DNA of 64,000 nucleotides. It comes from Microbacterium esteraromaticum. Its GTDB lineage: Bacteria; Actinomycetota; Actinomycetes; Actinomycetales; Microbacteriaceae. Shown piece by piece: positions 1 to 64,000 of the stretch (positions within the stretch are counted from its first letter, which is position 1; the number at the start of each line of letters is the position of its first letter). The position numbers and the translations under genes were made by a program. Below the pieces are notes generated by a model. The model was given only the letters and a program-made list of their open reading frames with translations. It did not search any database and was not told where the DNA came from. The stretch covers positions 2,108,001 through 2,172,000 of the forward strand of contig NZ_JAFBBS010000001.1 in the NCBI RefSeq assembly GCF_016907315.1, written 5' to 3'.

Positions 1-416
1 TGCGTCAGAAGCTCAACGCGATGTCCGCGGAGTTCCGTGGCAAGAACGTGCTGCTCATCGACGACTCGATCGTGCGCGGCACGACGAGCAAGCAGATCAT
101 CCAGATGGCGCGCGACGCGGGCGCCACGTCGGTCATCTTCGCCTCGGCAGCACCTCCGGTGCGTCACCCGCACGTGTACGGCATCAACATGCCGTCGCGC
201 CAGGAGCTCATCGCCCACGACCGCACGATCCCCGAGATCTCCGAGGTGCTGGGGGCCGACCGCATCGTCTACCAGGAGGTCGAAGACCTCAAGGCGGCGA
301 TCATCGAGGGCTCGGAGCTGACCGACCTCGACATGAGCTGCTTCGACGGGCGGTACGTCACCGGCACCGTGACCGACGAGTACCTCACCTGGGTCGAGCA
401 GTCCCAGTCGTCGTGA
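1..416 (+). CDS. purF: Amidophosphoribosyltransferase, C-terminal part (5' end outside window)
   Basis: Last 137 residues of PurF, which makes 5-phosphoribosylamine from PRPP and glutamine in the first step of purine synthesis. The reading frame is open to the left edge (first full codon at base 3), so the N-terminal glutaminase domain lies outside. The visible part carries the phosphoribosyltransferase PRPP-binding motif [15 protein letters not shown], followed by the conserved [12 protein letters not shown] stretch and the family's C-terminal helix region. The stop overlaps the GTG of the next gene (413-416), so an MFS carrier is translationally coupled to it. purM, often found next to purF, is not here. 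Confidence 0.96.
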
Positions 417-1711
417 GCGCGCCGCTGCCGCTGTGGCGCGGCCGGGTGCTGGCGGTTCTCGGCATCCTGCTCTGCGCGTTCTCGCTGCGTTCGGCGGTCG
501 CCTCGCTCTCACCCGTCGTCGATCTGATCGGCGAGGACTTCGCGGTCTCTTCGGCGGTGCTCGGCGTGATCGGCACGCTTCCGCCCGCCTGTTTCGCGGT
601 GTTCGGCATCCTCACCCCCATGCTCGAGCGGATGCTGGGGATCGAACGGCTGACGGTGATCGCCCTCACGGCGATCACCGCGGGCCTCGTCGGTCGCGGC
701 TTCGCCGCCGACTCGATCGGGCTGCTGATCGGCACCGCGGTGATCTTCGCCGGTGTGGGCATGGCGAACATCCTGCTGCCGCCGCTGGTGAAGAAGTACT
801 TCGCCGACCGCATCGGCGTGATGATGACCGTCTACACGGCGACGATGGCGTTCTCGACCTTCGTTCCGCCGCTGGTCGCGGTGCCGGTGGCCGATGCCCT
901 CGGCTGGCGCTTCTCGCTGGGGATGTGGGCCGCCTTCGCGCTCGCCGGCGTCGTCCCGTGGCTGGTGATGCTGTTCCGTCCGGGGCCGCCGACGCGTCCC
1001 GACGCGTCTGAGTCGTCGAGCCGCGTGCGGGAGACCGCATCCGACGCCCCCGTCTTCACCGCGACCGGTCCGATCGCCACCGCGCCCACGAACCGCCGGC
1101 TCTTCGCCCGCCTCGCGCGCATCCCGCTGGTCTGGGCGCTCGCCCTCACCTTCGCCACATCGTCGACCATGGCCTACGTCTCGTTCGCCTGGCTTCCGTC
1201 GATCATGATCGACACGGCGGGGGTCGATGCGGCGACGGCCGGATTCATGCTCTCGCTGTGGGCGTTCATCGGCTTCCCGGCCGGTCTGATCGTGCCGGTG
1301 CTGGTCGTGCGGTTCCAGGCGACGCGCCCGCTGTTCATCGTCGGCGTCGTGGGTGCGCTCGTGGGCCTGCTGGGACTGCTGCTCTTCCCCAGGCCCGAGC
1401 TTCTCTGGCTGTGGATGACGCTGTTCGGACTGATCGGCCTGGCGTTCCCACTCGCCCTGGTGCTCATCAGCATCCGCACCCGCACCCCTGAGAGCGCTGT
1501 GCTGCTGTCGAGCTTCGTGCAGAGCGCGGGGTATGTGCTCGCGGCGATCTTCCCGCTGCTCGTCGGTGTGCTCCACGACGCGACGGGTGGCTGGACGATC
1601 CCGATCATCGCGGTGGCCGCCGTGCTCGTGCTCACGTTCCCCGCTGGCATCATGGCAGGGCGCCGCGTCACCGTCGAAGACGAGTGGGAGCGACGGCACG
1701 GCCGCTGGTGA
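413..1711 (+). CDS. MFS transporter, CynX/NimT type
   Basis: A 432-residue membrane protein with about twelve hydrophobic segments and a longer polar central loop (about residues 185-225), as expected for a major facilitator. The N-terminal segment ([17 protein letters not shown]) resembles CynX/NimT (cyanate, nitroimidazole) carriers, which move small anions or amino-acid-like solutes. The substrate cannot be read from sequence. The GTG start at 413 overlaps the purF stop, giving a 4-bp coupled junction with no room for a separate promoter. A second member of the same family lies at 2793-3974. Confidence 0.85.
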
Positions 1712-1789
1712 ACGTCTCCGCGGCCGACGGGCGGGTCGCGGGACCGCAGCTCTTCTCAGGCGGCCGGGATCGTGCGCAGACAACGACGA

Positions 1790-1827
1790 AACCCTGGCCG
1801 ACGCGGCGGATGCCGGTCGCCAGGGTT
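1790..1827 (-). terminator. Hairpin downstream of DUF3073 gene
   Basis: A perfect 9-bp stem AACCCTGGC (1790-1798) and GCCAGGGTT (1819-1827). Read on the minus strand it is followed by a short T-rich stretch, so it can end the DUF3073 transcript. It could also stop read-through from the MFS gene ending at 1711. The remaining bases 1712-1789 hold nothing else I recognise. Confidence 0.55.
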
Positions 1828-1843
1828 CGTGCGGAAGCGCAGA

Positions 1844-2029
1844 TCAGGCTCGCTCGAGCTCGTCTTCGTCTTCGTCCTCGTACATGTCAGCCCACTTGTC
1901 GACGTACTGGTCTTCCGACGTCGGGTGACCGAGCTCACTCTCCAGTGCGGAGAAGTTCACGTCGGGACTGTACGACTTGAGTTCGCGGGCGATCTTGGTG
2001 TGCTTCGCCTTCTGACGGCCACGGCCCAT
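1844..2029 (-). CDS. DUF3073 family small protein
   Basis: A 61-residue protein that begins MGRGRQKAKHTKIARELK and ends in a very acidic tail (EDEDEDELERA). This basic N-terminus plus acidic C-terminus and the SYSPDVNF motif match DUF3073, a small, conserved, uncharacterised actinobacterial family. A purine-rich AAAGGGGG lies upstream of the ATG at 2029. Its 5' leader contains a hairpin, ACCGGC (2093-2098) with GCCGGT (2104-2109). Function unknown. Confidence 0.9.
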   Translation of the reverse strand: MGRGRQKAKHTKIARELKSYSPDVNFSALESELGHPTSEDQYVDKWADMYEDEDEDELERA

Positions 2030-2182
2030 GCGCGAGACCCCCTTTTACGAGTTCAGCAGCGGGCTTGTGCAGGGCCCGATGATATTCACGGCACCGGCCT
2101 GAAGCCGGTAAGAGTAGCATTCAGGATAGCACGCACGCCAGAGCATCCGGCCGTCCTGCGGCCGCCCTGCGGAAGGATCGAC

Positions 2183-2725
2183 ATGACGGATTCCACGCCC
2201 CGAGCAGCTGAAGAAGCGGCACAGAACGCGGCACTGCAGAAAGCGGTCATCGTCGGCTTGCAGCCAGGCCAGCCTCCGCACGTTCTCGACGAGGCCCTGC
2301 GTTACGCACGGCTGCTGAAAGCACCCCTCGTCGTCGTGCACGTCGACGTCACCCGCTTCGTCACCTACGAAGACCCTGACGGGTATGTGCACTCCGCGCC
2401 GATCGATCTCAACCTCGACGCGGGCGCCGCGGAGTTCGAAGACGTGCAGCGCGCGGCCGAGCAGGCCCTCGCCGACGTCGACGTGCCGTGGACGGCCAGA
2501 CAGCTGGTCGGCGACCCGGCCCTCGCGATCAAGCAGCTGGCCGAGAAGCTCGACGCGCAGCTGATCGTCGTCGGCACCCGCAAGCGCGGTCTGGGCGAGT
2601 CGATCCGCGAGTTCTTCACCGGATCTGTGGCCGCGCGTCTCGCGCACCGTCAGCACCGCTCGGTGCTCGTCGTGCCTCAGGGCGAGTCGGTCCCCGACGA
2701 CCAGAAGGACATCTGGACCGAATAG
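2183..2725 (+). CDS. Universal stress protein (UspA family)
   Basis: A 180-residue single-domain Usp. Such proteins bind ATP or act as stress-state sensors in the cytoplasm. The alpha/beta fold shows an N-terminal strand KAVIVGLQPG and a C-terminal nucleotide-loop region (VGTRKRGLGESIREFFTGSV then VLVVP) that corresponds to the G-2x-G-9x-G(S/T) motif. The open frame continues further upstream, but ATG 2183 has a good ribosome site (GGAAGGA, 2171-2177) and starts just before the conserved core. It is divergent from DUF3073, and the 150-base gap between them must hold both promoters; no clear consensus is visible for this gene. Confidence 0.9.
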   Translation: MTDSTPRAAEEAAQNAALQKAVIVGLQPGQPPHVLDEALRYARLLKAPLVVVHVDVTRFVTYEDPDGYVHSAPIDLNLDAGAAEFEDVQRAAEQALADVDVPWTARQLVGDPALAIKQLAEKLDAQLIVVGTRKRGLGESIREFFTGSVAARLAHRQHRSVLVVPQGESVPDDQKDIWTE

Positions 2726-2792
2726 GTCGCGGCCTCGCTCCGGTGACTGAAACGGATTCGCGGGGGCAGACCTGAACGACTTCAATGGATGG

Positions 2793-3974
2793 GTGACACC
2801 GCCCTCTCGTCGCGCCTTCGCGCTCATGCTGGCCGCGCTGCTGCTGCTGGCCGTCAATCTGCGCCTCGCCGTGACGACCGCGTCGGTGCTGCTGCCGTTG
2901 CTGATCGACGAGGGGGCGCTGACACCGCAGGCGGCGATCGTCATCCCCGCACTGCCGACGGCCATGTTCGCCGTCGGCGGGGTGTTCACGCCGTGGCTGA
3001 GCCGGCGCATCGGCGCTGTGGCCGCGGTCACCTGGGCGATGGGTGCCGTCACGGTCGGGATGCTGGTGCGCTTCGTGCCCGATTCGATCGCGATCGTCGG
3101 CGGAACGGCGCTCGCGACGGCGGGCATAGCCGTCGTCAACGTGATGCTCCCCGCCCTCGTGAGGGCGACGAGCGGCAGCCGCATGCGATCGGTGACCACC
3201 GCGTACACGACGATGCTCTCCGGCTCGGCCGCGATCGGCGCCGCCGCCGGAGTGCCGGTCGCGCACCTGCTCGGGTCGGCCGCGCTGGGTCTGGGCGCGT
3301 GGTCGCTGTTCGCCGTGCTCGCTCTCGTGATGTGGGTGGTCGCAGCGCGGGGTCACGACGTCGACGGTGCGCTCGCACCACCGGTCTCACAGGCGCGCAC
3401 GGCGCTGCCGCGGGGCACCTGGGCGCTCACCGGCTTCTTCGCCCTGCAGGCGCTGCTGGCGTTCGTCGTCATGGGATGGCTGCCGACCATCGCCGTCGAG
3501 ACGGGTATCAGCCCGGCTCGCGCTGGTGTGCTGCTGGGCATCGTCATCATGGTCAGCATCCCCGCCGGTATCGCCGCGGTGAGCATGGCGCACACGCTGC
3601 GCGGCGTGCGCATCGGCGTCGTCGCCGTGTCGCTCGGCACGGCGGTCGGCGTGAGCGGGCTGTGGCTGGCGCCGACCCTCGCTCCCGAGCTGTGGAGCGT
3701 GCTGATGGGCGTCGGCATGGCGGCGTTCCCGTTGACCCTGGCGCTCATCGCGCGCGCAGGCAGCGGCGCGGCCGAGGCGACCAGGGTGTCTGGCGTCGCG
3801 CAGGGCGTCGGGTACGCGATCTCTACCGTCGGGCCGCTCGGCGCCGGCGCCTGGTACAGCTCGGGCGGCGAGTGGGGTCCGGTGCTGGTGGCGATGATCA
3901 TCGGCGCGGTGCTGCAGGGCGTGGTCGGTCTGGTGCTGGCGTCCGCTCCCGCCGAACCGGCAGCGAACCGCTGA
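2793..3974 (+). CDS. MFS transporter, CynX/NimT type
   Basis: A 393-residue protein with about twelve membrane segments. It is the same family as the carrier at 413-1711, with the typical start ALMLAALLLLAVNLRLAVTT. Substrate unknown. There is no ribosome site before GTG 2793. Instead a -10-like TTCAAT (2781-2786) ends 6 bases before the start, which predicts a leaderless mRNA and supports this start. It ends at a strong hairpin shared with the convergent PadR gene. Confidence 0.85.
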   Translation: MTPPSRRAFALMLAALLLLAVNLRLAVTTASVLLPLLIDEGALTPQAAIVIPALPTAMFAVGGVFTPWLSRRIGAVAAVTWAMGAVTVGMLVRFVPDSIAIVGGTALATAGIAVVNVMLPALVRATSGSRMRSVTTAYTTMLSGSAAIGAAAGVPVAHLLGSAALGLGAWSLFAVLALVMWVVAARGHDVDGALAPPVSQARTALPRGTWALTGFFALQALLAFVVMGWLPTIAVETGISPARAGVLLGIVIMVSIPAGIAAVSMAHTLRGVRIGVVAVSLGTAVGVSGLWLAPTLAPELWSVLMGVGMAAFPLTLALIARAGSGAAEATRVSGVAQGVGYAISTVGPLGAGAWYSSGGEWGPVLVAMIIGAVLQGVVGLVLASAPAEPAANR

Positions 3975-3977
3975 CGT

Positions 3978-4016
3978 GACGATGCCCCTCCCGCCGTCGG
4001 CGGAAGGGGCATCGTC
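3978..4016. terminator. Bidirectional terminator
   Basis: A near-perfect hairpin with an 11-bp outer stem GACGATGCCCC/GGGGCATCGTC and an inner CCGCC/GGCGG stem around a 3-base loop. It lies between the convergent MFS gene (ends 3974) and PadR gene (ends 4027). Confidence 0.8.
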
Positions 4017-4026
4017 GGCGGTAGAT

Positions 4027-4662
4027 CTACTGCTCGGTCGAGAGCGTGCTCAGCGCACGGGTGACGGCGCGGGCCGCGTCGTCCATCGCGTTCTCGAGCT
4101 CGGTGACGACCGAGGCAGGCAGCGACCCGCCCCGCGCGACATGGGTGCGCAGGTCGGTGCGCACCTGCGCACGGAAGGCGTTGATCGAGGCATCCGCCCG
4201 CTGCAGGTGCTCGCGGCTCGTGACCCGGTCATCGCTCATCCCGTCGAAGCGAGGACGCGACTTCGACGCGCGCTTCTCTTCGTCGGCAGCGGTGGCGAGG
4301 TCGGCGCGAAGGCTGCGCATGGCATCCTGAACGCTCTGCCGGACCTCGTTCGCGATCAGCCGCACCGAGTCGGCGAGGCCCTGCTCGATGCCGGCCAGGT
4401 CGCCCTCGCGGGAGGCGAGCTCGGCGCGTCCGGCGTCGGTTATGGCGTAGATGGTGGTGCGGCCGTCGACGGTCTTGGTGACCAGGCCCTCCTCCTCGAG
4501 CTTCGCCAGCCGCGGGTAGATGGTGCCCGCGCTGGGCGTGTACGTGCCGCCGGTGCGGTCGGTGAGCGCCTGGATGATGCCGTAGCCGTGCTGCGGCGCC
4601 TCGGCGAGCAGCGACAGCAGGTACAGGCGAAGGTCGCCGTGCGAGAAGACCGCGGGGCTCAT
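4027..4662 (-). CDS. PadR family transcriptional regulator
   Basis: A 211-residue repressor. The N-terminal winged helix contains the PadR signature (HGYGIIQALTDRTGGTYTPS, then GTIYPRLAKLEEEGLV). The C-terminal half is a long helical region, richer in charge than the short PadR-s2 type, for dimerisation. ATG 4662 overlaps the upstream stop by 4 bp (4659-4662); a GTG at 4671 is a less likely start. It is the second gene of an operon with the DUF4097 gene, so it most likely represses this operon through the palindromes at 5516-5567. Confidence 0.88.
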   Translation of the reverse strand: MSPAVFSHGDLRLYLLSLLAEAPQHGYGIIQALTDRTGGTYTPSAGTIYPRLAKLEEEGLVTKTVDGRTTIYAITDAGRAELASREGDLAGIEQGLADSVRLIANEVRQSVQDAMRSLRADLATAADEEKRASKSRPRFDGMSDDRVTSREHLQRADASINAFRAQVRTDLRTHVARGGSLPASVVTELENAMDDAARAVTRALSTLSTEQ

Positions 4663-5498
4663 GATTCCCACTCCGCGTCATCGGCGACCGACACCTGCGG
4701 ACGACGCAGCACGGTGACGCCGCCGGAGACCGAGTTCGCGCGCACGTCGACGAAGCTGCCGGCGAGCTCGCCCACCTGACCGGTATAGCTGCTCGGACCG
4801 CCGCTCGAGCGCTCGATGCCGTCGACCGTCAGCCTGCCGCTCATGCTGCGCAGCACGTAGTTGGCGGGAAGCGTCTCGTCGAGGCGAATCGTCGTGCCGC
4901 CGGAGACGGTGTTGAGGTTCACGGTGTTGATGTCGCCGACAGCGTCGACGAGGATCGACCCCGAGACGGTGTCGACGGTCGCCTTGCGCATGCTGCCGGT
5001 CACGGCCACATCGCCCGAGACGCTGTTGGCGTTGAGCGAGCCGGTCAGACCGCGCACCTGCACGTCGCCCGAGACGGAGTTCGTCGTGAGGTCGCCGGTG
5101 ATGCCGTCGGCGATCAGGTCGCCCGAGACGGTGTTGAGTTTGGCGTCGTTGCGGATGCCGGAGACGAGCGCGCCTGCGCTGACCACGCCCAGCGTGAGGG
5201 CGATGTCGCGGGGGACGGCGATGCTGATCTCGGCCTTGGGGCCGCCGGCGCCGAAGTTGCGGAACACGTCGAGGAAGTTGTCCCACCCGATCTGCGGGTG
5301 GTCGATTTCGACCTGTGCTCCGTCGGATTCGATGCGCAGGTCCTTGACGGTGACGCCGTGCACTTCGATGCGGATGCCGGGTTCGTCGTGAGCGATCACG
5401 TCGACCTGCCCGCCCACGAGCCCGACCTTGAGGCGGGCGGCGGATGCGATGTCGATGACGCGTTCCTCGCCCGGGGCGATGAGCCACTTCTCGGTCAT
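4659..5498 (-). CDS. DUF4097-type repetitive beta-helix protein
   Basis: A 279-residue protein with no signal peptide. From about residue 120 it has regularly spaced repeats around the phrase NTVSGD or NSVSGD, which is the hallmark of DUF4097 (a putative adhesin-like right-handed beta-helix). Such genes are often paired with PadR regulators, as here, and are linked to envelope or membrane stress, but no biochemical role is established. The open frame runs further upstream, yet ATG 5498 has a strong GGAGAG site and the upstream region contains operators, so I start it here. Confidence 0.85.
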   Translation of the reverse strand: MTEKWLIAPGEERVIDIASAARLKVGLVGGQVDVIAHDEPGIRIEVHGVTVKDLRIESDGAQVEIDHPQIGWDNFLDVFRNFGAGGPKAEISIAVPRDIALTLGVVSAGALVSGIRNDAKLNTVSGDLIADGITGDLTTNSVSGDVQVRGLTGSLNANSVSGDVAVTGSMRKATVDTVSGSILVDAVGDINTVNLNTVSGGTTIRLDETLPANYVLRSMSGRLTVDGIERSSGGPSSYTGQVGELAGSFVDVRANSVSGGVTVLRRPQVSVADDAEWES

Positions 5499-5515
5499 GT
5501 CGTTCTCTCCTTGTC

Positions 5516-5567
5516 CGCGATATCGAGATATATCGCGTTGGACCGAGAATAACACGATATATCTCGA
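5516..5567 (-). promoter_or_regulatory. Twin PadR-type operators upstream of DUF4097-padR operon
   Basis: Two copies of the 13-mer TCGAGATATATCG face each other as a perfect inverted repeat (5523-5535 and 5555-5567) with centres 32 bp apart, about three helical turns. The first copy is also embedded in CGCGATAT...ATATCGCG (5516-5523/5530-5537). AT-rich ATATAT cores like these are typical of PadR sites and stand out in this GC-rich DNA. They lie 18-70 bp before the DUF4097 start, where a repressor would block transcription. Autoregulation by the operon's own PadR is inferred. Confidence 0.7.
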
Positions 5568-5596
5568 AGTGCACCCGAGAGATCGCTGAACGCCGC

Positions 5597-5627
5597 TTGA
5601 CCTTGACGCAGCGTCAACTTCTACGGT
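5597..5627 (+). promoter_or_regulatory. MerR-type promoter/operator of the TipAS regulator
   Basis: The -35 TTGACC (5597-5602) and -10-like TACGGT (5622-5627) are separated by 19 bp. The spacer holds a perfect dyad, TTGACGC-A-GCGTCAA (5603-5617). Over-long 19-bp spacers containing the operator are characteristic of MerR-family promoters, where the bound activator untwists the DNA. The site lies 39-69 bp before the merR start and implies autoactivation. Confidence 0.85.
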
Positions 5628-5665
5628 GGAGACATCGACACAGATCCCCGTGAGAGGAGGAATGC

Positions 5666-6436
5666 ATGGACTGGTCCATCCAGGAGATCGCCCGGCTCGC
5701 CGGAACGACGAGCCGAACACTGCGCCACTACGACGACATCGGGCTGCTCGCCCCGTCGCGCATCGCGCACAACGGCTATCGGCACTACGACCAGGCCGCG
5801 CTCGTGCGCCTGCAGCGCATCCTGCTGCTGCGCGAGCTCGGGCTCGGCCTTCCGCAGATCGCCGAGGTGCTCGAGCACACCCGATCAGAGGCATCCGCTC
5901 TCGAGACGCACCTCGCGTGGCTGCGGCAGGAGCAGCAGCGGATGCTGCGGCAGATCGCGTCGGTCGAGAGCACCATCACCGCATTGAGAGAAGGAGAAGA
6001 GATGATGGCCGAGAACATGTTCGACGGCTTCGACCACACCAGGTACAAGGAGGAGGTCGAGGAACGCTGGGGCAAGAAGGCATACGCCGACAGCGACCGC
6101 TGGTGGCGCGGCATGAGCGACGACGATCGCGCCGCCTGGCAGCAGCGCGTCGCCGAGCTCGGTGCCGACTGGGTCGCCGCCGCCGAGCGGGGCATCGACC
6201 CCGCATCCGACGAGGCGCAGGACATCGCCCGCCGTCACGTCGAATGGCTCACGGGCATTCCGGGCACCCCGGCATCCGCACCGGGTGGCGACGCGAAGGC
6301 GTACGTGATCGGGCTCGGCGAGATGTACGTCGCCGACCCGCGCTTCGGCGCCAACTACGCCACCGCCGAGGGTGGCACGGCGGGCGCCGAGTTCGTGCGC
6401 GACGCCCTGCGCGTCTACGCCGAAGCCCGCCTGTAA
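5666..6436 (+). CDS. MerR family regulator with TipAS antibiotic-recognition domain
   Basis: 256 residues. The N-terminal MerR winged helix (WSIQEIARLAGTTSRTLRHY) is followed by a dimerisation coiled coil (about 75-115) and a C-terminal TipAS domain (about 125-256) with the family pattern around ADPRFGANYATAEGG. TipA proteins bind thiopeptide-like compounds and switch on their own promoter. ATG 5666 has a strong GAGGAGG (5654-5660). The promoter at 5597-5627 fits autoregulation. An internal ATG at about 6001, near a GGAG, could give a short TipAS-like form as in Streptomyces; this is speculative. Confidence 0.9.
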   Translation: MDWSIQEIARLAGTTSRTLRHYDDIGLLAPSRIAHNGYRHYDQAALVRLQRILLLRELGLGLPQIAEVLEHTRSEASALETHLAWLRQEQQRMLRQIASVESTITALREGEEMMAENMFDGFDHTRYKEEVEERWGKKAYADSDRWWRGMSDDDRAAWQQRVAELGADWVAAAERGIDPASDEAQDIARRHVEWLTGIPGTPASAPGGDAKAYVIGLGEMYVADPRFGANYATAEGGTAGAEFVRDALRVYAEARL

Positions 6437-6444
6437 GACGCACA

Positions 6445-6473
6445 GCGGGGGCGGGAGATCTTCCCGCCCCCGC
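6445..6473. terminator. Bidirectional terminator
   Basis: A perfect 12-bp stem (GCGGGGGCGGGA at 6445-6456, TCCCGCCCCCGC at 6462-6473) with a 5-base loop. It lies between the convergent merR gene and the GH26-like gene. Confidence 0.8.
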
Positions 6474-6482
6474 CGGCTCGTG

Positions 6483-7580
6483 TCAGGACGCCTCGTCGAA
6501 CACCCGTCGGCCGACCTCGGTGTCGCTGAGCCGCCAGTCGGTCTCCTTCACGGTGTGGAAGAAGTTCACGAACGACGCTCCCGAGTCCCTGGCCCGGCGG
6601 ATGAGCATCCGCGACCAGCCCTCCTGGGTGATCCAGTCGTCGGCGGTCGCCTCGTACGGCGGGTTCTCGGGCCACTCGAAGACCCACGAGCCCCACGCCG
6701 CGTACTGCGAGCCGCCCGCGCGGAACGATGCCGGGTCGTCCGGTGCGGATGCTGCCTCGGCGATGCCCCACGGCTTGCCTGCGGCCAGCTTCTTCAGGCG
6801 CACGACGGGGCCGTCCGCCCTGGTGAAGCCGAACACGTCCTCGGTGCTCTGCCATCCGGGCGACTGCGGGCGGGCTGTGCCCCAGTTGAAGCCGTCCAGC
6901 GCCAGTGCGTCGACATAGGCCGCGCCCGGGTAGTACGACTCGAACGGGTACGGGCCGGCGCCGTAGTTGAGCGGGTTCCACAGGAACACGAGGTTCGGGG
7001 CGATGGCCTGCTTGAGTGCGTACACGTGACGCCACATGTTGATGTAGTCGGTCGGCGTGGTCGTCGCCTTCTTGCCCGCCTTGCTCGACCACGGCCTGGT
7101 CGAGTCGTCCATCTCGGGCGCGAAGCGCACGATGATCTCGGCGTCCGCCGAGCGCGTCGCCGCATCCCGCAGCCACGCCTTCAGGTGCGCGTCATATGCG
7201 CCGGCGGCGATGCGGCGCGGCGCGAACTCGGGCTGCTGGTCGGCAGGACGGTTCCAATCCCACGGCTCCCACGCGATGAGCAGAGCGGATCCCCGGGCCG
7301 CTGCTGCATCCGCGTACGCGTGCGGGAAAGCGGGCGACTGGACGAAGTCGACATAGGTCGACAGCATCCCGTTCGGGCGGCCGAACGCCGCCTCCTCTGC
7401 CGCCATCGTTGTGAGATCATGCGATGCCCAGCCGAGCAGCATCTGCTGGTCGGCATCGCGGATGCTGGCTGGTGATGTCGCCTGCGCTGTCGCGGCACTC
7501 GCCGTCGACAGCGCCAGCGCGGCCGCGGTGATGAGCACCGCCGCCATTCGGGTACGACTGTATAGGCCTGTTCTGGCCAT
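6483..7580 (-). CDS. Secreted glycoside hydrolase, GH26-like
   Basis: 365 residues with an N-terminal signal peptide (hydrophobic AAVLITAAALALSTASA, cleavage near residue 32). The mature part is a TIM-barrel-like domain with the pattern of GH26 endo-beta-mannanase relatives: a putative acid/base Glu156 in RFAPEMDD and a putative nucleophile Glu275 in PWGIAEAAS, 119 residues apart, both late in beta strands. It therefore probably cleaves a beta-linked polysaccharide outside the cell. The exact substrate is not evident, and GH26-like proteins also act on xylan or glucans. A good GGAGG precedes ATG 7580. It is downstream of, and co-oriented with, the LacI gene (136-base gap), so it probably belongs to the same regulon. 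Confidence 0.75.
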   Translation of the reverse strand: MARTGLYSRTRMAAVLITAAALALSTASAATAQATSPASIRDADQQMLLGWASHDLTTMAAEEAAFGRPNGMLSTYVDFVQSPAFPHAYADAAAARGSALLIAWEPWDWNRPADQQPEFAPRRIAAGAYDAHLKAWLRDAATRSADAEIIVRFAPEMDDSTRPWSSKAGKKATTTPTDYINMWRHVYALKQAIAPNLVFLWNPLNYGAGPYPFESYYPGAAYVDALALDGFNWGTARPQSPGWQSTEDVFGFTRADGPVVRLKKLAAGKPWGIAEAASAPDDPASFRAGGSQYAAWGSWVFEWPENPPYEATADDWITQEGWSRMLIRRARDSGASFVNFFHTVKETDWRLSDTEVGRRVFDEAS

Positions 7581-7716
7581 GATTTCCTCCGGTGTCCTCC
7601 ACTCGCGCAGTGCGAGCGGAACATTTCATTGTCCGTGATGACGGGGCGAAGAGGGAAGCGTCGGTCCGGAGGCGAGTCGAATGGTGAGGATGCCGATGGC
7701 CGCGGGGGCTCGCGGG

Positions 7717-8802
7717 TCAGGACTGCGGCGGCCCGGCGACCGAGTCGCGATGCACGAGATGGGTTCCGAGGGTGACCACGTCGTCGGGCGTGCGCGTGAA
7801 CGCGTCGTGATCTGCCAGCGCTGCGCGCAGCGCCTCACGGCCCAGCTGCTCGAGCGGCACGTGCACGGTCGTGAGCTTGGGGGAGAGGTCTGTTGCCAGA
7901 GGCGTGTCGTCGTAGGCCGCCACCGAGATGTCGGCCGGGATGCGGAGCCCCGCGTCGGCTATGGCCTCGTACACACCGGCAGCGACCGTGTCGTTCACCG
8001 CGAGGATCGCCGTCGTGCCTGTCGCCTCGTCGATGAGCGCCTTGGTGATCGCGCTGCCGGCGCGGCGGCCGAATCCTTCCGTGCGGATCAGTGTCTCGTC
8101 GGGTTCGATGCCGCGCGAGGTGAGGGCGCGCAGGTACCCGTCGAGGCGACGGGCGATAGTGGGGATACCGGCGACTCCTCCGACGAAGGCGATGCGCCGG
8201 TGGCCGCGCGAGATGAGATGCTCAGTCATCGCGAAGGCACCGCCCTCGTTGTCGTACGTGACGGTGCGACTGGCAGTGGGTGGATCGAGTGGAGGGTGCG
8301 CGCACAGCACCAGCCGGCTGCCCATCCGGTCCAGCGATTCGGCGCACTGCGCGAGTCGCCGCCTGTAGGAAGGATCGTCGAGAGCGCCGCTGATCACGAT
8401 CACCGCGTCGACCCGGTGCTCTCGCATGCGGTCGATGAGCGCCATCTCGCGATCGGGATCGGAACCGGTCGTGCTCACGATGAGCAGGCGGCCGGCGTCG
8501 GCGGCGGCCTGCTCGAGTCCGCGGATCAGGTAGCCGAAGAACGGATCGACGATCTCGGGCACCACGACGCCGATCATGCCGGTTCCCGTCTGGGTCAGCG
8601 ATCGGGCGTTGGCGTTGGCTGCATACCCCAGCTTGGTCACGGCGCGTACGACGCGCTCCCGGGTGGCCGCGGCGACCGGATAGTTGCTGTTGAGCACTCG
8701 CGAGACGGTCGCAGTCGAGACGCCGGCCATGGTGGCGACGTCGCTGATGGTGGCCGGGCGGCGAGTCCCTGGGCGGTGCGCGTGGTCAGTCTGGGAGGAC
8801 AC
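7717..8802 (-). CDS. LacI family transcriptional regulator
   Basis: 361 residues. The N-terminal LacI helix-turn-helix (ISDVATMAGVSTATVSRVLN) and hinge helix are followed by a periplasmic-binding-protein-like effector domain with the usual motifs (GMIGVVVPEIVDPFFGYLI, AILAVNDTVAAGVYEA, ISVAAYDDTPLA). GTG 8802 has GAGGGA upstream. It sits 20 bp after the 2-hydroxyacid dehydrogenase gene in one operon, facing the importer operon. It is the natural candidate to bind the palindromes at 9858-9873, 9981-9996 and 17262-17277 and to be released by an imported oligosaccharide. Confidence 0.92.
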   Translation of the reverse strand: MSSQTDHAHRPGTRRPATISDVATMAGVSTATVSRVLNSNYPVAAATRERVVRAVTKLGYAANANARSLTQTGTGMIGVVVPEIVDPFFGYLIRGLEQAAADAGRLLIVSTTGSDPDREMALIDRMREHRVDAVIVISGALDDPSYRRRLAQCAESLDRMGSRLVLCAHPPLDPPTASRTVTYDNEGGAFAMTEHLISRGHRRIAFVGGVAGIPTIARRLDGYLRALTSRGIEPDETLIRTEGFGRRAGSAITKALIDEATGTTAILAVNDTVAAGVYEAIADAGLRIPADISVAAYDDTPLATDLSPKLTTVHVPLEQLGREALRAALADHDAFTRTPDDVVTLGTHLVHRDSVAGPPQS

Positions 8803-8822
8803 TGTCCCTCATCTTCGAGCGG

Positions 8823-9830
8823 CTATGCCAGGATCGCAAAATCCGCGGGGCGGACTTCATGGTCGAATGTACCATCGGCTGCGAAGCGTGCTGTCTCCGC
8901 GACCGCCATCTCGCCGAGGCGGGCGATCTCGTTGCCGAGAGCGCCCGCGATGTGCGGAGTCAGCGTCACGTTCGGCAGCGTGTAGAGCGGGGAGTCAGCG
9001 GGAAGCGGCTCGGGATCGACGACGTCGAGGTAGGCATCCAGGCGGCCGGCGACGAGTTCGGCCGTGAGGGCCTCCGTGTCGACGAGAGCCCCTCGGGCGG
9101 TGTTGATGAGGATCGTTCCATCGCGCATCAGCGACAGCTCGCGCTCGCCGATCATCCTGACCGTCTCGTCGGTGAGCGGAGCATGGATCGACACGACGTC
9201 GCTGCGCCGGCACAGCTCGTCGAGCCCCACCAGTGCGGCACCGAGCCCGGCCGCCTCCTCGGCCGTGACATAGGGGTCGCTGAGCAGGATCGTCGCATCC
9301 AGCGCCTGCAGCATGCGCAGCATCTCTCTGCCGACCCGTGAGGCGCCGATCACTCCGACCGTCACGCCGTAGGCGCCTATCGGGGGCATGGAGCTGGGGT
9401 TCCGGATGCCGTGGGTCTCGCGGAGCTGGGCGACGAAGCGATTCGCGCGTTTGAGTCCGAGCACGGTGGTGGCGAAGGCGTACTCCGCGACGGGGACGGC
9501 ATTCGCGCCGGCGCAGCTGGTGACGCGGATGCCCAGGTCGAACACCTCGGGATCGAGGAAGAGGCGCACAGTGCCGGCGGAGTGGACGATGGCCCGCAGA
9601 GCGGAGGCCGCAGCAACGGTAGAGGGTGTTATGCGCGGCGTGCCCCAGCCGGTGATGAGGATGTCCGTCGAGGCGAGGATCTGCTGCGCGTGCGCTGACC
9701 CCAGGTCGCCGAGTGGCCGCTCGTGCACGATGTCAGCGAAAGAGCGCAGCTCGGCGAGCACCGCAGGAGGGAACGCGGCGGCATGGGCGTCCGCATCCAT
9801 GGCGAACGCGACGCGGGGGCGTCTACTCAT
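8823..9830 (-). CDS. D-isomer-specific 2-hydroxyacid dehydrogenase
   Basis: 335 residues of the NAD(P)-dependent D-2-hydroxyacid dehydrogenase family. The Rossmann loop is GVIGASRVGREM, the substrate Arg is in INTARGALVD, and the catalytic His is in LTPHIAGALGNE, all in normal order. It would reduce a keto acid or oxidise a sugar-derived 2-hydroxy acid. ATG 9830 is chosen over an upstream in-frame start at 9932 because it has GGAG at the right distance and the earlier start would run through an operator. First gene of an operon with lacI. Confidence 0.85.
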   Translation of the reverse strand: MSRRPRVAFAMDADAHAAAFPPAVLAELRSFADIVHERPLGDLGSAHAQQILASTDILITGWGTPRITPSTVAAASALRAIVHSAGTVRLFLDPEVFDLGIRVTSCAGANAVPVAEYAFATTVLGLKRANRFVAQLRETHGIRNPSSMPPIGAYGVTVGVIGASRVGREMLRMLQALDATILLSDPYVTAEEAAGLGAALVGLDELCRRSDVVSIHAPLTDETVRMIGERELSLMRDGTILINTARGALVDTEALTAELVAGRLDAYLDVVDPEPLPADSPLYTLPNVTLTPHIAGALGNEIARLGEMAVAETARFAADGTFDHEVRPADFAILA

Positions 9831-9857
9831 GAGCAGTCTCCATGTGATGTCGATGTG

Positions 9858-9873
9858 TAGTAAACGATTTCTA
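9858..9873 (-). promoter_or_regulatory. LacI-type operator O1
   Basis: TAGTAAACGATTTCTA is a near-palindrome with the central CG typical of LacI-family sites. It lies 28-43 bp upstream of the dehydrogenase start. A possible minus-strand promoter (TTGCTT with a -10 GATAGA about 16 bp on) would place the site over the -10 region. Confidence 0.7.
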
Positions 9874-9947
9874 TCACGACCCGCCTCCACGAAGCAACGT
9901 GCATACCGGTCATTGACCGCTGGCCGAGACATATCCCGTTATGTTGG

Positions 9948-9996
9948 TTGACAGTTCCCAATCGTCTGCATTACCTTCCATAGTAATCGCTTACTA
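9948..9996 (+). promoter_or_regulatory. Promoter and LacI-type operator O2 of the importer operon
   Basis: A consensus -35 TTGACA (9948-9953) is followed after 18 bp by TACCTT (9972-9977). Immediately after comes TAGTAATCGCTTACTA (9981-9996), a palindrome with perfect 6-bp arms, covering the expected transcription start. A repressor here would block initiation. O1 and O2 are 123 bp apart centre to centre, so a looping tetramer is possible. The site lies 38 bp before the first permease gene. Confidence 0.8.
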
Positions 9997-10033
9997 GCGA
10001 AAGCCCCTCGCCAACGATGTTCGGAGGATCGCG

Positions 10034-11062
10034 GTGACGTCAGCACCCGCTCAGAGCAGCCCGCCCGCGGCAGAGCCGCCAGCGCCCGCGGACCCTCCGC
10101 GCAGTGCCGTCCCGGTGTCCCGCCGCGTCAGCCGCAGAGGCACGACCAAGCTGTCGTTCGCCGCCCGGTTCCGCCGTGACCGGGTGATGCTGCTCATGGT
10201 GCTCCCCGGGTTCCTGTACTTCGTGGTCTTCCACTGGCTGCCGATCCCGGGCAACATCATCGCGTTCGAGGACTACCAGCCGTACCTCGGCTTCATCGAC
10301 AGCGTCTGGGTCGGGCTCGACAACTTCGCGGCCGCATTCGCCGAACCGGCGTTCTGGCTGGCGCTGCGCAACACCCTCGTGATCACCCTCATGCAGCTGC
10401 TGCTGTTCTTCCCCGTGCCGATCGCGCTCGCACTGCTGCTGAACAGCATCATGTCGCCCGGCATCAAGAAGTTCGTGCAGAGCGTGATCTACCTGCCGCA
10501 CTTCCTCGGCTGGGTCATCATCATCTCGATCTTCACGCAGATCCTCGGCCCCACGGGCGTCATCCCGAACCTCCTCGAGTCGATGGGCCTGCCCCGCGTC
10601 AGCCCGATGACCAACCCCGACACCTTCCCGCTGCTGGTCACCCTTCAGGTGATCTGGAAGGACGCGGGGTGGGGGACGATCATGTTCCTCGCCGCACTGG
10701 CCAGCATCGACGACGAGCTCTACGAGGCCGCCGCAGTCGATGGCGCCGGTCCCTGGCGCCGCACCTGGGCGATCACGATCCCCGGCATCATGCCCATCGT
10801 CATCCTGCTGCTGATCCTCAACCTCGGCAGCGCACTCTCGGTCGGTTTCGAGCAGATCATCCTGCAGCGCAACAACGTCGGCGCCGAGGCGGGAGAGGTG
10901 CTCGACACGTACGTCTACTACCACGGCATCGTCGACGGCCAATGGGGCACGGCCGCCGCCGTCGGCCTCGTGAAGGGCGTCGTCGGGCTGTTCCTCGTGC
11001 TCGGCGCCAACAAGGTCGCCCACATGTTCGGACAGGATGGGGTGTACTCCCGTGACCGCTGA
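10034..11062 (+). CDS. Oligosaccharide ABC transporter permease, LplB/YteP type
   Basis: A 342-residue inner-membrane protein. The polar N-terminus (about 50 residues) is followed by six predicted membrane segments and the permease EAA loop (YEAAAVDGAGPWRRTWAITI). Sequence style and pairing with an unusually large binding protein match the LplB/YteP-YtcP-YtcQ group, which imports plant-cell-wall or uronate oligosaccharides. GTG 10034 has GGAGG at 10023-10027. No ATPase gene is in the cluster, so a shared MsmX-like ATPase elsewhere is expected. Confidence 0.9.
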   Translation: MTSAPAQSSPPAAEPPAPADPPRSAVPVSRRVSRRGTTKLSFAARFRRDRVMLLMVLPGFLYFVVFHWLPIPGNIIAFEDYQPYLGFIDSVWVGLDNFAAAFAEPAFWLALRNTLVITLMQLLLFFPVPIALALLLNSIMSPGIKKFVQSVIYLPHFLGWVIIISIFTQILGPTGVIPNLLESMGLPRVSPMTNPDTFPLLVTLQVIWKDAGWGTIMFLAALASIDDELYEAAAVDGAGPWRRTWAITIPGIMPIVILLLILNLGSALSVGFEQIILQRNNVGAEAGEVLDTYVYYHGIVDGQWGTAAAVGLVKGVVGLFLVLGANKVAHMFGQDGVYSRDR

Positions 11063-11993
11063 CGCATCCACCACTGTCGTCCGTCTCGGAGCCGAGGGCG
11101 CTCGCCGGTACCGGTCGAGCCGTCGCCCGGTGTGGATGGAGAAGCCGAGCATCCCGATGCAGGCGCTCAAGGGCCTCGTGCTGCTGATGGTCTGCGTGGC
11201 CGTGATCTACCCGTTCCTCGCCGTGGTCGGCACCAGCCTGTCCACCCAGCAGGAGATCGCGGCCAACAACGGCTTCGTGCTCTTTCCGAGCGAGCCCACC
11301 TTCGCGGCGTACAGCACGATCTTCGCGGGCGGCATCGTCACCGACGCGCTCGTGCGCAGCATCGGCATCACGCTCGTCGGCACCGCCCTCTCGGTGACCC
11401 TCACGGTGATGATGGCGTACGGGCTCTCGCGGCGCGGCCTGCTCGGCGGCGGGTTCTTCCTGATGACCGCGCTGCTGACCATGCTGTTCACCCCCGGAAT
11501 CATCCCGACCTTCCTCGTCGTCAAGGAGCTGGGGCTGCTCGGCACGTACGCCGCGCTGATCCTTCCCACCGCGCTCTCGGCGTTCAACCTCGTCATCGTG
11601 CGCTCGTTCATGATGGGCATCCCCTCCGAGCTCGTCGAGGCCGCGCGCCTCGACGGCGCAGGCGACCTGCGTGTGCTGTGGCACGTCGTGCTGCCGCTGT
11701 CGAAGGCCGTGATCGCCGTGGTCGGACTGTTCTACGCGGTCGGCTACTGGAACGCGTTCTTCAACGCGATGCTCTACGTCGACAGCGACAAGTGGCCGCT
11801 GGCGATGGTGCTTCGCCAGTACGTGCTGCTCGGCTCTTCGATCGACGCCGGCAGCGGGGCCGAGATCGCCGCACCGAGCCAGGCGATCCAGATGGCCGTG
11901 GTCGTCATCAGCCTGGTGCCCATCCTGTGCGTCTATCCGTTCCTGCAGAAGTACTTCACCAAGGGCGTGCTCACCGGCGCCATCAAGGGCTGA
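11052..11993 (+). CDS. Oligosaccharide ABC transporter permease, LplC/YtcP type
   Basis: A 313-residue partner permease with six membrane segments and the EAA loop (ELVEAARLDGAGDLRVLWHV). It ends with the family-typical KYFTKGVLTGAIKG. I start at GTG 11052, which overlaps the upstream gene by 11 bp. An ATG at 11037 (five residues longer) is also possible but its purine stretch is too close. Together with the gene at 10034 it forms the membrane channel for the binding protein that follows. Confidence 0.9.
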   Translation: MTADASTTVVRLGAEGARRYRSSRRPVWMEKPSIPMQALKGLVLLMVCVAVIYPFLAVVGTSLSTQQEIAANNGFVLFPSEPTFAAYSTIFAGGIVTDALVRSIGITLVGTALSVTLTVMMAYGLSRRGLLGGGFFLMTALLTMLFTPGIIPTFLVVKELGLLGTYAALILPTALSAFNLVIVRSFMMGIPSELVEAARLDGAGDLRVLWHVVLPLSKAVIAVVGLFYAVGYWNAFFNAMLYVDSDKWPLAMVLRQYVLLGSSIDAGSGAEIAAPSQAIQMAVVVISLVPILCVYPFLQKYFTKGVLTGAIKG

Positions 11994-12053
11994 CCCCCGC
12001 TCACCATCACCCGGCAGGCGACGCTGCCTGCAATCCCTCAGAGAGGACCGGAA

Positions 12054-13685
12054 ATGTCAATCAACGAGATCGCCGCCGACCGGCGGACCTTCCTCAAAGC
12101 CGCCGGACTCGGCCTGCTGAGCGTCGCCGCGGCCGGCACGCTCGCCGGCTGCGGCACCCGCGAAGAGCTCGTGGCCTCCGCCGCCGACTCCGTCAAGATG
12201 CCCGCGTTCGTGCCTGCCAAGGGGCTCTCGCCCGACCTCGCGGGCAGCGCCGAGGGCGTGCCAGCCGCCTTCTTCAACTACCCGGCGAACCCGGTGCGCT
12301 CCGTCGCCACGCCTCCGCTCAAGGGCGAGACCTTCAGCGCGATCACGAACATCTTCGGTCCTCCGCCGAACGGCCGAGACAAGAACCCGGCCTGGCAGGA
12401 GATCGAGAAGCGCCTGGGTGGCAAGGTTGACATGACGGCCGTGTCGTCGGACGACTTCACCGCCAAGATCAACACCACGATCGCCGGCAATGACATCCCC
12501 GACATGATCCTCGACGACGGCGCCTCGATCCCCGACATCATCGGCTTCCTGAAGTCGAAGATCCAGGATCTCACCCCGTTCCTCTCCGGCGACGCGATCA
12601 AGGAGTACCCGAACCTCGCCGCGATCCCAGAGCTGTACTGGAAGCAGACCGTGCGCGACGGCAAGATCTACTCGCTGCCGATCCCGCGCGGCGGCGCGGG
12701 CGGCCTCGGCTTCTACAACGCCAAGCGGTACGCCGAGGTCGGCATCACCGACACCACCCAGCTCACGGACGCCGACGAGTACATGTCGGTCATGAAGGAG
12801 CTCACCGACGCCAAGGCCAACCGCTGGGCGTTCGGCTCCAGCGGCTTCGGGCTCAGCACGTTCCTGCAGCTCTTCGGCTCGCCCAACCAGTGGCGCGAGG
12901 AGAAGGGCAAGCTCACCTTCTACATCGAGACCGACGAGTACCTCGAGGCGATCTCGTTCGTGCAGAAGGCGGTCGCGGCGGGCTACGTCGCCCCCGGCAG
13001 CGATGCGTGGACGAAGTCGCAGATGGTCAATGCATTCACCAACGGGCAGGCCGCCCAGGTGTACGACGGCCTGCCGGCGTTCTTCAAGGCCGATGGCTAC
13101 GGGGTGACCGTGCCCGACTCGGCGCCGTTCCTGCCCTTCGCGGCAGGGGGCGGCAAGCCCACCGCGCATCTCGACAACATCCTCTTCGCGAGCACCATGC
13201 TCAAGAAGAACGACGAGAAGTCGATCAAGAAGCTGCTCGGCATCGCCAACCTGCTTGCCGCGCCGTTCGGCACCGAGGAGTACCTGCTGATCAACTACGG
13301 CGTCGAGGGCACCGACTACACGCTCGACGCGGACGGCAACCCGCTGCCGACGCCGAACGCCCTGGCCGATGTCACCGTGCCGTGGAAGTACCTCACCGCG
13401 CCCAGCCCCGTGCTCTACCTCCCCGGCCACGAGGACCTCATCAAGCGCACTCACGCGGCGTACTCGACGCTCATCCCCTACGGCGTGACCGATCCCACTG
13501 CGACGCTGTTCAGCCCCACGAATGCGCAGAAGGGCGGCACCATCCGACAGCCGGTCAGCGACGCGGCGCAGGACTTCATCGCGGGCCGCAAGAGCATCGA
13601 CGACGTCAAGGCGGCGATCAAGGGCTGGCGCAGCGCGGGCGGCGACAAGATCCGCAAGGAGTTCGAGAAGGCGCTGAAGGCGTGA
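12054..13685 (+). CDS. Extracellular oligosaccharide-binding lipoprotein, LplA/YtcQ type
   Basis: 543 residues. The N-terminus has a twin-arginine pair (Arg10-Arg11 in DRRTFLKAAG) and a lipobox LAGC with Cys33, so it is probably exported folded by Tat and lipid-anchored. The rest is a two-lobe binding protein, larger than MalE-type proteins (about 400), as in the LplA/YtcQ group. It should capture the sugar for the two permeases before it. GAGAGGACCGG precedes ATG 12054, and the 60-base gap before it has a small GGCAG/CTGCC hairpin. It is coupled to the DUF2264 gene by a GTGA overlap. Confidence 0.92.
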   Translation: MSINEIAADRRTFLKAAGLGLLSVAAAGTLAGCGTREELVASAADSVKMPAFVPAKGLSPDLAGSAEGVPAAFFNYPANPVRSVATPPLKGETFSAITNIFGPPPNGRDKNPAWQEIEKRLGGKVDMTAVSSDDFTAKINTTIAGNDIPDMILDDGASIPDIIGFLKSKIQDLTPFLSGDAIKEYPNLAAIPELYWKQTVRDGKIYSLPIPRGGAGGLGFYNAKRYAEVGITDTTQLTDADEYMSVMKELTDAKANRWAFGSSGFGLSTFLQLFGSPNQWREEKGKLTFYIETDEYLEAISFVQKAVAAGYVAPGSDAWTKSQMVNAFTNGQAAQVYDGLPAFFKADGYGVTVPDSAPFLPFAAGGGKPTAHLDNILFASTMLKKNDEKSIKKLLGIANLLAAPFGTEEYLLINYGVEGTDYTLDADGNPLPTPNALADVTVPWKYLTAPSPVLYLPGHEDLIKRTHAAYSTLIPYGVTDPTATLFSPTNAQKGGTIRQPVSDAAQDFIAGRKSIDDVKAAIKGWRSAGGDKIRKEFEKALKA

Positions 13686-15631
13686 CCGCTGAGCGCGACC
13701 CGGCAGGTGGCGCGAACGCGCGGCGTCTCTGGACGTCTACGGCCGACCTGTGGCTCCGCGCCGTGCGTGAGCACGGAGCGAGCGACCCTGCCGGAGTCGT
13801 GCTGCCCGGTCGGGTGACTGGCGACGGCGAGCGGCGGGAGTCGATGGAGGCCATCGGGCGGAGCTTCCTGCTCGCGTCGGCCCGCATCGCCGGAGCGGAT
13901 GCGGCGGATGCCGAGGCCGACGCCCTCGTCGAGTTCTACGCGCAGGCGATCGTCGACGGCACCGATCCCCGGCATCCCTCGCGCTGGCCGCTCGGGGTGA
14001 CGTGCCGCACGCCGCTCACCGGCATCACCAACTCGATCGTCGAGGCGGCGAATCTGGCATTCGGCCTGTACACCGCCGGCGACCGCTTCTGGTCGCGTCT
14101 CGATGCGCGCGAGCAGGACCAGGTGCACGGCTGGCTGCGCCATCATGCGCTGCGTGAGGTGTGGCAGAACAACTGGCAGCTGTTCCCCGCGATGGCCGAG
14201 GCGTTCATCCGGCACTCCGGCGGCGACGCATCGGGGCTGCACGGCGAACGCAACGTCGCCCGCGTCGAGGGATGGTATCTCGGCGACGGCTGGTACACCG
14301 ACGGGCCGGCGCACGCCGTGGACTACTACAACGCGTGGGCGATCCACCCCTACCTGTGGGCGTGGTACCGCATGACCGACCGCACGCAGACCGCCGACGG
14401 TCAGCGGCACCTCGAGCGGCTCGCGCAGTTCGTCGACGGCATGCCATCGTTCATCGCCGCCGACGGCGCGATGGTGCACTTCGGCCGCTCCCTCACCTAT
14501 CGCACTGCCGCCCTCGCGCCGCTGTGGTGCGCGGAGATCTCGGGAATCAGCCCGTTCGCCCCGGCCCGCACCCGGGAGCTGGCCACCTCGGTGCTCGACG
14601 GCTTCGTGCGCCATGGCGTCGGGGCCGACGGGCAGCTGCGTCTGGGCTGGTACGACGAGTACCTGCCCGCCATGCAGGACTACAGCGGCTTCGGATCGCC
14701 CTATCTCGCCGGCATCGGCTTCCTCGGGCTCTCCCTGCCGTCGGGGCACCGGGTCTGGACGGAACCGGATGCCCCGGCGGCGCGTCAGGCCGCCACCCGG
14801 TCCTTCGACGGCACAGGGCTCACTCTCAGCACGGCGGGCGGAGACGCCCCGGTGGTCCTCGTGAACCACGGCTCGGATCACGCCGAGCTGCCGGTGCAGG
14901 ATCACGGCATCCGTGACGTCGACGACCCCCACTACGCCTCGTTCGCGTACTCCACCCACACTGCGCCCGAGGTGGGCGACGGCTGGCTCGAGGCGGTCGA
15001 CGGGCACATCACGCTGTTCGACGCCGAGGGGCGGCCCAGTCGAAGGGTGAAACTGCGCGGCCGGACACAGCAGGGCCCGCTCAGCGCCTCGGTGCATTAT
15101 CCGCAGGTCGACGGGAGACTGCTGCCCGGGACCTGCATCGTCACCGCCTCGGTGGTCAATCGAGGCACCGAGGTGCGCGCACATCTCGTCATCGCTCCGC
15201 AGGAGCACGACCGCATCCGTGAGGGCTCCTTCGCGCTCGCCGGGCCGGAACCGCTCGCGCAGGACGTCACCGCCCGCCGCGCTCAGGCCGCGGTCGCCAA
15301 CGGCGTGCACCGGGTGGCGCTCACCGGACTGCACGGATGGGACGACGGCGACGTCGTCGCGCACCACGGCACGAACGCCATGGGCGAGCACTCGGCGATC
15401 CCGATCCTCACGGCTCGGCGCGACCGGGGTGAGACCGTCCACGTCGCGGTTCACCAGATTCTGTCCGCCGACGAGGATCCGAGCGCCGCGCTCGCCGGCC
15501 TCGACGTCACCGTCGACGGCACGGCTGTGCGCGTCGAGTGGCCGGCCGACGGCATGAGCTCCGAGTTCGACCTTCGCTCGGTCGTGGAGTGGGATGGACA
15601 GCCGGGGCGGCCCGGCGGTCGTCGCACCTGA
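13682..15631 (+). CDS. DUF2264 family protein (probable cytoplasmic glycan enzyme)
   Basis: 649 residues without a signal peptide. The first 400 residues match DUF2264, with aromatic-rich alpha/alpha-toroid style motifs (REVWQNNWQLFPAMAEAF, GWYTDGPAHAVDYYNAWAIH). The rest looks like the beta-sandwich that often follows such toroids. DUF2264 genes are common in polysaccharide utilisation loci, where the fold suits a glycosidase or lyase acting on imported acidic oligosaccharides; the activity of this protein is unknown. GTG 13682 overlaps the binding-protein stop (13682-13685), so it is co-translated with the importer and probably acts on its cargo. Confidence 0.82.
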   Translation: MTAERDPAGGANARRLWTSTADLWLRAVREHGASDPAGVVLPGRVTGDGERRESMEAIGRSFLLASARIAGADAADAEADALVEFYAQAIVDGTDPRHPSRWPLGVTCRTPLTGITNSIVEAANLAFGLYTAGDRFWSRLDAREQDQVHGWLRHHALREVWQNNWQLFPAMAEAFIRHSGGDASGLHGERNVARVEGWYLGDGWYTDGPAHAVDYYNAWAIHPYLWAWYRMTDRTQTADGQRHLERLAQFVDGMPSFIAADGAMVHFGRSLTYRTAALAPLWCAEISGISPFAPARTRELATSVLDGFVRHGVGADGQLRLGWYDEYLPAMQDYSGFGSPYLAGIGFLGLSLPSGHRVWTEPDAPAARQAATRSFDGTGLTLSTAGGDAPVVLVNHGSDHAELPVQDHGIRDVDDPHYASFAYSTHTAPEVGDGWLEAVDGHITLFDAEGRPSRRVKLRGRTQQGPLSASVHYPQVDGRLLPGTCIVTASVVNRGTEVRAHLVIAPQEHDRIREGSFALAGPEPLAQDVTARRAQAAVANGVHRVALTGLHGWDDGDVVAHHGTNAMGEHSAIPILTARRDRGETVHVAVHQILSADEDPSAALAGLDVTVDGTAVRVEWPADGMSSEFDLRSVVEWDGQPGRPGGRRT

Positions 15632-15653
15632 CGCCGGCATCCATCTCGAGTCC

Positions 15654-15740
15654 GTGCGCTTCGCGCGGAGAAGTGCGCTTCGCGCGGACGGAACTCGGGT
15701 TCCGCTCCGCGGCAAGCGCACATCTCCGCGGCAAGCGCAC
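15654..15740. repeat. Composite inverted/tandem repeat (terminator-like)
   Basis: Left arm: two 16-mers GTGCGCTTCGCGCGGA at 15654-15669 and 15673-15688. Right arm: two 16-mers TCCGCGGCAAGCGCAC at 15706-15721 and 15725-15740. The arms are complementary except for an inner CG/GC pair, and each arm has a 19-bp period. A small hairpin CGGAAC/GTTCCG (15689-15704) caps the structure. It lies between convergent genes and can act as a two-way terminator, but the doubled build resembles REP/BIME-type elements. Confidence 0.75.
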
Positions 15741-15796
15741 GCCGGCGACACGGTCGGATGCGATGCATCCAGGGCGCGTCCGACCGGCGGGGTGCG

Positions 15797-17245
15797 CTAC
15801 ATCCAGGCGTCGATGCGATCGAGGACGGTCGGCGACGCCTCGCCGAGAACGAGCTCGATGACGAAGGCTCGGTCGGTCGTGAGATCGGACGGGATGATGA
15901 TGTCGCAGTACAGGGCGGCATCCAGGTCGAAGCCGAGGTCCGTCAGGCGGACCTCGAGTGCGCGGCCGGACTCCAGCAGCCGCGCGGCCACGGGCATCCG
16001 TTCGGCATCCGAGGGGAATCGCAGCCTCGCGACGCCGTTCACCGGACGGTTGATGACGGTGAGGAACAGCCGTTCGCCGGTGCCGGTCAGCCAGCCCATG
16101 CCGGTGCGATCGAGGTCGACGTGCCCGGCGTCGTACACCGCCTCTCCGTTTGCCGAGACCCACGCGCCCAGCTGCTCGGCGACGTCGGACTCGTGCTCGG
16201 TCATCCGGCCGGTGCCGTCCGGGCCGAAGTTGACCACGAGGTTGCCGTTCATCGAGCGGCACCGCATGAGCAGGTCGATCAGGTCGTCAGCGGTCTTCTG
16301 GTACTGGCCGCGGGTGTCGCGCATGTATCCCCAGGCGTTCGGGCCGATGGTCATGGCGCAGTCCCAGTCGTTGCCCGCGAGCATCTCGAAGCTCTCCGGC
16401 AGCTTGCGCTCCCAGCCCTGCTCGTAGTCCCCGAGCAGGGCGCCGTCGGAGTCGAAATGCCGAGCTCCGTGCTCGTCGTTGCGGAACCGCGAGCCGATGA
16501 TGAGTCCCGGTCGCCGCTCGCGCAGCTCCCGCTCGAGCCGGTGCGTGAACTCGTACGATGCGATCCACGACTCGTCCCACGTGCCGTCGAACCACAGCCC
16601 ACGGGCAGCCGGATAGCGGTCGAGCAGCTCGAGCAGCTGCGCGCGGGTGTAGTCGAGGAACTCCTGCCAGCCCTGCTTCTCGGCGGCGTCTGACGGAACG
16701 CTTCCGATGTAGCCGGGGTGGTGCCAGTCGAGCACCGAGAAGTACAGAAAGACGTCGATGCCCTCGGCGGTGTAGGCATCGACGACCTCGCCGACGAGGT
16801 CGCGCTCGCAGGGTGAATGGGCAACGGTGTAGTCCGAATGCTCAGAGGGCCAGAGCGCGAAGCCGTCGTGGTGCTTGGTCGTGAAGATCACATACCGGGC
16901 GCCCATGCGCTTGGCCTGTCGTGCCCAGGCCTCGGCGTCGAGCTCTGCCGGATCGAAGCTCTCGTTCAGCCGGTCGTAGGTGTCGGGCCACCCCTCTGGC
17001 GCGGAAGGGCCGCGCCACGCGCGGATCCACTCCGGCGCGGCCGCACCCTCGGCGGCGCTCACCCCCTGGTACTCGTTGCCCAGAATCGAGTACAGGCCGA
17101 AGTGGATGAACTGCCCCAGACCGTACCGGCGGAACCGGCGCATGGCCTCGTCATCGCGACGGCTCACAAGCGGCCCGTAGGCCACCTGCTGCGCAGGGCC
17201 GTCGAGGCGTCGACGACTGGTCCAGGGGGAGGCGACAGGAGTCAC
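15797..17245 (-). CDS. Alpha-L-fucosidase, GH29 family
   Basis: 482 residues with no signal peptide, so cytoplasmic. It hydrolyses alpha-linked L-fucose with retention. The GH29 core shows LGQFIHFGLYSILG, the catalytic-barrel motif VIFTTKHHDGFALWPS, and the nucleophile Asp in GLWFDGTWDES. The acid/base is less conserved in the family and I cannot assign it. A C-terminal beta-sandwich follows (about 390-482). Start: ATG 17278 would place the LacI-like palindrome 17262-17277 inside the gene, so I prefer GTG 17245; GTG 17185 is another option. It probably acts on imported, fucose-decorated oligosaccharides. Confidence 0.88.
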   Translation of the reverse strand: MTPVASPWTSRRRLDGPAQQVAYGPLVSRRDDEAMRRFRRYGLGQFIHFGLYSILGNEYQGVSAAEGAAAPEWIRAWRGPSAPEGWPDTYDRLNESFDPAELDAEAWARQAKRMGARYVIFTTKHHDGFALWPSEHSDYTVAHSPCERDLVGEVVDAYTAEGIDVFLYFSVLDWHHPGYIGSVPSDAAEKQGWQEFLDYTRAQLLELLDRYPAARGLWFDGTWDESWIASYEFTHRLERELRERRPGLIIGSRFRNDEHGARHFDSDGALLGDYEQGWERKLPESFEMLAGNDWDCAMTIGPNAWGYMRDTRGQYQKTADDLIDLLMRCRSMNGNLVVNFGPDGTGRMTEHESDVAEQLGAWVSANGEAVYDAGHVDLDRTGMGWLTGTGERLFLTVINRPVNGVARLRFPSDAERMPVAARLLESGRALEVRLTDLGFDLDAALYCDIIIPSDLTTDRAFVIELVLGEASPTVLDRIDAWM

Positions 17246-17261
17246 GGTCTGTCCGATCGGA

Positions 17262-17277
17262 TGGAAAACGCTTACCA
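17262..17277 (-). promoter_or_regulatory. LacI-type operator O3 before the fucosidase gene
   Basis: TGGAAAACGCTTACCA is a near-palindrome with a central CG. It shares the pattern T-R-G-W-A-A-N-C-G-N-T-T-W-C-Y-A with O1 (9858-9873) and O2 (9981-9996). It sits 17 bp before the chosen fucosidase start, so one LacI protein could control all three transcription units. Confidence 0.65.
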
Positions 17278-17345
17278 TGCAGCTTACCCGGAGTGGGCGC
17301 TGCGTGCACCCCCGACTTCGGTGCGCGGGTAGTCTGGCAAGCACG

Positions 17346-18731
17346 ATGAGCATCACGCGCCGAACCCTGCTCGTCGGTGCCGGAGCGGGCGCCGTCGGGC
17401 TGCTGCTCGCCGCCTGCACCCCCGAGCCGGCGCCCGCGCCCACCCGCACGAAGACGCCGATGCCGCGGCCAACCGCGCCCGAGTCCGTGCCGGCTCCGGC
17501 CGGCTGGCTGCGCAGCACGTGGGCCACCGATCCGTACTCGCTCGGGTCGGTCAGCTACCTGCCGGCCGGAGTCGATCCCAGCGAGCGCGAACGTCTCGCC
17601 GAACCCGTGCTCGACCGGGTGTTCTTCGCCGGAGAGGCCACCGACTCGGCCAATCCCGGCACGGTCGTCGGCGCCGTCGACGCCGCACGTCGCGCCGCCC
17701 TCGCGCTCATCGCCGCAGCAGGTGACACCGAGCGGATCGCCGTGGTCGGCGCGGGTGCCGCCGGCGTGATCGCCGCCCGGATGCTGACGGATGCCGGACA
17801 CGACGTCACCGTGTTCGAGGCGCGGGAGCGCCTCGGCGGGCGCATCCGCAGCGAGGTGGACGACGAGCAGTGGCCGGTGCCCCCGCAGCTCGGAGCCTGG
17901 CTGCTCAGCGACGACGAGCTCGCCGCGCTCTCAGACCGCCTCGTCGACATCAGCGACGAGACCATGACGTTCGACACCGCGACCGGCTGGACGGCAGAGG
18001 GAGAGGCGGCGACGGTCGACGGCGCCGCGATCGCCGACGCACTTCAGAAGGCCGAGTCCGCGGCATCCGACCCGTCGATCGCCGACGCGCTCGCCGCGAG
18101 CGGCGCGAACACAGACGACCCCGCGCTCGCCGCATCGCTCGCCTGGCTCGCGGCGATGACCGGCGCCGACCCGGCGCGCGCCTCGAGCTGGTATCCGCCC
18201 GACTTCCCCGCCGACACCGTGCACGGCGTGACCGGCGACCTCATCACGTTCCTGAAGGAGCACCTCGACGGACTCGACGTCACCACCGCATCGCCGGTGG
18301 TGCGCATCGCGTACGACGACCGCGGAGTCAGCCTGCGGCTCGGCACCGGCGAGGCGCTCTCATACGACCGGGTGGTCGTCACCGCGCCGCTCGGGGTGCT
18401 GCAGAAGCAGGGGATCGAGTTCGCCCCCGCGCTGCCTTTCGCGCATCGCGGGGCGATCTCGGCCCTGGCATCCGGATTCGTCGAGACCGTCTGGATGCGA
18501 TTCGACGAGCCGTTCTGGACCACCGAGGCGGCGATCTGGCACGTCGTCGGGGGAGGCGGGCTGATCCGCACCTGGCTCAACCTGCAGCCGGCCACGGGAG
18601 AGCCTGTGCTCGTCGGGCTGGTCGGCGGTGCCGACGCCGAGCAGTTCGCCGAGCTCAGCGAGCGCGACGCGGCGGTAGCGGCACGCGCCTCGCTGGCGTT
18701 CTTCGCAGAGCCGGCAGCGGACGAGGGCTGA
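17346..18731 (+). CDS. Amine-oxidase-like FAD lipoprotein with circularly permuted order
   Basis: 461 residues. A Tat-like Arg5-Arg6 and lipobox Cys24 suggest export and lipid anchoring. Residues about 53-120 match the segment that normally ends flavin amine oxidases (WATDPYSLGSVSYLPAG, then VFFAGEATDSANPGTVVGAV). Only after it, at about 132-170, comes the FAD Rossmann motif that normally begins them (IAVVGAGAAGVIAARML, ARERLGGRI). The protein ends just where the missing tail would follow. All parts for a complete fold are present in permuted order. A -10-like TAGTCT (17330-17335) lies 10 bases before ATG 17346. Its last 77 bases overlap the convergent Pr6Pr gene. Substrate unknown. Confidence 0.8.
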   Translation: MSITRRTLLVGAGAGAVGLLLAACTPEPAPAPTRTKTPMPRPTAPESVPAPAGWLRSTWATDPYSLGSVSYLPAGVDPSERERLAEPVLDRVFFAGEATDSANPGTVVGAVDAARRAALALIAAAGDTERIAVVGAGAAGVIAARMLTDAGHDVTVFEARERLGGRIRSEVDDEQWPVPPQLGAWLLSDDELAALSDRLVDISDETMTFDTATGWTAEGEAATVDGAAIADALQKAESAASDPSIADALAASGANTDDPALAASLAWLAAMTGADPARASSWYPPDFPADTVHGVTGDLITFLKEHLDGLDVTTASPVVRIAYDDRGVSLRLGTGEALSYDRVVVTAPLGVLQKQGIEFAPALPFAHRGAISALASGFVETVWMRFDEPFWTTEAAIWHVVGGGGLIRTWLNLQPATGEPVLVGLVGGADAEQFAELSERDAAVAARASLAFFAEPAADEG

Positions 18732-19404
18732 GCTCGCCCCACGGCGGGACCGTCGGGCGCACCCGGCTGAGCAGCACCAGGCACGATGCCACCCCGGCGA
18801 AGATCGACAGAGCGAGAGCGCAGCTGAGCACCATCTCGCCGATGCCGGACACCTGCCTCAGATCGAGGAAGTAGTACGGGTACCAGCCGATGAGGCTGCC
18901 CCGCCAGATCGTGAAGATGCCCCACAGCAGGGGATAGACCAGCACGAACGGCACCACCCGCCACGATGCGGCGCGGCGTCCTGGCCCGATCACCCACGCG
19001 ACGATCGTCCACGCAGGCAGCACGAAGTGCAGCAGGACGTCGGACCAGGGGACGGTGATGGGGATGCCCCTCTCACCCGCCTGCCAGACGATGAGCCCGA
19101 ACGCGAGACCTGCCGTGATCGTCCAGCTCAGCACCAGCGCGCGTGCGGTCGTGAGCCAGGCCGGGTCCTCCTCGTGACGCAGCGCGATGACACCCGCGAT
19201 TATCGCGAGAACGGCGAACGCGGTGTTCGACTGGATCGTCAGGTATGCGAAGAAGTTGGCGCCGGCGAGGGTCTGAGAGCCCATGCCCCACAGCATCCGG
19301 TGCACGAGCGCCGCGATGCACACGGCCGCGGTCAGCAGACGCGACCAGCCGAAGATCCTTCGCGTGAGCACTCGAGTGTCGTCCTCCCGGCGGTCCGGCG
19401 GCAT
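18655..19404 (-). CDS. Pr6Pr family integral membrane protein
   Basis: 249 residues with six hydrophobic segments. It has the Pr6Pr-family features: an early YLTIQSNT motif, HFVLPAWTIVAWV in the middle, and the WGIFTIWRGSLIGWYPYYFLDL region near the end. The C-terminal 25 residues are proline/arginine rich and are encoded in the 77-bp overlap with the convergent amine-oxidase gene, so they may be a late extension. Function unknown. The start ATG 19404 lacks a clear ribosome site; GTG 19371 is an alternative. Confidence 0.8.
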   Translation of the reverse strand: MPPDRREDDTRVLTRRIFGWSRLLTAAVCIAALVHRMLWGMGSQTLAGANFFAYLTIQSNTAFAVLAIIAGVIALRHEEDPAWLTTARALVLSWTITAGLAFGLIVWQAGERGIPITVPWSDVLLHFVLPAWTIVAWVIGPGRRAASWRVVPFVLVYPLLWGIFTIWRGSLIGWYPYYFLDLRQVSGIGEMVLSCALALSIFAGVASCLVLLSRVRPTVPPWGELSPRPLPALRRTPARRVPLPPRRAR

Positions 19405-19480
19405 CGGGAGGGCCGCACCACCGCTTCGAGTCTATGCATGCCCGTCAGGTGCCTCCCGAGCGCGCGACTAGAGTGGCGCC

Positions 19481-19870
19481 GTGACCTCGCCGCCCACCGC
19501 ACGCACCGTGCTGCGCCGCGCCGCGCTCGCCGCGGCGGGCGGCGCCGTCGGCACGGCCGCCCGTCTCGGGCTCGGGATGCTGATCGCCGACGCCCCCGCC
19601 TCCGTGCTCGTCGCCAACATCGTCGGGGCGATGCTGCTGGGCATCCTCACCGCGCGGCTGCCGGCCTCCGACCTGCGGATCCTGCTCGGAACGGGCGTGC
19701 TCGGCGGCTTCACCACCTACAGCGCGTTCGCGGTCGACAGCATCGGCCTGTGGTCGGCGTCGCCCGCGCTCGCCGCCGGATACGTCGCCGCGAGTCTCAT
19801 CGGCGGGCTGCTCGCCGCCTGGATCGGCCTGCGCGTCGGAGGATCGCTCGGACGAAGGAGCGCGTCGTGA
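19481..19870 (+). CDS. crcB: Fluoride channel CrcB/Fluc, first subunit
   Basis: A 129-residue, four-helix membrane protein of the Fluc family, which lets fluoride leave the cell. Signature residues: an Asn in VANIVGAMLLGI and GGFTTYSAFAVDS in the third segment. It starts at GTG 19481 with a -10-like TAGAGT (19469-19474) 6 bases upstream, predicting a leaderless mRNA. I see no fluoride riboswitch in the 76-base gap. It overlaps the second crcB by 4 bp, so the two polypeptides probably form a heterodimeric dual-topology channel. Confidence 0.92.
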   Translation: MTSPPTARTVLRRAALAAAGGAVGTAARLGLGMLIADAPASVLVANIVGAMLLGILTARLPASDLRILLGTGVLGGFTTYSAFAVDSIGLWSASPALAAGYVAASLIGGLLAAWIGLRVGGSLGRRSAS

Positions 19871-20229
19871 GCCCTCTGGTGTTCCTGCTCGCCGCCGCCT
19901 GCGGCGGCCTGGGGGCGGCGACCCGCTACCTGGTCGACATCGGCATCGCGCGCGCGACGGGCTCACGGTTCCCGTGGGGTGTGATGGTGATCAACGTCAC
20001 GGGATCGCTGCTGCTGGGGCTGGTGGTCGGGATGCTGCCGGGCGCCGCCTTCGTGCTGGGTGCCGGCTTCCTCGGCGGCTACACGACCTTCAGCACGGCG
20101 ATGATCGACGCCATCTCGCTCTGGCGGGACGGCGAGCAGAGAGCTGCCGTCTTCGACCTGCTGGGGATGCTCGTGCTCTCGCTCGCCGCGGCCGGCCTCG
20201 GGCTCGCACAGGGCGGCGCCCTCAGCTGA
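19867..20229 (+). CDS. crcB: Fluoride channel CrcB/Fluc, second subunit
   Basis: A 120-residue homologue of the preceding gene, with VMVINVTGSLLLGLVVG (conserved Asn) and LGGYTTFSTAMIDAI. In species with paired Fluc genes the two subunits insert in opposite orientations and make one channel. The differing charged residues at the segment ends would allow that here. GTG 19867 overlaps the first crcB stop (19867-19870), which enforces coupled synthesis. Confidence 0.92.
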   Translation: MSPLVFLLAAACGGLGAATRYLVDIGIARATGSRFPWGVMVINVTGSLLLGLVVGMLPGAAFVLGAGFLGGYTTFSTAMIDAISLWRDGEQRAAVFDLLGMLVLSLAAAGLGLAQGGALS

Positions 20230-20264
20230 CCTGCGCTGCCAGTCGGGGCACAGCTTCGCCGACG

Positions 20265-20283
20265 CATAATGTACAGACGTACA
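20265..20283 (+). promoter_or_regulatory. Likely promoter -10 and TetR operator
   Basis: CATAAT (20265-20270) resembles a -10 box. Overlapping its last base is TGTAC-AGAC-GTACA (20270-20283), an inverted repeat with 5-bp arms. It lies 22 bp before the TetR gene, a position suited to autorepression of the tetR-RND operon. Confidence 0.6.
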
Positions 20284-20305
20284 CTTCGACCCCGGGGGAG
20301 GGATC

Positions 20306-20878
20306 TTGAGCGAGCCGCAGCGCCGTCGCCGTGATCCCGAGGCGCGCAGGCGCGAGATCGTCGCCGCCGCCGCCGAGCTGATCGTCGAGGTGGGGGTGAG
20401 CGCCGTGACGCACCGCATGATCGCGTCACGTGCGGGCGTGCCCCTCGGCGCGACGACCCAGTACTTCGCCACCCTCGACGACCTGCGCTCCGAGGCGCTG
20501 CACCACCTGGTCACCGAGGTCGACGCCGGCATCGACGACATCCGCGCCGCTCTCGAGCAGCGCGGTGCGACCCCCGCCGTGCTCGCCGACCTCCTCGTGA
20601 AGGGCCTGGCCGACGCGCGCGCTCTCGAAGCCGACCGCGCCGTCGTCACCGCGGCCATCGACGATCCGCAGCTGCGCGCACTCGCGCGCCGCTGGTCCGA
20701 GCGCATGATCGGGTTCCTCGTACCCGACTACGGCGTCGAGCGCGCCACCGCGGCATCCGTCTTCATCGATGGCGTGCTCTGGCACGCCCGCATCCACGAC
20801 GAACCCCTCGACATCACCCTCATCGAGGACGCCCTCACCGGCATCCTCGGCACCGAAACCACGACGACGAGCGACTGA
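20306..20878 (+). CDS. TetR family transcriptional regulator
   Basis: 190 residues. The N-terminal helix-turn-helix is RREIVAAAAELIVEVGVSAV plus RAGVPLGATTQYF, followed by a helical ligand domain. TTG 20306 is supported by a strong GGGGGAGGGA upstream. Only 10 bases separate it from the RND transporter gene, so it most likely represses its own operon and is released by a pump substrate. The operator candidate is at 20270-20283. Confidence 0.9.
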   Translation: MSEPQRRRRDPEARRREIVAAAAELIVEVGVSAVTHRMIASRAGVPLGATTQYFATLDDLRSEALHHLVTEVDAGIDDIRAALEQRGATPAVLADLLVKGLADARALEADRAVVTAAIDDPQLRALARRWSERMIGFLVPDYGVERATAASVFIDGVLWHARIHDEPLDITLIEDALTGILGTETTTTSD

Positions 20879-20888
20879 AAGAGCACCC

Positions 20889-23800
20889 GTGTCGAACCTC
20901 TCCGTTCTCAGCCTGCGCAACCGCGCACTCATCGCGCTGATCACCATCGTGTCCGCCGTCTTCGGCGGCCTGGCCCTCACGAACCTCAAGCAGGAGCTGA
21001 TCCCCTCGCTCGAGCTGCCCGCACTGGTGGTCATGACCACCTACCCCGGCGCCTCGCCCGAGGTCGTCGAGAACGACGTGTCGACGCCCATCGAGAACGC
21101 CATCCAGGGCGTACCCGGCCTCGAGTCGAGCAGCGCCACAAGCACGACCGACGCCTCGATCGTGCAGGCGATGTTCGCCTACGGCACCGACCTCGCCACG
21201 GCAGAGCAGAAGATGCAGCAGGCGATCAACCGCATCTCGCGGCAGCTGCCGGACGACGTGAGCCCGCAGGTGCTCAGCGTCTCGATCGACGACTTCCCCG
21301 TCATCCAGATCGCGGTCACCGGGTTCGGCGACTCAGAGACCGCGCAGCAGGATCTCGAGACCACCGTGGTCCCCGAGCTGGAGGACGTCGACGGCGTCAA
21401 CGCCGCGCAGATCGTCGGCGGCGTCGGTCAGCGCATCACGATCACGCCCGACGAGCAGAAGCTGTTCCGCGCTGGGCAGAGCACGCAGGCGATCCGCCAG
21501 GCGCTGCAGCAGAACGGGGCACTGCTGCCCGGTGGTGACATCACCGAGGGTGACGAGACGCTCACGGTGCAGTCCGGTGCGAAGCTCACCTCGGCCGACG
21601 ACGTGGCGGTTCTGCCTCTCGCGGGCACCGACCTCACGATCGGCGAGGTCGCGACGGTCGCGCAGGTCAGCGACCCCGTGACCTCGATCTCGCGGGTCGA
21701 CGGCGAAGACGCCCTGTCGATCGCGGTGACCAAGCTGCCCGCCGCGAACACCGTCGAGGTCTCGCAGGGCGTGCTCGCCGCACTCGACGAGCTCGGCGAC
21801 GCCTTCCCCGACGCCGAGTTCACCGTCATCTTCGACCAGGCGCCCTACATCCAGCAGTCGATCGAGACGCTCGCGACCGAGGGCATGCTGGGGCTCGCGT
21901 TCGCGGTGATCGTGATCCTCGTCTTCCTGCTCTCGATCCGCTCGACGCTCGTCACCGCGATCTCTATCCCCACCAGCGTGCTGATCACCTTCATCGGGCT
22001 GCAGGCGTTCGGGTACTCGCTGAACGTGCTGACCCTCGGTGCGCTCACCATTGCCATCGGGCGCGTCGTCGACGACTCGATCGTCGTGATCGAGAACATC
22101 AAGAGGCACTACGTCGAGGGCGCCGACAAGGGCGACGCCATCCGGCTGGCCGTGCGCGAGGTGGCATCCGCCATCACCGCGTCGACCATCACCACCGTCG
22201 CCGTGTTCCTGCCGATCGTGTTCGTCGGCGACATGGTCGGCGAGCTGTTCCGGCCGTTCGCGATGACCGTCACGATCGCCATGGTCGCCTCGCTGCTCGT
22301 CTCACTGACGATCGTGCCCGTGCTCGCGTACTGGTTCCTGCGGCCGGGCAGGCCGCTGCTCGCCGAGGACGGCTCGCGGATCGACCCCGAGCATCCGGAT
22401 GCCCCTCCCACTCCCCTCCAGCGTCTCTACCGGCCCATCCTCGGGTGGACGCTCAAGCACTCCGCGATCACGGTGGTGCTGGCCGTGGTCGTGCTCGCCG
22501 GAACGCTGGCCGCCGCCCCGCTGATGAAGATCAACTTCCTCAGCGACTCGGGTCAGAACACGATGACCGTCACGCAGGACATCGGCGAAACCGCGAGTCT
22601 CGAGGCGAAGTCCGAGGCCGCGAAGAAGGTCGAGGAGGCGCTCGACGGCGTCGACGGCATCACCCACGTGCAGGCGTCGATCGGCTCGAGCGGCTCGGCC
22701 CTGCGCGACGCCTTCTCGGGCGGCGCCGGCATCACCTACTCGATCCAGACCAGCGACCACGCCGACCAGGAGACGCTGCGCGCCGACGTGCAGAAGAAGC
22801 TCGACGCGATCGACGACGTCGGCGAGGTCTCGGTCGGCGCATCGTCCGGCGGCTTCGGCTCGAGCGACATCGAGATCACCGTCACTGCGCCGAACGCCGA
22901 CGACCTGCAGGCCGGCACCGATGCCCTCATGAAGGAGCTCGAGGGGCGCGACGGCATCGGCCAGGTCACGAACAACCTGGCGGCGTCGCTGCCGTACATC
23001 GCCGTGGTCGTCGACCGCGAGGCCGCCGCCGCGCGCGGCCTGTCGGAGGTCGCCGTCGGGTCGATCGTGTCGAACACGATGCGCCCGCAGCAGATCGGCT
23101 CGGTCGAGGTCGACGACTCGGCGCTCACCGTCTACCTCGTCGACCCCGAGCCGCCGGCATCCGTCGATGCGCTGAAGAAGCTCACCATCCCGACGGCGAC
23201 AGGACCGGCGCAGCTGCAGGATCTCGCGACGGTCGAGCAGCGCAACGGACCGACGTCGATCTCGACAGAGCAGGGTCGCCGCACCGCCACGATCACCGTG
23301 CCGCCGGCGTCCGACGATCTGGCCGTCGCCACGGCATCGGTCAGCGCAGCCCTCGACAAGGTCGACCTGCCCGACGGCGCGCGCGCCGAAGTCGGGGGCG
23401 TCGCCGAGCAGCAGACCGAGTCGTTCTCGCAGCTCGGACTCGCGATGCTCGCGGCGATCCTCATCGTGTACGTGGTGATGGTCGCGACGTTCAAGTCGCT
23501 GCGTCAGCCGCTGCTGCTGCTCGTGTCGGTGCCGTTCGCCGCGACGGGGGCGATCCTGCTGCAGATCGTCACCGGGGTGCCGCTGGGCGTCGCGTCGCTG
23601 ATCGGCGTGCTGATGCTGATCGGCATCGTGGTGACCAACGCGATCGTGCTCGTCGACCTCGTCAACCAGTACCGCGAGAAGGGGCTGTCGACGCCGGAGG
23701 CGGTGATGGCGGGTGGCGAGAAGCGCCTGCGTCCGATCCTCATGACGGCGCTGGCGACGATCTTCGCGCTCACGCCCATGGCCCTCGGCATCACCGGACA

Positions 23801-24080
23801 CGGCGGGTTCATCTCGCAGCCGCTCGCTATCGTCGTGATCGGCGGTCTCGTTTCGTCGACGGTGCTGACGCTCATCGTGCTGCCGACGCTCTACAACCTC
23901 GTCGAGGGTGCCAAGGAGCGGCGTCGGGCGAAGCGCGGCGAGCTGCCCTCCACGCCCGACCACGCCGACCCGGTCGACCACGCCGACCCGGTCGACCACG
24001 CCGACCCGGCCGACGCGGCCGGTCATCCCGACGTCGCCCTCACCCGCCGGCAGCTCCGCGCAGGCGGCGCCCACGACTGA
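20889..24080 (+). CDS. RND efflux transporter, HAE1/AcrB-like
   Basis: 1063 residues. A duplicated architecture: a membrane segment near residues 10-30, a large external domain, a bundle of segments, then the same again. The proton-relay Asp pair is in GRVVDDSIVVIENI (about 391-400). The second bundle has GIVVTNAIVLVDLVNQY (about 905-920). It would export hydrophobic compounds using the proton gradient. Actinobacteria lack a TolC partner, so it probably moves substrates across or out of the cytoplasmic membrane alone. GTG 20889 is the start closest to the canonical N-terminus (SNLSVLSLRNRALIALI). The tail holds a threefold DHADPV repeat. No membrane-fusion protein gene is adjacent. Confidence 0.9.
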   Translation: MSNLSVLSLRNRALIALITIVSAVFGGLALTNLKQELIPSLELPALVVMTTYPGASPEVVENDVSTPIENAIQGVPGLESSSATSTTDASIVQAMFAYGTDLATAEQKMQQAINRISRQLPDDVSPQVLSVSIDDFPVIQIAVTGFGDSETAQQDLETTVVPELEDVDGVNAAQIVGGVGQRITITPDEQKLFRAGQSTQAIRQALQQNGALLPGGDITEGDETLTVQSGAKLTSADDVAVLPLAGTDLTIGEVATVAQVSDPVTSISRVDGEDALSIAVTKLPAANTVEVSQGVLAALDELGDAFPDAEFTVIFDQAPYIQQSIETLATEGMLGLAFAVIVILVFLLSIRSTLVTAISIPTSVLITFIGLQAFGYSLNVLTLGALTIAIGRVVDDSIVVIENIKRHYVEGADKGDAIRLAVREVASAITASTITTVAVFLPIVFVGDMVGELFRPFAMTVTIAMVASLLVSLTIVPVLAYWFLRPGRPLLAEDGSRIDPEHPDAPPTPLQRLYRPILGWTLKHSAITVVLAVVVLAGTLAAAPLMKINFLSDSGQNTMTVTQDIGETASLEAKSEAAKKVEEALDGVDGITHVQASIGSSGSALRDAFSGGAGITYSIQTSDHADQETLRADVQKKLDAIDDVGEVSVGASSGGFGSSDIEITVTAPNADDLQAGTDALMKELEGRDGIGQVTNNLAASLPYIAVVVDREAAAARGLSEVAVGSIVSNTMRPQQIGSVEVDDSALTVYLVDPEPPASVDALKKLTIPTATGPAQLQDLATVEQRNGPTSISTEQGRRTATITVPPASDDLAVATASVSAALDKVDLPDGARAEVGGVAEQQTESFSQLGLAMLAAILIVYVVMVATFKSLRQPLLLLVSVPFAATGAILLQIVTGVPLGVASLIGVLMLIGIVVTNAIVLVDLVNQYREKGLSTPEAVMAGGEKRLRPILMTALATIFALTPMALGITGHGGFISQPLAIVVIGGLVSSTVLTLIVLPTLYNLVEGAKERRRAKRGELPSTPDHADPVDHADPVDHADPADAAGHPDVALTRRQLRAGGAHD
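23961..24014 (+). repeat. Three 18-bp tandem repeats in the RND gene tail
   Basis: Three consecutive copies of CACGCCGACCCGGTCGAC (the last with one change) encode the hexapeptide HADPVD three times in the cytoplasmic tail of the RND pump. The perfect identity at DNA level suggests recent slippage, so copy number may vary between strains. Confidence 0.85.
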
Positions 24081-24097
24081 GAGGTCCCGAGAGGTCG

Positions 24098-24133
24098 GAA
24101 ACGCACCGGAACGGGCATCCGGAGGTGCGTTTC
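24098..24133. terminator. Bidirectional terminator
   Basis: A perfect 10-bp stem, GAAACGCACC (24098-24107) with GGTGCGTTTC (24124-24133), ends in TTTC on the plus strand and gives a similar T-rich end on the minus strand. It separates the convergent RND and epimerase genes. Confidence 0.75.
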
Positions 24134-24169
24134 TGATCTCTCACCCGACGCGGCGGGTGTGCGAGCGCG

Positions 24170-25087
24170 TCAGGCGAAGCGGATGCCCCACCGCAGCGTC
24201 CACGACTCGCCCTCGGCGAGCCGGCGCAGCCCGCGACCGGAGTTGAACGCATCGGCCGGAGCGGTCATGGGCTCGATGGCGACGGCGAGAGGCTGGCCAG
24301 GGTACTTCGCGCTCGTGAAGGCCTGCACGAAGTCGAACCCCTCGCCCTGCTGCAGCGTGACCGCGTGTCCGTCGGGAGCCGTCAGGGTGGTGCGAGCGAA
24401 CCCGTCGGCGTCGCGGTGCAGGTTCGCATATCCGGTGTCGAGCTGCACGTCGCCGAGGCGGCGCCCCTCGCGCAGATCGGTGCCGACGGACACGGGGCTC
24501 TCCCCGACCGGCAGCATCCGGTCATCGGTCTCGAAGTACGTCTCGGCGGGCAGCCGCAGCACGAGATCGCGCGCGTCGACACCGCCGATCACGAAGAACG
24601 GATGCGTGCCGAGCGCCACAGGCGCGGGTTCGGCGGAGTGATTGGTCAGGGAGTGGGTGACGTCGATTCCGCCATCCGTCAGCGCGTACGTGACCGACGT
24701 CGCGACGACGTACGGATACCCGGTCTGCGGCACGACGGTGGCGGCGAGTGTCACCGACTCGTCGGTGTGCTCGGCGATCTCGTAGGCGCTGAAGCGCAGC
24801 AGTCCGTGGCTCGCGTTGCGGAACTTGGGCTCGCTGATCGAGAGGGCGCGTTCGGTGTCGCCGTCCTGCCAGACACCGTCGCGGATGCGGTTCGGCCACG
24901 GCACGAGCACCACCCCTGAGCACGACGGCGTCGGCTGGTCGGCCGGATAGGGCGGCACGATCTCGACGCCGCCGACGGTCAGGTGCCGGAGCGAAGCGCC
25001 GACCTGCGCGATCTGGGCGGTGACATCACCGCGGCGAAGGTGGATCTGGATGCCGGTGGGGGAGCCGATCACGTCGTCAAGAGGCAT
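24170..25087 (-). CDS. Aldose 1-epimerase family protein
   Basis: 305 residues of the galactose-mutarotase beta-sandwich fold, cytoplasmic. Visible family motifs: VPWPNRIRDG near residue 60 (substrate-binding Arg), the catalytic-type His in GLLRFSAYE and LGTHPFFV, and a late Glu in VAIEPMTAPADAF. It would interconvert alpha and beta anomers of an aldose. ATG 25087 is preferred over the longer frame because a minus-strand TACGAT (25094-25099) ends exactly 6 bases before it, so the mRNA is probably leaderless. Confidence 0.88.
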   Translation of the reverse strand: MPLDDVIGSPTGIQIHLRRGDVTAQIAQVGASLRHLTVGGVEIVPPYPADQPTPSCSGVVLVPWPNRIRDGVWQDGDTERALSISEPKFRNASHGLLRFSAYEIAEHTDESVTLAATVVPQTGYPYVVATSVTYALTDGGIDVTHSLTNHSAEPAPVALGTHPFFVIGGVDARDLVLRLPAETYFETDDRMLPVGESPVSVGTDLREGRRLGDVQLDTGYANLHRDADGFARTTLTAPDGHAVTLQQGEGFDFVQAFTSAKYPGQPLAVAIEPMTAPADAFNSGRGLRRLAEGESWTLRWGIRFA

Positions 25088-25127
25088 GCCGCCATCGTAC
25101 GGCGGGCACTCTCCCAGCAAACCCCGG

Positions 25128-25336
25128 TATCCTGGAACGAGTCGGCTTCGGGCACCCGCTTCCCAGCGGTTTCTTCCGAGCAGCGCAAGCGCTCATTGTG
25201 AGCCCAGGGGCCGATGGTTCATAACCATCACATGAATGGCCCCGGCCGACGGATGCCCGGGTATGTCCCACGCGCGCTGATCTCTGTGCCCGCGGAAGGG
25301 ACGCTGTTCTCGTGTCAGAGACAGTCAGGAAACACC
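25128..25336 (+). promoter_or_regulatory. Promoter and structured leader of the DEAD-box helicase gene
   Basis: A -10-like TATCCT (25128-25133) would give a leader of about 200 nt. Within it, AGCGC-AA-GCGCT and GCTCA-TTG-TGAGC form consecutive small hairpins (about 25182-25205). GGGGCC (25207-25212) pairs with GGCCCC (25238-25243) around an inner ATGGTT-CAT-AACCAT hairpin (25214-25228). In-frame starts lie in the leader (25214 onwards) without a stop before 25337. Regulation of the helicase by leader folding is inferred. Confidence 0.5.
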
Positions 25337-27706
25337 ATGCCCAAGAATGGCAAGCCCAAGGGCGGACGCCCCTCGCGCAACTTCGAGCCGCGGTACGCGA
25401 AGAGCGGACCCTCGTTCCACGAGCGTCACGCCGGCGGACGCCCCTCGCGTGACAGCGATCGTCGGGATGCCGGCGACCGCCGCTCGTTCTCGTCGGATGC
25501 CCGTGCCGACCGCCGCCCCGGCAGCGTGAGCCCGAAGCACCGCGGCTACCGCGCGGCGGACGCCGAAGGCTCGGCACCCAAGGGTCGCTGGTCGGATGCG
25601 CAGCGCGCAGGCCGCGACGAGGCCCGTTCGATCCGCAACCGCGCCGAGTCGGGTCGTCGCGAGGCGCCGCACCACCGCAACGACCGCGACGACCGCCAGG
25701 GCGGCCGCGGCTTCGACCGCAACGACCGGTTCGACCGGGACTCGCGTCCGGCGCGGGACGACCGGTTCGGCCGGGACTCGCGTCCGGCGCGGGACGACCG
25801 CTTCGGGCGCGATGGGCGCCCCGCACGGGATGACCGTGGTGGCTACGGCCGCAATGACCGGTTCGATCGCGATGCCCGTCCGGCCCGCAACGACCGGTTC
25901 GACCGCACCGAGCGCCCCGCCCGTGACGATCGCCGAGGCGGCTTCGACCGCACCGAGCGCCCTGCCCGTGACGATCGCCGAGGCGGCTTTGACCGCAACG
26001 AGCGCCCGGCTCGTGACGACCGTGGTGGTTACGGCCGCAGCGACCGGTTCGATCGCGATGCCCGTCCGGCTCGCGATGCCCGTCCGGCCCGCAACGACCG
26101 GTTCGATCGCGATGCCCGTCCGGCTCGCGACGACCGTGGTGGTTACGGCCGCAACGACCGCTTCGATCGTGACGCTCGTCCGGCTCGCGACGACCGCGGT
26201 GGCTACACGCGCAACGACCGCTTCGATCGTGACGCTCGTCCGGCGCGCGGCGACCGTTTCGATCGTGACTCGCGTCCTGCTCGCGACGACCGCCGCAGTG
26301 GCACCGAGCGCCCGCGCTTCGACCGCGCGGAGCGCCCGCGCTTCGACCGCGATGCGCGTCCCGCGCGTCAGAACCGCGACGACCGTCCGAACCGCAGCGA
26401 CTGGAACGCCACGTCGACCGCCAAGGCGCGCGACGAGCAGGCCGACGTCGTGCACGAGCGGCTCGAGGCAGAGGCCGTGCAGGCCACTGAGGTCGCGGAT
26501 GTGACCTTCGGCGACCTCGGCATCGGATCGAACATCGTCGAGATCCTGAAGAACATGGGCGCTGAGACGCCCTTCCCGATCCAGGCAGCGACGATCCCCA
26601 GCATCCTGCAGGGACGCGACGTGCTCGGCCGGGGCCGCACCGGCTCGGGCAAGACGATCGCGTTCGGCGCGCCCCTGGTCGAGAGCATCCTGCTGTCGCA
26701 GAAGGGCAAGCGCCGCGAGTTCGGCCGCAAGCCACGCGCGATCATCCTCGCCCCCACCCGCGAGCTGGCCCTGCAGATCGACCGCACTGTTCAGCCGATC
26801 GCGCGCAGCGTCGGACTGTTCACCACGCAGATCTACGGCGGCGTGCCCCAGGCGCGTCAGGTGGGCGCGCTGAACAAGGGCGTCGACATCATCATCGGCA
26901 CGCCCGGTCGCATCGAAGACCTCATCGAGCAGCGCAAGCTCGATCTCTCCGAGGTGCGCATCGCCGTGCTCGACGAGGCCGACCACATGGCAGAGCTCGG
27001 CTTCGCCGAGCCGGTGCAGCGCATCCTGCGCAAGACCGGCACGGCCCTCGAAGACGGAGCGACCAGCCAGAAGCTGCTGTTCTCGGCGACCCTCGACCGC
27101 GAGGTCGCCGCGATCGTCGACGAGTTCCTGATCGACCCGGCCGTCTACGAGGTCGCGGGCGAAGACCAGGACTCGAGCACCATCGACCACCGGGTGCTCG
27201 TGATCGAGCACCGTGACAAGGCCGATGTGCTCACCTCGCTCGTCGACCGCGATGGTCAGACGCTGGTCTTCGCGCGCACCCGCGCCTACGCCGAGATGCT
27301 CGCCGAGCAGTTCGAAGACGCCGGCATCGCCGCGGTCTCGCTGCACGGTGACCTCAACCAGGCCAAGCGCACGCGCAACCTGCAGAAGCTGACCGCAGGC
27401 AAGGTGCAGGTGCTCGTCGCCACCGATGTCGCCGCCCGTGGCATCCACGTCGACGACATCGACCTGGTCGTGCAGGCCGACGCTCCCGACGAGTACAAGA
27501 CGTACCTGCACCGCGCCGGCCGCACCGGCCGTGCCGGCCGCTCGGGCCGAGTCGTCACGCTGATCACCCGTCAGCGTCGCCGCCGCATGGAGGACCTGCT
27601 GGGTCGCGCCGAGATCGACGCGCCGTTCGAGCAGGCGGCTCCCGGCGACGACGTGATCGAGGAGATCACGGGCCGCATGCCGAGTGAGGCCGAACTCACC
27701 GCCTGA
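25337..27706 (+). CDS. DEAD-box RNA helicase with long repetitive N-terminus
   Basis: 789 residues. The N-terminal half (about 1-380) is highly charged and disordered; about 115-355 are repeats built on FDRDARPARDD with RGGYGRN inserts, encoded by repetitive DNA. The helicase core follows: Q motif near 400, Walker A GRGRTGSGKT (about 430), LDEADHMAELGF (about 544), SAT (about 582) and HRAGRTGRAGR (about 725). Typical DEAD proteins are 400-550 residues, so the extension is the oddity; Arg/Gly-rich arms bind RNA and favour condensates. ATG 25337 has AGGAAA upstream; an in-frame start at 25214 is possible but the intervening DNA looks like leader. Confidence 0.93.
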   Translation: MPKNGKPKGGRPSRNFEPRYAKSGPSFHERHAGGRPSRDSDRRDAGDRRSFSSDARADRRPGSVSPKHRGYRAADAEGSAPKGRWSDAQRAGRDEARSIRNRAESGRREAPHHRNDRDDRQGGRGFDRNDRFDRDSRPARDDRFGRDSRPARDDRFGRDGRPARDDRGGYGRNDRFDRDARPARNDRFDRTERPARDDRRGGFDRTERPARDDRRGGFDRNERPARDDRGGYGRSDRFDRDARPARDARPARNDRFDRDARPARDDRGGYGRNDRFDRDARPARDDRGGYTRNDRFDRDARPARGDRFDRDSRPARDDRRSGTERPRFDRAERPRFDRDARPARQNRDDRPNRSDWNATSTAKARDEQADVVHERLEAEAVQATEVADVTFGDLGIGSNIVEILKNMGAETPFPIQAATIPSILQGRDVLGRGRTGSGKTIAFGAPLVESILLSQKGKRREFGRKPRAIILAPTRELALQIDRTVQPIARSVGLFTTQIYGGVPQARQVGALNKGVDIIIGTPGRIEDLIEQRKLDLSEVRIAVLDEADHMAELGFAEPVQRILRKTGTALEDGATSQKLLFSATLDREVAAIVDEFLIDPAVYEVAGEDQDSSTIDHRVLVIEHRDKADVLTSLVDRDGQTLVFARTRAYAEMLAEQFEDAGIAAVSLHGDLNQAKRTRNLQKLTAGKVQVLVATDVAARGIHVDDIDLVVQADAPDEYKTYLHRAGRTGRAGRSGRVVTLITRQRRRRMEDLLGRAEIDAPFEQAAPGDDVIEEITGRMPSEAELTA
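25720..26376 (+). repeat. In-frame degenerate tandem repeats in the helicase gene
   Basis: About 650 bp of head-to-tail units of roughly 36-66 bp, sharing GACCGSTTCGAYCGYGAYGC and GTCCGGCNCGCGACGACCG. Several blocks are identical over more than 40 bp. All units keep the reading frame and encode Arg/Asp-rich repeats. The identity suggests frequent recombination and probable strain-to-strain length variation. Confidence 0.85.
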
Positions 27707-27715
27707 GCCGGTTCA

Positions 27716-27791
27716 CAACTCAGGAGAGACCGTCGGGATCCGCGCCCTCAGGGCCGGATCCCGGCGGTCTCTGCGTATTCGTCCTGAGTTG
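27716..27791. terminator. Long multi-stem palindrome after the helicase gene
   Basis: Four nested perfect stems: CAACTCAGGA/TCCTGAGTTG (27716-27725/27782-27791), GAGACCG/CGGTCTC (27726-27732/27765-27771), GGGATCCG/CGGATCCC (27735-27742/27755-27762) and GCCC/GGGC with a TCA loop. As RNA this is a hairpin of about 29 base pairs. It probably ends or protects the helicase mRNA 3' end. There is no long T-run. Confidence 0.75.
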
Positions 27792-27814
27792 CGAGCGCCA
27801 CATAGTGTGGACCC

Positions 27815-28048
27815 ATGGGTTGGAACGAGTGGGCGACGGCCGGGGGCACGGTATGGTTCAGCATCGCTCTGGTGATCAGTGCGCTCGCCGGCATGCAGGG
27901 GCGCACGAAACTCGGGTGGTTCGTGCTCGGGATGATCTTCGGCCCCCTTGCGCTGCTCTTGCTGGTGTTCCTCATCCAGCCGCCTGCCGCGCGTGAGGAG
28001 CTGCCCGCAGGCAGCGCCGGACGAGCTCAGAAGAGCATGTCGGACTGA
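27815..28048 (+). CDS. Small two-segment membrane protein
   Basis: 77 residues with two hydrophobic segments (about 10-25 and 33-53) separated by GMQGRTKLGW, and a polar C-terminal tail. I do not recognise a family with a known function. The ATG is supported by TAGTGT (27803-27808) ending 6 bases before it, predicting a leaderless mRNA. Its last 22 bases overlap the end of the convergent radical SAM gene. Confidence 0.65.
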   Translation: MGWNEWATAGGTVWFSIALVISALAGMQGRTKLGWFVLGMIFGPLALLLLVFLIQPPAAREELPAGSAGRAQKSMSD

Positions 28049-29079
28049 GTCGTCGTGCGGACGGATGCCGGAGCGGGGCGCTGTCGCATCCGCCGGCCGC
28101 GCATGCTGTCGTTCTCTTCCTCGGATCGGGCATCGAGCCCGTGCACGCGCATGAGCGGCCGGATGCGTCGCGCGAGCCACTGACGGTAGGCCTTCGGTGC
28201 CTCGACCGAGACGCCCGGATACAGGCCGCGGTATGACGACAGCAGCTCGGGATGCTCGCGCTCGAGCCACTGGAAGAACCACGGCTTCACGCCAGGGCGC
28301 AGATGCAGCGACCCGTAGACGACGTGGTCGGCGCCCGACTGCCTGATGCGGCGCAGCCCTTCGTCGATGGCGGCGAGCGAGTCGGTCAGGTGCGGCAGCA
28401 CCGGCATGAGGAAGACGCCCACGCGGAAGCCCGCATCGCTGAGTGCACGGACCGTGTCGAGCCGCGCCTGCGTGCTCGGCGTGCCCGGCTCTATGGCGTG
28501 CTGCAGCGCCTCGTCGTACATCGCGATCGACATCTGTATGTCGATCGGCACCCGCTTGGCCGCCTCGACGAGCAGGGGTATGTCGCGGCGGATCAGCGTT
28601 CCCTTGGTGAGGATCGACATCGGCGTGCCCGAATCGGCGAGCGCCTGCACGATGCCCGGCATGAGCCTGTACCGTCCCTCTGCGCGCTGGTACGGGTCGG
28701 TGTTCGTGCCGAGCGCCACCGTCTCGTGCTTCCACGATCCTCGCCGCAGCTCGCGCTGCAGGACCTCGACGATGTTCGTCTTCACGACGATCTGCGAGTC
28801 GAAGTCGGCGCCGCCGTCGAGGTCGAGGTACTCGTGCGTCCCGCGGGCGAAGCAGTACACGCATGCATGGCTGCATCCGCGGTAGGGATTCACGGTCCAC
28901 GCGAACGGCATGCGCGAGGCGCCTGGCACGGCGTTCAGCGCCGACTTCGCGAGCACCTCGTGAAAGGTCATCCCGGCGAACTCGGGTGTGGTCACCGAGC
29001 GGACGATGCCGGTGCGGCTCTCGAGGCCGGGCAGCGCGTCGACGTCCCGATCGTCGACCGCTTGTCCTTGCCATCTCAT
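28027..29079 (-). CDS. Radical SAM protein, Rv2578c type
   Basis: 350 residues. The iron-sulfur motif is the CxxxCxxC pattern in YRGCSHACVYCFAR (about residues 67-80). The rest is the SPL-like half barrel of the actinobacterial Rv2578c group (VVKTNIVEVLQREL, LGTNTDPYQRAE, ILTKGTLIRRD). The reaction of this group is unknown; distant resemblance to spore photoproduct lyase suggests nucleic acid as a possible target. ATG 29079 rather than earlier in-frame starts: a minus-strand TCTAAT (29086-29091) ends 6 bases before it (leaderless). It is divergent from the LacI operon at 29236. Confidence 0.88.
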   Translation of the reverse strand: MRWQGQAVDDRDVDALPGLESRTGIVRSVTTPEFAGMTFHEVLAKSALNAVPGASRMPFAWTVNPYRGCSHACVYCFARGTHEYLDLDGGADFDSQIVVKTNIVEVLQRELRRGSWKHETVALGTNTDPYQRAEGRYRLMPGIVQALADSGTPMSILTKGTLIRRDIPLLVEAAKRVPIDIQMSIAMYDEALQHAIEPGTPSTQARLDTVRALSDAGFRVGVFLMPVLPHLTDSLAAIDEGLRRIRQSGADHVVYGSLHLRPGVKPWFFQWLEREHPELLSSYRGLYPGVSVEAPKAYRQWLARRIRPLMRVHGLDARSEEENDSMRGRRMRQRPAPASVRTTTQSDMLF

Positions 29080-29185
29080 GCAACGATTAGAACATAAGAG
29101 CGAACGCCGGGCAATGGCACGAGATCGATGTTCGCACATCAGGGGAACACTCGCGGAAGCTCTTGACTCGCCAGATCGTTCATGA

Positions 29186-29219
29186 GAACGTTTACAGCGA
29201 CGGTGGGAACGTTTACAGC
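29186..29219 (+). promoter_or_regulatory. Tandem LacI-type sites before the ribosyl-like operon
   Basis: The 13-mer GAACGTTTACAGC occurs twice in direct orientation (29186-29198 and 29207-29219), exactly 21 bp apart or two helical turns. The AACGTT core and TTTACA flank resemble LacI-family operators. The copies end 17 bp before the LacI gene start, so the operon's own repressor is the likely ligand. TTGACT at 29163-29168 may be a -35 box. Confidence 0.65.
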
Positions 29220-29235
29220 ACTCAAGGGAGAGTCC

Positions 29236-30285
29236 ATGCCCCGAGCAACGATCACACAGGTCGCCGCACGAGCAGGCGTGTCGGTGGCCTCGGCCTCGCG
29301 CGCGCTCAACGGGCAGATCGCCAGCGCCGAGACCATCGCCAAGGTCGAGAAGGCCGCCGCCGAGCTCGGCTATGTCGCCGACGCGACGGCCCAGTCGCTG
29401 AAACGAGGGCGAACCTTCCAGCTCGCGTACGCGGTCGCCGACATCGGCAACCCCGTCTACGTCGAGATGATGACCGCCATCCAGAAGGTCATCTCGGCAT
29501 CCGGATACCGCCTGATCGTCTCTTCGACCGGCGACGCGTCGTCGTCGGTCGACGTCGTGCGCGACCTCAGCCGCGGCTACGTCGACGGCCTCATCATCTC
29601 GCCGCTGCGCGTCACGAAGCAGCTGCTCGACGCCCTGGCCGCCGTGCCTGTGCCGGTCGTCGTACTCGGTCGGGTGCCGGGGGATGCCGGGTTCGACACC
29701 GTGCGTGCAGACTCGCTCACCGCCATGCGGCAGGTCGTCGACCACCTCGCCGAGAACGCGCATCGCGACCTGGCGTTCATCAACGGTCCCGTCGACACGA
29801 CGCCCGGTGCCTTCCGCCGCGACGGCTTCACCGCCGCGATCGCCGCGCACCCCGAGCTGCGCGCGCAGAGCGTCGTAGCTGCCGACTTCACGATCGCCGC
29901 CGGCTACGAGGCGGCGCTGCCGCTGCTCGGCGGCGACGACCGACCGCAGGCCGTGATCGCCGCGAACGACCTCATCGGCGTCGGGGTGCTGCGCGCCGCC
30001 GAAGACCTCGGGCTGTCGGTTCCCCGCGACCTCGCCGTCACCGGCATCGACGACACCGAGCTCGCCACCGTCATGCGCCCGGGGCTGACCAGCGTCGACA
30101 TGGGCGCAGCTGAGCGCGGTCGCGTCGCCGCCGAGCTGCTTCTCGCCCGCATCGCCGACGGCGAGCGGCCCACTCAGACCGTCGCTGTCGCCCCTCGTCT
30201 CGTCGTGCGCGGATCGACCGTCGAGAACACGGCCCGCGCGGGCATCCCGCTCGCCCCCGTCGATCTCGGGAGGGCAGCCGGATGA
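29236..30285 (+). CDS. LacI family transcriptional regulator
   Basis: 349 residues. The helix-turn-helix TITQVAARAGVSVASASRAL with hinge is followed by the sugar-binding-type effector domain (FQLAYAVADIGNPVYVEMM, AVIAANDLIGVGVLRAAEDL, LAVTGIDDTELAT). ATG 29236 has AAGGGAG upstream; an earlier in-frame ATG (29182) would cover the operator repeats and is rejected. It is the first gene of the operon ending at 40999 and overlaps the first permease start by 4 bp, so it likely regulates the whole pathway with its substrate as inducer. Confidence 0.9.
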   Translation: MPRATITQVAARAGVSVASASRALNGQIASAETIAKVEKAAAELGYVADATAQSLKRGRTFQLAYAVADIGNPVYVEMMTAIQKVISASGYRLIVSSTGDASSSVDVVRDLSRGYVDGLIISPLRVTKQLLDALAAVPVPVVVLGRVPGDAGFDTVRADSLTAMRQVVDHLAENAHRDLAFINGPVDTTPGAFRRDGFTAAIAAHPELRAQSVVAADFTIAAGYEAALPLLGGDDRPQAVIAANDLIGVGVLRAAEDLGLSVPRDLAVTGIDDTELATVMRPGLTSVDMGAAERGRVAAELLLARIADGERPTQTVAVAPRLVVRGSTVENTARAGIPLAPVDLGRAAG

Positions 30286-31223
30286 GCATCACCGCAGAGA
30301 AGCGCGCGAAGGCTCCGCACAAGGTGCGCCAGATCGGCGCGCGCACTCGCGCGCAGCGCAAGGAGGCGATCGCGCTCGTCATCCCCGCACTGCTGCCGAT
30401 CATCATCTTCTCGGTGATCCCGCTGGTGAGCGGCGTCGCGATCGGCTTCACCGACGCCACGCTCAAGCGCAACGCCGAGATCAGCTTCAACGGGGTCGAG
30501 AACTACATCGACCTCGCCGGCAATCAGCGGTTCTGGGGCTCGTTCGGCATCGGACTCGTCTGGTCGGCATCGGTCGCGCTGCTGACGCTCGTCTGCGCCA
30601 TGTGCCTCGCTCTGCTGCTCAACAGCAACCTGCGCCTGAAGGGGCTCACCCGCGTGCTCGCTCTCATCCCGTGGGCGATGCCGCCCGTCGTGATCGCGAT
30701 CGTGTGGCGCATGATCTACAACCCGAACTCGGGTCCGCTCAACGGAATGCTCAGCTGGTTCGGCATCCCGGGCGTCAACTGGCTCGGCGACTTCTCGACC
30801 GCGCTGCCCGCGGTCATCGTCGTGGGCGTCTGGTCGGGCATCCCGCAGACGACGGTGCTGCTGCTCGCCGGAATGCAGGCGATCTCGGCCGAGCAGCACG
30901 AGGCGGCGGCCGTCGACGGCGCCGGCGTGTTCCGCCGCTTCTGGCACGTCACGCTCCCGGCGCTGCGTCCCGTGATCTTCGCCGTCACCTCGCTCGACTT
31001 CATCTGGCAGTTCAACTCGTTCGGCCTCATCTACGTGCTCACCGAGGGCGGACCAGGCGGGCAGACCATGATCCCGCCCCTGTTCACCTACCTCGAGGCG
31101 TTCCGCAACCGCGAGATCGGTGCGGCGTCGGCGATGGGCAACGTCCTCGTGGTCGCGATCCTGATCATCCTCTCGCTGTACCTGATCAACCAGTTCCGCC
31201 AGAACAAGGGGGTGCGCGCATGA
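30282..31223 (+). CDS. Sugar ABC transporter permease, MalF type
   Basis: A 313-residue carbohydrate importer permease with six membrane segments and the EAA loop EAAAVDGAGVFRRFWHVTLP. ATG 30282 overlaps the LacI stop. It forms the channel with the next gene. As for the first importer of this window, the operon has no ATPase gene, so a shared MsmK/MsmX-type ATPase is expected elsewhere. Confidence 0.92.
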   Translation: MSITAEKRAKAPHKVRQIGARTRAQRKEAIALVIPALLPIIIFSVIPLVSGVAIGFTDATLKRNAEISFNGVENYIDLAGNQRFWGSFGIGLVWSASVALLTLVCAMCLALLLNSNLRLKGLTRVLALIPWAMPPVVIAIVWRMIYNPNSGPLNGMLSWFGIPGVNWLGDFSTALPAVIVVGVWSGIPQTTVLLLAGMQAISAEQHEAAAVDGAGVFRRFWHVTLPALRPVIFAVTSLDFIWQFNSFGLIYVLTEGGPGGQTMIPPLFTYLEAFRNREIGAASAMGNVLVVAILIILSLYLINQFRQNKGVRA

Positions 31224-32059
31224 CCGCCAGACGCCCCTGGTACGCGACCGTCCTGATGTACGCGGCGCTGGCGTTCTTCCTCGCCTTCCTCGGCTTCCCG
31301 CTGGTGTGGCTCGTGTCGGCATCGTTCAAGTCGTCGCAGGAGCTCAACTCGCTCGCGGTGAACCTCATCCCCGCGCAGTGGGACTTCTCGAACTACGCCA
31401 GCGCGCTCGAGCGTCAGAACCTCATCCCCGCGGCGATGAACTCGCTGCTCGTGGCAGTGGCGACCATGATCATCACCGTCCTGCTGTCGATGCCGATGGC
31501 CTACGCCCTCGCCCGCCTGCAGGGACGGCTGCGCGCCGCCGGCACCATCTGGATCCTCACGAGCCAGGTCTTCCCGAGCATCCTGATCATCATCCCGCTG
31601 TTCCTGCTGCTGCGATCGATCAGCCTCAACGACACCCTCCTCGGGCTCATCCTCGTGTACGTCACCTTCACCATGCCGTTCACCCTGTGGATGCTGCAGG
31701 GGTACGTCGCCGCCATCCCCGTCGAGCTCGAAGAGGCTGCCGAGATGGACGGTGCGAACAGGATCACCATCCTGCGCCGGGTCGTGCTGCCACTGCTCGC
31801 GCCGGGACTCGTCGCGACAGCGATGTTCACCTTCGTATCAGCGTGGAACGAGTTCTTCCTCGCCCTCGTGCTGCTGCAGAGCCCGGAGCTGTACACCCTG
31901 CCCATCGCCCTGCGCTCCTTCCTGGGCGCCGAGGGGCAGACGCAGCTCGGCCCGCTCGCCGCAGGCGCGGTGCTCGCGACGATCCCGTCGCTCATCATCT
32001 TCGGCATCCTCCAGAAGAAGCTCACCGGCGGCATGCTCGCCGGTGCCGTCAAGGGCTGA
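31220..32059 (+). CDS. Sugar ABC transporter permease, MalG type
   Basis: A 279-residue partner permease with six segments, the EAA loop LEEAAEMDGANRITILRRV, and the usual terminal QKKLTGGMLAGAVKG. The start is the ATG overlapping the previous stop (31220-31223); the frame is open further upstream, but there it is only a shadow of the first permease. Confidence 0.92.
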   Translation: MTARRPWYATVLMYAALAFFLAFLGFPLVWLVSASFKSSQELNSLAVNLIPAQWDFSNYASALERQNLIPAAMNSLLVAVATMIITVLLSMPMAYALARLQGRLRAAGTIWILTSQVFPSILIIIPLFLLLRSISLNDTLLGLILVYVTFTMPFTLWMLQGYVAAIPVELEEAAEMDGANRITILRRVVLPLLAPGLVATAMFTFVSAWNEFFLALVLLQSPELYTLPIALRSFLGAEGQTQLGPLAAGAVLATIPSLIIFGILQKKLTGGMLAGAVKG

Positions 32060-32104
32060 ACCCCTCCACCACCAGAACCACCGCATCACTGAAAGGCGAT
32101 CACC

Positions 32105-33400
32105 ATGAAGAGAATCCGAGGCATCGGCGCCATCGCACTCGCCGGCGTCGCAGCGCTGGCGCTCACGTCATGCACCCAGGGAAGCGCGACGCGCGGCTCG
32201 GGAGACGGGGAGGACGGCGCCGTCACCCTGCAGTTCCAGTCGCTGTCGGACCAGCCCACCACCCAGGCGGCGATCAAGAAGATCGTCGACGGCTGGAACA
32301 GCGAGAATCCCGACGTGCAGGTCGAGATCATCCAGGCCGGGTGGGACGGCACCTACGACAAGCTGATCACGCAGTTCACCGGCGGAACTGCTCCCGACAT
32401 CATCCACTTCGAGGCGAGCTCGATCGTCTCGTTCGCGGCGGACGGGTACCTCGCCGACCTGAGCGAGTACATCGACCCCGACCTGAAGTCGGACATCTCG
32501 GAGGGCATTTGGGACTCGGTGACGGTGGGCGACGAGATCATCGCCTATCCGTCGACGCTGCAGTCGTACATGGCATTCGCGAACGCCGATCTGCTCGAGC
32601 AGGCCGGCGTGGAGATCCCCACAGGGGACACCATGACGTGGGATGAGCTCGCCGAGATCGCGCGCGCGACCACCACGCCCGAGCACAAGGGCCTCGGATG
32701 GGGCCTCGCTTCGCCGACCGCGACGATGATGAGCCTCGCGCTCGGCTTCGACGGTGGCTACTTCTCGGGCGAGGGCGATGACGCGAAGATCGAGGTCGGC
32801 GACGATGAGCTGGCCGTGCCCGAGCGCATCCATGAGATGGCCTACGGCGACAAGTCACTCGACCTGACGTCGCTCACGCAGTCGGGCTCGGACGTCCTCG
32901 CATCGTTCTACGGCGGCAAGGTCGCGATGACCGTGCAGGGATCGTTCCAGGTGACCAACATCGCCAAGGACGCCCCCGAGGGCTTCAACTGGGTGGCGCT
33001 GCCCCCGATCGAGGGCTCGGCGGGCGCGCTGCAGGCCGCCAACCCGCAGACCTACTCGGTGAACGTCGACTCCGAGCACGTCGAGGAGTCTGCGGAGTTC
33101 CTGAACTACTTCATGGGCGCCGACAACCTCGCCGAGATCGCCTACGCCGACGCGCTGATCCCGTCGTCGGGCGAGGCCCGCTCGGCGCTCGAGAAGAAGG
33201 CCGCCGACAACCCGGCATGGACGCAGGTGCTCGCATCCGGCGAGGGTCTCGAGGGTCCGCCGTTCCTCAAGGCCGACAAGTACACGGAGTGGAAGGACAC
33301 CATCGCGACGCCGGCCTTCCAGCAGTACCTGGCCGACAAGATCAGCAAGGAGCAGCTGGCGACCCAGCTCTCCGACGGCTGGGCCGACATCGCAGGCTGA
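32105..33400 (+). CDS. Sugar-binding lipoprotein of ABC importer
   Basis: 431 residues. The lipoprotein signal ends at the lipobox LTSC with Cys23. The mature protein has the normal MalE/UgpB-like size and motifs (ILQ-type domain 1 with YDKLITQFTGGTAPDIIHFE, later GGKVAMTVQGSFQV). It catches the substrate of the operon outside the membrane. AAAGGCGAT precedes ATG 32105. The stop codon lies inside the first unit of a 15-bp tandem repeat. Confidence 0.92.
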   Translation: MKRIRGIGAIALAGVAALALTSCTQGSATRGSGDGEDGAVTLQFQSLSDQPTTQAAIKKIVDGWNSENPDVQVEIIQAGWDGTYDKLITQFTGGTAPDIIHFEASSIVSFAADGYLADLSEYIDPDLKSDISEGIWDSVTVGDEIIAYPSTLQSYMAFANADLLEQAGVEIPTGDTMTWDELAEIARATTTPEHKGLGWGLASPTATMMSLALGFDGGYFSGEGDDAKIEVGDDELAVPERIHEMAYGDKSLDLTSLTQSGSDVLASFYGGKVAMTVQGSFQVTNIAKDAPEGFNWVALPPIEGSAGALQAANPQTYSVNVDSEHVEESAEFLNYFMGADNLAEIAYADALIPSSGEARSALEKKAADNPAWTQVLASGEGLEGPPFLKADKYTEWKDTIATPAFQQYLADKISKEQLATQLSDGWADIAG

Positions 33401-33453
33401 GCGCCGGCAGGCTGAGCGCCGGCGGGCTGAGCGCCGGCGCGCTGAACGCCGCC
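33394..33453 (+). repeat. Four 15-bp tandem repeats spanning the stop codon
   Basis: Units at 33394, 33409, 33424 and 33439 share RGGCTGAGCGCCGGC, the last with changes. The first unit contains the TGA of the binding-protein gene (33398-33400). Because 15 is a multiple of three, the other units place TGA codons in the same frame at 33413, 33428 and 33443, giving four serial stops. Confidence 0.85.
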
Positions 33454-33481
33454 GGCTGCATGCCGGCGGCGGGAGGCAGAA

Positions 33482-33516
33482 CGGGGTGAGACGGGCATGG
33501 CGCCCGTCTCACCCCG
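33482..33516 (+). terminator. Strong intra-operon hairpin
   Basis: A perfect 15-bp stem (14-mers GGGGTGAGACGGGC at 33483-33496 and GCCCGTCTCACCCC at 33502-33515, plus one flanking C-G pair) with a 5-base loop. There is no T-run. It lies between the abundant binding protein and the enzyme genes, so it may lower downstream expression or protect the upstream mRNA. Confidence 0.7.
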
Positions 33517-33547
33517 GGCAGAAGACACACACGAGACGAGGAGTGGG

Positions 33548-34717
33548 ATGGACGTGCTGCAGGGCCGAGTGGCCGGAGTGCTTGCAGGAGCCGCCGTGGG
33601 CGATGCGCTCGGCGGAGCGACCGAGGGGTGGACCCCCGAGCAGATCGAGGAGCGGCACGGAGGTCGGGTCGAGGGCATCGTCGGACCGTTCCTCGACGAC
33701 TGGCGCACGGCTCGCCCGATCGCGCCGTACCACAAGGGCGACGGGCACGTCACGGACGACACCCTGATGACCCACGCCCTCATCGAGGTCTACGCCAAGC
33801 GGCGTCGTCACCTCGACGCGTTCGACGTCGCAGCCGACCTCGTGCCGCTGATGATCGGCGAGCGCCGGTGGATCCCCGAGCTCGAAGACCAGGCGCTCAT
33901 CCTGCAGCGGGTGTTCCTGGCCGAGAAGTGGATCGTCGCCAAGCTGCACTACGGCCACGCCGATCCCCGCGAGGCTGGCGTCGGCAACATCGTCAACTGC
34001 GGCGCCACCATGTACATGGCGCCGGTCGGGCTCGTGCACATCGGCGATCCCCACGGTGCCTACGCCGAGGCCATCGATCTCGCCGGCGCCCACCAGTCGT
34101 CGTACGGGCGTGAGGCGGCCGGCGTGTTCGCCGCGGCCGTGGCGGCGTCTGCCGCGCCCGGCGCGTCGGTGGCGGATGTGCGTGCGGCGGTGACCGAGGT
34201 CGCGCACGACGGCACGGCCGCGGCGATCGCCGCCGTTCTGGACGCCGTCGACGGGTTCGTCGCCGGCGGCGGGTCGGAGGATCCGCGTGAGCTGGGTCGC
34301 GTCATCCGCGCCGCCGTCAGGCCGTACGACACGGTCGGCGACCAGTACCGTGCACCGGCGATGGACGCCAGGCTGCCCTCGCGGACGAAGTCGATCGAGG
34401 AGCTGCCCGTCGCCCTCGGCTTCGTGGTCGCGCACGACGGCGACGCTCGCGCCGCCGTTCTCGATGCGGTGAACTACGGGCGCGACTCGGACTCCATCGC
34501 GACGATGGCCGGGGCCATCTGCGGCGGTCTGGGCGGGATCGATGCGATCCCCGCCGAATGGGTGCACGACGTGACCACCGCGAGCCGCCTCGACCTCGAG
34601 GGCGTGACGGCGGCGATGACCGAGGTCGTGCGCGACGTCGCCGCGGCGGATGCGGAGCGGGCGGCGCGACGCGCAGCGAGCCTGCGCGAGATGCTCGGCG
34701 CGGAGGCGACCGCGTGA
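33548..34717 (+). CDS. ADP-ribosylglycohydrolase family protein (first)
   Basis: A 389-residue all-alpha enzyme of the ARH/DraG family, which hydrolyses alpha-linked ribosyl bonds with two Mg ions. The metal ligands are visible: GDALGG (about 18-23), DDTLMTH (about 70-76) and the C-terminal GRDSDSIATMAG (about 310-321, equivalent to DTDTIA). The protein is complete, not regulatory. Its place beside a sugar importer and a kinase argues against protein de-ADP-ribosylation and for a catabolic role on an imported ribosyl-like conjugate. ATG 33548 has GAGGAG (33537-33542); the frame reaches further upstream but through the hairpin. Confidence 0.9.
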   Translation: MDVLQGRVAGVLAGAAVGDALGGATEGWTPEQIEERHGGRVEGIVGPFLDDWRTARPIAPYHKGDGHVTDDTLMTHALIEVYAKRRRHLDAFDVAADLVPLMIGERRWIPELEDQALILQRVFLAEKWIVAKLHYGHADPREAGVGNIVNCGATMYMAPVGLVHIGDPHGAYAEAIDLAGAHQSSYGREAAGVFAAAVAASAAPGASVADVRAAVTEVAHDGTAAAIAAVLDAVDGFVAGGGSEDPRELGRVIRAAVRPYDTVGDQYRAPAMDARLPSRTKSIEELPVALGFVVAHDGDARAAVLDAVNYGRDSDSIATMAGAICGGLGGIDAIPAEWVHDVTTASRLDLEGVTAAMTEVVRDVAAADAERAARRAASLREMLGAEATA

Positions 34718-36078
34718 GACTGACCTGGGCCCAGCCAGAAGACCTCGTTCCGGCGGAGTTCGCCGCCCTGCGCGAGCAGGGCGTCGCGGAGTCGGAGCTG
34801 ACGCCGATCGAGCAGCGATGGGCGTCAGCGGGCGGCTCGACGGTGCTCGCGCCGTCGGGCGCCAGCACGACGCCGGCCAGCGCTGAGCTGCGCGCACTCG
34901 CCCGCGCCGTGCTCGACGAGCTGCATGACCTGCAGCGGCCGAGCGACGACGAGCCCGACGAATGGGACGCCATCGCGGCGCTGCTGCCCGACGCCCCCGC
35001 ACTGCCCACGACGACCGCGCTCGACCGGATGCGCGGGGCGTGGGCCGGGCGAGCGGCCGGATGCCTGCTCGGCAAGCCCGTCGAGAAGATCCCCCGCGAG
35101 GGGATCGAGCAGATCGCGCGGGCCACGGGCAACTGGCCGATCCGCACCTACTTCACCGCCCAGGGCCTGCCGGCGGAGATCGCCGAGCGGTGGCCGTGGA
35201 ACCGCCGCTCGGCGCCCACATCGCTCGTCGAGAACATCGACGGGATGCCCGAAGACGACGACCTCAACTTCCCGATCCTCGCCCTCGACCTGCTCGAGCG
35301 GCACGGCGGGCGGCTGACGACCGACGACATCGCTCAGGCGTGGCTCGCCTCCCTCCCCGCCGGACGCGTGTTCACGGCCGAGCGGGCCGCATACCGGAAC
35401 ATCCTCGATGCGAGGCCCGTGCCCGAGACCGCAACCCACTTGAACCCGTTCCGCGAGTGGATCGGCGCTCTGATCCGCGCCGACGTGCATGGCTGGGCCC
35501 ACCCCGGCGACGTCAGGGCGGCGGCGCGCTCGGCATGGCTCGACGCGCGCCTGAGTCACACCCGCAACGGCATCTACGGCGAGATCTGGGTCGCCGCGCT
35601 GTGTGCGGCCTCGATCGTCGTCGAGACGGCCGACGATGCGCTGGACGCAGCAGATGCGGCAGTGCCACCGGCATCCCGGCTCGCCGCGGCGGTGCGTCTC
35701 GGGCGCGAGACCGGGCGGGCGCTCTCATCGGGAGCTCTGACCCTCGATGCGGCTCTGGACGCCCTGCACGACGAGTTCGCCGGCATGCACTGGGTGCACA
35801 CGCTCAACAACGCCGCGCTCATCGCCTGCGCGGTGCAGGCGCACGGTGCCGACTTCGGCCAGGCGATCGCCCTGGCGGTGGCCGGCGGGTGGGACACCGA
35901 CTCCGCCGGTGCGACCGTCGGCTCGGTGGTCGGCGGGCTGATCGGCGCCGACGCGATCGACGCGGCCTGGACGGCCCCGCTGCGCGACAGCATCGCGACA
36001 TCGATGCCGGGCGGTGCCGAGCGGTCGATCCGCGAGCTCGCCGAGCGCACCCTGCGCCTGTCGGAGGCGGGGTCGTGA
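34714..36078 (+). CDS. ADP-ribosylglycohydrolase family protein (second)
   Basis: 454 residues, a distant relative of the preceding enzyme. An extra N-terminal region (about 1-105) precedes the ARH core, which starts at MRGAWAGRAAGCLLGKPVEK. Metal-binding motifs are EDDDLNFPILALDL (about 179-192) and GGWDTDSAGATVGSVVGG (about 390-407). GTG 34714 overlaps the previous stop by 4 bp. The extension may bind a second subunit or part of the substrate. Two non-identical ARH enzymes in one operon suggest two bonds, or two substrate forms, are cleaved. Confidence 0.9.
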   Translation: MRLTWAQPEDLVPAEFAALREQGVAESELTPIEQRWASAGGSTVLAPSGASTTPASAELRALARAVLDELHDLQRPSDDEPDEWDAIAALLPDAPALPTTTALDRMRGAWAGRAAGCLLGKPVEKIPREGIEQIARATGNWPIRTYFTAQGLPAEIAERWPWNRRSAPTSLVENIDGMPEDDDLNFPILALDLLERHGGRLTTDDIAQAWLASLPAGRVFTAERAAYRNILDARPVPETATHLNPFREWIGALIRADVHGWAHPGDVRAAARSAWLDARLSHTRNGIYGEIWVAALCAASIVVETADDALDAADAAVPPASRLAAAVRLGRETGRALSSGALTLDAALDALHDEFAGMHWVHTLNNAALIACAVQAHGADFGQAIALAVAGGWDTDSAGATVGSVVGGLIGADAIDAAWTAPLRDSIATSMPGGAERSIRELAERTLRLSEAGS

Positions 36079-37004
36079 GCGTCGTCATCGTCGGTAGCGT
36101 CAATCAGGACGTGGTGGCCCGCGTCCAGCGCGTACCCATGCCTGGCGAGACCGTTCTGGCAAGCTCGCTCACCCGCTCCGGAGGCGGCAAGGGCGCCAAC
36201 CAGGCGGTCGCCGCGCGACGTGCGGGCGGTGCGGAGGTCGCGTTCGTGGGAGCTGTCGGAACGGATTCCGACGGCGCCTCGCTGCGTGCCGCTCTCGAGC
36301 GCGACGGCATTGACGTGTCGGGACTCGCCGAGATGGAGGGCCCGAGCGGCACCGCGCTGATCGCGGTCGACGAGCACGCCGAGAACATCATCGTCGTCGT
36401 GCCGGGGGCCAACGCCGCCCTCGAGCGTCTGACAGATGGTCAGCGCGCGGTCGTCGCGCGCTCGCGGGTGCTGCTGACCCAGCTCGAGGTGCCCGTGTCG
36501 CTCGTGCAGGATGCCGCGGGCGCTCGCCCCGTCGGCGCCTGGCATGTGCTCAACGCCGCTCCGTCGGCGCCGTTCGCCGGCGCGGCGGATGCCCTGTTCG
36601 CCGAGATCGACGTGCTCGTCGTCAACGAGCACGAGGCGCTCGAGATCGCGGGCGCGGCCGACCTCGATGGCGCCGTGCTCTCGCTGTCGGCGCGCGTGCG
36701 CGCGCTCGTCGTCACTCTGGGCGCGAAGGGGTCTCTGATCGTCCACGACGGCGATCGCGCCGAAGTCGCCGCAGTACCCGCAGATGCCGTCGACACCACC
36801 GGTGCCGGCGACACGTTCTGCGGCGTGCTGGCGGCACGCCTGGAGGCATCGGGCCGCACCCCCGACGACGCCGACGTGGCGCTGCTGGCCGATGCGGCCA
36901 GGTGGGGGGCGGCAGCGTCCGCCATCTCCGTCACCCGACCAGGGGCACAGGACGCCGTGCCGACCGCCACCGAGGTGGCGCAGCTGCGCCGAGAGAGCGA
37001 GTGA
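36075..37004 (+). CDS. rbsK: Ribokinase-type PfkB sugar kinase
   Basis: 309 residues. It shows the ribokinase N-terminal signature (GSVNQDVVARVQRVPMPGET, then GGGKGANQAVAARRAGG) and the PfkB C-terminal motif with catalytic Asp in DTTGAGDTFCGVLAARL. It phosphorylates ribose or a similar pentose at O5 using ATP. Following two ARH enzymes, it would trap the sugar they release and pass it to the pentose phosphate pathway. GTG 36075 overlaps the upstream stop. Other PfkB substrates are possible, so the symbol denotes the family. Confidence 0.85.
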   Translation: MSVVIVGSVNQDVVARVQRVPMPGETVLASSLTRSGGGKGANQAVAARRAGGAEVAFVGAVGTDSDGASLRAALERDGIDVSGLAEMEGPSGTALIAVDEHAENIIVVVPGANAALERLTDGQRAVVARSRVLLTQLEVPVSLVQDAAGARPVGAWHVLNAAPSAPFAGAADALFAEIDVLVVNEHEALEIAGAADLDGAVLSLSARVRALVVTLGAKGSLIVHDGDRAEVAAVPADAVDTTGAGDTFCGVLAARLEASGRTPDDADVALLADAARWGAAASAISVTRPGAQDAVPTATEVAQLRRESE

Positions 37005-37008
37005 GACC

Positions 37009-38967
37009 GTGAGCAGTGGATTCGACCCCCTCCAGCCCCGGGAGCTGGACCGCCCGACGAGCGTGCCTCTGCGCGACATCGACGGCGTCCTGCCCGACGT
37101 GGCTGCGGGCGCCGATGCGCTGACCTTGGACGACGGCAAGATCTTCGCCGCCCCTTCCGATCCCGCGCAGCTCGACGACTGGCGGGCGCAGCTCACCGCC
37201 TGGCGGGACGGCGCCCGCCGCAGGCACGGTGCTCCCAGCCGGTACGACGACCCGCAGTCGCGCTGGGCGTCCCGCTGCTTCACCGTGGCCCAGGTGTGGC
37301 TGTGGGACGAGCTGTTCTTCGACTTCGACGCGCAGAGGTTCACGCCCGAGCGGTTCGCGGCCGACGCCCGCGAGCGCTTCGGCGGCCTCGACGGGGTCGT
37401 GCTCTGGCACGCGTACCCCGTGATCGGCATCGACGACCGCAACCAGTGGGACTTCTATGACGTGCCTGGCCTCGCCGACGCGGCGGACGCCCTGCACGCG
37501 CTGGGGATCGCGGTCTTCGTCGACTACAACCCGTGGGACACGGGCACGCGGCGCGGGCGCGACGACGCCACCGAGCTCGCCGCCACGGTGCGGCGCCTGG
37601 GCGCCGACGGCATCTTCCTCGACACGCTCAAGAAGGCCGACCCCGAGATGGTCGCGGCTCTCGATGCCGCGCGCCCCGGCATCGGACTCGAGGGCGAGTC
37701 GAAGCTCGCGACCGAGCGCATCGCAGACCACACGCTCTCGTGGGCGCAGTGGTTCGCCGACTCGGAGGTGCCAGGCGTGCTGCGCGCGCACTGGTTCGAG
37801 CGCCGGCACATGCAGCATCACATCCGCCGCTGGCACCGCGACCACTCCGAAGAGCTGCGCTCCGCCTGGCTCAACGGCGTGGGGGTGATGGTGTGGGAGG
37901 TCGTCTTCGGCGTCTGGGTCGGCTGGAACGACCGCGACGCGGCGACGCTGCGGCGCATGCTGCCGGTGCAGCGACGACTGCATCGCTGGCTGGTCGATGG
38001 CGAATGGACGCCCCTCGCCGTGCATCGCGCCCCTGTGTTCGGGTCGACGTTCGAGCTCGACGGGTCGACCCTGCTGCTGCTCGCCAACACCTCCGATGCA
38101 GACGTGTCGTACCGCCCGGAGGGCACGGGCTGGCAGCCGCTGCACGCCGGCGACTCAGCCGACGCGATCGTCGTGCCCGCGCACGGCGTCGCCGCGGCGA
38201 TGCGGGTCGCAGGAGACGAGCCGGCCGAGCTGGCCGAGGTGCGTGCGGCGCTGGCCGACGAGGTGGCGGTGGCACAGGCATCCTTCCCCCACCGTCGCGC
38301 ACGCCGGCTGTCGCCCCCGCGTGCCGCCTCCGCCGCCGCAGCCACCGGCGTCGTGGAGCGCGCGGCGGCATGCACCGTCATCGTGCCCCCGGGCGAGCAC
38401 GTGCTGACCGTCCGCTATCGCGCGCGAGAGACCGGCATGTACGAGGGCGCTCCCTATGTCGACGAGTGGAAGCCCCTTCCGCCGCGCCTGCACGATCAGC
38501 GCACGCTCGAGCGCGTGGCGAAGCTGGCTGAGGCGGTACGGGTCGCATCCGCAGAGGTCAGCGAGGCCGAGTACGCGCTCTACCTCGACGCGATCGGCGA
38601 ACGCGCCGGATCGCGTGACCCTGAGCGCCCTGCGACGGGCGTCACGTTCGCTCGGGCCCGCGACTACGCGGCGTGGGTGGGTGGGCGGCTGCCGACGGAG
38701 GACGAGTGGCAGCTTGCCGCCCGGATGCCCGGGTTCGAGCGCCGCACCCCCGAGGTCTGGAACTGGACCGAGTCGGAGCACTCTGACGGGCGCACCCGCT
38801 TCGTGATGCTCAAGGGCGGAAGTGCGCACGAGAGCGTCGGATCGGACTGGTACGTCGACGGCGGCGTGCGCGAGCCGGAGTTCGCGCTGAAGCTGCTGCT
38901 GCCCGGGCTGGGGCAGGACGCCTCGCCATCGATCGGATTCCGCGTGTGCTGGGAGGATGAGGCATGA
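37009..38967 (+). CDS. Glycosidase-like barrel fused to SUMF1-like domain
   Basis: 652 residues, cytoplasmic. About 60-400 look like a TIM-barrel glycosidase (DGVVLWHAYPVIGIDDRNQ, FVDYNPWDTGTRRGRD, GIFLDTLKKAD with a possible catalytic Asp, GLEGESKL with a possible Glu), followed by a beta-rich region to about 490. The C-terminus (about 500-652) is a formylglycine-generating-enzyme-like SUMF1 fold (GGRLPTEDEWQLAARM, NWTESE, KGGSAHE, GFRVCW). It lacks the paired active-site cysteines of true FGE, so it is not a sulfatase activator. I know no characterised protein with this order. GTG 37009 starts 5 bases after the kinase stop. Confidence 0.75.
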   Translation: MSSGFDPLQPRELDRPTSVPLRDIDGVLPDVAAGADALTLDDGKIFAAPSDPAQLDDWRAQLTAWRDGARRRHGAPSRYDDPQSRWASRCFTVAQVWLWDELFFDFDAQRFTPERFAADARERFGGLDGVVLWHAYPVIGIDDRNQWDFYDVPGLADAADALHALGIAVFVDYNPWDTGTRRGRDDATELAATVRRLGADGIFLDTLKKADPEMVAALDAARPGIGLEGESKLATERIADHTLSWAQWFADSEVPGVLRAHWFERRHMQHHIRRWHRDHSEELRSAWLNGVGVMVWEVVFGVWVGWNDRDAATLRRMLPVQRRLHRWLVDGEWTPLAVHRAPVFGSTFELDGSTLLLLANTSDADVSYRPEGTGWQPLHAGDSADAIVVPAHGVAAAMRVAGDEPAELAEVRAALADEVAVAQASFPHRRARRLSPPRAASAAAATGVVERAAACTVIVPPGEHVLTVRYRARETGMYEGAPYVDEWKPLPPRLHDQRTLERVAKLAEAVRVASAEVSEAEYALYLDAIGERAGSRDPERPATGVTFARARDYAAWVGGRLPTEDEWQLAARMPGFERRTPEVWNWTESEHSDGRTRFVMLKGGSAHESVGSDWYVDGGVREPEFALKLLLPGLGQDASPSIGFRVCWEDEA

Positions 38968-40154
38968 CGACGCCGCTGACCGGACTGCGGGTGATCGACG
39001 CGTCCACCCTCTTCGCCGGCCCCATGGCCGCCATGCATCTGGGAGACATGGGCGCCGAGGTGATCAAGGTCGAGCATCCGACCCGACCCGATCCCGCCCG
39101 AGGCCATGGCCCCAGCAAGGACGGACAGAACCTGTGGTGGAAGACCCTCGGTCGCAACAAGCGCACGGTCGCGATCGACCTGCACACCGCCGGCGGGCGT
39201 GAGGCGTTCCTCAGACTCGCCAGCACGGCGGATGTCGTGATCGAGAACTTCCGGCCGGGCACCCTCGAGCGCTGGGGTCTCGACTACGAGACCCTGTCGG
39301 CGCAGAACCCGGGCCTGGTGCTGGCACGCGTGACCGGGTTCGGCCAGATCGGACCGTATCGCTCGCGCCCCGGTTTCGGAACCCTGGCTGAGGCGATGAG
39401 CGGCTTCGCAGCGGCGACCGGAGAACCGGACGGCCCGCCCACGCTGCCCCCGTTCGGACTGGCCGACGGCATCGCATCGCTGGCGACCGCGTACGCGGTG
39501 ATGGTGGCCCTTCACTCGCGGGCGGCGTCGGGCGTCGGGCAGGTCGTCGACGTCGCGATCATCGAGCCGATCCTCGCGATGCTCGGTCCGCAGATCACCC
39601 GGTGGGACCAGCTGCAGACGGCGCAGCCGCGCACGGGCAATCGCTCCATGAACAACTCCCCGCGCAACGCGTACCGCACCGCTGAGGGGTCATGGGTCGC
39701 GGTCTCGGCGAGCGCGCTCTCGATCGCACAGCGCGTCGTGACGCTCGTCGGCCGGCCGGACCTCGCAGATGAGCCGTGGTTCGCGACGGGAGCGTCGCGC
39801 GCCGAGCACGCCGACGAGATCGACGAGGCCGTCGGGTCGTGGATCGCCAGGCACACGCGCGACGAGGTGATCTCGGCCTTCGAGGAGGCGCAGGCGGCCG
39901 TCGCCCCGGTATACGAACCGGCCGACATCGTCGCCGACCCCCAGTTCACCGCGCTCGGCACGATCCACCGCATCCATGACGCGGACCTGGGAGAGATGGC
40001 GATGCAGGGCCCGCTCTTCCGCCTCTCGCGAGATGAAGCCGACATCGCGTTCACCGGGCGCGCCCACGGTGCCGACACCGACGAGGTGCTCAGCGAGCTC
40101 GGCTTCGCCGACGAGGACATCGCCCGGCTGCGCGAGGACGGATCGGTCGCATGA
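38964..40154 (+). CDS. CaiB/BaiF (class III) CoA-transferase
   Basis: 396 residues. It transfers CoA between acyl-CoA and a free acid through an aspartyl-CoA-anhydride. Family motifs: LRVIDASTLFAGPMAAMHLGDMGAEVIKVE at the N-terminus (in pieces), VIENFRPGTLERWGLDY, GFGQIGPYRSRPGF, and the catalytic Asp168 in FGLADGIAS. It is complete. The ATG overlaps the previous stop, and its own stop overlaps a CitE-type lyase. The pair suggests that an acid from the substrate is activated (succinyl-CoA or acetyl-CoA as donor) and then cleaved. Confidence 0.92.
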   Translation: MTTPLTGLRVIDASTLFAGPMAAMHLGDMGAEVIKVEHPTRPDPARGHGPSKDGQNLWWKTLGRNKRTVAIDLHTAGGREAFLRLASTADVVIENFRPGTLERWGLDYETLSAQNPGLVLARVTGFGQIGPYRSRPGFGTLAEAMSGFAAATGEPDGPPTLPPFGLADGIASLATAYAVMVALHSRAASGVGQVVDVAIIEPILAMLGPQITRWDQLQTAQPRTGNRSMNNSPRNAYRTAEGSWVAVSASALSIAQRVVTLVGRPDLADEPWFATGASRAEHADEIDEAVGSWIARHTRDEVISAFEEAQAAVAPVYEPADIVADPQFTALGTIHRIHDADLGEMAMQGPLFRLSRDEADIAFTGRAHGADTDEVLSELGFADEDIARLREDGSVA

Positions 40155-40999
40155 GCCGGTTCGTCATGGTCGCGCTGTATGCGCCGGCCGATCGTCCCGA
40201 GCGGTTCGGCAAGGCGCTGGATGCCGGAGCGGACGCCGTCATCGTCGACCTCGAGGATGCCGTGTCGGCGTCGCGCAAGGGGGAAGCGCGCGGCGCGCTC
40301 GGCGCCTTCGCCGACGAGTGGAGCGCGCGCGGCGATTCTCGGCCGGCCGTGCAGGTGCGGGTGAACGCGATCGGCTCTCGCTGGCACGACGACGACCTGG
40401 ACGCGCTCCGCATGCTGCCCGCGGAGTTCGACGTGCGCCTGCCCAAGACGCAGTCGGCGGCAGACGTGCGGGCCGTGCGCGCAGCGCTTCCTGGCCGGCG
40501 CGTGCACGCGCTGCTCGAGACGCCGCTCGCCGTCGAGCGGGCGTACGAGATCGCGTCGTCCGGTGCGGCATCCATCGGCGCAGGAGAGGCCGACCTGCGG
40601 TCAGCCCTCGGCATCCCGGCGGGAACCGCAGGAGAGCCGGGGCTGGCCTACTCGCGCTCGCGGCTGGTGAACGCGGCGGCGGCAGCTGAGCTGCCGTCGC
40701 CGCTCATGGCGGTGTGGGCCGACGTCGTCGACCTCGACGGGCTGGAGCAGAGCTGCCGCACGGGGAAGAACCTCGGATACGCGGGACGCACCGTCGTGCA
40801 TCCGCGCCAGATCGCCGTGGTACGGCAGGTGTTCACCCCGACCACCGCCGAGGTCGAGCACGCGCAGCGGATCATCGACCGGGTCGCGTCCGCTGCCGCA
40901 GACGGCACCGGCGCGTTCGTTCTCGATGACGGCACGTTCATCGATGTCGCGATGGTGCGCGGGGCCGAGCGGATCATCGCAGCCGCCTCGAGACCCTGA
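40151..40999 (+). CDS. HpcH/HpaI aldolase / CitE-type lyase
   Basis: 282 residues of the CitE-like family, which reversibly cleaves malyl-CoA, citramalyl-CoA and related beta-hydroxyacyl-CoA esters into acetyl-CoA (or homologue) and a keto acid. Mg and substrate motifs: VIVDLEDAVSASRKGEAR, VRVNAIGSRWH, ALLETPLAVERAYE (Mg Glu) and GEADLRSALG (Mg Asp). The short length fits stand-alone CitE-like lyases, and no citrate lyase alpha or gamma subunits are present. The ATG overlaps the CoA-transferase stop. Last gene of the operon. Confidence 0.9.
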   Translation: MSRFVMVALYAPADRPERFGKALDAGADAVIVDLEDAVSASRKGEARGALGAFADEWSARGDSRPAVQVRVNAIGSRWHDDDLDALRMLPAEFDVRLPKTQSAADVRAVRAALPGRRVHALLETPLAVERAYEIASSGAASIGAGEADLRSALGIPAGTAGEPGLAYSRSRLVNAAAAAELPSPLMAVWADVVDLDGLEQSCRTGKNLGYAGRTVVHPRQIAVVRQVFTPTTAEVEHAQRIIDRVASAAADGTGAFVLDDGTFIDVAMVRGAERIIAAASRP

Positions 41000-41035
41000 G
41001 CGGTGTGATCCGCCCGTTTGGGGGACAATGGATCG

Positions 41036-41965
41036 GTGAGCGCAGCGCAGACCCGGCACGCCGCGCGTGAATCGCTCGCCGTGCGGGTGGCCACACCCCT
41101 CGGCGTGATGTTCACGGCGATGGCTGCGCTGTCGACCCTGTGCGGCGTGCTCGCCGCCGAGCCGCCTGCGCTTCCGCATCTGCCTGAACCGGCCGCGGCG
41201 ATGGCGCTGCCGGATGTCGAGGTCGACTCGCGGGTCGCTGCGAACCCCTGCGCCGACGGCGAGGTCCGCGCGCATCTCGCGGCGGGCGACGACGATGCCG
41301 CCGTGGCGTCGTTCGGTGGAGGGGCCGAGTTCCGCGAGGCCGTGATCAGCGGAAACGCGCCGTGCGTCTCGCTCTCCGATCCCGCTCGCTCGTGGGTCGT
41401 GGTCAACAAGCAGCGTCCGCTGCAGCCGGAGAGCTTCGCCCCGGCATCCCTCTCGGGGATCGGCCTGCGCACGACCACCCTCTCGAACGAGCTGCGCCCC
41501 GAACCCAATCGCGCTCTCGAGAAGATGGCAGCCGACGCCCGTGCCGCGGGTGCCGGTGTCATCGGGGTCAACAACGGCTATCGATCGTACGGCCTGCAGC
41601 AGCGCACCTATGGTGAGCACGTCCGCGACCGCGGGCAGAGCGGAGCGGATGCCGTATCGGCCCGGCCAGGCTTCAGCGAGCACCAGAGCGGGCTGGCCTT
41701 CGACCTGGTCGCGTGCAGCCCCGGCTGTGGCAGCATCGAGGCGTTCGGCCCCACGCGGCAGGGCCGCTGGGTGGCCGAGAACGGCTGGCGCTACGGGTTC
41801 ATCGTGCGCTACGAGCACGGCCACACGGGCACCACGGGCTATGCGCCCGAGCCGTGGCACATCCGGTACATCGGACCCCAGCTCGCGAAGGCGTATCACG
41901 AGGGCGGCTTCCACACCCTCGAGGAGTTCTTCGGTCTTCCTGCGGCACCCGACTATCACCACTGA
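41036..41965 (+). CDS. D-alanyl-D-alanine carboxypeptidase, VanY/M15B type
   Basis: 309 residues with one N-terminal membrane anchor (PLGVMFTAMAALSTLCGVLAA, about 18-38), so extracytoplasmic and tethered. The zinc peptidase domain is at about 160-300: GVNNGYRSYGLQQRTY, the first zinc-site motif SEHQSGLAFDL (His, Asp), and the last EPWHIRYIG (catalytic Glu-Pro-Trp-His). It trims the terminal D-Ala of peptidoglycan stems. GTG 41036 is supported by GACAAT (41024-41029) ending 6 bases before it, hence leaderless. Confidence 0.9.
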   Translation: MSAAQTRHAARESLAVRVATPLGVMFTAMAALSTLCGVLAAEPPALPHLPEPAAAMALPDVEVDSRVAANPCADGEVRAHLAAGDDDAAVASFGGGAEFREAVISGNAPCVSLSDPARSWVVVNKQRPLQPESFAPASLSGIGLRTTTLSNELRPEPNRALEKMAADARAAGAGVIGVNNGYRSYGLQQRTYGEHVRDRGQSGADAVSARPGFSEHQSGLAFDLVACSPGCGSIEAFGPTRQGRWVAENGWRYGFIVRYEHGHTGTTGYAPEPWHIRYIGPQLAKAYHEGGFHTLEEFFGLPAAPDYHH

Positions 41966-42104
41966 ACGCGCGATGGGCGTATCCCACAAACGCGGAACGC
42001 AGTGTCATCGTGTGTGAGACTTGTTCCCACAAATCACTGTTCGGCGCGGTCTCACCGACCTAGACTCGCCGTGCGAGGGCGCACACGACTTTCAGGAGGA
42101 CGCC

Positions 42105-43268
42105 ATGGAACGCGACATCTACGAAGAAGACCACGAGGCCTTCCGCGACCTGGTCAAGGACTTCGTCAAGCGGCACGTCTCGAACGAGTCGATCGAGCGG
42201 TGGGATGCCGCGGGCGAGATCGACCGCGAGACCATGCGCGCTGCGGGTGAGGCCGGCATCATCGGACTCTCGGTGCCCGAGGAGTTCGGCGGCGCGGGCA
42301 TGCTGCAGGACTACCGCTTCCGCGCGATCGTGAACGAAGAGGTCATCGGCGCCGGCGCCGGCTCTCTGGCAGGCGCCCTCGGCATCCAGGACGACCTGGC
42401 CGTGCCGTACCTCGTGCACATGGGCACTCAGGAGCAGAAGGAGAAGTGGCTGCCGCGCATGGCCACCGGCGAGATCCTCGGTGCTCTCGCGATGACCGAC
42501 CCCGGCGCGGGCAGCGACCTGCGCGGCATCAAGACCAACGCGAAGAAGGTCGACGGCGGCTACATCCTCAACGGCGCCAAGACGTTCATCTCGTCCGGCA
42601 CCACCGCCGACATCGTCGTCACCTTCGTCAAGACCGGCGAGGGCAACCGCCCCGACGCATTCAGCCTGCTGATCGTCGAGAAGGGCATGGAGGGCTTCGA
42701 CCAGGGCAAGAAGCTCAGCAAGATGGGCTTCCACGGGTGGGACACCGCCGAGCTCAGCTTCACCGACGTCTTCGTGCCAGACGAGAACCTCATCAGCGGC
42801 AAGGAGGGGCAGGGGTTCATCCAGCTGATGATGAACCTGCCGCTCGAGCGCCTGTCGATCGCCGTGTCCGCCGCGGCCGTTATCCAGGCTGCGGTGAAGT
42901 GGACCGTCGACTACACGAAGGACCGCGATGCGTTCGGCGAGCGGGTCATCGACTTCCAGAACACCCGGTTCCGCGTCGCCGACATGGCCACCACGGCCGA
43001 CGCCGTGTGGGCGTACGTCGACCGCGGGCTCAAGGCCTACGCCGCATCGAAGCTCACCGCAGAAGAGGCCGCCCAGCTGAAGTTCTGGGTGACCGAGCGC
43101 GAGTGGGAGGTGCTCGACACCGGTGTGCAGCTGCACGGCGGCTACGGCTACATCATGGAGTACCCCATCGCCCGCGCCTTCACCGACGCCCGCGTGCACC
43201 GCATCTACGGCGGAACCAACGAGATCATGCGCGAGATCGTCGGACGTCAGATCGCCGGCAAGCGCTGA
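42105..43268 (+). CDS. Acyl-CoA dehydrogenase, long-chain (LCAD-like) type
   Basis: 387 residues, FAD-dependent, for the first oxidation of acyl-CoA. Motifs: AMTDPGAGSDLRGIKTNA (FAD/substrate), YTKDRDAFGERVIDFQNTRF, and HGGYGYIMEYPIARAF. The MCAD base position reads YGGTNEI, so the usual Glu is absent there. Instead Glu248 in LPLERLSIA matches the helix-G base of long-chain and isovaleryl enzymes. A strong AGGAGGA (42094-42100) fixes ATG 42105, and TAGACT at 42061 may be a -10 box. The 139-base gap upstream has no other feature I can assign. Confidence 0.92.
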   Translation: MERDIYEEDHEAFRDLVKDFVKRHVSNESIERWDAAGEIDRETMRAAGEAGIIGLSVPEEFGGAGMLQDYRFRAIVNEEVIGAGAGSLAGALGIQDDLAVPYLVHMGTQEQKEKWLPRMATGEILGALAMTDPGAGSDLRGIKTNAKKVDGGYILNGAKTFISSGTTADIVVTFVKTGEGNRPDAFSLLIVEKGMEGFDQGKKLSKMGFHGWDTAELSFTDVFVPDENLISGKEGQGFIQLMMNLPLERLSIAVSAAAVIQAAVKWTVDYTKDRDAFGERVIDFQNTRFRVADMATTADAVWAYVDRGLKAYAASKLTAEEAAQLKFWVTEREWEVLDTGVQLHGGYGYIMEYPIARAFTDARVHRIYGGTNEIMREIVGRQIAGKR

Positions 43269-43275
43269 CCGCCGT

Positions 43276-43334
43276 CGAGAGCACCACATGCCGACGCCGG
43301 CAGACGCCGTGCTCGACGGCACGTGGTGCTCTCG
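43276..43334. terminator. Bidirectional terminator
   Basis: A perfect 12-bp stem, CGAGAGCACCAC (43276-43287) with GTGGTGCTCTCG (43323-43334), plus an inner TGCCG/CGGCA, between convergent acyl-CoA dehydrogenase and SIP genes. Confidence 0.8.
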
Positions 43335-43337
43335 GCG

Positions 43338-44213
43338 TCAGCCGGCAGGACGCGCCGCCGCCTCGCGGGCGGCGTTCGACGCCGGCGAGGCCGCACCGAT
43401 CTTCCAGTAGCCGGTGAAGCTGACGCGGTGCTTGTCGACTCCGCGCTCGCCGACGAGCAGCTTCCGGCCTCCTGAGGCCAGCGACTGCTCGCCGGCGATG
43501 TACGCGTGCAGCCCGGCGTCCGGCATCCGCTCGCCGCGCAGCATCTCCAGCGCGCCGGTACCGGGAGCGGCGTCGGCCGAACGCACCACCCAGTGCACCG
43601 ACACGCCCTCCGGGTGAGGGGACGCCAGGGCATCCGCCTCGGACGCGACCTCGATGATCGCGCTCCCGGATGCCGTCGCCGGAAGCGACGCGCAGATGCC
43701 TGCGATCGCAGGCAGGGCCGTCTCGTCGCCGACGAGCACGACGCGCTCCTCGCCGCGCGCCGGATTGAACGCGAGGCCCTCGTCGATGATCAGCACGTGC
43801 TCGCCTGGAGTGCAGGTCTCGGCCCACCGCGACGCGGGACCCGCCGTGCCGTCGGCGGCCGAGCCGTGCAGCACGAAGTCGATGTCGATCTCGGCACCGT
43901 GGCCGTCGGCGGCCGGGCGGTGCGCACGGATCGTGTAGTTGCGCATCACGGGGCGCTCGCCGTCGGGGATGCGCAGGAACCTCAGGTATCCGAACATCCT
44001 GTTCGCCTTCGCGGGCACGCGCTCGAGGCCGGACTCGCCGCTGATCGGCAGGAACAGCCGTACCCACTGGTCGTAGCCCATCGGCCGGAAGCGGTCGATC
44101 TCGCCTCCGCCCAACGTGACGCGCATCCATCCAGGAGAGAGCTGCTCGGTGCGCAGCACGGTCAGCTGCAGAAGCTCCGCCGAGGCCGGCTTGACGATCT
44201 TGCTGATGGACAT
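43338..44213 (-). CDS. Siderophore-interacting protein (FAD ferric reductase)
   Basis: 291 residues of the SIP family, a cytoplasmic flavoprotein that reduces ferric siderophores so iron is released. Motifs: the FAD-binding RNYTIRAHR, DFVLHGSAADGTAGPASRW, EHVLIIDEGLAF, and the NAD(P)H-domain start VVLVGDETALPAI. The C-terminal KHRVSFTGYWKIG is also typical. ATG 44213 has AGAGG upstream and lies 10 bp after the ECF gene, so it is co-transcribed with an iron-box-controlled transporter. This suggests the imported compound is an iron chelate. Confidence 0.92.
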   Translation of the reverse strand: MSISKIVKPASAELLQLTVLRTEQLSPGWMRVTLGGGEIDRFRPMGYDQWVRLFLPISGESGLERVPAKANRMFGYLRFLRIPDGERPVMRNYTIRAHRPAADGHGAEIDIDFVLHGSAADGTAGPASRWAETCTPGEHVLIIDEGLAFNPARGEERVVLVGDETALPAIAGICASLPATASGSAIIEVASEADALASPHPEGVSVHWVVRSADAAPGTGALEMLRGERMPDAGLHAYIAGEQSLASGGRKLLVGERGVDKHRVSFTGYWKIGAASPASNAAREAAARPAG

Positions 44214-44223
44214 GGGGTGCCTC

Positions 44224-46578
44224 TCAGGACGGCTGCCAGGGGAAGGTGAGGAAGAAGATGAGAGCGGATGCCAGCAGCACCGCCGCCGTGAAGACCGTGT
44301 CGCGTGCGCGCCACGGCACGAGGTGCCGTTCGGTGCGGGTGGGGTGGGCGCCGAAGGCGCGGGCATCCATCGACAGGGCGACCCGCTCGGCGTGCCGGAT
44401 ACCAGACGCGAGCAGCGGCACGATGTATCCCCAGCCGCGCACGAGACGAGCGACCGGTCCGCGGCCCGAGCCGTGCCCGCGCACGCGGTGCGCGGCGCGG
44501 ATGACCGACAGCTCGTAGCCGAACCGCGGCACGAAGCGGTATGCGGCGAGGGCCGTGTATCCGATGCGGTACGGCACGTGCAGCTGCTGCACGGTCGCCC
44601 GCACGAGGTCGGGGCCGCGGGTCGTGAGCCCGCCGACGAGAGCGAGCGCGAGGATCGCGCCGAGGCGCAGAGCAGTCGCGAGTCCGATGAGCAGGGCGCC
44701 CGAGCGCAGCGTCCAGCCGCCGATCGTGAGCACTCCGGCGCTGCCGGAGACCTGGCCGGGGTCGACCCACACGCCGAACCCGACCGTCAGCACGGCCATG
44801 CCGACCGGCACGCCGAGCAGCATCACCGCGCAGGCGCGGCGGGTGAGCCGCGCACCGCTGAGCACCATCGCGTACGCGAGCGCGAGGAAGATCGCCGGGG
44901 TGACCAGGTCGCGCGTGAACGCCAGCAGCGCCATCGCGGGAACCACGGCGCCGAGCTTCGCGAGCGGGTTGATCCCGTGCAGCCAGTACCGCGGAGGCGC
45001 CGGCGCGTCGTCGTACGGGTCGGTGGGCGTGGGCTCCGTCGCGGGTGAGGCTGCGGATGCCGTGGCGGCGGGTGCCAGGGCATCCGCGGCATCCTGGGCG
45101 AGCACCGTCTCGGCGGCACCCCACGCGACCACTTCGCCGTCGCGCAGCAGCACGACGTGACTCGCGTACTCGGCGACCAGCCGCCGGTCGTGCGTGACGA
45201 TGACCACCGTGGTGCCCGTGCGCTGCAGCTCCTGGAGCAGACCGAGCAGCTCCGCGGCGCGGGCTCGGTCCTGTCCGAACGTCGGCTCGTCGAGGGCCAC
45301 CACGGAGGGCCGGGAGATCAGCGCCGTGCCGACCGAGAGACGCCGCTTCTCGCCACCGGAGAGCAGGAACGGGTGCACGTCCGCCTTGGCGCCCAGGCCG
45401 AACCGGTCGAGCATCTCGTCGACCCGCGCGTCGATCTCCGCGGGGTCGATGCGCTGCAGCCGCAGGCCGTGGGCGAGTTCGTCTCGCACGGTGCCGGCGA
45501 TGAACTGGTGCTCGGGGTTCTGGAAGACGAACCCGACATGGGCTGCGATCATGCGAGCAGGCGCGCGCACGGCATCCAATCCGTCGATCAGCACCGTCCC
45601 GGCGGTGGGCGGAACGACACCTCCCAGCGTCTGCAGCAGGGTCGTCTTGCCCGCGCCGTTCGGGCCGATGATCGCGGTGAACGACCCGCGGGGGATGTCG
45701 AGGCTCTCGACGTCGAGGGTGCGGGTGCCGCGCTTCTCGACGACGAGATCGCGCGCGGTGATCGCCGGGACGCTCGGGTCGGCGGCTGGCGGCCGGACCG
45801 CCGCGCTCACCCGCTCGTCGGACGACCAGACGCCCAGCTCGTGCAGGGTCGCGGCGTGGTCGCGCATCACCTGCTGCGGCAGGCCGTCGAGTGCGAGACG
45901 CCCCTCGCGGTCGAGCACGATCACGCGGGTCGCGAGATCGATCGCCGCGTCGACGTCGTGCTCGACCAGCACGATCGCCCGCTCCTCGGCGTCCTGAATC
46001 AGCTCGCCGAGGGCGGCGTACACGTCGTGCACGCCCTGCGGGTCGAGGTTGGCCGTGGGCTCGTCGAGCACGATCACTCGGGAGCGCATCGCCAGGGCGC
46101 ACGCGATCGCGAGGCGCTGGCGACCGCCACCCGAGAGCAGATCGGGGTTCCAGCGGCGCCTGCTCCACAGTCCGACGCGGCGGAGTGCCTGCTCGGCGCG
46201 GGCGAGGACCTCGGAGGCGGGCAGCCCCAGGTTCTCGAGGGCGAAGGCGACCTCGTCGAGCACGGTCCCGGTCACGAGCTGGGAATCGGGATCCTGGAAG
46301 ACCATCGACACCTCGGTGCTCAGCTCGGCGACGGCGGCGCTGCGTGTGTTGCGCCCCGAGACGAGCACGGTGCCGTCGAGCGCGGCCTCGACGGCCTGGG
46401 GGACCAGCCCGTTCAGCGCGAGGGTCAGAGTCGACTTGCCCGATCCACTCGGGCCGAGCAGCAGCACGACCTCGCCGGCGTGCACGTCGAACGAGATGCC
46501 GTGCGGTGAGGGGTGCGCGGCGCCCGCGTGCGTGACGCTGAGGTCGCGCACGCTGAGCAGGGGCGCGGAAGAGCGCAC
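44224..46578 (-). CDS. ECF transporter EcfA-EcfA-EcfT fusion
   Basis: 784 residues, a natural fusion of three ECF energy-coupling parts. ATPase 1 (about 1-250) has Walker A GPSGSGKST and Walker B VIVLDEPTANLD; its signature is LLSGGGRQRLA. ATPase 2 (about 265-500) has GPNGAGKTT, LLSGGEKRRLS and VVALDEPTFGQD. EcfT (about 528-784) starts at LHGINPLAKLG, has about five membrane segments and an Ala-Arg-containing coupling helix region (MDARAFGAHPTRTE). GTG 46578 has GAGGAC upstream. The S component is the next gene upstream, and an iron box precedes this gene. SIP follows. Confidence 0.92.
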   Translation of the reverse strand: MRSSAPLLSVRDLSVTHAGAAHPSPHGISFDVHAGEVVLLLGPSGSGKSTLTLALNGLVPQAVEAALDGTVLVSGRNTRSAAVAELSTEVSMVFQDPDSQLVTGTVLDEVAFALENLGLPASEVLARAEQALRRVGLWSRRRWNPDLLSGGGRQRLAIACALAMRSRVIVLDEPTANLDPQGVHDVYAALGELIQDAEERAIVLVEHDVDAAIDLATRVIVLDREGRLALDGLPQQVMRDHAATLHELGVWSSDERVSAAVRPPAADPSVPAITARDLVVEKRGTRTLDVESLDIPRGSFTAIIGPNGAGKTTLLQTLGGVVPPTAGTVLIDGLDAVRAPARMIAAHVGFVFQNPEHQFIAGTVRDELAHGLRLQRIDPAEIDARVDEMLDRFGLGAKADVHPFLLSGGEKRRLSVGTALISRPSVVALDEPTFGQDRARAAELLGLLQELQRTGTTVVIVTHDRRLVAEYASHVVLLRDGEVVAWGAAETVLAQDAADALAPAATASAASPATEPTPTDPYDDAPAPPRYWLHGINPLAKLGAVVPAMALLAFTRDLVTPAIFLALAYAMVLSGARLTRRACAVMLLGVPVGMAVLTVGFGVWVDPGQVSGSAGVLTIGGWTLRSGALLIGLATALRLGAILALALVGGLTTRGPDLVRATVQQLHVPYRIGYTALAAYRFVPRFGYELSVIRAAHRVRGHGSGRGPVARLVRGWGYIVPLLASGIRHAERVALSMDARAFGAHPTRTERHLVPWRARDTVFTAAVLLASALIFFLTFPWQPS

Positions 46579-46614
46579 GGGCGGGTCCTCTGTGAGCGGT
46601 CGGTTCCCTACAAA

Positions 46615-46632
46615 CTTAGCCTGACCTAACCT
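46615..46632 (-). promoter_or_regulatory. DtxR/IdeR-type iron box
   Basis: On the minus strand AGGTTAGGTCAGGCTAAG closely follows the DtxR/IdeR consensus (TTAGGTTAGGCTAACCTAA), mainly by its AGGTTAGG and GGCTAA halves. It lies 37 bp before the ECF gene, so iron-loaded DtxR would repress the ECF-SIP operon. The S gene upstream has its own start signal. Confidence 0.7.
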
Positions 46633-46678
46633 GCGGTGTCGCGAGGCCCCTGCGGTGTCGCAGGACCGTCGCGGCGGC

Positions 46679-47221
46679 TCAGCGCGGTGCGACGCCCGCT
46701 GTGCGCAGCGCGTTGCCGATCGCGATGCCGACGGCTGTCCACGCGACCGGCCCGAGCACCGAGATGATCAGGTAGCTCAGCTGCACCCACGGCTCGAACT
46801 GCGTCAGGTCGACGACGACACCGACCACGGCCGCCACGATCGCGCCGATGATGGCGGCCGAGACGAAGAAGCGCCAGCGGCCCCAGGCCCGATAGCGGGT
46901 CAGCGCGGCGACGCCCTCTTGGATGGCGCCGAAGAGCAGCGCGGTGCCGATGAAGCGCATCGCCCACATCGGGGTGAATGCGCTCGAGATCAGCGCGGCG
47001 ATCACATGCGTGATCAGCGCGACCATCGGCTTGCGGAGCACCTCCTGCGCGATGATTCCCGGCAGCACGTGAACACCCAGCACAAGGCCGTAGAGGTAGG
47101 GCACGACGGCGATGACGCCGACGGTGGCGAGCCCGGCGATGCCGCCCAGGATGCCTGTGGCGACGCCGATCGCCGCGCAGACGAGAAGGGTGCGCGTGCT
47201 CAGCGCCGGTCGGGATGCCAC
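46679..47221 (-). CDS. ECF transporter S component, YkoE-like
   Basis: A 180-residue membrane protein with five to six hydrophobic segments. Its style (GGIAGLATVGVIAVVPYLYGLVLGVH, then GIIAQEVLRKPMVALITHV) matches the YkoE-type S components annotated for hydroxymethylpyrimidine or thiamine. It gives substrate specificity to the EcfA-A-T fusion. GTG 47221 has a minus-strand TAGCCT (47228-47233) 6 bases before it (leaderless). A small CCTGCG/CGCAGG hairpin (46649-46664) follows. The iron-regulated neighbours raise the possibility of an iron chelate or heme as cargo. Confidence 0.85.
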   Translation of the reverse strand: MASRPALSTRTLLVCAAIGVATGILGGIAGLATVGVIAVVPYLYGLVLGVHVLPGIIAQEVLRKPMVALITHVIAALISSAFTPMWAMRFIGTALLFGAIQEGVAALTRYRAWGRWRFFVSAAIIGAIVAAVVGVVVDLTQFEPWVQLSYLIISVLGPVAWTAVGIAIGNALRTAGVAPR

Positions 47222-47301
47222 TCCGCAAGGCTATCGGGCACCGCCGACCCCGGCCGCGGACGGCTGACCGCGACGTCGGCGGCGATGGCTACGCTGGAGG
47301 G

Positions 47302-49305
<2,004 letters not shown>

Positions 49306-49345
49306 TCAGCAGCCCGCGAAACGCAGGATGCTCGGAAAGGGCGCG

Positions 49346-49759
49346 TCAGCCCGCGTACTCCTCCGCATGCACCCGCACCGTGGTCGCGCCGTGCAGCAGC
49401 TTCGACACGGGGCAGCGAGCGTGCGCGCGCTGCAGCAGATCCTCGGTCTCCTCCATCGAGAGCCCTTCAGCCGAGAGATACGTGTCGACGTGGAACTCGT
49501 ACCCGGGTCCGTCCGCCGCGTCGTGCAGCTCGACCTCGATGCGCACGGCGGTGCGGCGTTCGCGCTTCACCAGGGCCTGCGCAGTCGCGTTGAGGCAGGT
49601 CGACCAGGCCAGGGCCAGCAGCTGCTCCGGGTTCGAGGCATCCGGGTCGGGATTCGGCGCCAGGGGAGAGGCGACCGGCACCTCCATCCCGCCCGTCACA
49701 CGGGCCGTGCCCGTCCCGCCGTCGCCGTTGATCGCTTCCGTCCGGTACCTCAGGGTCAT
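49346..49759 (-). CDS. OsmC/Ohr family peroxiredoxin
   Basis: 137 residues. It has the two redox cysteines of the family, in STCLNATA and RCPVSKLL, and reduces organic hydroperoxides. The length and GTARVTGGMEVPVASP region suit the Ohr branch. ATG 49759 has a minus-strand TATAGT (49766-49771) ending 6 bases before it, predicting a leaderless mRNA. This box overlaps the -10 of the divergent metN promoter. No OhrR gene is adjacent. Confidence 0.92.
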   Translation of the reverse strand: MTLRYRTEAINGDGGTGTARVTGGMEVPVASPLAPNPDPDASNPEQLLALAWSTCLNATAQALVKRERRTAVRIEVELHDAADGPGYEFHVDTYLSAEGLSMEETEDLLQRAHARCPVSKLLHGATTVRVHAEEYAG

Positions 49760-49765
49760 GACTCA

Positions 49766-49773
49766 ACTATAAT
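49766..49773. promoter_or_regulatory. Overlapping face-to-face -10 boxes
   Basis: The 8-mer ACTATAAT contains a perfect TATAAT for the rightward metNIQ operon (49768-49773). Its complement contains TATAGT for the leftward osmC gene. Both polymerases cannot bind at once, so the promoters should exclude each other. The metN leader would be about 70 nt; I see no SAM riboswitch in it. Confidence 0.7.
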
Positions 49774-49850
49774 TTGGATCACGTCCAGAAAGGCGGCTCG
49801 GTCCGCCGGGGCCCGCAGTCGGCCCGCCCCCACCCCACCCGAAAGACGCG

Positions 49851-50624
49851 ATGGCCACCGACCTGCCCGCGATCGTCGAGTTCCGCCATGTCACGAAGCG
49901 GTTCCGCCCCGATGCCGATGAGAGCCCTGCCCTCGACGACGTCACCCTCAGCATCCGCTCCGGCGAGGTCTTCGGCATCATCGGCGAGAGCGGCGCCGGC
50001 AAGTCGACCCTGCTCGAGCTGATCAACGGTCTCACACGACCGACCGAGGGCCACGTCACCGTGCGCGGTGCCGCCGTCGCCGAGCTCGATCGAGCGGGCC
50101 TGCGCGAGCTCCGTCGCGACGTCGGCGTCGTCTTCCAGGGCGTGCACCTGCTCAGCAACAGCACCGTGCGCGACAACGTGCGTCTGCCGCTGCGTCTCGC
50201 CCGCGGCGAGACGGCGAAGAAGAGCAGGCAGCAGCAGGATGCCGTCGACGAGATCCTCTCGTTCGTCGGCCTCTCGCATCGCGCCGACCACTTCCCCGCC
50301 CAGCTCTCCGGCGGCGAGCGTCAGCGCGTGGGTCTCGCCCGCGCCCTCGTGTCGCGCCCGCCGCTGCTGCTCTGCGACGAGCCGACCTCGTCGCTCGACG
50401 CGTCGACCACCGCCGACGTGCTGCGCGTGCTCGCCGACGCGCGCGCGAAGCTCGGCACGACCGTGATCGTCATCACGCACGACCTCGACGTCGTCAAGGC
50501 GATCTGCGACCGCGCCGCGCTGCTCGAGAAGGGGCGGCTGCGCGAGGTCTTCGAGATCGACGCCGCCGGCCCCCGGTCGCTGCCCAGCTACTACGAGCAG
50601 GTCAAGCGGGAGCTGAGCGCATGA
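49851..50624 (+). CDS. metN: Methionine ABC transporter ATP-binding protein, short form
   Basis: 257 residues. It powers methionine import with MetI and MetQ. Motifs: Walker A IGESGAGKSTL, Q loop FQGVHLLSNSTVRDNV, signature LSGGERQRVGLARAL, Walker B LLLCDEPTSSLD. Usual MetN proteins are about 340 residues with a C-terminal NIL/ACT-like domain that binds methionine and inhibits transport. This protein ends right after the ATPase domain, so that feedback is missing. ATG 49851 overlaps nothing and has GAAAGA upstream. Confidence 0.9.
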   Translation: MATDLPAIVEFRHVTKRFRPDADESPALDDVTLSIRSGEVFGIIGESGAGKSTLLELINGLTRPTEGHVTVRGAAVAELDRAGLRELRRDVGVVFQGVHLLSNSTVRDNVRLPLRLARGETAKKSRQQQDAVDEILSFVGLSHRADHFPAQLSGGERQRVGLARALVSRPPLLLCDEPTSSLDASTTADVLRVLADARAKLGTTVIVITHDLDVVKAICDRAALLEKGRLREVFEIDAAGPRSLPSYYEQVKRELSA

Positions 50625-51292
50625 CCTGGCTCACCGACCTGCTCGCCGAGTACGGCGAAGACATCGCGCAGTCGATGGCAGAGACCGGGTACATGATGCT
50701 CGTGTCGCTTCTCGCCGCGGTGCTGATCGGTCTGCCGCTCGGCACCGTCGTGTACCTCACCGAGCGCGGCGGCATCGCCGAGAACCGCGCGATCAACACG
50801 GTCGCGAACCTCTACATCAATGTGGTGCGGTCGTTCCCGTTCCTGCTGCTGGTCGTGTTCCTCATCCCGTTCACGCGCGCCGTGATCGGCACGAGCTTCG
50901 GCACGCAGGCGGCGACCCTGCCGCTCTGCTTCGTCGCCGTCGCGATCTACGCCCGCCTGACCGAGCAGATCCTGCGCGAGATCCCCGCCGGCATCTCGAA
51001 GGTGGCCGTCGCGTCGGGCGCCACGGTGCCGCAGGCGGTGTTCCGGATGCTCCTTCCCGAGGCGCGCTCCGGGCTCGTCTACGCGCTGACCTCCGCTGCG
51101 ATCAGCCTGCTGTCGTACTCGACCGTGCTGGGCGTGGTCGGCGGCGGAGGCCTCGGCGACTTCGCGATGCGCTACGGGTACCAGGTCTACAACGACGACC
51201 TCATGTACCTCACGATCGTGATCATCATCGTGTGCGTCCTCGCCATCCAGGCGGTCGGACACCGCACGTCCGTGCGGCTCGACCACCGCTGA
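50621..51292 (+). CDS. metI: Methionine ABC transporter permease
   Basis: A 223-residue permease with five membrane segments and the MetI-type EAA loop (ISKVAVASGATVPQAVFRML). Motifs near RSFPFLLLVVFLIPFTR and GGGGLGDFAMRYGYQ are typical. ATG 50621 overlaps the metN stop by 4 bp. Confidence 0.95.
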   Translation: MTWLTDLLAEYGEDIAQSMAETGYMMLVSLLAAVLIGLPLGTVVYLTERGGIAENRAINTVANLYINVVRSFPFLLLVVFLIPFTRAVIGTSFGTQAATLPLCFVAVAIYARLTEQILREIPAGISKVAVASGATVPQAVFRMLLPEARSGLVYALTSAAISLLSYSTVLGVVGGGGLGDFAMRYGYQVYNDDLMYLTIVIIIVCVLAIQAVGHRTSVRLDHR

Positions 51293-51339
51293 GGTCGCCC
51301 CCCCGAACCACCGCACCCGCATCGAAACGGAAGAAACAT

Positions 51340-52161
51340 ATGAAGAAGACACGCGTCGCCCTCGCCGCCATCGCCCTCGGCACTGCGCTGCTCGCCACCG
51401 CCTGCGCCCCAGCCGCCGAAGAGAAGAACGCGGATGCCCAGGCCGCCGAGCCCACCGTGCTCAAGGTCGCCGCCGTGCAGGCCCCGATGACGGATGTCGT
51501 GAAGGCCGCAGGCGACGCGATCGAAGACGGCTACGAGATCCAGCTCGTCGAGGTCGCCGACTACATCACCTCGAACACGATCCTCAACAGCGGTGACGTG
51601 TACGCGAACTTCTCACAGCACGTGCCGTACATGCAGACGTTCAACGAGGGCAACGACGGCACGCTGGTGGGCGTTCAGCCGGTCTACAACTTCGTCATCG
51701 CCTTCTACTCGAAGACGCTCGACGACATCGCCGACCTGCCCGACGGCGCGAAGGTCGCCATTCCCGACGACCCGTCGAACACCGGCCGCGCGCTGAAGCT
51801 GCTCGCCGCGAACGAGATCATCGCGCTGGACCCCGACGTCGACCCGTACGAGGCGACCGTCAAGGACATCACCGGCAACCCGAAGAACCTGGAGTTCGTG
51901 CAGGTGCCGATCGCGTCGCTGAACGCGGCGTACGAAGAGGCCGACCTGGTCTTCCAGTGGCCGTCGCACATCGCGGCGCTCGGTCTCAGCCCCGAGAAGG
52001 ACGGCCTCATCACCGAGCTCGACGACCGGTTCGCGCTGAACCTCGTCGTGCAGCAGAAGGATGCCGACTCCGAGGCGACCGAGGCGCTCAAGAAGGCGTT
52101 CACGAGCGACGAGGTGCGCGGGGTCATCGAGGGCAACGGCACCATCGAGACCGCCTGGTGA
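51340..52161 (+). CDS. metQ: Methionine-binding lipoprotein, NlpA/MetQ family
   Basis: 273 residues. The lipoprotein signal ends at Cys22 (LATAC). The mature protein has MetQ motifs DGYEIQLVEVADYITSNTIL, FSQHVPYMQTFNEGND and AIPDDPSNTGRALKLL. It delivers methionine to MetNI. Starts at ATG 51340 after GGAAGAAAC; the frame is open upstream but overlaps metI. Last gene of the operon. The 152-base gap that follows holds several overlapping inverted repeats (CGCGAGG/CCTCGCG, GACAACG/CGTTGTC) and the promoter region of the oxidase gene. Confidence 0.93.
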   Translation: MKKTRVALAAIALGTALLATACAPAAEEKNADAQAAEPTVLKVAAVQAPMTDVVKAAGDAIEDGYEIQLVEVADYITSNTILNSGDVYANFSQHVPYMQTFNEGNDGTLVGVQPVYNFVIAFYSKTLDDIADLPDGAKVAIPDDPSNTGRALKLLAANEIIALDPDVDPYEATVKDITGNPKNLEFVQVPIASLNAAYEEADLVFQWPSHIAALGLSPEKDGLITELDDRFALNLVVQQKDADSEATEALKKAFTSDEVRGVIEGNGTIETAW

Positions 52162-52313
52162 CGACAGCCGCCACGCACTGACTGTCGCGAGGTGACAACG
52201 GGAGGCGGGGCCGACGCCGGATGCCCTTGTGCATACCGCACAGTCGGCTTCGCCTCGCGTTGTCGGACTTCTACGGTTGAGGGTATCCCTGCTCCTTTCT
52301 GAGAGGAACCGCC

Positions 52314-54380
52314 ATGGTCGACGCAGCCATCCGCCCCACCACCGCCGACGCACCGGCCGGTGCCGAGCACGAGGCCACGTCGATCGACGTCGAGCGCGTG
52401 AACGAGCTGCTCATGGGCACCTGGGCGCAGACCCGCCGCGAGGCTCGCGAGATGATCAAGGATCCGGCGTTCTGGCGCGACGACAGCCTCGCGAAGGACG
52501 AGCACCGTGAGCGCGTGCTCTCGCAGCTGCACCTGCTGGTCGAGAACGGCGCCGTGCACCGCGCGTTCCCGAAGCGATTCGGCGGTGAGGAGAACAACGG
52601 CGCCAACATCGCCGGCTTCGAAGAGCTCGTCGCCGCAGACCCGAGCCTGCAGATCAAGTCGGGCGTGCAGTGGGGCCTGTTCGGGTCGGCGATCCTGCAG
52701 CTCGGCACCGAGCAGCACCACGAGAAGTGGCTGCCGGGGGTCATGGACCTGTCCATCCCCGGTGCGTTCGCGATGACCGAGATCGGACACGGCTCCGATG
52801 TCGCCGCCGTCGGCACGACCGCCACGTACGACCCCGCGACCGAGGAGTTCGTGATCAACACGCCGTTCCGCGCGGCGACCAAGGAGTACCTCGGCAACGC
52901 CGCCCTGCACGGCATCGCGGCAACGGTCTTCGCCCAGCTGATCACCAACGGGGTCAACCACGGCGTGCACTGCTTCTACGTACCGCTGCGCGACGAGAAC
53001 GGGCAGGACCTGCCGGGAATCGGCCGTGAGGACGACGGCCTCAAGGGCGGGCTGAACGGCATCGACAACGGCCGTCTCAGCTTCGACCACGTGCGCGTCC
53101 CCCGCACCAACCTGCTCAACCGCTACGGCGACGTCGCAGCCGACGGCACGTACACGAGCGAGATCGAGAGCCCCGGCCGCCGCTTCTTCACCATGCTCGG
53201 CACGCTCGTGCAGGGGCGCGTCTCGCTCGACGGAGCGTCTTCGTGGGCATCCGCCCTCGGCCTGCACATCGCGATCACCTACGCGACGCAGCGTCGTCAG
53301 TTCGACGGCGCGAACGGCGAGGAGACCGTGCTGCTCGACTACGGCAAGCACCAGCGCCGCCTGCTGCCTCGTCTGGCGACCACCTACGCCCAGATCTTCG
53401 CGCACGACGAGTTCCTGCAGAAGTTCGACGGCGTCTTCTCGGGCCGCACCGACACCGCAGAGGATCGTGAAGACCTCGAGACCCTCGCCGCAGCGCTCAA
53501 GCCGCTGTCGACGTGGCACGCGCTCGACACCCTTCAGGAGGCGCGGGAGGCGTGCGGCGGAGCGGGCTTCATGTACGAGAACCGCCTCGTGGGCCTCCGC
53601 GCCGACCTCGACATCTACGTCACGTTCGAGGGCGACAACAACATCCTTCTGCAGCTGGTCGGCAAGCGTCTGCTCACCGACTTCGCCGGACAGTTCAAGG
53701 GTGCAGACGCCAGGACCCTCGCCAGGTACGCGGTCGGTCAGACCGCGGGCAAGGTGTTCCACGGCGCTGGGCTCCGCGCCCTCGGGCAGGCGGTCGCCGA
53801 CTTCGGCTCGACTGCTCGCTCGGTCGAGCTCGGCCTGCGCGAGGAGCAGCAGCACGAGCTGCTCACCGAGCGGGTGCAGCAGATGATCGCCGACATCGCC
53901 GGACGCCTTCGCGCCGCAGGCAAGGACAAGGTGCTCGGCGAGAAGCTGTTCAACGAGAACCAGGCCGAGCTGATCGAAGCAGCCCGCGCGCACGGCGAGC
54001 TGCTGCAGTGGGAGGCGTTCACCGACGCGATCCGCCGCATCGACGATCCCGGCACGCTGCAGGTGCTGACGTGGCTGCGCGACCTGTTCGGCCTCTCGCT
54101 GATCGAGAAGCACCTCGCCTGGCACATGATCAACGGACGACTGTCGATGCAGCGCGCCGCCGCCGTGTCGAGCTACATCGACCGCCTCTGCGCTCGCCTG
54201 CGTCCGCACGCCCTCGAGCTCGTGCAGGCCTTCGGCTACGAGCCCGAGCACGTGCGCGCTCCCATCGCGAGCGGCATCGAGCAGCAGCGTCAGGATGAGG
54301 CGCGCGCGTACTACGCCGCCCTCGAAGCCTCGGGCGAGGCGCCGATCTCGGAGAAGACGCTCAAGCAGAAGAAGCGCTGA
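52314..54380 (+). CDS. Acyl-CoA oxidase/dehydrogenase family protein, long form
   Basis: 688 residues, the size of acyl-CoA oxidases rather than dehydrogenases (about 390). The N-terminal alpha domain contains FPKRFGGEENNGANIAGF. The FAD site is AMTEIGHGSDVAAVGTTATY, and the middle has GRVSLDGASSWASALG. The C-terminal half has EACGGAGFMYENRLVGLRAD and the catalytic Glu in VTFEGDNNILLQLVGKRLL. A second helical C-terminal domain follows. It probably oxidises acyl-CoA with oxygen or another acceptor. GAGAGGAA precedes ATG 52314. Confidence 0.92.
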   Translation: MVDAAIRPTTADAPAGAEHEATSIDVERVNELLMGTWAQTRREAREMIKDPAFWRDDSLAKDEHRERVLSQLHLLVENGAVHRAFPKRFGGEENNGANIAGFEELVAADPSLQIKSGVQWGLFGSAILQLGTEQHHEKWLPGVMDLSIPGAFAMTEIGHGSDVAAVGTTATYDPATEEFVINTPFRAATKEYLGNAALHGIAATVFAQLITNGVNHGVHCFYVPLRDENGQDLPGIGREDDGLKGGLNGIDNGRLSFDHVRVPRTNLLNRYGDVAADGTYTSEIESPGRRFFTMLGTLVQGRVSLDGASSWASALGLHIAITYATQRRQFDGANGEETVLLDYGKHQRRLLPRLATTYAQIFAHDEFLQKFDGVFSGRTDTAEDREDLETLAAALKPLSTWHALDTLQEAREACGGAGFMYENRLVGLRADLDIYVTFEGDNNILLQLVGKRLLTDFAGQFKGADARTLARYAVGQTAGKVFHGAGLRALGQAVADFGSTARSVELGLREEQQHELLTERVQQMIADIAGRLRAAGKDKVLGEKLFNENQAELIEAARAHGELLQWEAFTDAIRRIDDPGTLQVLTWLRDLFGLSLIEKHLAWHMINGRLSMQRAAAVSSYIDRLCARLRPHALELVQAFGYEPEHVRAPIASGIEQQRQDEARAYYAALEASGEAPISEKTLKQKKR

Positions 54381-54398
54381 GCACGGCGCGCGGAATCG

Positions 54399-54445
54399 GA
54401 CGCCTGCCGCGGAGGGGATCTCGCATCCCGTCAGCGGCAGGCGTC
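54399..54445 (+). terminator. Terminator of the acyl-CoA oxidase gene
   Basis: A perfect 12-bp stem GACGCCTGCCGC (54399-54410) / GCGGCAGGCGTC (54434-54445) followed by TTCCTCC. Confidence 0.8.
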
Positions 54446-54496
54446 TTCCTCCGCTCGGGGCGCACGGGCGTCGGAGCCCGGCGGTAGCGTGGCGCC

Positions 54497-55066
54497 ATGG
54501 CATCCCTGATCACCGCCTCCGACGGGCGCGCCCGCTGCGCCTGGGTCGGAGACGACGCCGAATACCGTCGCTACCACGACGAGGAGTGGGGTCACCCGCT
54601 GCACGGCGACCGCGCCCTGTTCGAGAAGATGGCGCTCGAGGGGTTCCAGGCCGGCCTGAGCTGGATCACCATCCTGCGCAAGCGCCCGCGGTTCCGCGAG
54701 GCGTTCGCCGATTTCGACCCGGCGCTGGTCGCCGCCTTCGGGTCCGACGACGTCGATCGCCTGATGGCGGATGCCGGAATCATCCGCAACCGCGCGAAGA
54801 TCGCCGCCACGATCTCGAACGCCGCACTCGTGCGCGACATGGCGGAGGGAGAGCTGGATGCCCTGATGTGGTCATTCGCGCCGCAGGCATCCCGCCCCCG
54901 CCCTCGCGACTTCGGCGAGGTGCCGGCGGTGACGGCTGAGTCGACGGCTCTGAGCAAAGCGCTGCGAAAGCGCGGATTCCGGTTCGTCGGGCCGACGACC
55001 ATGTACGCGCTGATGCAGTCTGCGGGCATGGTCGACGACCACGTCGAGGGGTGCTGGCGGGCCTGA
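54497..55066 (+). CDS. tag: DNA-3-methyladenine glycosylase I
   Basis: 189 residues, the Tag family that removes 3-methyladenine from DNA. Motifs: RCAWVGDDAEYRRYHDEEWG at the N-terminus (zinc Cys), the catalytic-pocket Glu/Trp in ALEGFQAGLSWITIL, and the C-terminal SAGMVDDHVEGCWR (zinc His and Cys). ATG 54497 is preceded by TAGCGT (54485-54490) exactly 6 bases away, predicting leaderless translation. Confidence 0.95.
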   Translation: MASLITASDGRARCAWVGDDAEYRRYHDEEWGHPLHGDRALFEKMALEGFQAGLSWITILRKRPRFREAFADFDPALVAAFGSDDVDRLMADAGIIRNRAKIAATISNAALVRDMAEGELDALMWSFAPQASRPRPRDFGEVPAVTAESTALSKALRKRGFRFVGPTTMYALMQSAGMVDDHVEGCWRA

Positions 55067-55081
55067 CCGCCGGTGCCTCCG

Positions 55082-55124
55082 CCGAGACGGTCGGGTCCGT
55101 GAAGCTGCACGGCGCCCGTCTCGG
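55082..55124 (+). terminator. Terminator of tag
   Basis: A 9-bp stem CCGAGACGG (55082-55090) / CCGTCTCGG (55116-55124) with an inner CCGTG/CACGG. The rest of the gap to 55243 shows no other clear feature besides the next gene's ribosome site. Confidence 0.65.
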
Positions 55125-55243
55125 AGTGAGCCGCGCCGACGAGCGGACACGGCTGACGGCGCCTACCCGGGGTGCGCGAGGGTCTCTGACAGGATCGGAT
55201 GAGCGGTGCGAGAACCGCCCGCAGATGACACAAAGGAGTGCAT

Positions 55244-56740
55244 ATGATCACCCGCATGAGATCGCGAACAGCGCGGATCGCAGTGGCCGCCGCCATTCTC
55301 GGAGTCGGCGTCGTCGGCGTCCAGCCGGCTTTCGCGGCCCCGGCCGATGAGGCCGCATCGACCCCGGTGCCCATCTCCACCCCCGACGGCCAGGTGTCGA
55401 GCTACGTCGTCAACACCAAGATCGTGAACCCCGGTCAGGTGCGCAAGGCCGAGGCGGCGGTCGTCGCCGCCGGCGGCGTCGTGGTGCAGTCGTGGCCGCA
55501 GATCGGCGTGATCGTCGCGCACTCGACGAAGGCGGATTTCCGCACCGCGGTCGTCGCCGCGGGCGGCAACTCCATCGCATCCGCCGGTCCGACCCGCTCG
55601 GTGGCGGTCAGCGAGGGAACACCCGAGGGCGTCGCGACCCCGTGGGGTCCTGGCAAGGGTCAGCTGAAGAAGGCTGAGACCAAGAAGTCCGACATCTCCG
55701 ACGGCACCGCGGCGACCTCGACCGACCCCCGCGAGGGCGAGCAGTGGGACATGAAGATGATCAACGTGCCGCAGGCGCACGAGATCACCACGGGCTCCCC
55801 GGACGTGCTCATCGGCGTGCTCGACTCTGGCATCGACCCGGATCACCCCGACCTCGCCAGCCAGATCGATCGACTCAACTCGGTCGGCTGCACCGACGCC
55901 GGTCGTCCGGCGACGGGTGAGGCGGCGTGGGCGCCCACGACGAGCGACCACGGCACCCACGTGGCCGGCACCATCGGCGCCGCACGCAACGGCGTCGGGA
56001 TCGTCGGCATCGCACCCGGATCGAAGATGGCCTCGGTCAAGGTCGTCAACGACGACGGGTTCATCTACCCCGAGTACGCGGTGTGCGGCTTCATGGAAGC
56101 CGGCCTCAAGGGCATGGACGTCACCAACAACAGCTACTACGTCGACCCGTTCGAGTTCTGGTGCGGCGATCAGCCCGAGCAGGCTCCGGCGATGGAGGCC
56201 GTGCGCCGCGCGGTCGACTGGTCGACCTCGAAGGGTGCCGTGCACGTCGCAGCCGCGGGCAACAGCTCGTACGACCTGTCGGCGAAGACGACCGACGACA
56301 GCAGCCCCAACGACGCTGCCGAGCCGACCCTGCGCGAGATCAACAGCTCGTGCAAGGACATCCCGACCGAGCTCGACGGCGTCGTGACGGTTTCGTCGGT
56401 CGACAGCCGTGGGGCCCTGTCGTCGTTCTCGAACCGGGGACTCGGCGTGATCGATGTCGCGGCTCCCGGCAGCCGGGTGCTCTCGACCATCGTGCGCGAC
56501 AACGGCTACGGCCTGAAGAGCGGCACCTCGATGGCGTCGCCGCACGTCGCCGGCGTCGCGGCGCTCATGAAGTCGGCCCACCCGACGTGGGGACCCGACC
56601 GCATCGCGGACGAGCTGCGCGCGCAGGCGATCGACACCGCGTGCACCGTGACGACGGTGGCGGCGCCCTGCGTGGGCACCGACGACGAGAACTCCTTCTA
56701 CGGTGAGGGACTCGTCGACGCGTACGCCGCCGTCCGCTGA
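55244..56740 (+). CDS. Secreted subtilisin-like serine protease (S8)
   Basis: 498 residues. A signal peptide (RIAVAAAILGVGVVGVQPAFA) is cleaved near residue 32. An I9-like prodomain (about 45-125) is followed by the S8 domain with the complete triad: Asp194 in VLDSGIDPDHPD, His236 in DHGTHVAGTIG, and Ser429 in SGTSMASPHVAG; the oxyanion Asn is in AAAGNSSYD. There is no C-terminal anchor, so it is probably released. ATG 55244 has AAAGGAG (55232-55238). It precedes the giant surface protein but is separated by a terminator, so it has a separate transcript. Confidence 0.94.
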   Translation: MITRMRSRTARIAVAAAILGVGVVGVQPAFAAPADEAASTPVPISTPDGQVSSYVVNTKIVNPGQVRKAEAAVVAAGGVVVQSWPQIGVIVAHSTKADFRTAVVAAGGNSIASAGPTRSVAVSEGTPEGVATPWGPGKGQLKKAETKKSDISDGTAATSTDPREGEQWDMKMINVPQAHEITTGSPDVLIGVLDSGIDPDHPDLASQIDRLNSVGCTDAGRPATGEAAWAPTTSDHGTHVAGTIGAARNGVGIVGIAPGSKMASVKVVNDDGFIYPEYAVCGFMEAGLKGMDVTNNSYYVDPFEFWCGDQPEQAPAMEAVRRAVDWSTSKGAVHVAAAGNSSYDLSAKTTDDSSPNDAAEPTLREINSSCKDIPTELDGVVTVSSVDSRGALSSFSNRGLGVIDVAAPGSRVLSTIVRDNGYGLKSGTSMASPHVAGVAALMKSAHPTWGPDRIADELRAQAIDTACTVTTVAAPCVGTDDENSFYGEGLVDAYAAVR

Positions 56741-56760
56741 CACGACCACGCAGCGCTGAG

Positions 56761-56790
56761 CGGGTGCACGGCCTCGGGGTCGTGCACCCG
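56761..56790 (+). terminator. Terminator of the subtilase gene
   Basis: A perfect 10-bp stem CGGGTGCACG (56761-56770) / CGTGCACCCG (56781-56790) followed by TTCTGTGTGT. Further on, TAGGAT (56871-56876) may be the -10 box of the surface-protein gene. Confidence 0.8.
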
Positions 56791-56917
56791 TTCTGTGTGT
56801 CCGCTGCGGCGCCGGGAGCATGGGCAGAGGTACCCATGCGCTCGGCACGACGGCATTCGTGACCCCCGGTTAGGATGTTGACGGCGTTTCGCGACGCCCG
56901 AGGGGGGTTGACTGAGT

Positions 56918-59900
56918 ATGAAGGCACTGTCATGGGTCCGATCGCGACCGAAGACGGCGGCATCGATCGCGGGGGTTGCGATCGGAGCGGTGGCACTGAC
57001 CACGATGGCTGTGGCCTACGACGGCCTGCCGACCACGAAGGTCGACCTGAACGACGCCGGCGTCTGGCTGACGAAGTCCTCGAGCTTCCTCGTGGGGCAC
57101 TTCAACCATGAGTCGACGGTGCTCGATGGCGGCATGCGCGCGGCGAGCGAGAACTATGACGTGCTGCAGGACGGCGAGACGGTGCTGGTGGCCGACAGCG
57201 GCGAGAGCACGCTGACGGCGGTGGACCCCGCCCGCATGGTGCTGGGTGACAGCGCCTCTGTACCGGGCAGTGCCAAGGTCGCTCTCGGGGCGAAGACCGT
57301 CGCGATCCTCGACGACAAGTCCGGCGATCTCTGGATCACGTCGGCGAAGGGACTCTCGGGCTTCGACATCAAGGCCGCCGACCCGACTGTCGAGCTCGGC
57401 AAGGGCGCCGATGTGACGGTGGGGCGTGACGGCACGGTGTACGCGCTCTCGGGTGAGAAGGGCGAGGTCGTCACGGTTCCGTCCGATCCCGAGGGCATGC
57501 CGCTCGAGCCCGCGACCGCGTCGGTCGGCGAGCTCGATCTGAGCGAGCAGCCGAGCATCACCGCGGTCGGCTCGACGCCTGTGGTGCTCGACGCCGCGGC
57601 CGGCGTCGTGACGACTCCCGGCGGGTTCCGCACCGAGATCGATCAGGCGGCGGATGCCGTGCTGCAGCAGGCATCCGCTGATTCGGCAGCGGTGGCGATC
57701 GCGACGCCGACCGCTCTCCTGCAGGTGCCGCTCGACGGCGGCGAACCGGTCGATGAGAAGGCCGATGGCACGGGCACCCCGGCAGCTCCGGTGCAGCTGC
57801 GCGGCTGCACCTACGGCGCGTGGGCCGTGTCGGCGACGTTCATCCGCGACTGCACGGGCGACTCGCTCGACGTGAAAGAGAGCATCCCCGGCGCCGAGAA
57901 CTCCGCGTCGCTGGCCTTCCGCGTGAACCGCGACGTGATCGTGCTCAACGACATCATCGGCGGGGCGGCGTGGCTGGCGAACGAGAGCCTGCAGCGCGTG
58001 GACGACTGGAGCGTGCTCGTTCCGCCGGAGGGCGAGAGTGAGGACGACGAGAACACGACCCAGGAGACCGTCGAAACCTCCCTGCCGGAGCGCAAGGAGA
58101 AGAACACCGTCCCCACGGCTGAGGACGACCCCGATCTCGGCGTCCGTCCCGGCGGCACGACCCTGCTGTCGGTTCTCGACAACGACAACGATCCCGACGG
58201 CGACGTGCTCGTGGCATCGCTGAAGGGAAAGCAGCCGTCGGTGGGCGAGGTGCGTCCGATCCTCAACGGCGCCGCCCTGCAGATCGCCGTGCCAGAAGAC
58301 GCGACGGGGACGTCGACCTTCACCTACGAGATCGACGACGGACGCGGCGGGCGTGACACAGCCCAGGTCACCGTCTCGGTGCACGACGACAAGACGAACG
58401 GCGCCCCGCGCCCCAAGCGCACGAGCAAGGTGGCGGTCGAGGCTGGCGGCACCGTCTCGTACAACGTGCTGCCCGACTGGCGCGATCCCGACGGCGACGA
58501 CCTGTACCTGCGCGGTGTCGAGCCGGCACCGGGTGACGAGGTCGAGTTCACCACCGACGGCAAGATCACGTACCGGGCTGTCGCGAGCCTGCAGGGCCGC
58601 AAAGAGATCGAGATCAGCATCTCGGATGCCATGGGCAAGGTCGCGACGGGCAAGGTCGTGCTCGATGTCAAGCCCGAGGGCTCGACGAACCCGCTCACCA
58701 ACGCCGATCACGTCGTGACGCGCGCAGGGGAGTCCGTCACCGTCTCGCCGCTCGCGAACGACACGAGCTCGGGCCGGGAGCAGCTGCGGCTGGCGCGCGT
58801 CGAGGACACCGCTGGTGTCGAGCTCGACCGCGACTACCCGAACCGCAAGTTCGCATTCAAGGCGAACGCGCCGGGCACCTATTACGTGCAGTACCTCGCG
58901 ACAGCGGGGCCGAAGCCCGCGAAGGGCATCGTGCGCGTCGACGTGCTCGACAAGCAGCAGAGCGATCTCGCGCCGGTCGCGGTGCGCGACGTCGCCATGC
59001 TCACCTCGGGCAGTGAAGCGCTCGTCGGCGTGCTCGGCAATGACAGCGACCCCGCAGGCGGCGTGCTGGTTGTGCAGTCGGTCTCTGTGCCGCCGAGCAG
59101 TGGCGTGAACGTGTCGGTGCTCAACCACGAGACGCTGCGCGTCAGCGACCAGGGCTCGCTCTCCGAGCCTGTGCGCATCACCTACCGCATCTCGAACGGC
59201 AAGAAGTCGGCCGAGGGCGACGTCGTGGTCATCCCGATCCCGGCGCCGACGAAGCTTCTCGCGCCTGTCACGAACGACGACGAGGCGGTCGTGCGCGTCG
59301 GCGACGTGGTGACCATCCCCGTGCTCGACAACGACGTGCATCCCAACGGCGACAAGCTGACGGTCGCTCCGGACCTGGTCGAGCCGCTGGTCGATCCGGA
59401 GGACGGCGAGGCGTTCGTCTCGCAGGATGCCGTGCGCTTCCGCGCGGGGAAGAACCCGGGCACCGTGTACATCACGTACGAGGCCGTCGACACCCGTGGC
59501 CAGAAAGCCGGCGGTCACATCTCGGTGCAGGTGCTGCCCATCGACGACGACGGCACGAACGCCGCGCCCCGTCCGCGTGACCTGACCGCGCGCGCTCTCG
59601 CCGGTTCGCGGATCAACATCCCCGTGCCGCTCGACGGCCTCGACGCCGACGGCGACTCGGTCGAGCTGATCGGCGTCGACAGCGCGCCGGTCAAGGGGCG
59701 CATCGTCGAGCAGGGCAACAACTACCTCACCTACGAGGCCTACGAGGATGCGTCCGGCGTCGACGCCTTCAGCTACCGGGTGCGCGACCGCCTCGGAGCC
59801 GAGTCGCGGGCATCCATCCGGGTGGGGATCGCCCCGCCCGAGGCGGTGAACCAGGCGCCCTACGCCGTGAACGACTCGGTTGTCGTTCGTCCAGGCCGAT

Positions 59901-62900
59901 CGGTGGCGGTGCCTGCTCTGGCGAACGACTCCGACCCCGAAGGCGACCGCATCGGCTACCTGAAGTCGGGCCTGACGCTTCCTCCGGATGTGACGGGCAT
60001 GAAGGCCAGGATCTCGGGCGACCGCATCGTCATCGACGTGCCGGACGAGGAGCTCGAGACCTCGCTGCAGTACACGATCAGCGACGCGAAGGGCGCGCGA
60101 GGCACCGCGGCCATCTTCGTGAAGGTCGACAAGGACGTCCCGCTGATGAACCCCATCGCCCGCGACGACCGCGTGCAGGTGGAGGACGTGAAGGACGACC
60201 TGTCGGTCGACCTCGACATCCTGCGCAACGATGAAGACCCCGACGGCACGATCGAGGGCGTCGACGTCACGCTCGAAGACGGCGCGCGTCTGCTCGGCGA
60301 CGGCAAGGTGCGGGTGAAGGTCGGCGAGGAGCGTCAGCTGATCCGCTACGTGATCACCGACCAGGACGAGCTCGCGTCATCGGCGTTCATCTTCGTGCCC
60401 GCGATCGACGAGCTGCGGCCGCGCCTCAAGTCGACCAAGCCGCTCGAGGTCAAGAGCGGTGAGACCAAGGAGATCCCGCTCGAGAAGTACGTCGTGGTGG
60501 CCGGCGGCGGCGACGTCCGCCTCACCGAGGCGGCGAAGGTGAGCGCGTCGTACGCGAACGGCGACGACCTGATCAAGGACACCACCACCCTCGTGTACAC
60601 GTCGAAGGACCGCTATTTCGGTGAGGACGCGCTGACGTTCGAGGTCACCGACGGAGACGGCCCTGACGACCCCGAGGGTCGCAAGTCCACGCTGACGATC
60701 CCGATCACGGTGCTGCCGCCCGACAACCAGCCGCCGACGCTCACGAGCGCGCAGATGCAGATCGCGCCAGGCGAGAAGCCGACCGCGCTGGACCTCGCGG
60801 GCCTCGCGACCGACCCCGACCCGAAGGACAAGGGCAAGCTCCGCTTCTCGGTCACGTCGCAGCCGGGTGAGGGCATCGACGCGCGCGTCGACGGCACGAC
60901 GCTGTATGCCGAGACGGGACCGGACACCCCGAAGGGCACGGCCGTCACGATACCGATCACGGTGACGGACGGAACCACCGAGCCCGTCGAGGGCACCGTG
61001 CAGGTGACCGTGACGGCATCCACCCGCTCGCTGGCTGTCGCGAGCCCCGATTCGGTCGACGAGGCCGACCAGGGCGAGACCATCACGGTTCCCGCGCTCG
61101 CGAACGACATCAACCCGTTCGTCGCCGACGGCGTGCCGCTGAAGCTGCTCACCGCGGAGGTCGAGAGCGGCCAGGGGTCGGCGAAGGTCGCCGGTGATGC
61201 CGTGAGCATCACACCGGACAAGACGTTCGTCGGCGTGATGGTGGTGCGCTACCGCGTGCAGGACGCGACGAAGGATCCCGATCGCGAGGTCGAGGGCCGC
61301 ATCACGGTGACGGTGCAGGGCATTCCGGATGCCCCCGGCCGGCCGACCGTGACTGCGGTCGAGGACCGCACCGTTGTGCTCAACTGGTCGGCGCCGTCGA
61401 ACAACGGCGCGGAGATCACCGAGTACACGGTCACGTCGGTGTCAGGCAATCCGTACACGAAGGCCTGCACGTCGACCACGTGCACGCTCGACGGGCTGAC
61501 GAACAACGTCGAGTACACGTTCGCGGTCACGGCGACCAACCGCGTGGGCGATGGTCCGGCCTCTGCCGCGTCGGAGGTCGCACGCCCCGACACCCGCCCC
61601 GACACCCCGCTGCCGCCGAAGCTCGCCTTCGGCGACAAGGCCCTCGACGTGTCGTGGACGACGCCGACCTCGAGCGGTTCTCCGGTCGAGTCGTACACGC
61701 TCGAGATCTCGCCCACCCCGCCGTCGGGCATCGGGCAGAAGACGGGCGTCACCGGCAACTCGCTGCGCTGGGAGGGCCTCGAGAACGGCACGAGCTACAG
61801 CGTGCGGATCCAGGCGCACAACCGCGCGCCCGACCCGTCGAGCTGGAGCATGTACTCGGCGGCCGAGATCCCGGCGGGGCCGCCAGCCGCCGTCGCCGCG
61901 CCCACGGTCAGCAGCGCGCCGTCGGTCGGCAGCGAGGCGCAGATGACGGTCAGCTGGTCGCAGCCGAACACCAACGGCGCGCCCATCGAGGAGTACGAGC
62001 TCATCACGTACCGCGGCGGCGGCGAGGTCTCCCGGACTGGCGTGGGGACGAGGACCTCGCAGACCGTGGTCGTACCCACCAGCACCGCTGACTACACGTA
62101 CGCCGTGCGCGCGAAGAACAAGGCCGACTGGGGCCCGGTCGGCGCACAATCCGCTCCGCAGCGCGCGTTCGGTCAGCCGGGCGCCCCCTCGAACGTGAAG
62201 GCGACACCGCTGGACAGCGCGATCCGCGTCGAGTTCACGATGACCGAGGCCGCGCGCAACGGCGCATCCCCCAGCGAGATGCGCTACCAGTTCCAGCGCA
62301 ACGCCGAGCAGTGGCAGCCGTGGGACGGCCAGTCGCTCATTCCCGCGAACAACGGCACGCCGTACACCGTGCGGGTGCGGGCGTACTCGGTCGTGGGCGG
62401 TCAGCAGTCGCAGACCGGTCCGTCTACGGCGTCGAACTCGGTCACGCCGTTCGGCCCACCGCACGCCCCGTCGGGTAGCGCGACGAAGAGCGGTGATCGA
62501 GCGATCAGGCTGACGTGGGACTCGAGAGGCTCGGAGAACGGCCGGCCGATCACGACGTACATCAGCATCGACAACGGCGGCTGGCAGCGGGTCGACTCGA
62601 AGACCGGCGAGCGCATCGTGGGCAACGGGTACGACCAGACGCACAACATCAAGGTGCGCGTCGAGGCCGAGGGAGGCGCGGCGGAGTCGCCGAGGTATTC
62701 CGCGACCACCGATTCGCCCCCGAAGCCGACCGCTGAGACGGTCAAGGGCACGTCGGGCAGCTGGTCGAACTGCAACACGTACTCCTGCGCCTACATGAAG
62801 GTGAAGGTGAGCAACTTCCCCGCGGGCAACTACCGCCTCTACTGCAACGACAGCGGTGGTCAGTGGGGCGGAGCCACGCACTACGTGCCGGCGAACGGCA

Positions 62901-62995
62901 CGGCTCAGGCGACGTGCTACTACGGCATGCCGAACACCAAGGTGTGGGTGACCATCGGCGGCTGGGGCGACGCGCAACCCATGACCTGGTACTGA
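56918..62995 (+). CDS. Giant Ig-like / fibronectin type III surface protein
   Basis: 2025 residues. One N-terminal hydrophobic segment (about 17-34) acts as signal anchor or signal peptide. About 50-370 are beta-rich with repeated DGxxLW-style motifs, possibly a propeller. An acidic linker (EGESEDDENTT) follows. From about 405 to 1460 come roughly eleven 90-100-residue Ig/cadherin-like repeats, many with the calcium-type loop NDxDPxGD. About 1470-1935 are five FN3 domains. The C-terminus (about 1940-2025) is a compact module with four cysteines (CNTYSC, LYCND, TCYYG). There is no LPxTG motif. ATG 56918 has GAGGGGGG upstream. MoxR follows 33 bp later. Confidence 0.9.
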   Translation: MKALSWVRSRPKTAASIAGVAIGAVALTTMAVAYDGLPTTKVDLNDAGVWLTKSSSFLVGHFNHESTVLDGGMRAASENYDVLQDGETVLVADSGESTLTAVDPARMVLGDSASVPGSAKVALGAKTVAILDDKSGDLWITSAKGLSGFDIKAADPTVELGKGADVTVGRDGTVYALSGEKGEVVTVPSDPEGMPLEPATASVGELDLSEQPSITAVGSTPVVLDAAAGVVTTPGGFRTEIDQAADAVLQQASADSAAVAIATPTALLQVPLDGGEPVDEKADGTGTPAAPVQLRGCTYGAWAVSATFIRDCTGDSLDVKESIPGAENSASLAFRVNRDVIVLNDIIGGAAWLANESLQRVDDWSVLVPPEGESEDDENTTQETVETSLPERKEKNTVPTAEDDPDLGVRPGGTTLLSVLDNDNDPDGDVLVASLKGKQPSVGEVRPILNGAALQIAVPEDATGTSTFTYEIDDGRGGRDTAQVTVSVHDDKTNGAPRPKRTSKVAVEAGGTVSYNVLPDWRDPDGDDLYLRGVEPAPGDEVEFTTDGKITYRAVASLQGRKEIEISISDAMGKVATGKVVLDVKPEGSTNPLTNADHVVTRAGESVTVSPLANDTSSGREQLRLARVEDTAGVELDRDYPNRKFAFKANAPGTYYVQYLATAGPKPAKGIVRVDVLDKQQSDLAPVAVRDVAMLTSGSEALVGVLGNDSDPAGGVLVVQSVSVPPSSGVNVSVLNHETLRVSDQGSLSEPVRITYRISNGKKSAEGDVVVIPIPAPTKLLAPVTNDDEAVVRVGDVVTIPVLDNDVHPNGDKLTVAPDLVEPLVDPEDGEAFVSQDAVRFRAGKNPGTVYITYEAVDTRGQKAGGHISVQVLPIDDDGTNAAPRPRDLTARALAGSRINIPVPLDGLDADGDSVELIGVDSAPVKGRIVEQGNNYLTYEAYEDASGVDAFSYRVRDRLGAESRASIRVGIAPPEAVNQAPYAVNDSVVVRPGRSVAVPALANDSDPEGDRIGYLKSGLTLPPDVTGMKARISGDRIVIDVPDEELETSLQYTISDAKGARGTAAIFVKVDKDVPLMNPIARDDRVQVEDVKDDLSVDLDILRNDEDPDGTIEGVDVTLEDGARLLGDGKVRVKVGEERQLIRYVITDQDELASSAFIFVPAIDELRPRLKSTKPLEVKSGETKEIPLEKYVVVAGGGDVRLTEAAKVSASYANGDDLIKDTTTLVYTSKDRYFGEDALTFEVTDGDGPDDPEGRKSTLTIPITVLPPDNQPPTLTSAQMQIAPGEKPTALDLAGLATDPDPKDKGKLRFSVTSQPGEGIDARVDGTTLYAETGPDTPKGTAVTIPITVTDGTTEPVEGTVQVTVTASTRSLAVASPDSVDEADQGETITVPALANDINPFVADGVPLKLLTAEVESGQGSAKVAGDAVSITPDKTFVGVMVVRYRVQDATKDPDREVEGRITVTVQGIPDAPGRPTVTAVEDRTVVLNWSAPSNNGAEITEYTVTSVSGNPYTKACTSTTCTLDGLTNNVEYTFAVTATNRVGDGPASAASEVARPDTRPDTPLPPKLAFGDKALDVSWTTPTSSGSPVESYTLEISPTPPSGIGQKTGVTGNSLRWEGLENGTSYSVRIQAHNRAPDPSSWSMYSAAEIPAGPPAAVAAPTVSSAPSVGSEAQMTVSWSQPNTNGAPIEEYELITYRGGGEVSRTGVGTRTSQTVVVPTSTADYTYAVRAKNKADWGPVGAQSAPQRAFGQPGAPSNVKATPLDSAIRVEFTMTEAARNGASPSEMRYQFQRNAEQWQPWDGQSLIPANNGTPYTVRVRAYSVVGGQQSQTGPSTASNSVTPFGPPHAPSGSATKSGDRAIRLTWDSRGSENGRPITTYISIDNGGWQRVDSKTGERIVGNGYDQTHNIKVRVEAEGGAAESPRYSATTDSPPKPTAETVKGTSGSWSNCNTYSCAYMKVKVSNFPAGNYRLYCNDSGGQWGGATHYVPANGTAQATCYYGMPNTKVWVTIGGWGDAQPMTWY

Positions 62996-63028
62996 CGACA
63001 GACGAATTCGAGAACGGACAGCACAGCA

Positions 63029-64000
63029 ATGACCATGACCCCCGAACAGGCCGCCTGGTTCCAGGGCACCTTCCACCGTCTCGTCGAGAACGTCGACAAG
63101 GCGCTGCAGGGCAAGAGCGAGATCGTCAGCCTCGTCGTCGCCGCCATGCTCGCCGAGGGCCACGTGCTGCTCGAAGACGCACCTGGCACCGGCAAGACCA
63201 GCCTCGCGAAGGCGCTCGCGGCGACCGTGCAGGGCACCAGTTCGCGCATCCAGTTCACTCCCGACCTGCTGCCCTCCGACGTGACCGGCGTCACCATCTA
63301 CGATCAGCAGGCGCACCGCTTCGAGTTCCACAAGGGCCCGATCTTCGCGTCGATCGTGCTGGCGGACGAGATCAACCGCGCCTCGCCGAAGACCCAGTCG
63401 GCGCTGCTCGAGGTCATGGAGGAGTCGCGGGTCACCGTCGACGGCGTGACGCACGAGGCGGGTCGTCCGTTCCTCGTCATCGCCACGCAGAACCCGGTCG
63501 AGCAGGCGGGCACCTACAAGCTGCCCGAGGCGCAGCTCGACCGCTTCCTGATCAAGACATCGATCGGATACCCCGACCTCGACGTCGCAGAGCGCATCCT
63601 CGCCGGTGCCTCGGACCGCAACCCGTCGGCCGGCCTCACCGCGGTGATCACCACGGGCGCCGTGGCCGACATGGCCGATCTGGCCGCCACGGTGCACGTC
63701 GAGCCCGCGGTGCTGCGCTACACCGCCGAGCTGTCCGAGGCGACGCGCGGCGACTCCGCCATCCGCCTCGGTGTCTCGGTGCGCGGTGCGATCGCCATGA
63801 TCCGCATCGCGAAGGTGTGGGCAGCCGCACACGGCCGCCACTACGTGCTGCCCGACGACATCAAGGCCCTGGCCCGCCCGGTCTGGCAGCACCGTCTGCT
63901 GCTCGACGCCGAGGCGGAGTTCGCCGGCACCTCGGCAGAGAGCGTGATCGGGCGCGTGCTCGAGAACGTGGCTGCGCCGCAGGCGCGCGCGGCGGTCTGA
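63029..64000 (+). CDS. MoxR family AAA+ ATPase
   Basis: 323 residues, complete; the stop is the last three bases of the window. Walker A is EDAPGTGKTSLAKAL (about 50-64), Walker B VLADEINRASPKTQ (about 110-123), then sensor 1 VIATQNPVEQAGTYKLPEAQ, which is the MoxR signature. MoxR proteins are chaperone-like ATPases, usually followed by DUF58 (VWA-like) and transglutaminase genes, which should lie beyond the edge. The 33-bp spacing to the surface-protein gene suggests one operon. ATG 63029 has only a weak ribosome site; ATG 63035 is an alternative. Confidence 0.94.
   Translation: MTMTPEQAAWFQGTFHRLVENVDKALQGKSEIVSLVVAAMLAEGHVLLEDAPGTGKTSLAKALAATVQGTSSRIQFTPDLLPSDVTGVTIYDQQAHRFEFHKGPIFASIVLADEINRASPKTQSALLEVMEESRVTVDGVTHEAGRPFLVIATQNPVEQAGTYKLPEAQLDRFLIKTSIGYPDLDVAERILAGASDRNPSAGLTAVITTGAVADMADLAATVHVEPAVLRYTAELSEATRGDSAIRLGVSVRGAIAMIRIAKVWAAAHGRHYVLPDDIKALARPVWQHRLLLDAEAEFAGTSAESVIGRVLENVAAPQARAAV

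Follow-up and report, generated by a model that had tools for sequence, protein, structure and literature searches.

What small molecule would a cell import and take apart with a LacI regulator, a sugar ABC importer, two ADP-ribosylglycohydrolase (ARH)-family hydrolases, a ribokinase-like kinase, a glycosidase-like fusion protein and a pair of CoA enzymes? These functions are encoded side by side in Microbacterium esteraromaticum, in the 64-kb stretch of DNA analysed here (the window). Its open reading frames include ten intact genes, all on the plus strand, between positions 29236 and 40999: a LacI-family regulator of 349 aa (29236..30285; PF13377 and PF00356 over cut-off), the ABC sugar permeases A (30282..31223; PF00528) and B (31220..32059; PF00528), a solute-binding lipoprotein of 431 aa (32105..33400; PF01547), the hydrolase ARH1 of 389 aa (33548..34717), a second, non-identical ARH-family hydrolase, ARH2, of 454 aa (34714..36078), a PfkB-family ribokinase-like kinase of 309 aa (36075..37004), a protein of 652 aa with a GTG start, predicted to combine a GH13-like barrel with an FGE/EgtB-like domain in one chain (37009..38967; GH/SUMF1), a class III (CaiB/BaiF) CoA-transferase of 396 aa (38964..40154; PF02515, 394 bits) and a CitE-like beta-hydroxyacyl-CoA lyase of 282 aa (40151..40999; PF03328). 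The Pfam names of the ten proteins are each supported above cut-off, with the exception of residues 1-533 of GH/SUMF1. None of the NCBIfam cut-offs shown was reached, those for ribokinase and RipC included, and no protein matched an oxidoreductase or hydratase family among the Pfam and NCBIfam profiles. Six of the nine junctions are 4-base ATGA/GTGA overlaps (ATGA between LacI and permease A and between the two permeases), and the remaining ones are gaps of 4 bp (PfkB/GH), 45 bp (permease/binding protein) and 147 bp (binding protein/ARH1). The preliminary description had read ten co-oriented genes with mostly overlapping junctions as a single unit, and it was right on both counts.

Judged by gene order in related genomes, the grouping is far beyond chance, and the ten genes are one unit that is gained and lost as a block: the nine-gene core was complete and in order at 70 of 80 related actinobacterial loci, and the close relative G296 has 59 bp where the window has positions 29098-41018 (11.9 kb absent). 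Conserved synteny of the enzyme genes with the sugar importer, a check set beforehand, was thereby found. The operon kinase was missing from 15 of the 70 complete loci and is therefore dispensable, and two locus variants carried two further ARHs instead of GH. The CaiB-CitE pair lay upstream of LacI in L159 and was absent, both genes together, from L079, L114 and L160, so that it is strongly linked to the unit but separable from it; its assignment to the operon holds in that the pair sits inside the block gained and lost whole. In a phylum-wide sample, the GH/SUMF1 protein (E <= 1e-60) was found in one of 396 genomes, the window's own. A VanY-type peptidase gene at 41018 and the acyl-CoA dehydrogenase gene that follows it were rejected as operon members, being present in the cassette-less genomes G296 and G106. 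Clustering of 389 flanking genes (at most three per side) gave as its biggest cluster an ABC ATPase at 11 loci, in varied places and on varied strands; the recurrent flanking gene with a fixed place was feruloyl-esterase-like. Smaller recurrent clusters (a dehydrogenase type, LacI and genus-level neighbours) were taken as members of large families. The flanking genes are annotated in part only, so further sugar-pathway neighbours may occur.

Upstream of LacI, on the plus strand at 29183..29217, lie two putative LacI-type operator-like sites, TGAGAACGTTTACA and TGGGAACGTTTACA. The hexamer AACGTT occurs at 29187 and 29208 and nowhere else in the window, and 62 of 72 related loci had it within about 270 bp upstream of LacI (63 of 73 counting the window; eight of the 80 loci, without usable LacI start or upstream DNA, were dropped), compared with a chance expectation of 0.025 per 270 bp. 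Upstream of LacI, 25 of the 72 loci had a perfect 14-base palindrome. The nearest NCBIfam models of the regulator were RbsR, PurR and CytR, all below cut-off. For the binding lipoprotein, the nearest solved chains were sugar-binding proteins of ABC importers, YesO first (70.5 bits). There is no ATPase gene for the importer in the operon, and the ATPase must therefore come from elsewhere.

Both ARHs exceed the curated PF03747 cut-off of 26.2 bits (ARH1, 156 bits; ARH2, 138 bits over residues 108-417, following an N-terminal extension of about 100 aa), and they are the only matches to this family in the single-contig genome of 3.24 Mb. Among aligned homologues, T69, D70, D71 and T72 of ARH1 were kept in 74 of 74 sequences and D313 and D315 in 73 of 74, as were, in all 74 sequences, E180, D181, D182 and D183 together with W393, D394, T395, D396 and S397 of ARH2 (76 ARH2 genes had been called, and three that fell below 75% of the query's length were excluded). 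We take these acidic motifs of the TDDT, EDDD and DTDS type to be metal-ligand-type motifs; the earlier statement that the ligand motifs are intact thus applies to both enzymes. Nucleoside-hydrolase genes lie near ARH2 relatives at L162 and L163 (by Pfam) and at L167 (by eye); a nearby nucleoside hydrolase would support riboside substrates. In an order-wide sample with ARH genes in 86 genomes, one ARH gene among the matches listed (G311) was within 10 kb of a nucleoside hydrolase, and because this linkage amounts to a single pair it was not used as main evidence.

The identity of the sugar is indicated by the kinase. Its residues N10, D12, G38, K39, N42, E138 and D246, each invariant in 59 of 59 kinases, correspond to the ribose contacts N14, D16, G42, K43, N46, E143 and D255 of E. 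coli RbsK, and the sugar that it handles is therefore probably ribose. The kinase scored 242 bits with the ribokinase model TIGR02152, compared with 73 bits for fructokinase, and missed the curated cut-off of 299.65, above which no gene was found in any of 16 genomes of the family. All eight tested operon genomes without the operon kinase had a ribokinase-like gene elsewhere (219-293 bits); in G043 and G115, which have the operon kinase, the next-best ribokinase match was merely a gene with an internal stop codon. The earlier idea of a ribokinase that traps ribose was thus strengthened as to the sugar but weakened as to the need for this particular gene. A PfkB ribose kinase has been reported from an unrelated locus (available part of PMC13432705).

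Residues 1-533 of GH/SUMF1 matched no Pfam family at E 0.01, the PF00128 alpha-amylase profile included. The predicted structure of the protein has a GH13-like barrel with a following beta domain and also an FGE-like fold, the barrel model coming from a 110-sequence alignment (replacing a first 12-sequence model; pLDDT 65). GH13 enzymes have a conserved Arg at position -2 relative to the nucleophile Asp of beta-4, an acid/base Glu at beta-5 and a second Asp after beta-7. With strand 201-204 counted as beta-4, this Arg is absent, F203, L204 and D205 being invariant in the 110 sequences. E228 in strand 226-229 and E230 just after it were invariant as well, and there is no Asp just after strand 268-271, which by count would be beta-7. 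FGE (SUMF1) has conserved active-site cysteines; in the 110 sequences, the FGE-like domain had no cysteine at invariant or 90%-conserved positions. What had been called a glycosidase/SUMF1 fusion is thus a two-part protein with a predicted GH13-like barrel, but with an FGE-like domain devoid of a conserved cysteine. The GH13 cyclic maltosyl-maltose hydrolase of Arthrobacter globiformis (6a0j) is only 12% identical to the operon protein, which differs from it in having neither a Pfam GH13 match nor the Arg before the beta-4 Asp and in being fused to the FGE-like domain. Among the best 120 of 2029 profile matches, nearly all full-length (many of the others may owe their match to the FGE-like part alone), fusions were predicted of ARH to GH/SUMF1 (P0049, P0078 and P0084) and of GH/SUMF1 to PfkB (P0068). 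Given the barrel, the pathway probably includes the cleavage of a further glycosidic bond.

In the CoA-transferase, D168, which we take to be the catalytic Asp of class III enzymes, was kept in 78 of 78 sequences. Its third-best solved relative was the succinate-hydroxymethylglutarate CoA-transferase 9br6 (165.5 bits), a distant one, and CaiB missed the NCBIfam cut-off for succinate-glutarate CoA-transferase (234.5 of 750 bits). In CitE, whose best solved chain was 8khl, R70, E123 and D148 were present in 76 of 76 sequences (one of 76 called genes was excluded as short and the window's added) and aligned with Arg64, Glu112 and Asp138 of Rv2498c, the (S)-citramalyl-CoA and (R)-HMG-CoA lyase of M. 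tuberculosis (6aq4). The Mg ligands and the substrate arginine formed by these residues (available part of PMC6689899) are thus shared with a distant enzyme (83 bits). CitE was much less conserved than CaiB (34-77% versus 64-92% identity to the window's protein), and the authors of the Rv2498c study consider bioinformatics alone unreliable for assigning functions in this lyase family (PMC6689899, same part). Since no oxidoreductase family is represented among the ten proteins, the acid probably reaches the cell preformed.

How this acid is attached is suggested by an accompanying gene. The feruloyl-esterase-like gene was found at 19 of the 80 loci: in 16 it was co-oriented with CitE and lay downstream of it, and elsewhere between GH and CaiB (L125, from Rugosimonospora), directly after GH (L114) or downstream on the opposite strand (L095). 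Weak matches of 49 bits in L053 and L113 were left out of the 19. The window's own operon has no esterase, nor had 61 of the 80 loci within the DNA examined, some stretches of which end near CitE. The recurrence of this gene suggests that the acid is linked to the sugar by an ester. A hydrophobic, signal-like N-terminal segment was present in 13 of the 19 esterases and missing in six (L083, L096, L107, L114, L125 and L128); the 13 are probably secreted, and with them the acid would be released extracellularly.

From what is seen in the sequence (the unit, its conservation, its presence or absence as a block, the intact active sites, the ribose-contact residues and the recurrent esterase) we infer the substrate, the order of cuts, the bond types and the acid as follows. 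We consider it slightly better than an even call that the LacI-controlled cassette imports and dismantles an acylated ribosyl-glycoside, with ribose passing to pentose phosphates and the acid being cleaved as a CoA thioester. The binding protein and the two permeases would import the acylated ribosyl-glycoside or a small oligosaccharide; the feruloyl-esterase-like enzyme, encoded in or next to the operon in some relatives, would free the acid; within the cell, the GH13-like/FGE-like protein would cut an additional glycosidic bond, and the two ARHs would set ribose free by cleaving furanosidic bonds, probably of alpha configuration. Ribose would be phosphorylated by the ribokinase-like kinase, or by another ribokinase in genomes that lack it, and enter the pentose phosphate pathway as ribose 5-phosphate. 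CaiB would convert the acid, a hydroxylated dicarboxylate (citramalate, 3-hydroxy-3-methylglutarate or malate), to its CoA thioester, which the CitE-like lyase would split into acetyl-CoA plus pyruvate, acetoacetate or glyoxylate as the keto acid. Compared with the catabolism of an acid-bearing ribosyl conjugate proposed in the preliminary description, which gene linkage, motifs and ribose contacts favour, this scheme adds a further glycosidic bond and an ester link and treats the kinase as dispensable.

Other readings account for parts of these data. The operon might degrade an alpha-glucan-type or other furanosyl oligosaccharide devoid of ribose, with the ARHs acting as glycosidases for fructose, arabinose or galactofuranose and the kinase being a relaxed PfkB. 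The GH13-like barrel, the resemblance of the binding protein to oligosaccharide-type sugar binders, the loci without the kinase and the ARH2 relatives (42-44% identity) that lie close to GH13-type (L162, L165) or GH36 (L168) genes would all fit, but the seven invariant ribose-contact residues and the clear preference of the kinase for the ribokinase over the fructokinase model make this rather unlikely. We regard it as less probable still that CaiB-CitE is a hitch-hiking acid-degradation pair of the itaconate/citramalate type, co-regulated with the riboside pathway and acting on a different molecule. RipC, the citramalyl-CoA lyase that follows a CoA-transferase and a hydratase in itaconate degradation (available part of PMC6689899), was the best-scoring model for CitE, although its NCBIfam cut-off was missed (148 of 375 bits), and the pair is displaced or absent at the four loci named above. 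The likeness to that route is confined to the CoA-transferase and the lyase, as the hydratase needed for itaconate is not among the ten genes and the operon joins the pair to sugar uptake and glycosidase genes; in addition, CaiB-CitE follows GH/SUMF1 in 70 of the 80 loci, and the esterase would point to sugar and acid being physically joined.

That the ARHs reverse protein ADP-ribosylation, the sugar genes being incidental, is highly improbable despite their PF03747 membership and intact acidic motifs. Both are tied to a sugar importer and LacI in 70 of the 80 loci, and as the only PF03747 proteins of the genome they are absent along with the cassette in G296. ARH1 fell far below the NCBIfam cut-offs for DraG and ADP-ribosylarginine hydrolase (Tri1) (40.5 of 337 and 40.4 of 490 bits) and ARH2 matched neither model, so that this role was rejected as the main one by context and by the missed equivalog cut-offs.

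Among the literature matches listed, no title or abstract start described this gene set, in agreement with the earlier view that the pathway is undescribed. The E. coli operon yegTUV comprises the nucleoside-symporter-family YegT, the ARH-family YegU and the putative sugar kinase YegV, and was linked by its authors to glycogen and ADP-glucose (available part of PMC10819704). It likewise combines an ARH-family protein, a sugar kinase and a transporter under one regulator, but it has a single ARH, another transporter type and a GntR-type regulator, and in that part of the source no counterpart of GH/SUMF1, CaiB or CitE is named.

More broadly, and tentatively, ARH-fold enzymes, known for removing ADP-ribosylation, could also be a wide class of intracellular nutritional ribosidases, working here with a new GH13-like/FGE-like family and CoA-dependent acid cleavage on a widespread but so far overlooked acylated ribosyl-glycoside of soils, some lineages using two further ARHs for GH. 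The cassette is compact and comes with its own regulator and binding protein, and these two could be used directly as bait for the substrate, which makes the question testable. If the proposal is true, ARH-family proteins would move from signalling into carbon nutrition, an uncharacterised glycoside-hydrolase-like family would be defined, and soil actinobacteria would be users of a natural compound made up of ribose, a second sugar and a dicarboxylic hydroxy acid.

The cassette comprises ten plus-strand genes (window 29236-40999) for a LacI regulator, permeases A and B, a solute-binding lipoprotein (SBP), two PF03747 (ADP-ribosylglycohydrolase-family) proteins (ARH1 and ARH2), a ribokinase-like kinase (PfkB), a predicted GH13-like barrel fused to an FGE-like domain (GH/SUMF1), a class III CoA-transferase (CaiB) and a beta-hydroxyacyl-CoA lyase-like protein (CitE). 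All ten genes of the block proposed in the preliminary description proved to be real, intact and co-oriented, and Pfam returned the names already given to them. ATGA/GTGA overlaps were found at six of the nine junctions. None of the ten proteins reached a cut-off among those listed by NCBIfam, and each is therefore a divergent member of its own family. The genome, a single 3.24-Mb contig, contains no PF03747 matches other than ARH1 and ARH2.

The cassette (window 29098-41018) is flanked by a radical-SAM gene on one side and a VanY-type peptidase gene on the other. The alignment of the congeneric genome G296 (locus L171) to the window ends at 29097 and resumes at 41019 with 59 bp in between, at 86% and 88% identity on the two sides, i.e. 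11.9 kb are absent, comprising the ten genes and the stretch upstream of LacI. The operon is likewise absent from G106 (L172), where the radical-SAM gene adjoins the VanY gene, and both relatives retain VanY (41018) and the subsequent acyl-CoA dehydrogenase gene. Since the flanking genes adjoin in these relatives, the limits of the cassette are the limits of the finding. It is nearly certain that the ten genes form one coherent unit. The same pair of genes, adjacent to each other, also precedes the operon in L058 and L123, which gives the site the appearance of a hot spot for insertions. A second stretch lacking a counterpart in G296 (window 43269-44232) holds a minus-strand gene, named by eye as siderophore-interacting-protein-like. 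Elsewhere, visual inspection picked out a helicase-like gene (25214-27706) whose N-terminal part holds a long series of near-repeats of the type DRNDRFDRDARPARD.

The GH/SUMF1 protein was matched in 54 of 299 genomes of the family at E 0.001, mostly via the FGE-like part alone. Strong matches (E ≤ 1e-117), some in several pieces, were confined to 17 genomes including the window's own; in the other 16, gene order is preserved over whatever part the contigs cover, with PfkB seen in seven and none seen in nine; two of the 16 are contig fragments. A GH/SUMF1 alignment scanned against 84,980 species genomes yielded 149 relatives, of which the best 80, all actinobacterial by title and partially overlapping with the 16, were fetched. 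By tblastn, LacI-A-B-SBP-ARH1-ARH2-GH-CaiB-CitE was complete and in order in 70 of these 80 loci (55 with PfkB, 15 without), counting L099, with genes in pieces, and L052, with CitE cut by a contig end. Among the remaining ten, contig ends truncate L055, L082, L095, L098 and L128; in L110, LacI falls at the edge of the fetched DNA, outside the distance limit, and an insertion of about 2.5 kb separates ARH1 from ARH2; L097 and L118 place LacI between ARH2 and GH; L079 lacks LacI, ARH1, CaiB and CitE, and L114 lacks CaiB and CitE. In a phylum-wide sample of 396 genomes, the window's own was the only one with the protein. The cassette is thus distributed over several families, yet sporadically. 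Across L049-L128, identity to the window's copy is much lower for CitE (34-77%) than for CaiB next to it (64-92%).

AACGTT was observed upstream of LacI, at a distance of up to about 270 bp, in 63 of the 73 sequences compared (the window plus 72 loci, with 8 of the 80 dropped), versus 0.025 expected. It centres a perfect 14-base palindrome in 25 of the 72 loci, the others having near-palindromes or less, and its copies at 29187 and 29208 are the only ones in the 64-kb window.

ARH2 orthologues also occur without GH/SUMF1. In L159 (same genus), CaiB-CitE precede LacI to ARH2, followed by two further ARH genes (11121-13108); L160 shares this layout without CaiB-CitE (extra genes at 11089-13097). 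Both operons thus encode four ARH proteins where other loci carry GH/SUMF1. ARH2 relatives with 37-46% identity sit in or near LacI/ABC/PfkB clusters, some accompanied by a nucleoside hydrolase (L162, L163 and, by eye, L167), a GH13-type gene (L162, L165) or a GH36 gene (L168). Because variants and relatives keep this company, ARH-fold proteins seem to have been recruited repeatedly into sugar uptake operons. Clusters L164 and L165 combine several ARH-family genes with LacI, ABC permeases and PfkB, L165 adding an alpha-amylase-family gene. Order-wide, PF03747 was found in 86 of 149 genomes, but a nucleoside hydrolase lay within 10 kb of a PF03747 gene once (G311) among the matches listed.

Among the best 120 of 2029 profile matches, three predicted GH/SUMF1 homologues (P0049, P0078, P0084) also bear an ARH domain and one (P0068) a PfkB domain; such predicted fusions tie ARH, GH and kinase to one pathway.

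A PF00756 esterase, nearest to ferulic acid esterases, is present in 19 of the 80 loci: it follows CitE on the same strand in 16 and lies downstream on the opposite strand in L095, between GH and CaiB in L125 and after GH in L114. A simple hydropathy scan, not a signal predictor, placed a hydrophobic, signal-like segment ahead of the match in 13 of the 19 (all except L083, L096, L107, L114, L125 and L128), and some long copies (L065, L067) carry a beta-propeller part. Other recurring flanking families have no fixed place, foremost an ABC ATPase (11 loci), which is the first same-strand gene downstream of CitE in L056 and L057. A secreted-looking protein begins 9 bp past CitE in L066 (13874-15139); its relatives are the first downstream gene in L069, L072, L077 and L086, all five loci being from Amycolatopsis, and a Pfam search with the L069 copy gave no match.

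That an acid is part of the imported compound is plausible, and the fixed place of the esterase makes it plausible that this acid would be ester-linked. The sugar is likely ribose. Overall, we lean slightly towards a cassette for importing an acylated ribosyl-glycoside and breaking it down.
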